Below are positions 1 to 33,270 of a stretch of DNA of 33,270 bases, piece by piece. A program made the translations under genes and the position numbers. This DNA comes from Rikenellaceae bacterium (GTDB lineage Bacteria > Bacteroidota > Bacteroidia > Bacteroidales > UBA932): assembly GCA_022771245.1 (NCBI GenBank), contig JALFCH010000045.1:1-33270 (forward strand). The letters are read 5' to 3'. A model generated the notes under the pieces. The model saw only the letters and a list, made by a program, of their open reading frames with translations. It made no database searches and was not told the DNA's origin. How positions within the stretch are numbered: position 1 is the first letter of the stretch; each line of letters starts with the position of its first letter.

Positions 1-155
1 CGTCAGATTTGAATTGGATTTTCGAGGTCAGATTTTCACCCGAAGATGGAGCATAGCCGTAGCTATGTGACTGATGAGGGAGGAAATATGAACCGAAAAG
101 ATTTTCAAAGATGATGCAGGTTATTTTTTGAGGATTACTAAAACTGAGTTTGCTG
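1..155. repeat. Possible dispersed intergenic repeat element downstream of nqrD
   Basis: No start-to-stop gene recognisable. Contains the hairpin CATAGC(52-57)-CGTA-GCTATG(62-67) and a direct repeat GTCAGATTT at 2-10 and 27-35. It resembles short repeated intergenic sequences of Bacteroidales from memory only; there is no second copy in this window. Confidence 0.4.
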
Positions 156-779
156 TTATTTTTCCTGAAGATCCTTCTGAACGCCCCTCTGGATCCAGAC
201 TATGCAGCCCAGAAGAATGAGAGCCATAGGAGGAAGGATTACAAGACCGTTGTTCATATAACCTGCCGTATAGAAAGCCTCAGGGATGATTCTGAAACCG
301 AAGAGAGTGCCGCTTCCGAGAAGTTCACGGAAGAATGCCACGATGATGAGTATCATTCCGTAGCCGGCTCCGTTTGCAAGACCGTCCAGAAGTGAAGGAA
401 TCGGCTTGTTGCCCAGAGCATAGGCCTCGATACGTCCCATCACTATACAGTTGGTGATGATGAGCCCGACATAGACCGAAAGGGTTTTGCTGACACTGTA
501 GGCATAGGCCTTGAGCACCTGGTCCACGAGGATTACCATAAGCGCCACCACGACAAGCTGCACGATGATACGGATACGGTTAGGGATGGATTTCCTGATG
601 AGGGAAACCACGAAGCTTGAGAGTCCGGTGACAATGATCACAGAAAGTGCCATCACGCAGGCTCCCTTGAGCTGTACGGTGACTGCAAGCGAAGAGCAGA
701 TACCGAGCACCAGAACCGTAATAGGGTTGCCCTTGAATATGGGGTTGAGAAGCGTTTCTTTCCAATTGATGTCTTTCAT
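156..779 (-). CDS. nqrD: Na+-translocating NADH:quinone reductase subunit D
   Basis: 207 aa membrane protein. Diagnostic NqrD sequence: NPITVLVLGICSSLAVT, NCIVMGRIEAYAL, PSLLDGLANGAGYG, FFRELLGSGTLFG. Confidence 0.96.
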   Translation of the reverse strand: MKDINWKETLLNPIFKGNPITVLVLGICSSLAVTVQLKGACVMALSVIIVTGLSSFVVSLIRKSIPNRIRIIVQLVVVALMVILVDQVLKAYAYSVSKTLSVYVGLIITNCIVMGRIEAYALGNKPIPSLLDGLANGAGYGMILIIVAFFRELLGSGTLFGFRIIPEAFYTAGYMNNGLVILPPMALILLGCIVWIQRGVQKDLQEK

Positions 780-782
780 AGC

Positions 783-1619
783 CTATTCCTCCTCTGTTGT
801 TGGTTCAACAATTTCCTCAGCCACAGGCTCCTGTGCGGCAGCTGATTCGGCTGCGAGCTTGTTGAGATAAGGAAGGTAATATTTCACCCAGGTGCGGACT
901 GTAGTGCCCACTGCGCCGGAAGTGATGGATGCGCCGGAGATGGCGTCAACCTCGTGTTCAGTGTCCTTGGCTCCGCCTTTGATGACTCCGAAATAACCTT
1001 CGTCGGTGATGCTGCGGCCCTTGAACTGGCTGTAGAAAGGGGTCTCGGTGATTTTTGCACCAAGTCCCGGAGTCTCGCTCTTGTGGTCGAAGATTGCTCC
1101 GTCGAAAGTGCGGCCGTCCTCAGCGAATGCGAGGTAGCCCCAGACAGGTCCCCAGAGACCGGCACCGTAGCAAGGAATGACAGTCACTTTCTGTCCTTTG
1201 ATATTGAAGACATAAACGGGAAGCTTGAGTTCGGAGGCTGCGTCTGCATTGCCGGCCTCAATCTTCTTGATTATATCGTTCTGTTTCTTGAGGTCGGAAG
1301 TTGAAGCCACTTCAATCGCCTTCTTGTCTTCCTTGCCTATGTTCATCTGACCGGCCTTTTCGCCGTTGGCATCCACGAAGAGAGCGTCTGAGATGAGATT
1401 CTGATATTCTTCGAGAATGTCGGCATCTTCTGCGATCACATAATCCGGATCGGCCTGAGTGGCTGCGGAGATGACCTTGGTGATGGTCTCCAGCTTGACG
1501 TTCTCGTTCTGTTTGTCCTTGAGAGCCTGGGAAGTGAAAGCCAGAATCGCAGCGACAACAACCACAAGAACTATCGAGTAGATGACAGTGTATGTATTGC
1601 TATTTGTATTCATAATCAA
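783..1619 (-). CDS. nqrC: Na+-translocating NADH:quinone reductase subunit C (covalent FMN)
   Basis: N-terminal TM, then PVWGYLAF, HKSETPGLGAKI and the flavinylation-type motif SGASITSGAV. Lies between nqrB and nqrD. Acidic C-terminal tail EPVAEEIVEPTTEEE. Confidence 0.95.
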   Translation of the reverse strand: MIMNTNSNTYTVIYSIVLVVVVAAILAFTSQALKDKQNENVKLETITKVISAATQADPDYVIAEDADILEEYQNLISDALFVDANGEKAGQMNIGKEDKKAIEVASTSDLKKQNDIIKKIEAGNADAASELKLPVYVFNIKGQKVTVIPCYGAGLWGPVWGYLAFAEDGRTFDGAIFDHKSETPGLGAKITETPFYSQFKGRSITDEGYFGVIKGGAKDTEHEVDAISGASITSGAVGTTVRTWVKYYLPYLNKLAAESAAAQEPVAEEIVEPTTEEE

Positions 1620-1622
1620 TAA

Positions 1623-2795
1623 TTATTTTGCGACTTTGACTTTTTTTGCACGCCTGCTGATTGAGCAGGAAATGACGCAGTGGTCAATGAGCGGTGCAAA
1701 GGTGTTCATAAGCAGGATGGCGAGCATCATTCCTTCGGCATAACCAGGATTCCAGATACGCACTGTCACTGCAAGTGCACCGACCAGGAATCCGTAAATC
1801 CATTTTCCGCACTCGGTCTGAGCCGAAGTCACAGGATCGGTTGCCATAAAGACAGTTCCGAAGAGGAAACCGCCCATAACGAGCTGATAGTAACCCGGAA
1901 GGTCGGTTGCGCCGCAGGCATATCCGAGATAACCCACTGCAAGTCCGCCGATTACTGAAGAAAGCATAATCTTCCAGGAAGCCACGCCAGTTCCGAGCAG
2001 GATGATGGCACCGAGCAGGATTGCTATTACGGAAGTCTCACCGACAGAGCCGGGAACAGTGCCCAGGAACATATTCAGGAGGGAGTAACCGTGGTCTGCA
2101 AGACCTGCCATAGTCGGGTTTGCGAGAGGAGTTGCACCGGAGAAAGCATCTGCAACAGGACCGCCGCACCATGCATTCTCACCTGCTCCGAGTCCGCCCA
2201 CCCACACGGTGTCACCGGACATCTTGCTTGGGTAGGAGAAGAAGAGGAATGCGCGGGTGAGGAGAGCCGGGTTCCAGATGTTCATACCTGTGCCTCCGAA
2301 GCACTCCTTGCCGAAGATTACTGCAAATGCCACTGCAATCGCGAGCATCCAAAGAGGAACATCCACAGGCACGATAAGAGGAATGAGCATACCTGATACG
2401 AGGTAGCCCTCATTCACTTCGTGTCCGCGCAGCTGAGCCGAGGTGAACTCGATTGCAAGACCCACTATATAAGATACAAGGTAGAGCGGAATGACCTTCA
2501 CCAGACCATAGCCCACGATAGGCCAGAAGCCCCAGTCGAGGCCATAAGCCAAAGAGTGCTGGTAACCGGTGTTCCAGATACCGAAAAGCATTGCCGGAAC
2601 CAGTGAAATCACCACCATAATCATCACTCTCTTCAAATCGACGCAGTCCCTGATGTGCGCACCCTTGGTGGTTACGGTATTCGGAACGAAGAGGAAAGTC
2701 TCGAATGCGTCGAAAGTCGAATGGAGGAATCCGAGTTTGCCGCCTTTCTCAAAGGTCGGCTTAACTTTGTCAACTAATTTTCTTAATCCGTTCAT
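1623..2795 (-). CDS. nqrB: Na+-translocating NADH:quinone reductase subunit B
   Basis: 390 aa polytopic protein with the FMN-site motif SGATPLA, GKECFGGTGMNIWNPAL and FMATDPVTSAQT. Confidence 0.96.
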   Translation of the reverse strand: MNGLRKLVDKVKPTFEKGGKLGFLHSTFDAFETFLFVPNTVTTKGAHIRDCVDLKRVMIMVVISLVPAMLFGIWNTGYQHSLAYGLDWGFWPIVGYGLVKVIPLYLVSYIVGLAIEFTSAQLRGHEVNEGYLVSGMLIPLIVPVDVPLWMLAIAVAFAVIFGKECFGGTGMNIWNPALLTRAFLFFSYPSKMSGDTVWVGGLGAGENAWCGGPVADAFSGATPLANPTMAGLADHGYSLLNMFLGTVPGSVGETSVIAILLGAIILLGTGVASWKIMLSSVIGGLAVGYLGYACGATDLPGYYQLVMGGFLFGTVFMATDPVTSAQTECGKWIYGFLVGALAVTVRIWNPGYAEGMMLAILLMNTFAPLIDHCVISCSISRRAKKVKVAK

Positions 2796-2806
2796 AACAG
2801 TTCAAA

Positions 2807-4162
2807 TTAAGCCATTTCCTTCAGCATCAGACTGATTCCGTCTTCGATGATGGACTGGATGTTGATTTTTGACGGGCAGACATACTCACAGAGAGCGAAA
2901 TCCTCCGGCAGAACTTCATAGATGCCGTACTTCTCCATCTTTTCGATGTCACCTGCAAGACAGGCCTTCACGAGATATACGGGATAGAGATGCATAGGGA
3001 GGACCTTGCCATAGACATCAGAAACCACGAAAGCCCTCGGACCGCCGTGAAGATTGGTGTCCATATCGTAAACCTTCTTGGGAGTGAGCCAGGAGAAATA
3101 AGTCCTCGAAGAACTGAACTGACTGGTTCTGAACGGTTTTGCCCAACCGAACATTTCGTATTCGTTGCCTTCCTTGAGTATGGTCACCTGATTGTCGTAG
3201 AAACCGAGGAAACCGTCCTTGCCCACGGATGTACCGGTGAGGGCATCGCCGCTGATGAAACGGAGCTTCTCAGGCTCGGAATAGAACCAGGAGAACTCCT
3301 TCATAGACATTCCCGGAACGCAGCTCACATACGCAGGATCGACTGCACGCGGGCCGGTGATGGCGATTTTCCTTCTCACGTCGTACTTTCCGGTGCGGAA
3401 AAGCTTGCCGATTGCTGCGAGCATTACCATTGAAACGGTCCATACGGTCTCACCCTTGCGGATCGGGCTGATGTGGTGAATCTGCACTCCCACGTTGCCT
3501 GCCGGATGCGGGCCGGAGAATGTGTGGGGAATGATGTTTTCCAGCTTGTGGAAAGGGGTTCCGGAGTAGGTTCCGGCATCGAATGACACGTGGATGCCTC
3601 CGTCGGTGAGTTTGTTGAGGGCATTGATTGCCGCCTGAATGTCGGCGAACTCATCCCGGAGGGCGAATTCATTGTCAGCGGCAAGAGGTGCCGTACTGAA
3701 AGCCGAAACGAAGATAGCCTTAGGCCTGATTTGAGGATTGGCGATGATACCGTAAGGCCTTTGTACCAGGGCCGGCCAGAGACCGCTCTCGAGAAGTGCC
3801 TTTGTGACACCCTCCGCATTGAGCTCAGATGGCTTCTTCACGCCGAAATCGACATATTCCTGAGTCGAGTCGGCCTTGATGCGGATTTCAAGCAACTTTC
3901 TCTTTTCTCCACGGACAACCTCCACCACCTCTCCGCTTACCGGGGACGCGAAAAGAATGTCCTGAGCCATCTTGTCCGCCATTACCGGTGTGCCTGCAAG
4001 GACCTTTTCGCCTTCCTTCACGAGAAGTTTGGGAACAAGACCGCGGAAATCAGACGGCTTGACGGCGATAATGTCCGGAGCAATCACCTTCCTGGTGTTC
4101 AGGGCCGCTTTCCCTTCTATGGGAATATTCAGACCCTTTTTCAAATAGATGTTGTTTGACAT
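2807..4162 (-). CDS. nqrA: Na+-translocating NADH:quinone reductase subunit A
   Basis: 451 aa. KGLNIPIEGKA N-terminus, GLVPKLLVKEGEKVLAGTP, ERLxF-type body and C-terminal CEYVCPSKINIQ motif. Confidence 0.95.
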   Translation of the reverse strand: MSNNIYLKKGLNIPIEGKAALNTRKVIAPDIIAVKPSDFRGLVPKLLVKEGEKVLAGTPVMADKMAQDILFASPVSGEVVEVVRGEKRKLLEIRIKADSTQEYVDFGVKKPSELNAEGVTKALLESGLWPALVQRPYGIIANPQIRPKAIFVSAFSTAPLAADNEFALRDEFADIQAAINALNKLTDGGIHVSFDAGTYSGTPFHKLENIIPHTFSGPHPAGNVGVQIHHISPIRKGETVWTVSMVMLAAIGKLFRTGKYDVRRKIAITGPRAVDPAYVSCVPGMSMKEFSWFYSEPEKLRFISGDALTGTSVGKDGFLGFYDNQVTILKEGNEYEMFGWAKPFRTSQFSSSRTYFSWLTPKKVYDMDTNLHGGPRAFVVSDVYGKVLPMHLYPVYLVKACLAGDIEKMEKYGIYEVLPEDFALCEYVCPSKINIQSIIEDGISLMLKEMA

Positions 4163-4220
4163 TATAAATGTGTTTTTGAGTATTTCTTATGCAATTTTGT
4201 CCAAAAGCCATAAAGCGCCG

Positions 4221-4252
4221 CAAATTTACACAAAAATTTGCTATTTTCGCAA
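4221..4252 (-). promoter_or_regulatory. Candidate Bacteroidetes-type promoter for the nqr operon
   Basis: Minus strand reads TTG (4252-4250), N21, TAAATTTG (4228-4221). This matches the -33 TTG / -7 TAnnTTTG consensus. Confidence 0.55.
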
Positions 4253-4278
4253 CCCAAAAACAATAAAGGAGACAAGAG

Positions 4279-6702
4279 ATGCAGAATGGAACGACAAGTA
4301 TTTTCGAAGGGCTGAATCCGGTCCAGAAACAGGCAGTTGAATGTACCGCAGGACCGGTGCTGATTGTGGCGGGAGCAGGGTCCGGAAAGACGCGCGTGCT
4401 GACCTGCAGAATTGCGAATATACTCCAAAACGGATGCGCCCCGGAGAGGATTCTCGCCTTGACTTTCACCAATAAGGCTGCGAAGGAAATGAAGGAAAGA
4501 ATAGCCCTGATGGTGGGTGCAAGAGCCGCCAGAAAGCTATATATGGGCACCTTCCACTCCGTTTTCATCCGCCTGCTCAGGGTTTATGCCGCCCAAATCG
4601 GATATAAGAGCGAATTCACCATTTACGACACAGACGACTCCCAGAGGCTCATCAAGACCTGCATCAAGGAACTCCAGCTGGACGACAAGGTTTATAAGCC
4701 AAAAGACGTACAATCCCGTATCTCCTATGCAAAGAACAATCTGGTCACGGCCGCAAAATACCGTGAAAGTCCTGCGGCAATAGACCAGGACCGCAAGCGC
4801 AAGATGCCGCGTATCAATGAGATATATGCCCTTTACGCACAAAAGTGTATACAGTCTGGGGTGATGGATTTCGACGATGTGCTGCTGAATATGAACATAC
4901 TCCTGAGGGACAGTCCGGCCTCTTGCGCGGAAATCTCCGGAATGTTCGACTATATACTGGTGGACGAGTATCAGGATACGAATATGGCGCAGTACATCAT
5001 CCTGAAAAGGCTCGCCGCAGTGCATCACAACCTCTGCGTGGTGGGCGACGACTCCCAGTCCATCTACGGTTTCCGAGGGGCAAGGGTCGAGAATATACTC
5101 AATTTCCGCAAGGACTATCCCGAGGCCAGGATTTTCCGTCTCGAACAGAACTACAGGTCCACGCAGACCATAGTCAATGCCGCCAATTCCGTAATCGAGA
5201 AAAATTCGTCGAGGATTCCGAAGACCTGTTTTTCCAAGGGCGATGAAGGAGAGAAGATAAAACTGATAAAGGCTTTCACGGAAACGGAAGAGGCTATGCT
5301 CACCGTATCGGCCATCCTGGGCATCATCCGCAGTGAATCGGCTCAGTATCAGGATTTTGCGATATTGTACAGGACCAATGCCCAGTCCCGGGCCCTGGAA
5401 GAGGCACTCCGCAAGAGAAATGTGCCTTACAAGATTTTCTCAGGCAATTCATTCTATGAGAGGGCTGAAATCAGGGATGCGATGGCGTATCTCAAACTTA
5501 CGGTCAACATCAATGACGACGAGAGTTTCCGCCGTATCATAAACAAGCCTGCCAGGGGCATCGGAGACACATCCGTGGTTGCACTAACAGCTGCCGCACA
5601 CGGACACGGGACTACACTTTTCAAGGCGGCTTATGAGGCGGATCTCGAGACCTACGGTCTGAAACCGGCTGCTGCGGCACGTATTCGGGGATTCTGCGAT
5701 TTCATAGCAAAACTCTCTGTCAGGGCAGCTTCCGAGGATGCCTATACCATTGCAGACGAAGTGCTTAAGGGCAGCGGGCTATGGCAATCCCTGAAAGCCG
5801 ACACCTCCGTTGAGGGCCAGTCCAGATTTGCCAACCTCGAAGAATTGCTCAACGCGGTGAAACTGTATATTGAGGACAGGAACGGGGAATATGCGGAGGA
5901 TATGATTGCAGAAGAGCGGATTTCCTCTGCGGACGAAATCAAAGCTGAAGACTACCCCCTGGTGAGATTGAGCGATTATCTTGAGAACGTGAGCCTTATA
6001 AGCGCTGCTGACGTGAGCGACGAAGAGTCGGCAAACAGGGTTGCACTGATGACCGTCCACACTTCCAAAGGGCTGGAATTCCCCTATGTTTTCATTGCCG
6101 GAATGGAGGAGAACCTCTTCCCTTCGGGCGGATGGCTGGCCCCGGAAAATGAAATCGAGGAAGAGAGGAGATTGTTCTATGTGGCCGTGACCCGGGCCGA
6201 GAAGAGGGTGTCGATGTCGTTTGCCAAGACCAGGATGAGACACGGCAAGTCGGAGTCCAACGCCCCCAGCAGATTTCTATATGAAATTGATAGCCAATAC
6301 ATTCTGAATCCCATCTCCAAGGATGAGGAAGATGAGGGCGGACTTGGGGGCGGAATGTCCTCGGGAGTTTCTGGATTTGGCGGACGGTTTTCTTCGGGAG
6401 GATTTTCCGGAGTAATGAATGGACACGGCAGGCCGCAGCAGGCTCCAAGCCCGGCCGCAAAGCCAGCCCGCAGACCGGAGGGCATTGCATCATCGCGACC
6501 GCTGGCTCCAAGTGCAGATTTCGTCCCTTCACCAGTGTCCGACCTCCGTGCAGGCCAAAGAATTGAGCACAACCGCTTCGGAGCAGGCACAATAAAGCAG
6601 CTCAGCGGAACGGCTCCCGATGTGAAAGCCGTCATCAGTTTCGACAATTTCGGAGAGAAGATCCTGCTCCTGAAATATGCAAAAGTGAGAATATTGGAAT
6701 AA
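4279..6702 (+). CDS. UvrD/PcrA-family superfamily 1 DNA helicase
   Basis: GAGSGKTRVL Walker A, DEYQDTN Walker B, GDDSQSIYGFRGA, QNYRSTQTI, VALMTVHTSKGLEF and VAVTRAEKR. The C-terminal small domain follows a Gly/Ser/Pro-rich linker. RBS-like aaggaga upstream. Confidence 0.95.
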   Translation: MQNGTTSIFEGLNPVQKQAVECTAGPVLIVAGAGSGKTRVLTCRIANILQNGCAPERILALTFTNKAAKEMKERIALMVGARAARKLYMGTFHSVFIRLLRVYAAQIGYKSEFTIYDTDDSQRLIKTCIKELQLDDKVYKPKDVQSRISYAKNNLVTAAKYRESPAAIDQDRKRKMPRINEIYALYAQKCIQSGVMDFDDVLLNMNILLRDSPASCAEISGMFDYILVDEYQDTNMAQYIILKRLAAVHHNLCVVGDDSQSIYGFRGARVENILNFRKDYPEARIFRLEQNYRSTQTIVNAANSVIEKNSSRIPKTCFSKGDEGEKIKLIKAFTETEEAMLTVSAILGIIRSESAQYQDFAILYRTNAQSRALEEALRKRNVPYKIFSGNSFYERAEIRDAMAYLKLTVNINDDESFRRIINKPARGIGDTSVVALTAAAHGHGTTLFKAAYEADLETYGLKPAAAARIRGFCDFIAKLSVRAASEDAYTIADEVLKGSGLWQSLKADTSVEGQSRFANLEELLNAVKLYIEDRNGEYAEDMIAEERISSADEIKAEDYPLVRLSDYLENVSLISAADVSDEESANRVALMTVHTSKGLEFPYVFIAGMEENLFPSGGWLAPENEIEEERRLFYVAVTRAEKRVSMSFAKTRMRHGKSESNAPSRFLYEIDSQYILNPISKDEEDEGGLGGGMSSGVSGFGGRFSSGGFSGVMNGHGRPQQAPSPAAKPARRPEGIASSRPLAPSADFVPSPVSDLRAGQRIEHNRFGAGTIKQLSGTAPDVKAVISFDNFGEKILLLKYAKVRILE

Positions 6703-6708
6703 ACCCTG

Positions 6709-7356
6709 CTATTTGTCCAGATACTTGAGAAGAATCATACGGACAGTATCTGAGATGCGCTTGGCTGTGTCGGAAGTTTCTTCAAGGACCTCGGCTATGT
6801 TCTTGTATTTCATAAGCTCAATCGGGTCGCTTTCATTCTGGAAGATATAGCCCACATACTCTTCGTAAGCCTCGTCCGCCAGGTGCTCGAGTTCGGTAAT
6901 CCGGTCGCACTGGGAACTGATTTTGTCGATATTGTCACAGAAATCGTGCATATATCCCACCATATCCCCGAGGGCATCAGCACTGGACATAATGTAGTTT
7001 GCAAGGTCCTCGATATGGCTGTCGATGCGCTTCGGGAAATACAAGAGTATGGATTTGGCAGCCGAGTTGATTTTGTCCATAAAGTCGTCGGCAGTCATAG
7101 CTATGGTCTGGAGGTCGGAACGGCTCACTGCCATCAATCTGCCTTCGTTCAGTTCTTCATATATTAAGGTAAGGAGGTCGTCCGCCTGCACCTCATAACT
7201 CTTGATCTTGTTCTCACAGTTGAACCACTCGTCCTTGTCGGTGGTCTGCATCATCCTCACAAGCACGGCCGATGCCGCCTTGATATATTCCGCCTGTTTG
7301 AGATATAGCGGCAAAACCTTTATTTTCTTCGCGAACAGTTTTCTGAAAGGGTTCAT
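6709..7356 (-). CDS. DUF47 / PhoU-like phosphate-transport-associated protein
   Basis: MNPFRKLFAKK..., helical protein with NCENKIKSYEVQADDLLTLIYEEL and SRSDLQTIAMTADDFMDKIN...EDLANYIMSSADAL typical of DUF47. ATG at 7356 preferred over the track's TTG at 7383. Confidence 0.85.
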   Translation of the reverse strand: MNPFRKLFAKKIKVLPLYLKQAEYIKAASAVLVRMMQTTDKDEWFNCENKIKSYEVQADDLLTLIYEELNEGRLMAVSRSDLQTIAMTADDFMDKINSAAKSILLYFPKRIDSHIEDLANYIMSSADALGDMVGYMHDFCDNIDKISSQCDRITELEHLADEAYEEYVGYIFQNESDPIELMKYKNIAEVLEETSDTAKRISDTVRMILLKYLDK

Positions 7357-7390
7357 AAAATGGTTGATAAATGAAAAACTCAAAATCGTC

Positions 7391-7398
7391 CAAATATA
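7391..7398 (-). promoter_or_regulatory. Candidate -7 element for the DUF47 gene
   Basis: Minus strand TATATTTG matches TAnnTTTG, about 35 nt upstream of ATG 7356. No clear -33 box. Confidence 0.4.
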
Positions 7399-7442
7399 GA
7401 TGTTTTTTCATTCATCCGAGAATATTTGATTGAAAAAAGTTC

Positions 7443-7450
7443 TATTTTTG
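7443..7450 (+). promoter_or_regulatory. Candidate -7 element for the TPR/HTH regulator
   Basis: TATTTTTG matches TAnnTTTG and ends 5 nt before ATG 7456. No clear -33 box at the canonical spacing. Confidence 0.4.
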
Positions 7451-7455
7451 TGTCT

Positions 7456-9075
7456 ATGAAAATCGTTCTTATAGTAGCCTTGACAGGCATTTTGCTTTCT
7501 GTCATTGCCCCCTCCGAAATGGAAAACACAAGCCGGGATGGGTTAATTACCACAGTATCAGGACTTGACAAGATTCTGGATCAATCGGAAATCTACGAAC
7601 AGAAGCGATTGTCGGCCCTCCCCGAGTATGTACGGCTGCTGGAGGAAGCCGAGTCTCCGGAAGATTTGTTTGAAGCCTGCTACGGAATCTGCCTGATTTA
7701 CGACCGCTATCAGACGGATTCTGCACTGTGCTATGCCAAGAAATCCATTCAATACGCCCGGAATCTGACTGACAATGAGGCCAACCGCAAAAGGCTGGTG
7801 AAGGCCCAGACCATGCTCGGCAAACAGTTTGAGACAGCAGGGATGCACAACCAGGCTCTGGAAACTTTCGGAAAAATCAACAGGAAATCCACAAGCCCCG
7901 AAGATCTTGCCACTGTCTTCAAGTTCTACACATTCATATATGAATCCCTTGAGAGCCAGAGTCTGGACCCTGAATACAGGATTATCTGCCGCGAAATGGC
8001 AAAGACCTACCGAGACTCCATACTCTGCATCACACCGGCAGATTCCCTGGAGATAAGCTCGAAGAGAAAAGACTGCGGAGATTACAATTCGGCCCTGGAA
8101 ATCATACTGCCATTGTTTGACAGACTGCCGGTGGAAAATCCTTCAATGGGACCGGTGGCTCTTGAAATTGCAGACATCTACTCCTCAATGGGAATGAATG
8201 AGGAAGCCCGCAAGTACCTGGTCGTTTCTGCCGTTTCGGACATAGTCAACGGCAAGAAAGAATACATTGCGCTTCGCAAGCTCGGCATTGACCTTTACAA
8301 AGAAGGAGATGTGACAAGGGCATACAGATACCTGAACAAGGCTCTGGAAGATGCCACGTTCTGCAAGGCGAAAATCAAGATTGAAGAACTGGTGCCTATT
8401 CTGAAAATCGTGGACGAGGCCTACAAGCAGGAAAAGGACAGAATCTGGAACATAGTTGTGCTAAGTTTCTCAATCGTATGTATGCTCTCGCTCGCCCTGA
8501 TAATATTGACAAGCAGGGAAAGACGGGAAAAGAAGGCCTATCTCGAAATGAGCCGCCAGTTGACCCAGGCGAAGGCTCTGCAGGAGGAAACGACAGTCAA
8601 GGTCCGGGAAGCCAGCAACATAAAGGACACCTACATCACCGGGCTTATGCTGGAGTGCATACACCGCATAGAGAGTCTGGACAACTATCGCCAGAACCTG
8701 AACCGCATGGCCCTTGCAGGAGAGATGAGAGGATTGCAGAAGGAACTCAAGTCCAAGGCAGTGGTGGAGCAGGAGTGGGACTCATTCTACAATGTGTTCG
8801 ACAAAACCTTCCTGTCGCTCTTTCCCGACTTCATTGTGGACTTCAACAGACTGATGAAGGATTCCGGCAAAATCACCAACTGCACGAGGGGAAGCCTGAC
8901 CCAGGAACTGCGCACTTTTGCATTGGTCAGACTGGGAATCAGCTCCAGCGAGAAAATAGCCACCTTGCTGCGCTACTCCCGTTCAACCATCTACAACTAC
9001 AGGTCAAAGGCCCGTGCGAATGCCTTGAATCCCGCCACATTTGAGGACGATCTCATGAAAATCCAGTCAATCTGA
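7456..9075 (+). CDS. TPR-containing membrane-anchored transcriptional regulator (DUF6377-like)
   Basis: Signal-like N-terminus MKIVLIVALTGILLSVIA, TPR-like helical repeats, TM helix NIVVLSFSIVCMLSLALIILTS, and C-terminal HTH-like FALVRLGISSSEKIATLLRYSRSTIYNYRSKARANA. ATG 7456 preferred over the track start. Confidence 0.8.
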   Translation: MKIVLIVALTGILLSVIAPSEMENTSRDGLITTVSGLDKILDQSEIYEQKRLSALPEYVRLLEEAESPEDLFEACYGICLIYDRYQTDSALCYAKKSIQYARNLTDNEANRKRLVKAQTMLGKQFETAGMHNQALETFGKINRKSTSPEDLATVFKFYTFIYESLESQSLDPEYRIICREMAKTYRDSILCITPADSLEISSKRKDCGDYNSALEIILPLFDRLPVENPSMGPVALEIADIYSSMGMNEEARKYLVVSAVSDIVNGKKEYIALRKLGIDLYKEGDVTRAYRYLNKALEDATFCKAKIKIEELVPILKIVDEAYKQEKDRIWNIVVLSFSIVCMLSLALIILTSRERREKKAYLEMSRQLTQAKALQEETTVKVREASNIKDTYITGLMLECIHRIESLDNYRQNLNRMALAGEMRGLQKELKSKAVVEQEWDSFYNVFDKTFLSLFPDFIVDFNRLMKDSGKITNCTRGSLTQELRTFALVRLGISSSEKIATLLRYSRSTIYNYRSKARANALNPATFEDDLMKIQSI

Positions 9076-9111
9076 CCTATCCGGTCAATTTACTTTTCAG
9101 CATATAATTTC

Positions 9112-9152
9112 AATTGCTATCCCATTGGAGCATAATGTGGTAGCAATTTTTA
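9112..9152 (+). terminator. Candidate intrinsic terminator after the regulator gene
   Basis: AATTGCTATCCCA (9112-9124) pairs with TGTGGTAGCAATT (9136-9148) with one mismatch and one G-U pair; followed by a short T run (9147-9151). Confidence 0.5.
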
Positions 9153-9177
9153 CCCTGTCCAAAAGCCGTCCACGATA

Positions 9178-9207
9178 TTGCGCGTGGCAAACAGATATCA
9201 TACCTTG
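9178..9207 (+). promoter_or_regulatory. Candidate promoter for the GH89/SusCD operon
   Basis: TTG (9178-9180), N19, TACCTTGT (9200-9207), an imperfect match to TAnnTTTG. The -33 box lies inside the inverted repeat CCACG (9170-9174) / CGTGG (9182-9186). Confidence 0.35.
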
Positions 9208-9252
9208 TTTGAAACCGGACGCAGATGTACCGGGAGAAACAAGCGATTTACT

Positions 9253-11808
9253 ATGAAATTCACAAACGAAGTCTTAAAACTTACAATGAGCGCTTTGCTT
9301 GTCCTTGCAGCAGCAAACCTGTGGGCAGCACCGGACAAGTCCTGCAGAAAAGCCTCCGAAGCCGCAATGAAAGTGGTGGAAAGAACATTGGGACAAAAAC
9401 CCCGCAACATCATCTTTGAAGTGACCGGTCCTGTTGCTGAAGGAGAATATTTCAGCACCGAGGCGAAGAACGGGAAGCTCACGGTCAAGGGAAGTTCCAC
9501 AGTGGCAGTCTGCCGAGGTTTCTACGATTATGTCACCTCCAACGGAATGGGCCTGAGCACCTGGACGGTAAACAATATCAGCCTGCCTGAAAAATTTGCC
9601 GACAGCCCGCTCAAGATTGTCACAACTCCTTTCGAGCACAGACAGTATATGAATGTCTGCACCCTCGGTTACACAATGCCTTACTGGGGATGGGAAGAAT
9701 GGGAAAAAGAACTGGACCGTATGGCTCTCCACGGAGTGGATATGCCTCTGTCTCCAATTGGAAGCGAAGCCATCTTCGCAAGGGTTTGGCGCAAGTTCGG
9801 CTTGACAGAGGAGGAAATCGGAGCCTTCGTCACCGCTCCGGCACACCTGCCGTGGTTCCGTATGGGGAATATGTCAGGGCTGGACGGTCCTCTCAGCCAG
9901 AACTGGTATGACAAGACCATTGCCCTGGAGCACAAGATTATCGACAGGATGCGCGAGTTGGGTATGTCCCCGATTTTCAATGCCTTCGCAGGTTTTGTGC
10001 CCAAAGGAATCAAGAGAGTCTTTCCCGAAGCGGAACTCATCCATACGGGATGGGACGACGGACCTGACTATGTGTCGGATTTCATCTTCCCGGAAACCGA
10101 TTTGTATCAGACCATTGCCAAAGAATATATAAAGGAATGGGAAAAGGAATTCGGCAAGGGCACCTATTATCTTGCCGACAGCTTCAATGAGATGAAAGTT
10201 CCTTTTGCAGAAAAGGGCACACAGGAGAGGTTTGACCAGATTGCTTCTTACGGAAAGGCCCTGTACAATTCCATAGCATCCGCCAATCCCGATGCAATAT
10301 GGGTACTTCAGGGCTGGATGTTCGGATACCAACGCCATATCTGGGACCCGGAAAGCATCAGAGCCCTTTTCTCTCAGGTTCCGGATGAAAAGATGCTGCT
10401 TCTGGACCTGAGCGTGGACTTCAACTACGGCATCTGGGAAAACGAATATACCTGGAACTACGCCAAAGGCATCTACGGCAAGAAATGGATCTACAGCACC
10501 GTGCCCAATTTCGGAGGCAGGACCTGCCCCGCAGGTGACTTGGATTTCTACCTCAACGGTCACCTCAAAGCCCTCACATCCGAAAACAAGGGCAAGCTGA
10601 TTGGACTTGGCACAGCTCCGGAGGGCGTGGAAAACAATGAGGTCATCTACGAGATCATAGCAGATGCTGCCTGGAGCACCTCCCACAAGGACATACGGGA
10701 ATGGCTGAAACAATACAGTCTGAACCGCTATGGCTCCTGCCCGGACAAGATTGCCGAATTCTGGGAAGGAATGCTCTCAACCGCATACGGAATGTGTTCC
10801 AGCAGGGCTCAGTACAGGGTTCAGAAAATGCCTTTCTTCGGTCTGGGCGGCAGGTACATCATCTCTGAGGAATACTTCAAGGCCCTGGAATCTTTCATTG
10901 CAGCCTCAGACGAACTCGGAGAAAACGGGGAATATCTCAAAGACCTGGCTCTTTGGGCGGGCATCTATGCCTTCGGAAAGGCTGATGTGCTTGCAGACAA
11001 AATAAATGACGCTTATCTGTGCGGGGACAGGGAAGCTGCGGAAAAGATGGAAGCGGAGTTTATGGACCTGATGGCACGCGCGGACAGGCTTCTGGACAAG
11101 AATCCCGTAACCAGGCTTGAGAGATGGGTGGATTTAGCCCGCCAATGGGGAGACAGCGAAGCAGAGGCGGACCATTATGAGGTTGATGCAAAGAGACTTG
11201 TCACAACCTGGGGCCGTGGACGCATGCCGGACGATCTGGACGACTACGCCTGCAGGATGTGGTCCGGTCTCATAAGAGATTACTATATGCCGAGATGGCA
11301 GCATTTCTTCGATTCACAGAAGGAAGGCAAGCCTTTCGACTTCGATGCCTGGGAATACAAATATGCCGAGCAAAGCAAGGGAGTTTCCAGGCTCGAGGAA
11401 TGCAAGGACCTTGTGGCTGAAGCCAGGGACCTCGTCTCAGTAGCCTCAGACATACTCCCCGTTGCTGACAGACTTCCGGGATGGACATCCTTCGATATGA
11501 AAGAAGGCAGCACACGCATCATCAGGATGATTGCTCCGGAAGACTACCCCGACATAAAGGCTCTGCGTTTCAGTTGGCAGAGGGGCAGCGATGACGTCAA
11601 GCTCAAACTTGTCCAGATAAACGGAGCCGGATGGGTGAGATTCAAAAAGGACAATCTCGGCATCACCATCGGCAAGGACAATCCTGTGGTGGAGATACCT
11701 ATAGACATAGTACGCAAGGAAACCTATCAGTTCATATATCTGCACATAGTACTTGAGGATACCATAAAGAACGGTGATTCTCAGGTCAGAATCGAATATG
11801 TAAAATGA
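9253..11808 (+). CDS. Alpha-N-acetylglucosaminidase (NAGLU, GH89 family)
   Basis: Extensive resemblance to human NAGLU: YTMPYWGWEEWEKELDRMALHGVDMPL, PWFRMGNMSGLDGPL, FNAFAGFVPKGIKRVFPEA, and the catalytic-type motifs DSFNEM and GTAPEGVENNEVIYE. ATG 9253 gives a signal peptide (MKFTNEVLKLTMSALLVLAAANLWA). Confidence 0.93.
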   Translation: MKFTNEVLKLTMSALLVLAAANLWAAPDKSCRKASEAAMKVVERTLGQKPRNIIFEVTGPVAEGEYFSTEAKNGKLTVKGSSTVAVCRGFYDYVTSNGMGLSTWTVNNISLPEKFADSPLKIVTTPFEHRQYMNVCTLGYTMPYWGWEEWEKELDRMALHGVDMPLSPIGSEAIFARVWRKFGLTEEEIGAFVTAPAHLPWFRMGNMSGLDGPLSQNWYDKTIALEHKIIDRMRELGMSPIFNAFAGFVPKGIKRVFPEAELIHTGWDDGPDYVSDFIFPETDLYQTIAKEYIKEWEKEFGKGTYYLADSFNEMKVPFAEKGTQERFDQIASYGKALYNSIASANPDAIWVLQGWMFGYQRHIWDPESIRALFSQVPDEKMLLLDLSVDFNYGIWENEYTWNYAKGIYGKKWIYSTVPNFGGRTCPAGDLDFYLNGHLKALTSENKGKLIGLGTAPEGVENNEVIYEIIADAAWSTSHKDIREWLKQYSLNRYGSCPDKIAEFWEGMLSTAYGMCSSRAQYRVQKMPFFGLGGRYIISEEYFKALESFIAASDELGENGEYLKDLALWAGIYAFGKADVLADKINDAYLCGDREAAEKMEAEFMDLMARADRLLDKNPVTRLERWVDLARQWGDSEAEADHYEVDAKRLVTTWGRGRMPDDLDDYACRMWSGLIRDYYMPRWQHFFDSQKEGKPFDFDAWEYKYAEQSKGVSRLEECKDLVAEARDLVSVASDILPVADRLPGWTSFDMKEGSTRIIRMIAPEDYPDIKALRFSWQRGSDDVKLKLVQINGAGWVRFKKDNLGITIGKDNPVVEIPIDIVRKETYQFIYLHIVLEDTIKNGDSQVRIEYVK

Positions 11809-12893
11809 AACCGGAAATCTGCATAATGGCACTCGCAGCAGCATTGCTCCTGGGGTGCAGCAAGACTGAAGTGAGGGACAGCATTGAGATTGTCTCCGTT
11901 TCGGAAACATCCTTTAGCAGCGAAGGAGGATTCGGCTCAATCGCCACCTCCACAGGAGGAATTGCGGTGGAAGCAGTTTCCTCCGCTCCCCAGTGGCTCA
12001 TAGTGAGCACAGTCAGGGAAAACGTCCTGTTCACAATCCTTCCGAATGAAAGCCCGGAAGAACGTAAGGGCACCATTTCCATCAAAGCCGGAGAAATCAG
12101 GGGAGCCTCCGTGGAGATATCGCAGCAGGCCTACAGCGGACTACGGCTGTCCTGTTCCAATGTGGACTTCACCGAAGACATCAGGCAGGCAGAAGTGAAA
12201 GTGAAATGTTCCTGCGAATACAGCATCGCTTTTTCAGAGAATCCGGACGGATGCTTCAATTGCGTGAAAACATCCGAAGGACTGGTTTTGAGCAGTTCGA
12301 AGGGACCTGGCAGACACGCCGTTACCGGACGGCTTTACGTCACGCCGGAAGACCCTCTCATTCCTTCCGCAGCAGTCACACTCCGTCTGAGGGAAAAATC
12401 CGTCTATGACTATATGGTGGGCACCTGGACCGCAACGGCAAGCGATGAAGGCCAAATTCAGAAATTCACGTTCAGCCGCAAGAAGGACCAATATTCCTTC
12501 AATGTGGAAATCGACCATTCAAAAACAGCCGGCCTGCCATTCACGGCGGACTGGGTGGACGGCAAAGTGAGAATACTCTCCGGCCAGGAATGCGGCTACA
12601 ATCCTGAGCAGAACAAGTACCTGTCCCTGCATTACAACGGCACGAAAAACGGCAGCGGGTGGTATATACTCCAGACCGCGGGTCTGGTGGCCTGGGATGC
12701 GGAACCTGTTTTTGACGAAAATGCAGGCAGCATAGAACTCACTTTCGGAGACAGCGGCATCAACAGCGAATACAGCCCCAAACTGCTGACATTCTGGCTA
12801 TGTCCGGGCAGATACTTCAACTTCGGCGGAAGCGGAGCCGGACAGGTAATCAGCTACAGTAAACTCACATTGACCAAAGAACTGACTGAGTAA
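11805..12893 (+). CDS. BACON-domain lipoprotein
   Basis: Lipobox LLLGCSKTE. BACON-like FSSEGGFGSIATSTGG...PQWLIVS...ERKGTISIKAGEIRGASVEISQQAY. Start overlaps the GH89 stop (ATGA). Confidence 0.75.
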   Translation: MKPEICIMALAAALLLGCSKTEVRDSIEIVSVSETSFSSEGGFGSIATSTGGIAVEAVSSAPQWLIVSTVRENVLFTILPNESPEERKGTISIKAGEIRGASVEISQQAYSGLRLSCSNVDFTEDIRQAEVKVKCSCEYSIAFSENPDGCFNCVKTSEGLVLSSSKGPGRHAVTGRLYVTPEDPLIPSAAVTLRLREKSVYDYMVGTWTATASDEGQIQKFTFSRKKDQYSFNVEIDHSKTAGLPFTADWVDGKVRILSGQECGYNPEQNKYLSLHYNGTKNGSGWYILQTAGLVAWDAEPVFDENAGSIELTFGDSGINSEYSPKLLTFWLCPGRYFNFGGSGAGQVISYSKLTLTKELTE

Positions 12894-12905
12894 TCCTCAA
12901 AAAGA

Positions 12906-15900
12906 ATGATCATGAAAAGGATAATCGCCACAATAATTCTCACCGTATTCTCTGCAACCCTCATCTGGGCGCAGAACATCAAGTCCTCAGGTACGGTGAA
13001 AGATGCCTCGGGGAATCCGCTTCCCGGAGTCGTGGTCGCCGTTAAAGGCGTAAACAATGCCACAGTGACCGACATTGACGGAAACTGGCAGTTGGACAAT
13101 GTTCCGGCAGGTTCACAACTTGAAGCCACCTGCCTGGGATTCAAGGATGTGGTAAAACCGGCAGCGGCAAAAGTGAATTTCACACTGGAGGAAAGTACGG
13201 AAATGCTTTCAGAGGCAGTGGTGACCGGTATGACCACAACCGACAAGAGAATGTTTACAGGAGCCACGGACAAGCTCTCGGCAGTGGATGTGAACATCAG
13301 CGGAATGGGAGAAATAAGCCGTTCCCTCGAAGGCAAATCAGCCGGAGTCTCCGTGCAGAACGTATCCGGCACTTTCGGAACCGCGCCCAAAATCAGGGTC
13401 AGGGGTGCCACTTCGATCTACGGTGATTCCAAGCCGCTGTGGGTGGTGGACGGAGTCATTATGGAAGATGTGGTGGACGTGGATGCCAACTCCCTTTCCT
13501 CAGGTGATGCCACGACCCTTATCAGTTCGGCAATAGCCGGGCTCAATTCCGACGACATCGAATCTTTCCAGATTCTCAAAGACGGTTCCGCAACCTCCAT
13601 CTACGGAGCCAGGGCAATGGCCGGAGTCATAGTCGTGACAACCAAGAAAGGCACCCCGGGAATGACCAAGGTCAGCTACAACGGGGAATACAGCATACGC
13701 TTCGTGCCGTCCTATTCCGAATTCAACATTATGAACTCGCAGGAGCAGATGTCCGTCTATGAGGAAATGTACCAGAAGGGCTGGCTCAATTTTTCCCGCA
13801 GCGTCTATGCAGCCAACGGAGGAGTTTACAACAAAATGGCCCAGTTGATGAACACCTACGACCCAGCCACAGGCAAATACATCATCGAGAATACGGAAGC
13901 GGGCAGAATAGCCTACCTCAGGGAAGCCGAGCTGCGCAACACCGACTGGTTCGCCGAACTGTTCCGCCCGAGCATCCAGCACAGCCACTCGGTCAGCGTT
14001 TCCGCAGGTAGCGAAAGAGGCAGTTATTACGCATCCCTGGGCGCTCTCGTGGACCCGGGATGGACCCTGCAGAGCAAGGTGAACCGCTATACTGCCCTGT
14101 TCAACACCACTCAGAAACTCTTCGGGGACTATCTGTCCCTCAACATCATAGCCAATGCATCTTACCGCCGGCAGAGGGCTCCGGGCTCGCTTTCCTCAGA
14201 GGTGAATGCCGTTGAAGGAACAGTGAAGAGGGATTTTGACATCAACCCCTATTCCTACGCTCTGCGCACTTCCCGCACCCTGGACCCGGACGAATTCTAC
14301 ACCAGGAACTACGCACCGTTCAACATCAAGCACGAGCTGGAAAACAACTATATGGACATTTCGGTGATGGACACCAAGTTTCAGGCGGAACTCAAGGCCA
14401 AGCCTTGCAAGGGTCTGGAACTTTCCGCCCTCGGATCCGTCCGTTACCAGATTTCCGAAACTCAGCACAATATCACCGACAACTCCAATCAGGCAGAAGC
14501 CTACAGAGCTGCGTACACGAGGATGATAAGGGACTACAACCCTCTGCTCTACAAAAATCCCGACACTCCGAATGCAGACAAATACACCATTCTGCCGGAG
14601 GGCGGTATCCTCAAGAAAAACAGCTACTCCGCACTCAGCGCCGATTTCAGGGCCTCAGCCACCTACAACGGGACCTTTGCGGACAAACACATACTCAACG
14701 CCTACGCTGCTATGGAAATCAACTCCCTGGACAGAAGCACTTCCTATTTCCAGGGCTGGGGTTTGCAGTATGAAGCCGGTGAAACACCATTCTACATTCT
14801 CGACCTTTTCAAGAAGCAGCTCGAAGAAAACACCTTCTATTATAATGTAGGCAATACTCACGAGCGCAACGTGGCATTCGCAGCCACCGCTTCCTATTCC
14901 TACGACTACCGTTACACCATCAACGGCACCTTCAGATACGAGGGTTCCAACCGCTTGGGCCGTGCCCGCAGTTCAAGATGGCTGCCCACCTGGAACGTGG
15001 CGGCGAGATGGTCTGCAGACCAGGAAGACTTCTTCAAGGCAATCAAACCGGCCTTCTCAACCTTCAATGTGAGACTCTCCTACTCCCTCACGGCAGACCG
15101 TGGACCGTCCTGGGTGAACAACTCCACTGCCATTTTCTACCCGACCACCCAATGGAGAGGCGATTCCGACATTATGGAGCCCGGTCTGGGCCTGTCCTCC
15201 ATCGAGAACTCAGAACTCACCTACGAAAAGAAACACGAACTGAACATAGGTGCTGACCTCGGGTTCATAGACGACCGTATCCAACTGTCCTTCGATGCCT
15301 ACAAGAGGAACAATTTCGACCTCATAGGCAATGTGGTCACCCAGGGTCTGGGCGGCTATTCGAACAAGATGGGCAATGTGGCCTCGATGAAATCCTCCGG
15401 AGTGGAACTTTCCCTGGCGACCAGGAACATAGTCACGAAGGACTTCTCCTGGACCACCAGTTTCATCTTCTCCCATATGAAGAACATCGTGACCGAGCTC
15501 AAGACCTACCAGACCATGATCAGCTATCTCACCGGCAACGGATATTCAATGGAAGGTATGCCGAGAGGAGCCATGTTCTCCCTCCAGTTCATGGGTCTGG
15601 ATGAAATGGGCATTCCGACCTTCCTGGGCAAGGACGGACAGATCACCTCGACGGACATACAGTTCCAGGAGATGAACGACTTCAGCAATCTCAAGTATGA
15701 AGGGCCGATTGACCCGACGATGACCGGCAGCTTCGGCAATATCTTCAAGTGGAAGGGATTCACCCTCAATGTTTTCTTCACCTACTCTTTCGGCAACGTG
15801 GTGCGTCTGGACCCGGTTTTCTCAAGCAGCTACACCGACCTAACCGCAATGCCGCGCGAGTTTATGGACCGCTATGTGGTCCCGGGTGACGAAAACAGGA

Positions 15901-16229
15901 CCAACGTGCCCGTGATTGCAAGTTCGAGACAGAACAGCAGGATAAGCAATCTCTCAATAGCCTACAATGCCTACAACTACTCCGATCAGAGAGTGGCGAA
16001 GGGAGATTTCATAAGGCTCAAGGAAATTTCCCTCGGCTATGAGCTTCCTAAGAAGGCCGTGGAAAAGCTGAGGCTCAAAGGGCTGTCATTCAAACTTCAG
16101 GGCACCAACCTATGTCTGGTCTATGCCGACAAGAAACTGGAAGGGCAGGACCCCGAGTTCCTCAACAGCGGCGGAGTCGCCACTCCTATGCCCAAACAGA
16201 TGACCCTGACCTGCAAAATAGCGTTCTAA
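12906..16229 (+). CDS. SusC/RagA-family TonB-linked outer membrane protein
   Basis: Signal peptide, carboxypeptidase-like regulatory domain (GTVKDASGNPLPGVVVAVKGVNNATVTDIDGNW), plug (KIRVRGATSIYGDSKPLWVVDGVIMEDV...SIYGARAMAGVIVVTTKKG) and a beta-barrel C-terminus. ATG at 12912 is an alternative start. Confidence 0.97.
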   Translation: MIMKRIIATIILTVFSATLIWAQNIKSSGTVKDASGNPLPGVVVAVKGVNNATVTDIDGNWQLDNVPAGSQLEATCLGFKDVVKPAAAKVNFTLEESTEMLSEAVVTGMTTTDKRMFTGATDKLSAVDVNISGMGEISRSLEGKSAGVSVQNVSGTFGTAPKIRVRGATSIYGDSKPLWVVDGVIMEDVVDVDANSLSSGDATTLISSAIAGLNSDDIESFQILKDGSATSIYGARAMAGVIVVTTKKGTPGMTKVSYNGEYSIRFVPSYSEFNIMNSQEQMSVYEEMYQKGWLNFSRSVYAANGGVYNKMAQLMNTYDPATGKYIIENTEAGRIAYLREAELRNTDWFAELFRPSIQHSHSVSVSAGSERGSYYASLGALVDPGWTLQSKVNRYTALFNTTQKLFGDYLSLNIIANASYRRQRAPGSLSSEVNAVEGTVKRDFDINPYSYALRTSRTLDPDEFYTRNYAPFNIKHELENNYMDISVMDTKFQAELKAKPCKGLELSALGSVRYQISETQHNITDNSNQAEAYRAAYTRMIRDYNPLLYKNPDTPNADKYTILPEGGILKKNSYSALSADFRASATYNGTFADKHILNAYAAMEINSLDRSTSYFQGWGLQYEAGETPFYILDLFKKQLEENTFYYNVGNTHERNVAFAATASYSYDYRYTINGTFRYEGSNRLGRARSSRWLPTWNVAARWSADQEDFFKAIKPAFSTFNVRLSYSLTADRGPSWVNNSTAIFYPTTQWRGDSDIMEPGLGLSSIENSELTYEKKHELNIGADLGFIDDRIQLSFDAYKRNNFDLIGNVVTQGLGGYSNKMGNVASMKSSGVELSLATRNIVTKDFSWTTSFIFSHMKNIVTELKTYQTMISYLTGNGYSMEGMPRGAMFSLQFMGLDEMGIPTFLGKDGQITSTDIQFQEMNDFSNLKYEGPIDPTMTGSFGNIFKWKGFTLNVFFTYSFGNVVRLDPVFSSSYTDLTAMPREFMDRYVVPGDENRTNVPVIASSRQNSRISNLSIAYNAYNYSDQRVAKGDFIRLKEISLGYELPKKAVEKLRLKGLSFKLQGTNLCLVYADKKLEGQDPEFLNSGGVATPMPKQMTLTCKIAF

Positions 16230-16244
16230 CAAAAGGATTGGAAT

Positions 16245-17933
16245 ATGAACAAGACTATATATACAGCAATACTTCTCTGCCTTGCGGCCACATCTGTTTC
16301 CTGCGACAAATTCCTGGACCAGCTGCCTGACAACAGGGCCGAAATCGACTCCGTGGAAAAGGTCCGCAAGTTACTTGTCACCGCGTACAGTTCAAGAACT
16401 TACGTAAGGTACTTCGAATATGCTTCGGACAATGTGGACTTTGCCGGAGAAAAGAACCCCAACACCAACCAGCTCCTGGATCAGAATTATGCCTGGGAAG
16501 CTATGACTGTTGCGGAGAACGAGAGCAATGTGAACGTATGGCAGAACTACTACAAGATGATAGCCACTGCCAACGCCGCCCTCGAAGCTATAGAGAAATG
16601 CGGCACGCCTGAGGAAATGTTGCCGTACAAAGGGGAAGCCCTGCTCTGCCGCGCCTATGCACATTTCTGTCTGACAATGATTTACTGTCTGCCATACCAT
16701 CCTCAGCTCGCTTCCACCTATCTTGGGGTACCATATATTGACGCCCCCGAAACCACCCTCAATCCGAAATATGTGAGGGGAACGCTTGAGGAAGATTACA
16801 GGAAAATAGAACAAGACATCGAGGAAGCCCTCCCCCTGATCAATGACGAAGCCTATAATGTTCCCAAATACCATTTCAACAAAAAGGCAGCCTACGCCTT
16901 CGCAACACGTTTCTACTGCTACAGCCTGCAATGGGAAAAAGCCGTAGATGCAGCCGGAGTCGTCCTGGGAAGCAACCCTTCCGAGATGCTGAGAGACTGG
17001 GCTGCCACGGCAAAACTCACCTGGGGATATGAATCCAGGACTATGGATTACATCGACCCTCTGAACAAATTCAACCTTCTGCTCATTCCGCTCTACACCG
17101 CCAACGGCACCATCTTCAATGCCTGGTCCGGTGCCGGTTCCCGTTTCACCCACAACAACAGGGTGGCGAAGAAAGAGACTTTCCGCTGCAAGAGGCCTAT
17201 GGGAGGACCCTACGACACGGGCAAGGACGACTGCTATGCGATTTACCAGCATCCCCCTTTCCTGTGGTACGACAACATCACAAACAAGGTATGGATGCCG
17301 AAATGGCCGAACCAATGGGAAGTGGTCGATGCTGTGGCGGGGACCGGTTACAGCCGTTCCACTTTCGTAGCCTTCACTGCCAATGAGGTCCTGCTCAACC
17401 GGGCAGAAGCCTACATACAGCTGAAGAAGTATGACCTCGCGGCTGCCGACCTTGAGACCTGGAACCAATCCTTCTACAAGGTGGGACAGTACAGTGTACG
17501 CAGCCTCACCCCGGAACTGATTGACGAAGTCTATTCCGACCCGTCCTCAGCCCGTTACATACCTCTATATACAAGAGAGGAGCCTACCAGCCGCAAGGAA
17601 CTCCATCCGCACGGTTTTACGGTGGAGGCGGGCAGACAGGAAAATATGACTCAGTGCCTGCTCTTCTGCCGCCGTCTGGACTTCCTCGGGGAAGGCTTGA
17701 GATGGTGCGACGTGAAAAGATACGGAATTACCGTGGACCGCTTCGATGACACCAACTACGATGATGCCACCACCACAGGCTACAAGGCCGGGGAATCGCT
17801 TCCGTACAATGACCTGCGCAGAGCCTTCCAGATTCCGCAAGAGTCCATCAAGACGGGACTGGAAGCCAATCCGGACGACAACTCCAAGAATCCGGACCAT
17901 CCTTTTGTAAGCTCTTACGACACTCTAAATTAA
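16245..17933 (+). CDS. SusD/RagB-family glycan-binding lipoprotein
   Basis: Lipobox VSCDKFLDQLPDNRAEID, TPR-like helices, LNRAEAYIQLKKYDLAAADLETW and C-terminal RRLDFLGEGLRWCDVKRYGI. Confidence 0.96.
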   Translation: MNKTIYTAILLCLAATSVSCDKFLDQLPDNRAEIDSVEKVRKLLVTAYSSRTYVRYFEYASDNVDFAGEKNPNTNQLLDQNYAWEAMTVAENESNVNVWQNYYKMIATANAALEAIEKCGTPEEMLPYKGEALLCRAYAHFCLTMIYCLPYHPQLASTYLGVPYIDAPETTLNPKYVRGTLEEDYRKIEQDIEEALPLINDEAYNVPKYHFNKKAAYAFATRFYCYSLQWEKAVDAAGVVLGSNPSEMLRDWAATAKLTWGYESRTMDYIDPLNKFNLLLIPLYTANGTIFNAWSGAGSRFTHNNRVAKKETFRCKRPMGGPYDTGKDDCYAIYQHPPFLWYDNITNKVWMPKWPNQWEVVDAVAGTGYSRSTFVAFTANEVLLNRAEAYIQLKKYDLAAADLETWNQSFYKVGQYSVRSLTPELIDEVYSDPSSARYIPLYTREEPTSRKELHPHGFTVEAGRQENMTQCLLFCRRLDFLGEGLRWCDVKRYGITVDRFDDTNYDDATTTGYKAGESLPYNDLRRAFQIPQESIKTGLEANPDDNSKNPDHPFVSSYDTLN

Positions 17934-17938
17934 CGATT

Positions 17939-18820
17939 ATGAGAAGCTTAAAGATATTTACAGCAATCCTCACCCTGAGCCTTGCGGTTGCCTGCGGGAA
18001 AGAAGAACTTTCCGGCAGCATATTCCAGGACCCTGAAGAGCGCAGCTCGGAATTCGACCTGTGGCTGCAGAGGAACTATGTGGACCCGTTCAACATCCGC
18101 TTCGAATACAGGATGCCGGACAGGGAGACCAATTTCAGCTATTGGGTTTCGCCTCCCAATGTCAGGGAGTCCATCATGATAGCCAAATTATTGAAGTTCA
18201 CCACCATCGAGGCTATGATAGAAATGATGGCCACGGACGATGAGAGTGTGGACCCGGCTCTCTTCGTAAAATCCTATTTTCCCAAGGTAATCTTCCTGGT
18301 GGGCAGTTTCGAAATCAGCAACACAGGTACCACCAACCTCGCCTCAGCGGAAAACGGATTGCAAATCAACATATTGGGAGTCAATTTCTTCACGGTTGAG
18401 AAAGATGCCGTGAGAATTGCCGGAACTATGCTCCACGAATTCACCCACATTCTCGACGGCATCTATGCCTGCCCTGCCGAATACAAGGACGTGACCCCTG
18501 ACGGCTATGTGGGCAGCCGCTACTCCACCCTTGGAAACGACTATCTGCAGAACGGATATGTGAGCAACTATGCCCGTTCAAGCGTGGCCGAGGACATAGC
18601 CGAAACCTGCGGAAGGCTCATATCCCTCACCGATGCCGAATGGGAGGCGATGTATGCCGCTGCCGGGAACGAAGCCGGAGCGAAACTCAGGATGAAACAC
18701 GAAATCGTACGCAAATGGCTGCTCGATTCCTATGGTGTGGATGCCCGCAAATGGAGTGAAATCTACCACCGCAGAATCTCCGAACTGGACAGCCTGGACT
18801 GGGTATCCCTTGATGACTGA
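17939..18820 (+). CDS. Substrate import-associated zinc metallohydrolase lipoprotein (HExxH)
   Basis: Lipobox VACGKEE and zinc motif HEFTH (nt 18434-18448). Sits next to SusD and DUF4302 as known for this lipoprotein family. Confidence 0.85.
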   Translation: MRSLKIFTAILTLSLAVACGKEELSGSIFQDPEERSSEFDLWLQRNYVDPFNIRFEYRMPDRETNFSYWVSPPNVRESIMIAKLLKFTTIEAMIEMMATDDESVDPALFVKSYFPKVIFLVGSFEISNTGTTNLASAENGLQINILGVNFFTVEKDAVRIAGTMLHEFTHILDGIYACPAEYKDVTPDGYVGSRYSTLGNDYLQNGYVSNYARSSVAEDIAETCGRLISLTDAEWEAMYAAAGNEAGAKLRMKHEIVRKWLLDSYGVDARKWSEIYHRRISELDSLDWVSLDD

Positions 18821-18850
18821 TAATCTTGATGACTAAAACTTTGGAAAGCA

Positions 18851-19723
18851 ATGAAAAAGTTCACATACATTCTTATGCTCTGTGTTGCAGCACTCTCCTG
18901 CAGCAAACCGGAGAGAATATTCAGCGAAGGAGCGTCTGAAAGGATTGCGGATGCGGTGGACCTCTACAAATCGGCAATTCTGGCAAGGGGAACCTGGGTA
19001 ATGGAATATTTCCCTGATGACCAGCTGCGCTACGGAGGCTGGGTCTATGTGCTGGATTTCCGGGAGGACAACAGCATCGAGGCCTGGTTTGAGGGCAGCG
19101 GATTCGTGCCTTCCGCCGACCCGGTGACAGTCTCGGAATATGCCGTGGAATTCAGTACCGGACCTATGCTCAAGTTCTGCACCAACAATGACTATCTGCA
19201 CTATTTCTCCTTCCCGGGAGGCCCCAACGGAGGAGGCTACCAGGGCTATAGGGGAGACTACGAATTCACCATTATGTCCCTCAATGAAACAATGGATGAA
19301 ATCATTCTCAGGGGCATCAAGACAGAAAACAGAATACGCCTGAGCCCACTTTCGGGGAAATGGACTCCCGAGGAATATATCAATGCGGTAAGGGACAGCG
19401 AGTTATCCGTACGCCGCACCAGTTTTGACCTTACGCTGGACGGCGTGAAAATCGGAGTTTTGTCCAGGGCCTGCACCCCGGTTATGGATGATTTTTCAAG
19501 TTTCAGCAGAAGCAAAATCTGGACTCTCGAATGTGGGGAGCAAAAACAGGACATCTGCACAATAACCCTTCCCGACGGCATAATGAAAGCCTATGAGCCT
19601 TTCACCGTAAAGACTCCCCAGGACGGGGAATTGAGCCTTCAGACCTTCCGCTGGGTACTCGGAGAGAGCTCCGGCAAGGATGAGTTCGTCTGCATCGAAA
19701 ACGGAAGAATTGAATTGAAATAA
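18851..19723 (+). CDS. DUF4302-family lipoprotein
   Basis: Lipobox LSCSKPER. Pattern ADAVDLYKSAILARGTWVMEYFPDDQLRYGGWVYVLDF typical of DUF4302. Confidence 0.8.
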   Translation: MKKFTYILMLCVAALSCSKPERIFSEGASERIADAVDLYKSAILARGTWVMEYFPDDQLRYGGWVYVLDFREDNSIEAWFEGSGFVPSADPVTVSEYAVEFSTGPMLKFCTNNDYLHYFSFPGGPNGGGYQGYRGDYEFTIMSLNETMDEIILRGIKTENRIRLSPLSGKWTPEEYINAVRDSELSVRRTSFDLTLDGVKIGVLSRACTPVMDDFSSFSRSKIWTLECGEQKQDICTITLPDGIMKAYEPFTVKTPQDGELSLQTFRWVLGESSGKDEFVCIENGRIELK

Positions 19724-19734
19724 AACGCAAGTCT

Positions 19735-22563
19735 ATGAATAGATATATCCTTACCCCGCTCCTCTGCCTTATTCTTGCAGCAGGATGCACGCAGGAAATA
19801 AAGCCCGAGGAAGTCGAACCGGGCATTCTCACTGTACGGGCGAGTGCAACTGTCAGAATGTCCGGCATCAGTTTTCCCTGGTTTGCCAGCAGCGACAGGA
19901 TAGGAGTATATGCCAGGAAATCAGACAGCGGGGAGATTACTGTCCGCAACGCCTGTCTGGCTGCATATTCCTCAACAACCACTTCCCTGTTCAAGCCGCT
20001 GTCAGATGCTTCGAGAATAGAACTGTCTGATGGCGACAAGTTGGACCTGGGCCTCTACTACCCCTTCCGCACGAGTTGTGACAAGCCGGAAAGTCTGCCT
20101 CTTTCCATACCTTCCGAACAGACGCTCACACCGGGCCGGGAACCGTCATTCAAGCAAGACAACATCTTCACCTGCACGATTCCGGCTGTCGGGGCTATGG
20201 AGTCTCCTCTTGAGACCGAACTCCTGCCCGCCGCAGCCTACCTCAGAATCAGCATAAGCAGTTCCTCCCCGGCCTATTTCAACTCTTTCCGTCTCGAAGG
20301 CAGCCGGGGCAGTGTCCTCGCATTCACTGAAGGCAGTTTCGACCTTTTCACCGGGGCCATAGACTCCGGAGATGAAACCTACGATACCATAGGACTCAGC
20401 TCCGAGACTTCTGTCACCGTCACATCCTCGCCCCTGGAGATATATGTAAAGGTCAATCCGGGATTCAGCGGGGACAAGCTGACCTTCTTCGGCACAATGG
20501 GCAAAGCCGAACTCACTCTCGCGGAATTTGAAGTACCCGAAGGCGGATTCAAAAGCGGAGAATGCAGTCTGTATGACGTCAAAATAACCGGAGAATTCGA
20601 AATGCCCGGGGATTTGAGCAAAAATGGTACAGCCAACTGCTACATAGTGACCGAAGCCGCATCAGAATATTCCTTCGATGCCACGGTCAAGGGCAACGGC
20701 AGCAACGGCATCTCCTGGACTTTCGACGGCACCCCGGTAAGCAAGAACTTCCAAGCTGCCATCTCACCGGCTTCGGCTGCACTCCTTTGGTACAGCAATC
20801 CGGAGGAAAACGAAAGTCTCTCCCCTGTCGTAGCCTCAAGCGTAAGTTTCGACCCGTCAAGCGGTCGCATAAGTTTCCGCACGCCGGAATCATTCGTGGA
20901 GGGCAATGCCGTAATAGCAGCCTTTGATGCCTCGGGCAACATTCTTTGGAGCTGGAACATCTGGGCAGTGGAAGGCTGGGACAGTCAGGCGAGCGCGAAG
21001 ACCGCCGGCAGATATGTCTTTATGGACAGGAACCTCGGAGCCGTATCGGGAGCTGATGCTGATGTAAGCGATGTCAAGGCTGCTGCAAAAGCCATAGGCA
21101 ATTACTATCAATGGGGACGCAAGGACCCTTTCCCTGCAGCCAGAACCTACACGGACGGCTACAAGGTGGAAGAAGGCTGGGGACTGTATGCCTGGACTCC
21201 GCTGGATGCTTACAAAGTCTCCGGGAACAAGATATTCTCCACAGACAGAACAGCAAACGGCAGGATGCTCGGCAGCACTCTCGGAAGCGGCTACACCCTT
21301 GAAGACGCAGTGGAAGAAAGCGCAAGATATCCGCACAAATGGATGTTCTCAGGCAACAGCGATACGGTATTCCCTCAGTACAGCTGGTTCACAGCCGAGG
21401 GACAGTTTGAAGCCAGAACACTGCTTGAACGTATGGAATGGAGGTATCTCTGGGGCAGTACGGACAATGTCAGCAATGTCAAAACCGTCTATGACCCTTG
21501 CCCTCCGGGATGGAAAGTGCCTACAGCCGACGCCTTTGTGCCTGTGCTCAACAATGTGAAGCCATCCGACGGAGGTCACGGAATCATTTCTTCGGGCTAT
21601 GGACTGTATTTCCCATATGGAGGTCAGAGAAAGGCTGGTTTCGGAGGCTCAGTCATAGTGAGTGCCGAAGACATTATGGTCGCAAGCGCCAGTGTGGCAG
21701 GTTCCCTCTACCCTATCAGGGCCAGCCGCAGCAGTTCATCGGCCGGCAGTTACGGCTCTTGCATCACCAGCTCCAACAGCTACGCCGGAGCCGGTCTCCA
21801 GGTCAGGTGCGTTAAGGAAGATGTGGCATCCGTCGCAGCTCCTCACGGCAGGCAGACAGGCCACAGGGCCGCCCTTATGGGAGACTCAATCACCAGAACC
21901 TGGCGTGACAGGGGCCGCAAGGAATTCTTCACAGAGAACGACTACCTCAACAAAGGCATTGACGGCACAACCACCACCAATATGCTCAACCGCTTCTACA
22001 CCGACATTGTCTCCGATGACCCTCAGCTCGTCGTAATCACGGCAGGTACGAATGACCTTGCCCAAAACGATGCCTGGGGCAGTGCCTGGAACCAGTGCAA
22101 TTATGTCAGCCGCGAGGAACTTCTGGCAAACGTGGCCCTGATGGCCGCCATAGCCGAAGATCTCTGCGGGGAGGTTATAATCGGCTCAATCTGCCCGAGC
22201 AGGGATATGTGGTGGAAACCGGATGAGTGGAAAGCCGTTTACAACGGAGACTGGATAGCGGAGAAGATAGTTGAGACGAACAAACTTCTGAAAGCCTGGG
22301 CGGAGACTCACGGCTATGCCTGGGCCGATTACCACTCTGCCCTGAAAGACGATGAGGACAACCTCAAGGACGAATACTGTTGGGTGTTCGGAACCAATCC
22401 TGACGGCAGTCTGAACCTGGACAGAGTGCACCCTAACGCAGATGCGTTCCTCATTATGGAAAGCATACTCAAACCGCTGATTGACGGCAAACTGTTCGAC
22501 CCGGACGAAGGCAAACCCGGCTCCGGAAACATTGATGACCTGGACAAGGAGGAATGGAAATGA
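19735..22563 (+). CDS. Fimbrillin/FISUMP-type lipoprotein fused to a C-terminal SGNH/GDSL hydrolase
   Basis: Lipobox AAGCTQE. Mfa-like N-terminus. Middle domain ANCYIV...KGNG...NILWSWNIWAVEGWD. FISUMP-like VFMDRNLGA...GNYYQWGRKDPFP...YDPCPPGWKVPTADAF...LQVRCVKE. Then SGNH blocks GDSIT, NKGIDGTTT, ITAGTND and LDRVHPN. Confidence 0.9.
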   Translation: MNRYILTPLLCLILAAGCTQEIKPEEVEPGILTVRASATVRMSGISFPWFASSDRIGVYARKSDSGEITVRNACLAAYSSTTTSLFKPLSDASRIELSDGDKLDLGLYYPFRTSCDKPESLPLSIPSEQTLTPGREPSFKQDNIFTCTIPAVGAMESPLETELLPAAAYLRISISSSSPAYFNSFRLEGSRGSVLAFTEGSFDLFTGAIDSGDETYDTIGLSSETSVTVTSSPLEIYVKVNPGFSGDKLTFFGTMGKAELTLAEFEVPEGGFKSGECSLYDVKITGEFEMPGDLSKNGTANCYIVTEAASEYSFDATVKGNGSNGISWTFDGTPVSKNFQAAISPASAALLWYSNPEENESLSPVVASSVSFDPSSGRISFRTPESFVEGNAVIAAFDASGNILWSWNIWAVEGWDSQASAKTAGRYVFMDRNLGAVSGADADVSDVKAAAKAIGNYYQWGRKDPFPAARTYTDGYKVEEGWGLYAWTPLDAYKVSGNKIFSTDRTANGRMLGSTLGSGYTLEDAVEESARYPHKWMFSGNSDTVFPQYSWFTAEGQFEARTLLERMEWRYLWGSTDNVSNVKTVYDPCPPGWKVPTADAFVPVLNNVKPSDGGHGIISSGYGLYFPYGGQRKAGFGGSVIVSAEDIMVASASVAGSLYPIRASRSSSSAGSYGSCITSSNSYAGAGLQVRCVKEDVASVAAPHGRQTGHRAALMGDSITRTWRDRGRKEFFTENDYLNKGIDGTTTTNMLNRFYTDIVSDDPQLVVITAGTNDLAQNDAWGSAWNQCNYVSREELLANVALMAAIAEDLCGEVIIGSICPSRDMWWKPDEWKAVYNGDWIAEKIVETNKLLKAWAETHGYAWADYHSALKDDEDNLKDEYCWVFGTNPDGSLNLDRVHPNADAFLIMESILKPLIDGKLFDPDEGKPGSGNIDDLDKEEWK
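21853..22530 (+). other. SGNH/GDSL hydrolase domain within CDS 19735-22563
   Basis: Ser block GDSIT (~21880-21894), Gly block KGIDG, Asn block GTND (22045-22056), Asp-x-x-His block DRVHPN (22420-22437). Confidence 0.88.
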
Positions 22564-24836
22564 ATACTTTGAAAAAATACATACTGATTGGCGGAGCGAT
22601 AATGCTCGCAGCCTGCTCCAAGGAAATTGCCGTTGAAAATCCGGATGATGCCGTGACTTTTTCAGCATCCCCATCTTCCACGAAAACGGCTTACTCGGAT
22701 GAAGGGGCTAAGGTTTCGGTGTCCTGGGTGGAGGGTGACTGCATAGGAATATGGTCGGGCTCAGGGACATCCACGCTCAAATCCAACAGCCAGTACAGGG
22801 CCGTCTCCTCGGGGGCTTCTTCAGGATTCGAATTCGTATCGAGAAGCGAAAGAATCCGCTGGGAAGAGGAAAGGCAGTCCTTCTATGCCATTTATCCATA
22901 TGATGCGGAGGCAGGGAGCGACCCTCGTATGGCAAGCCTTGAAATACCTTCCCTGCAGAGGCAGACATCCGCAGACGACATCTCAAACCTGAGGAATCAG
23001 GATATTATGTGGGCCTGCGCCCCGGATTTGACCAGAGGCGAAAACGATGAGGTCAAGCTCGATTTCCACCACGCCCTGACAATCCTGGACCTCGAGCTCA
23101 GCACCGACAAGAGGATGATAGTGGACAGAATCGTCTTTGAATGCATTTCATCCGAGACTGCTCCCCTGTCTTTTGAAAATGGCAGCATAGACCTTTCCAC
23201 CGGAACAATCACAGCCGGTTCAAAGACCTCCGCATCCATCACTCTCGAGTGCGGATTTGCAGTATCCTGGCCGGCGACGACCCACTTCTACATAGCATTC
23301 AACCCTTCTCTCGCATCCGAGACGATGAGGATTTCTGCAGTGGTGGGAGGTCAGAAAAAGACACTTGCAGAAAGGACACTCCCCGCTTCAGGGGCAGGTG
23401 CCGGCAAGGTGCTTAATGTGAAGGTGGATTACGAAGTGCCGGAATCGGATGCAATCCAGATCAAGGACCTGAGCGAAGTATCCACAGCCAACACCTATCT
23501 GGTCACATCTCCCGGTGAATATTACAGATTCAAGGCCAACGTCAAGGGCAACGGGCAGATTCCCCAGGCCTTGCAGAGCGTAGTGGAAGGCACTGACATA
23601 ACCCCGGGATCCGTACTGGTGCTGTGGTATAACTGCCTTCAGACCAGCAACAAATGGGTGGACCTCTGCCCTATTGTGATGGGTTCTCTGGTCCTTCAGA
23701 ACGGATATGTGTATTTCGACACCCCTTCAGAGTTCATAAACGGAAACGTAGTGATTGCAGCATTTGCAGAAGAGGGCCTCGACTACGACAGCATAAGCGT
23801 GGATGCCAAAGGGAATATCGACAATGCCACTTTGCTCTGGAGCTGGAACATCTGGGCTGTCGAAGGCCTGGACCTCGAAGCGGAAGCCCTGAACCTCGAA
23901 TACACAGCCGCCAATGGACAGAAAACCCCATTCACCGTGATGAACCGCAACCTCGGAGCCATATTCAGCGGAGACCAACTCCCCGCTTCCGACACCAAGG
24001 GCTATTATGCAGCTGCCGCACTGGGTAATCTCTATCAATGGGGCAGAAAGGACCCGATTCCGCATATTGCCGATTACGAGAATTACTGGCCCATAGGAAA
24101 CGTGAACAAACTGCTCACCACTCCGACCTATACTCCGATAGTGGCTCTGCAGAAAACACCTTCCACATCAGAAACGCTTGACCGGCAGATGTTTGTGCAG
24201 AAGGGCGGAAAGATTGCCACCGAAGGCAACCCGGCCGTGGATGAATGTCTGTTCAGCTTCGACAAGAATACCGTAAGTTTCTCTCAGGCCATAAACGAGG
24301 CGGCAAAATATCCATATAAATATTTCAAATGTGCCGGGAGCCACACCTACGACAAGCACTGGTTCCCGAACAATCCTGCGACCGACCCTTGGAAATATCT
24401 CTGGGGAGACTGTGACACAGACGACGGAACGGCACTCGAGAAGACCCTCTTCGACCCTTGCCCTCCGGGATGGAAACTCTGGCAGGAGGAAACCATAAAC
24501 GCCTTCGTGCAGAAAGGGGCCGAGTCGGCATCCATTGCGCCTGGAGGACACGGACTTATGGTTGCAGGTTCCTATTTCGGCTACAACGCGGGAGGCAGGA
24601 ACGAAGATATGAGCGAGAGTTACAGCGAGCCGGTGGTCATCTGCGGATACGCCTGCCCTATAGGTCTGATTTCGGGCACCGGTGCAGACAGATACAATCA
24701 TCAGATTCTCCGGTACACCCTCTGGAAATCTCCGACAAGTTCTGCAAATTCAAGCATTTCGGTGACGGTCTCCAATCCGAACGGAGGGGATGCCAAGAAG
24801 GCTGGAAGTTATTCAGTTCGCTGCATAAAAGAATAA
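22560..24836 (+). CDS. Fimbrillin-family / FISUMP-type lipoprotein (paralog 2)
   Basis: Lipobox LAACSKEI, Mfa-like N-terminus (VKLDFHHALTILDLEL), NATLLWSWNIWAVEGLD, VMNRNLGAIF, LGNLYQWGRKDPIP, FDPCPPGWKLWQ, SYSVRCIKE end. ATGA overlap with the upstream stop; ATG 22554 also possible. Confidence 0.85.
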   Translation: MNTLKKYILIGGAIMLAACSKEIAVENPDDAVTFSASPSSTKTAYSDEGAKVSVSWVEGDCIGIWSGSGTSTLKSNSQYRAVSSGASSGFEFVSRSERIRWEEERQSFYAIYPYDAEAGSDPRMASLEIPSLQRQTSADDISNLRNQDIMWACAPDLTRGENDEVKLDFHHALTILDLELSTDKRMIVDRIVFECISSETAPLSFENGSIDLSTGTITAGSKTSASITLECGFAVSWPATTHFYIAFNPSLASETMRISAVVGGQKKTLAERTLPASGAGAGKVLNVKVDYEVPESDAIQIKDLSEVSTANTYLVTSPGEYYRFKANVKGNGQIPQALQSVVEGTDITPGSVLVLWYNCLQTSNKWVDLCPIVMGSLVLQNGYVYFDTPSEFINGNVVIAAFAEEGLDYDSISVDAKGNIDNATLLWSWNIWAVEGLDLEAEALNLEYTAANGQKTPFTVMNRNLGAIFSGDQLPASDTKGYYAAAALGNLYQWGRKDPIPHIADYENYWPIGNVNKLLTTPTYTPIVALQKTPSTSETLDRQMFVQKGGKIATEGNPAVDECLFSFDKNTVSFSQAINEAAKYPYKYFKCAGSHTYDKHWFPNNPATDPWKYLWGDCDTDDGTALEKTLFDPCPPGWKLWQEETINAFVQKGAESASIAPGGHGLMVAGSYFGYNAGGRNEDMSESYSEPVVICGYACPIGLISGTGADRYNHQILRYTLWKSPTSSANSSISVTVSNPNGGDAKKAGSYSVRCIKE

Positions 24837-24857
24837 AATACTTAAAACTATAGAATT

Positions 24858-25013
24858 ATGAAAGATGTATTGAAACGGAAGATTTACGAATCTCCACAAA
24901 TGTGGGCCGACTCCGCAGTCCTCGAGGAGGGATTTGCGTTGAGCACCCAGGACAACTCCATTGACAATATGGGAAAATGGACCGGATGGGAAACGGTGGA
25001 TGAAAACAATTAA
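24858..25013 (+). CDS. Small ORF, 51 aa, hypothetical protein (not in the supplied ORF track)
   Basis: ATG...TAA encodes MKDVLKRKIYESPQMWADSAVLEEGFALSTQDNSIDNMGKWTGWETVDENN. Sits 21 bp after paralog 2 and 13 bp before paralog 3. Confidence 0.65.
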   Translation: MKDVLKRKIYESPQMWADSAVLEEGFALSTQDNSIDNMGKWTGWETVDENN

Positions 25014-25026
25014 GGAGGACACAACT

Positions 25027-27342
25027 ATGAAAAAATCATTACTTTATCTTGCGTCTGTCCTCGCCATTGCGGGATGCGCAAAGGAGACACTGGTCGGGAA
25101 TGAAGAAGAGACCGGAATGGGTTTCCAGATTATTGCCAGCGTTGACAAAACCAAGACACTGCATAGTGAGGATGACCAGGAAGGGATCAAGACCAGCTGG
25201 GTTGCCAAAGATGCAATTGGTGTCTATGCTTACAAGCAGAGTAAAGAAAATCATTACTGGCTGAATTACAAGGGTGAGGCAGAATCAGATGCAGAGGTTG
25301 CATCCTTCAAAATCAGCGGAGGTTATATTCTTGCCGGAGCTTGGGTTGACTATAAGATTTACACATATTATCCTTTCAACAGCAGCATAGCGACCGTGCA
25401 GCATATGAACTCTACAGACCCTGTTGGAGATTCTGATCCTTCAGCCTTTCCTATCACTGTTCCGGCATCACAGTCTCAAACCTCTGCCGGGGATTTCAGC
25501 CATCTTGCGAGCACTGACTTCCTCTATGGATATGCAGTGAACCAATGGGATTACAACGACAAGACCGGAGAATCCAAGAAGATTCACGTGAATTTCCACC
25601 ACGCCCTCTCTGTACTCGAAGTATCACTCACTGCCGTCCATAGCGGAGTCAATGTAAGTTCTGTCACGGCGACCATAGAGGATGAGAACGAGCTTTTCTC
25701 GCTGTCCGAAGCCAGCATCAATCTTGAGACAGGCGCAATTGTTCCATTTGCAGGTACTCCTTCCATAAGTGTAAACCTTCTGGAAAGCGCCCAGCTGACT
25801 TCTGAACCGAGCAAAGTCTATATGCAGATAACCCCGGGACACGCTGGAAAAGTGCTCAGCATCTATGCATCCGTAAACGGACAAAACCAGAAAATCGGTG
25901 CTGTCAAGGTACCGGCATCCGGAATCCCGGCAGGTGTCAAGGCTGCTCTTTCGTTCAATGTAGAGTACTCTGCTCCGACCAATTTCACGGATTTGTCTGC
26001 AAACGGAACTGCAAACTGCTATCTTGTAAATGCCCCGGGAGCTTACAAATTCAAGGCTACTGTCAAAGGAAATGGGGTAATACCTTCGGCTTTATCCTCA
26101 GCTGTGGGAGGTTCCTCTGACATAGCTCCAAAATCAGCCCTCATCCTTTGGTACAACACTATCCAGACCAGCAGTTCCTGGAAGGATGCCTCTCCGATAG
26201 TGATTTCCTCCGTTGAACTCACAGAGGACGGCTACATCCAGTTCTACACACCGAGCGAACTTGTCCCGGGCAATGTGGTCATTGCCGCCTTCGCGGAAGA
26301 GGGCCTGAACTATGAGAATATAGAGGCGGACGAGAATAAACTCCTCACCAATGCCACAATGCTTTGGAGTTGGAATATATGGGTTGCTGATGGTTATGTT
26401 CCTGACAGCAGAACACTGTCTGTCGGCGGCTTCACTGTAATGGACAGAAACCTTGGTGCATTGATTGACGGAAGCACATCCACCAACCCTTACGAACTCG
26501 TTGCAGCCATAGGTAACCATTACCAGTGGGGAAGAAAGGATCCGTTCCCGACTTTCGCGGATTACGCCAGCAACAACTCATTCCCTTGCCAGTATAGCAA
26601 ACTGCTCACTACCCCTACCTTCACTCCTATTGTTGCACTGCAGATTAATTCCCAGGGAGCAAACAATAATGTGAATAAGCAGATGTTCGGCTATGAACTC
26701 AATTCTGACGGTTCAGTAAATACTGGAACCTGTGTCAATTACGCTGGTAAGTCGTCATTTGCCACCTCCACCGACAAATTGGATCACTATCTGGAGTTTA
26801 CAACAAAACACCCATACAAGTTCATAGGAGGAGTAACAGCTGTCGGAAATAACAATTTGGAATTCAGCAACTACAACTGGTATTACAAATCTGACAGTGA
26901 CCAGACCTATAAGGCACTTTGGGGAGACGGAGAAAGCTACTCCGACGCCCGCAACATAGAGAAGTCCCTCTATGATCCTTGTCCTGCGGGTTGGAGAGTG
27001 ATGACCTATGAAGCAGCTGTTGCCGTGCAGGAGTCCTTAACGGATGCCAAAGTAGCAAGCAATCTTCACGGTGTCATATCCCAAGGTATATACTACCCTC
27101 ATACCGGACGCGGACGTGAATACGGCAGCTTCAGGATAGAATATATTGGTGCTACCGGTTATACTACAGATACCTTTTTCTGGCACTCCACTGCTGACAA
27201 AGGTTATTCTGGTTATTGTTATCCAGGAAGGTTAGCCATCGCTTCCCCTGCCAATTATTCAGCAGGAGACGCAGCTACGGCATCTATTGCAATAGACAGG
27301 TGCGGTGCACAGGGACTTAACGTACGCTGCATAAAAGAATAA
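25027..27342 (+). CDS. Fimbrillin-family / FISUMP-type lipoprotein (paralog 3)
   Basis: aaggagga RBS-like 25012-25019, ATG 25027, lipobox IAGCAKET, VNFHHALSVLEVSL, NATMLWSWNIWVADGY, VMDRNLGALI, IGNHYQWGRKDPFP, YDPCPAGWRVM, LNVRCIKE end. Confidence 0.87.
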   Translation: MKKSLLYLASVLAIAGCAKETLVGNEEETGMGFQIIASVDKTKTLHSEDDQEGIKTSWVAKDAIGVYAYKQSKENHYWLNYKGEAESDAEVASFKISGGYILAGAWVDYKIYTYYPFNSSIATVQHMNSTDPVGDSDPSAFPITVPASQSQTSAGDFSHLASTDFLYGYAVNQWDYNDKTGESKKIHVNFHHALSVLEVSLTAVHSGVNVSSVTATIEDENELFSLSEASINLETGAIVPFAGTPSISVNLLESAQLTSEPSKVYMQITPGHAGKVLSIYASVNGQNQKIGAVKVPASGIPAGVKAALSFNVEYSAPTNFTDLSANGTANCYLVNAPGAYKFKATVKGNGVIPSALSSAVGGSSDIAPKSALILWYNTIQTSSSWKDASPIVISSVELTEDGYIQFYTPSELVPGNVVIAAFAEEGLNYENIEADENKLLTNATMLWSWNIWVADGYVPDSRTLSVGGFTVMDRNLGALIDGSTSTNPYELVAAIGNHYQWGRKDPFPTFADYASNNSFPCQYSKLLTTPTFTPIVALQINSQGANNNVNKQMFGYELNSDGSVNTGTCVNYAGKSSFATSTDKLDHYLEFTTKHPYKFIGGVTAVGNNNLEFSNYNWYYKSDSDQTYKALWGDGESYSDARNIEKSLYDPCPAGWRVMTYEAAVAVQESLTDAKVASNLHGVISQGIYYPHTGRGREYGSFRIEYIGATGYTTDTFFWHSTADKGYSGYCYPGRLAIASPANYSAGDAATASIAIDRCGAQGLNVRCIKE

Positions 27343-27356
27343 CCCCACCACTCAGA

Positions 27357-27408
27357 CAAAGGTAAAAACGAGGTCGAACCTGCGGATTCGGCCTCGTTTT
27401 TACCTTTG
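27357..27408. terminator. Strong bidirectional-looking hairpin terminator
   Basis: CAAAGGTAAAAACGAGGTCGAA (27357-27378) / TTCGGCCTCGTTTTTACCTTTG (27387-27408): 22-nt arms with one G-U pair, 8-nt loop, A and T tracts in the stem. Confidence 0.85.
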
Positions 27409-27563
27409 ATGGGGCTTGGAGTTGAAGGGCCTCCGGATGAATGGTAAGAAAATTTCTGATGAAAAAGTTACATGGAACGTGAATAAATCCATCAGTCAGG
27501 TATAAAAAAGGAAAAAAACGCGAATTTTTTTATCAATCGCGCAATGATTCCAAAAGGCTGATA

Positions 27564-27571
27564 TAGTTTTG
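27564..27571 (+). promoter_or_regulatory. Candidate -7 element for the fimbrial lipoprotein operon
   Basis: TAGTTTTG matches TAnnTTTG, 21 nt upstream of ATG 27593. No convincing -33 box. Confidence 0.4.
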
Positions 27572-27592
27572 CCGCTGAGAAATTTTGACGCG

Positions 27593-28681
27593 ATGAAACT
27601 TTTTTCGGACATATACTTTTCCTTTTTCAATCCGGGCCGGCCCATTTTTACAGGCCGCTTCAATCGGGGCTTCTGTCCTTTGCTGCCGTTGATTTTCTAT
27701 GTTACTTGCTTGCCGGCCCTTTTCTTCTCCTGTGCAAAGTCCGATCCGGCATCCACCGACTGCCTGGCCTCAAGAGACATACATATCAGGCTGAATGCCG
27801 TCAGGTCCGGGCAGAGTATGCAGGAGGCGGGAATCAGCCACATACAAGTCCTGGTCTATAATGACGACTCCAGGAAACTGCTGGATTCGCGAATGTTCTT
27901 TGAAGCTGAAGAGGGCTTTGAAAACCTTGTCTGCGCCACTTCCTGCACCGGAAACAAAGAAATTGTAATCCTGTGCAATTTACCCCGGACTTTCCCCGAA
28001 TGGGCAGATGTACTCAGTATCCATTCCCTGGAGAGACTTGTGACCGGGCTTGAAAAGGAAAGCCTGTCTTTTCCCGTGATGTCCGGTTCCGCAAAGGTCA
28101 GTGCCGGAGGGGAAGTGGACATTATGGTAAAGCCTCTTGCCGCCAGAATAAGGCTCAGGGAAATATGCAGCGATTTCAGAGGTACTGCGTACCCCTTTGA
28201 GGAAATAACGGATGTGAAAGTGTATCTGACAAATGTCAATGCCGACAGTCCGCTGTTTCCCGACCGGTCTTATGGACGGAGATTCATCAATAACGGCTCG
28301 CTCAATCCCCTTGATATCAACGGGTTCAACGACAAAAGCCTGATATTCCGCGAACTCGGGCCAAAGGTCGGAATGGACCCGGTTGTGACAGATATGGAAT
28401 TCCTGTGCTATGCCAATCCGGTCACGGAAGAGGCCTTCGGATGTCCTCTCACCAGACTGGTCATAGAGGGAAAGATTCTCGGAAAGACCTGGTACTGGCC
28501 CATTGACCTTTGCAAGCTGCAGGAAAATGGCATACAGGCCGGAGAGGACTACGAAATCAGTCTCACGATTTTGAGGACCGGAACTGACGACCCGGACACT
28601 CCTGTCCGACTCGTGGGAGGAGAACTTGAAATGGAAATTGTACAATGGAAAGAGAAAGAAAACCAGCCGATATATTTCTGA
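27593..28681 (+). CDS. FimB/Mfa2-like fimbrial subunit / anchor lipoprotein
   Basis: Lipobox LFFSCAKSD, IQVLVYNDDSRKLLDSRMFF, NKEIVILCNLP, MSGSAKVSAGGEVDIMVKPLAARIRLREI typical of minor fimbrium subunits. ATG 27593 preferred over the track's TTG 27569. Confidence 0.65.
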   Translation: MKLFSDIYFSFFNPGRPIFTGRFNRGFCPLLPLIFYVTCLPALFFSCAKSDPASTDCLASRDIHIRLNAVRSGQSMQEAGISHIQVLVYNDDSRKLLDSRMFFEAEEGFENLVCATSCTGNKEIVILCNLPRTFPEWADVLSIHSLERLVTGLEKESLSFPVMSGSAKVSAGGEVDIMVKPLAARIRLREICSDFRGTAYPFEEITDVKVYLTNVNADSPLFPDRSYGRRFINNGSLNPLDINGFNDKSLIFRELGPKVGMDPVVTDMEFLCYANPVTEEAFGCPLTRLVIEGKILGKTWYWPIDLCKLQENGIQAGEDYEISLTILRTGTDDPDTPVRLVGGELEMEIVQWKEKENQPIYF

Positions 28682-29949
28682 AAAGAACGAACGTCGGAAA
28701 GAATTTTTGGGTTCATTTCATTTTGTGTTTATTGAATGTCTGCGGATGCACGGCTGTCGGGACTGATACCCGTGCTGCCGTTGACATTGTGCTTTCCCCC
28801 TCCGGGATAGCCGTCAAATCTGTTTCGGCTGAAGACAACGGAATCATAGATGCCAACATCTTCATCTTTTCGGACACAGGTTTTCTTGAAAGATCCGTCT
28901 ATGTGAAAGGCGACAGATATGGCACCACTCTCGTGAAAGACAGGCGTTACGATATCTATGTGTGCGCCAATTTCGGACGGCCAATCTCCGTCAAGACCCG
29001 GGAAGACCTTGAAGCCATACGTTTCCATCTCGCGCATCCGGAGGATTTTTCCACCGGGACACCTATGAGCGGATGTGCGAAAAACATTCTGCCGTCTGAG
29101 GAAATCAAGATACCATTGATAAGGCTCTGCTCGGAAATTATCCTGTCCTTTGACCGCAGTCTGCTCGACGAAGACGTAAAGATGACCGTTCAATCGTTGG
29201 AAATCGGCAATTGTCCCAGGTACTGCAAGGCCTTCGGGACCTCCAGGGTGGAAGAAGCCGACGGATGCTTTCCAGTGGGGTTCACGAGAGATTATCTGGA
29301 ATGTGAGCCACTGAACCTTTGCGACGAGAGGGGCCGCAGCGGGCAAGTGAGCCTGATTATGCTGGAAAACCGGCAGGGACTCTTCCCGGGCAATCCGGAT
29401 TCGGACGCAGGGAAGATTCTGCCGGAAAACCATCCCGGTCGGGAAATCTTCTCGTATGTAGAAATAGGTATAGAATACGAATCCTCCTACAGCAGTTCTT
29501 CATCGGGAGTTCTGAAATACCGTTTCTATATCGGAGACAGCTTCTCTGATGCCAATGTAGAAAGGAACTGCCGTTACCACATTACAGTCACCCCTCGGGG
29601 AAGCGGAATAAGCGAGGACAGCTGGAGGGTGGACAAAACATCCCTGATTACCCGAACAACGTTCTCGATGGAGCCCGAAGGCTATTTGGAAGTGGAGATT
29701 GGGGATGAAATACACATAAGGTGCACCTGGTCTCCGGAATGGGCTCCGTTTTACGGGGGAGACGAGGAACTGGAAGAAGACAGGGAAAGGGGCATCTACG
29801 AATATGTAAGGGATGAGGACGGTAAAGGAGTCAGGCTTACCATCACCGGTTATGGGACAGGAATGGTATATATGCGTGCCGGAGACCCGGTGAACCAGTC
29901 GGGACTGCTCTACCTGCACGTCAAGGAAAACGCGAACAAAGAGGAATAG
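28645..29949 (+). CDS. DUF4906-like fimbrial lipoprotein
   Basis: Lipoprotein-like NVCGCTAV, IIDANIFIFSDTGFLE, YDIYVCANFGRP, MSGCAKNILPSEEIKIPLIRLCSEIILSFD, RNCRYHITVTPRGSGISEDSWRVD. Overlaps the upstream CDS by 37 bp. Confidence 0.6.
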   Translation: MERERKPADIFLKRTNVGKNFWVHFILCLLNVCGCTAVGTDTRAAVDIVLSPSGIAVKSVSAEDNGIIDANIFIFSDTGFLERSVYVKGDRYGTTLVKDRRYDIYVCANFGRPISVKTREDLEAIRFHLAHPEDFSTGTPMSGCAKNILPSEEIKIPLIRLCSEIILSFDRSLLDEDVKMTVQSLEIGNCPRYCKAFGTSRVEEADGCFPVGFTRDYLECEPLNLCDERGRSGQVSLIMLENRQGLFPGNPDSDAGKILPENHPGREIFSYVEIGIEYESSYSSSSSGVLKYRFYIGDSFSDANVERNCRYHITVTPRGSGISEDSWRVDKTSLITRTTFSMEPEGYLEVEIGDEIHIRCTWSPEWAPFYGGDEELEEDRERGIYEYVRDEDGKGVRLTITGYGTGMVYMRAGDPVNQSGLLYLHVKENANKEE

Positions 29950-29953
29950 TATT

Positions 29954-32941
29954 ATGAGACGAAATGTGATGTTTGCGGCTGCCGCACTCTTTTGTGCCTG
30001 CACAGCAGAGATTCCCCAACAAAGGGCCGAGACTGAAGAATGCCGCCTCAGATTAGCCTTCAGTACGGCTACAAGCCACAGCAAATCCGCGCTTTTCCCG
30101 GAAGAGGACCTGAGGGATTTGAATATCTTTGTCTGGAGGGACGGCTATTTGGTGGACCATATCTATGCCGATGCAGTGGATGGGGAGGTGTCACTTGCTC
30201 TGGTAAATGGAGGAGTTTATGATTTCTACGCCATTGCAAACTGCGGCAAGTCCGTGAGCCCCGCTCAGGAGAACTGGCAGAGCGACGAAGAATCAATGCG
30301 CAGTCTTGAGCTTGATTTTCCCACTGGAGAAGGGTCCCTCTATCCTCTTTACGGGGTTATCCGAAGCGTAAGTCTCAACGGACAAGACAACAGACTTGAT
30401 TTTCTGCTTGAAAGACTGGTCTGCCGGATAGGTTTGAGATTTCTCCCGGACGAAGCTCTTAACGGGTCCGGAATCAGGATCACCGGCATCAGGACAATCG
30501 ATGCCGCTGCCAGCATATATCCTTTTTCAGAACGCAACAAGGCGGAAGAGGGCCGGCTCGTTGCAGGTGACTACGCCTCAGAGGCCGATCTTGAAAAAAT
30601 AAACTCCGGTGGGGAGGTGGAGTTCTTCGTGTACGAAAACTGCTGGGGAGAACTGCTTCCCGACAATACGGAGCAGAAACAAAAGGTCCCCGAATCTTTC
30701 GGCAACCTCAGGGGGCCCACCTATATTGAAGTGGACTGCTGCTTCGGTGAGAACAAACTGCTCAACGGCAAACTTACCTACCGGATTTTCCCTGGCAGAA
30801 ACGCCACGACCGACTTCGACCTGGTCCGCAACTCCTCCTGTATCATCAGCCTGTTCGCATCCAAGGACGGTCTGGACGAACTGAGTTGGAGGATAGAACA
30901 GGACACTGGATTCAACAACTATCTGGCAAGAATGGAAGTGACAGAAGGGCACGCACTCAACAATCTCTATATGGGAGAGGTATTCAAGGCACGCATAAGC
31001 GGTATAGATCCTTCCATCACGGCTTATTTCGGAGGGAACCTTGAAACGATGGCAGACAACATCAGCCTGCGATGCATAAAGGGAGGGATGTCGGACCCGG
31101 TGACATTCAACATTTGCGGGACAGACGGAATGGGCATACTTGTGGAGGGTACTTGCCGGGCTGTAGCAAACGCCGCGGAGCTTTGGATTTGCGACAGGGC
31201 AGGCAATTGCGTGACCAGACTTTCGAACGACATTTTTACGAGCAGTCCCCAATTCGTATTTTCAGGAACTGCAAGAGCTGTGGCACCGACGCCCCTGGCA
31301 GAAGATCAAGAATTGATAATCAATGGCTCTCTTAAAATGTTCCATATCCATCTCTGCGACAGGAACGGGAAGAACCTGAATTCAGCCGCCAGCGGATGCT
31401 ATGGATTCGACCCGTCTGTTTTCAACTTCAGTCAGACAAACAATTCATCCTCCTGGGCCTATGCAGGGAATTGTCTGATCAGCAGGCTCACCCGGAGCAA
31501 TTCATCCGCTCAGGACGGAATGGCGTGGGGTTCAGTCGAGTTGAAATTCAATAATAACGGTCAGTCTGAATCTGTGAACCGGGAATTGTGGAGTCTGGTC
31601 CGCAGTGACAACCCGATAAAAATCAGTGTCACGGAGCAAAGCCTGGGCACTATTGCGTCAATCAATTACAGGCTTGACTACAAACCGCTAAAAGTGCATT
31701 TCTGCGATGCCGGTTACGGAAGCAAAGCAAAGGCAGAAACCTTCGGCGTGCAGTCCAGACTCTTCTTCCACGTGGAAAACGAATCACGTATGTCATTCAA
31801 CCTCACGCATATCACCTTGGCCGAAGCCGGAGAGTCTTATTACCATCCTGCAAGTGTCAGTATTCCCTCCGGAATGAAATACTATTTCTACAACTGCCCT
31901 TCAGATTGGAATTTGCCTGAGCTGCTGTACCTGATATTCGCTCAAGCGAAGTTTCCCGACTCAGTCCATATGCAAGGCAGAGGCTGTACAAGCAGAGCCT
32001 CAGGCACTGACTTCATAATAGAATTGAACGGCACTTTCGAGAAACTCCTGGATGCCGTCAAATGCGCCGACAGCCAATATTTCTCCAATAATTTCGGCTA
32101 TCAAGGCAGTCTCCCCTATTCATATCTCTACACCCTGAACGACGGAATCAGAACAATGATTGACATCTGGACGGACGAAGGAGGAGAGGTGAATTATGAC
32201 TACACTCCGGAACTGGAGAACGGCAGTCCGGCCAGCAGCATAGTTTATGATGACTACCCTATCAAATGGTCTTCCTTCTATTCTGATGGGGTTCTGCTGG
32301 ATGCCAAAGACAAGTCCTACAACATCAGCAACCTCTACGGCAGCCTCAGCGACGTGAATCCCAAAAACATATCCAAGTTGATGGATTGTGCGATAGACCT
32401 TGACTTTCAGATCAAGAATCCGGGCAGTTCCTCCCCGTATTACGGGATGACCTTCTCCGCCCCGGTACAGAATACGGGTTTTCCCTACGTCCTCATCTGC
32501 GACGGACGGTGCGAAGTGCATCCGAAGGGGCAGTGGGGAAATGCTGATGTCAGGTATCCCAGCTCCACGGCCAGCAACTCGAATCCCGGACGAAGGACCC
32601 ACTCCGGTACAGAGAACCTGACAGGGGACGGAATTTCCAACTGCTTTACAAATATCTACAACACGGTTTTCAAGGATTACTACAGCAACCTGGCAATCGA
32701 ATCCAAAAGTTGGCAACACCACTCCCATCCGACTAAACTCAAGCTTTATCCTGACATTGCCCTCTCCCCCGAACCTCAGGAAAACTATCTTTGGAATATG
32801 ACATTCAGCCAGACGGATGTAATCTACAACAATCCGGGATATGACGCGAATTACGACCAGAACCCCTATACGGTGAAAGCCACAATGGATTTCAGCAACC
32901 TGCACAAAAATTTCACACACCGTATGGTGGTCATACGCTGA
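29954..32941 (+). CDS. Large DUF4906-like fimbrial tip/adhesin-type lipoprotein
   Basis: 995 aa. Lipoprotein-like FCACTAE, DLNIFVWRDGYLVDHIY, GGVYDFYAIANCGK, LERLVCRIGLRF, LTYRIFPGRNATTDFDLVRNSSCIISL. 4 bp after the upstream stop. Confidence 0.6.
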   Translation: MRRNVMFAAAALFCACTAEIPQQRAETEECRLRLAFSTATSHSKSALFPEEDLRDLNIFVWRDGYLVDHIYADAVDGEVSLALVNGGVYDFYAIANCGKSVSPAQENWQSDEESMRSLELDFPTGEGSLYPLYGVIRSVSLNGQDNRLDFLLERLVCRIGLRFLPDEALNGSGIRITGIRTIDAAASIYPFSERNKAEEGRLVAGDYASEADLEKINSGGEVEFFVYENCWGELLPDNTEQKQKVPESFGNLRGPTYIEVDCCFGENKLLNGKLTYRIFPGRNATTDFDLVRNSSCIISLFASKDGLDELSWRIEQDTGFNNYLARMEVTEGHALNNLYMGEVFKARISGIDPSITAYFGGNLETMADNISLRCIKGGMSDPVTFNICGTDGMGILVEGTCRAVANAAELWICDRAGNCVTRLSNDIFTSSPQFVFSGTARAVAPTPLAEDQELIINGSLKMFHIHLCDRNGKNLNSAASGCYGFDPSVFNFSQTNNSSSWAYAGNCLISRLTRSNSSAQDGMAWGSVELKFNNNGQSESVNRELWSLVRSDNPIKISVTEQSLGTIASINYRLDYKPLKVHFCDAGYGSKAKAETFGVQSRLFFHVENESRMSFNLTHITLAEAGESYYHPASVSIPSGMKYYFYNCPSDWNLPELLYLIFAQAKFPDSVHMQGRGCTSRASGTDFIIELNGTFEKLLDAVKCADSQYFSNNFGYQGSLPYSYLYTLNDGIRTMIDIWTDEGGEVNYDYTPELENGSPASSIVYDDYPIKWSSFYSDGVLLDAKDKSYNISNLYGSLSDVNPKNISKLMDCAIDLDFQIKNPGSSSPYYGMTFSAPVQNTGFPYVLICDGRCEVHPKGQWGNADVRYPSSTASNSNPGRRTHSGTENLTGDGISNCFTNIYNTVFKDYYSNLAIESKSWQHHSHPTKLKLYPDIALSPEPQENYLWNMTFSQTDVIYNNPGYDANYDQNPYTVKATMDFSNLHKNFTHRMVVIR

Positions 32942-32946
32942 AAGGG

Positions 32947-33270
32947 CTATTCGTCCCGAAGTTCAAAGTCGAAGCGCAATCCGTGAGGTTCCAGAGATGA
33001 TGCACGGATTTGTCCTCCGTGGAAAAGAACAGCATTGCGAACTATTGACAACCCGAGACCGGGACCCGGGAAGGACTCGCCACCTATGCGGTAGAACCTT
33101 TCGAATATTTTCTCCAAGCACTCCGGCGGCACACCCGGACCGTTGTCACAATAAGTCAGGTGAATGAATCCGTCGGCTGAGCCCGAACCGTTGAGTTCAA
33201 TGGTAATTCCGCAACCGGCATAGCGGAGACTGTTCTCCACGAGATTCCTGTACAAGGCATAAATCAGGCT
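32947..33270 (-). CDS. Sensor histidine kinase, C-terminal HATPase domain (partial, runs off window)
   Basis: N box LYRNLVENSLRYAG, G1 DNGPGVP, F box EKIFERFYRI, G2 GPGLGLSIVRNAVLFHGG. Frame stays open to 33270. Confidence 0.92.
   Translation of the reverse strand, partial: SLIYALYRNLVENSLRYAGCGITIELNGSGSADGFIHLTYCDNGPGVPPECLEKIFERFYRIGGESFPGPGLGLSIVRNAVLFHGGQIRASSLEPHGLRFDFELRDE

Follow-up and report, generated by a model that had tools for sequence, protein, structure and literature searches.

The SGNH (GDSL) hydrolases BDI_0976 (3p94), BACUNI_03406 (4iyj), BT0569 (4hf7) and BF3764 (4ppy) are single-domain chains of about 200 residues; no label of these nearest solved relatives is more specific than putative or GDSL-like, which gives no guide to the substrate. 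Members of the fimbrillin-like/type V pilin superfamily (Mfa_like_1; 3t2l BF1858, 3ufi and 4k4k) combine a characteristic N-terminal fold with a lipobox, and their tip pilins carry extra C-terminal domains. As a rule, an adhesin and a glycan esterase are two distinct proteins.

We analysed a 33,270-nucleotide stretch of DNA from a Rikenellaceae bacterium (the window), in which one gene, F1 (positions 19735–22563), combines these elements. F1 resembles the four solved hydrolases in fold, in the four SGNH blocks and in sequence (about 30% identity over the domain), but here the domain makes up the C-terminal portion of a longer, adhesin-like lipoprotein. F1 shares the N-terminal fold and the lipobox with the fimbrillin-like/type V pilin superfamily and, like their tip pilins, has an additional C-terminal part. 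In F1, however, this part consists of a large FISUMP-like module and a putative enzyme. Fib_succ_major (PF09603, FISUMP) gives weak profile matches in the F1 family that cover the DPCPxGWK...RC end of the module; unlike Fib_succ_major proteins, F1 lies below the curated cut-off, and its module is followed by SGNH and a tail. We found no paper on a fimbrillin/FISUMP–SGNH fusion in the literature searched, outside which most subscription journals lay.

Domain structure of F1

F1 (P0001) encodes 942 residues; it lies on the forward (+) strand, as do the genes from GH89 to F3 described below, and was delineated from its reading frame, which has no internal stop, and from its relatives. It begins with a lipoprotein signal peptide (19735–19788) with lipobox LAAGC, whose cysteine, C18, is nearly invariant in the alignment of relatives. 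A fimbrillin-like domain (residues ~30–290; 19822–20604) and an Ig-like part marked by TANCYIV together with the FISUMP-like module (residues 293–695; 20611–21819) follow. The module ends in RCVKE, and a 16-residue linker connects its LQVRCVKE end to the SGNH hydrolase domain (residues ~712–920; 21868–22494). The protein closes with an acidic tail, GSGNIDDLDKEEWK (22495–22560), which is modelled at low confidence. Taken together, F1 is a predicted surface lipoprotein that joins a pilus-subunit-like part, a putative adhesin part and a putative, apparently working ester-cutting enzyme.

The AlphaFold2 model of F1 was built from 20 related sequences. Its N-terminal third adopts a two-domain fimbrillin fold, with matches to 3t2l (Foldseek E 2.9e-15, TM-score by target 0.63), 3ufi and 4k4k, and pLDDT in the fimbrillin-like domain is mostly 80–90. 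The Mfa_like_1 profile does not match P0001 itself at its curated cut-off; it matches 16 of 20 family members at E ≤ 0.1. The name fimbrillin is thus supported by predicted fold and relatives, not by a direct Pfam match. PF09603 gives no hmmscan match to P0001 even at E 10, and the comparison yields 9.8 bits over 20 positions (curated cut-off, 33.9). The profile matches five of 20 family members (best E 0.002), and a paralog in the same genome (on C13) matches P0001 at 1.1e-16 and PF09603 at 0.0017, the latter below the PF09603 cut-off. By sequence, the name FISUMP is weakly supported, through relatives. The Mfa-like/FISUMP designation of the first-pass annotation therefore holds for fimbrillin, by fold and family; F1 has no direct Pfam match to either, and the FISUMP half stays weak. 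Against PDB folds, the FISUMP-like module returned nothing significant (best E 4e-3). Its residues C589 and C692 are invariant in the family and could possibly form a disulphide. A diversity-generating retroelement target, considered because of a literature link to FISUMP and the variable C-termini, was rejected, since the organism's own genome (G000, 89% complete) has no RVT_1 match.

The SGNH hydrolase is the sole part of F1 that Pfam recognises (Lipase_GDSL_2, 1.2e-13, residues 715–903; the related Lipase_GDSL also matches). Among solved structures, phmmer finds the Bacteroidales GDSL hydrolases 3p94 (1.4e-22), 4iyj, 4hf7 and 4ppy, with all SGNH blocks paired in the alignments. The C terminus of the model has the flavodoxin-like alpha/beta/alpha fold of this superfamily (Foldseek against 3p94: E 6e-15, TM-score by target 0.79). 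The blocks occur in order: the predicted catalytic Ser718 in GDSI (block I; codon 21886–21888), G741 and G744 in KGIDG (block II; 21955–21966), Asn773 in GTND (block III; codon 22051–22053) and Asp896-x-x-His899 in DRVH (block V; 22420–22431). S718, G741, G744, N773, D896 and H899 are invariant across eight aligned full-length proteins, and the blocks are kept in all 17 copies compared. The first-pass annotation had reported all four blocks and called for a structure prediction of 19735–22563; both the predicted fold and the aligned active-site residues proved intact.

Between close pairs, dN/dS of the SGNH part is 0.06–0.23, indicating purifying selection. The FISUMP-like part gives similar values (0.06–0.19), and those of the fimbrillin part (0.13–0.34) are mostly above the SGNH values. 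From residues and selection, we infer that the SGNH domain is catalytically competent. In one pair of fusions (L072 and L074), dS over residues 1–308, the fimbrillin part, is 0.55, against 0.14 for the FISUMP and 0.10 for the SGNH part. This four- to fivefold contrast suggests an exchange of the N-terminal domain.

Operon setting and proposed function

F1 lies in a tightly packed gene set of one direction, in agreement with the GH89/SusCD operon originally described. The order is a GH89 alpha-N-acetylglucosaminidase (9178–11808, an open reading frame from TTG with a probable ATG start at 9253), a BACON-domain lipoprotein (11805–12893), a SusC/RagA-like TonB-dependent transporter (12906–16229), a SusD-like lipoprotein (16245–17933), a zinc metallohydrolase lipoprotein (Peptidase_Mx1, TIGR04549; 17939–18820), a DUF4302 lipoprotein (18851–19723), F1 and its paralogs F2 and F3. 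From GH89 through F2, gaps are at most about 30 nucleotides or are replaced by small overlaps. F1 is thus linked to the SusC/SusD pair of a polysaccharide utilisation locus of the SusCD–Mx1–DUF4302 type.

This set, or parts of it, adjoins the fusion in the window, G404, G492, G550, G703, G728, G758, G1026 and L042, with the fusion's genes on the opposite strand in G404, G758 and L042. The SusC–SusD–Mx1–DUF4302 operon, rather than GH89, is the commonest and steadier partner of the fusion. Other genomes usually add two further genes, one for a PorV-like protein and one for an S8 subtilase that bears a Por secretion tail, assigned by Pfam on the G492 copies only and by similar sequence in the remaining genomes; at L072:9456–12824 and equivalent positions, these two genes are inserted within the operon. 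L039 has a different context, made up of DUF5017 proteins, a second kind of SusCD pair and, upstream of the cassette, a SASA-type esterase; the esterase speaks for the function proposed below, the differing context against it. The loci L038 and L040 do not extend far enough to show a neighbourhood. In loci of the G492 type, genes for a Gfo/Idh/MocA oxidoreductase and a 3-keto-disaccharide hydrolase domain protein follow the fusion and its paralogs (L073:10672–14836).

We propose, with a probability of about 60%, that F1 is a surface-tethered carbohydrate O-deacylase in which an adhesin-like scaffold displays the SGNH ester hydrolase. Its lipid would provide the anchor in the outer membrane, the fimbrillin domain may serve as a spacer or assembly module, and the FISUMP-like module may dock on or bind the target. 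The scaffold would thereby hold the SGNH domain at the cell surface, where it could free a carbohydrate or glycoprotein of O-acyl groups, most likely O-acetyl. Uptake of the deacylated material would follow through the neighbouring SusC/SusD, and the metallohydrolase would take part in its use, as would GH89 in some lineages and S8/PorV in others. The SGNH-less paralogs would supply binding or display without the enzyme.

Carbohydrate ester hydrolysis is strengthened by relatives in the same genus, where GH97, LamG (Laminin_G_3), beta-helix or BD-FAE is the fusion partner of similar SGNH domains. Two of these (L098 and L099, from G011 and G027) are GH97 glycosidases with a C-terminal SGNH domain; like F1, they carry it on a carbohydrate-related protein, but the partner is a glycoside hydrolase in place of an adhesin-like scaffold. 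Another relative (L103, from G013) is a lipoprotein with a lectin-like middle and a C-terminal SGNH domain. It has LamG where F1 has the FISUMP-like module, and its N terminus resembles fimbrillins by eye, with no Pfam fimbrillin match. The O-acyl esterase activity on carbohydrate inferred at first pass is thus plausible and gains from these fusions; the presence of Mx1 and S8 nearby would fit just as well with a substrate that is a peptide or protein.

One more specific reading is that the SGNH domain removes O-acetyl esters from host glycans (mucin or sialoglycan) and so exposes alpha-GlcNAc-capped glycans to the GH89 encoded next to it. The GH89 gene of the window operon recurs as 64%-identical orthologs at the same locus in G404 and G758, there next to a hybrid two-component regulator, and the fold search also picks up two sialate O-acetylesterases, 6xpg and 7pzg. 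There is also a precedent, in that a gut Bacteroidetes sialate O-acetylesterase enables sialidase foraging (PMC5512079). The sialate esterases, however, match at 18–20% identity, well behind generic GDSL hydrolases. Moreover, the lineages with GH89 orthologs beside the locus are two, window/G1026 and G404/G758, whereas four genomes with the fusion (G492, G703, G728 and G767; two of them hold it twice) have no GH89 match and in G550 GH89 is on a different contig. The link to GH89 is therefore real in the two lineages but dispensable, and the idea that the enzyme prepares substrate for GH89 is not borne out. In addition, the characterised GH89 of Bacteroides thetaiotaomicron hydrolyses heparosan oligosaccharides (PMC8225759), so on that account GH89 is not a sign of mucin. 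We consider the host-glycan reading unlikely.

The SGNH domain might instead deacylate plant polysaccharide, for example fragments of xylan or pectin that carry acetyl or feruloyl groups, while the FISUMP-like module keeps the cell attached to plant particles. The fusions of genus relatives to GH97 and BD-FAE point this way, as do the acetyl xylan esterases Axe2 and PbeAcXE among the fold matches and the name FISUMP itself, which derives from Fibrobacter, a cellulolytic genus. The window locus, however, has no plant-polysaccharide glycoside hydrolase, and GH89 and metallohydrolase neighbours are ill-suited to xylan, which makes this reading improbable as well.

The cassette and its history

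F2 (22554–24836), which overlaps F1 by 10 nucleotides, and F3 (24961–27342; probable ATG start at 25027) are fimbrillin/FISUMP-like paralogs without SGNH. They end exactly in SYSVRCIKE and LNVRCIKE, whereas F1 reaches LQVRCVKE and continues. These ends and the domain matches uphold the earlier view that SGNH is appended to a complete fimbrillin-like and FISUMP-like lipoprotein. All loci examined have at least one SGNH-less paralog after the fusion, most such paralogs being about 730–800 residues long, and three genomes have two fusion copies in one cluster. This conserved cassette, headed by the fusion with SGNH-less paralogs after it, is new. Repeats around it amount to coding similarity between paralogs, and nothing else was found.

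In a tree of 48 FISUMP-like modules (a quick tree with SH-aLRT support only), SGNH-bearing modules fall into one group with support of 100, which holds five nested SGNH-less paralogs. The two changes on this tree fit one gain of SGNH and one later loss. The single-gain claim rests on the FISUMP-module tree; neither of two SGNH trees that included stand-alone SGNHs was used, one giving two changes at weak support and the other, with several outgroup rows incomplete, not rejecting a single clade (p-AU 0.456). Four of the five nested paralogs end exactly at RCVKE. The fifth (L076:8780–11458) has a PEPEPEPE linker and then another C-terminal extension, without a Pfam match, at the position that SGNH occupies elsewhere.

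Some SGNH-less paralogs in relatives have tails that resemble the acidic tail of the fusion (e.g., GGQLDNFDKKDW compared with GNIDDLDKEEWK), and SGNH thus lies between the adhesin-like module and the shared tail. A pattern for this tail matches 22 of 213 open reading frames in the loci, all FISUMP-type; since the pattern was fitted to the family, the count is descriptive. The tail (window 22495–22560; L075:2219–4516) is conserved and usually ends in or near W. A mobile C-terminal slot in this family, filled by SGNH, nothing or another domain (e.g., L076:8780) ahead of the tail, could yield adhesins able to modify the very surface to which they attach, perhaps from a pilus tip, although we offer this only tentatively and think it unlikely.

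Two observations concern a pair of nearly identical genomes, those of the window and L037 (98% over 13.4 kb). In place of the third gene of the cassette (window 24961–27342), L037 has a 41.5%-identical allele (L037:13227–15572), with the first and last stretches in common, as if the gene had been swapped by recombination. Downstream of the cassette, L037:15663–17264 has a DUF47 (PhoU_div) gene, 91% identical to window 6709–7383, beside a Kinase-PolyVal gene; this may reflect either a local rearrangement or a second copy.

The window itself has three pilus-like lipoprotein genes downstream of the cassette (27569–32941), with weak FimD-tip and DUF4906 matches. Together with the predicted fimbrillin fold at the N terminus, they would accord with F1 being a type V pilus tip or minor pilin whose SGNH domain forms an enzymatic tip. 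At distant loci, however, the conserved cassette does not include such genes, and within each cassette several large paralogs look alike, with none that stands out as a stalk pilin. A role at the pilus tip is accordingly more doubtful than either substrate-specific reading.

Distribution of the fusion

A scan of 84,980 species, one genome each, found seven loci that each match nearly the whole F1 protein. One is from an independently assembled, 98%-identical genome with an identical junction (L037/L080); the other six are 36–42% identical to F1 and keep domain order and junction. Full-length relatives thus turned up in the architecture search suggested at first pass. A junction-spanning profile finds the architecture in eight of 400 genomes of the genus (a ninth, G611, was left out because its match is limited to the SGNH part), in seven of 399 of the family, all from one genus, and in two of 393 of the order. 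The fusion is therefore conserved but rare. It also occurs in the Alistipes-labelled records L039, L040 and L042; the label is that of the record alone, and we do not claim a second genus.

A sequencing or assembly error or a frameshift fusing two genes near 21840, which the short linker and the equivalent end points of both paralogs might suggest, is refuted by the recurrence of the junction in an independent assembly and, across many genomes, in relatives at 36–42% identity, and by purifying selection on the SGNH part, so that its probability is negligible.

If the proposed function is correct, a gut bacterium would dock on its substrate and remove the chemical protection of that substrate with one molecule, beside SusC/SusD. 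The fusion, conserved yet rare, would then offer a concrete and testable case.
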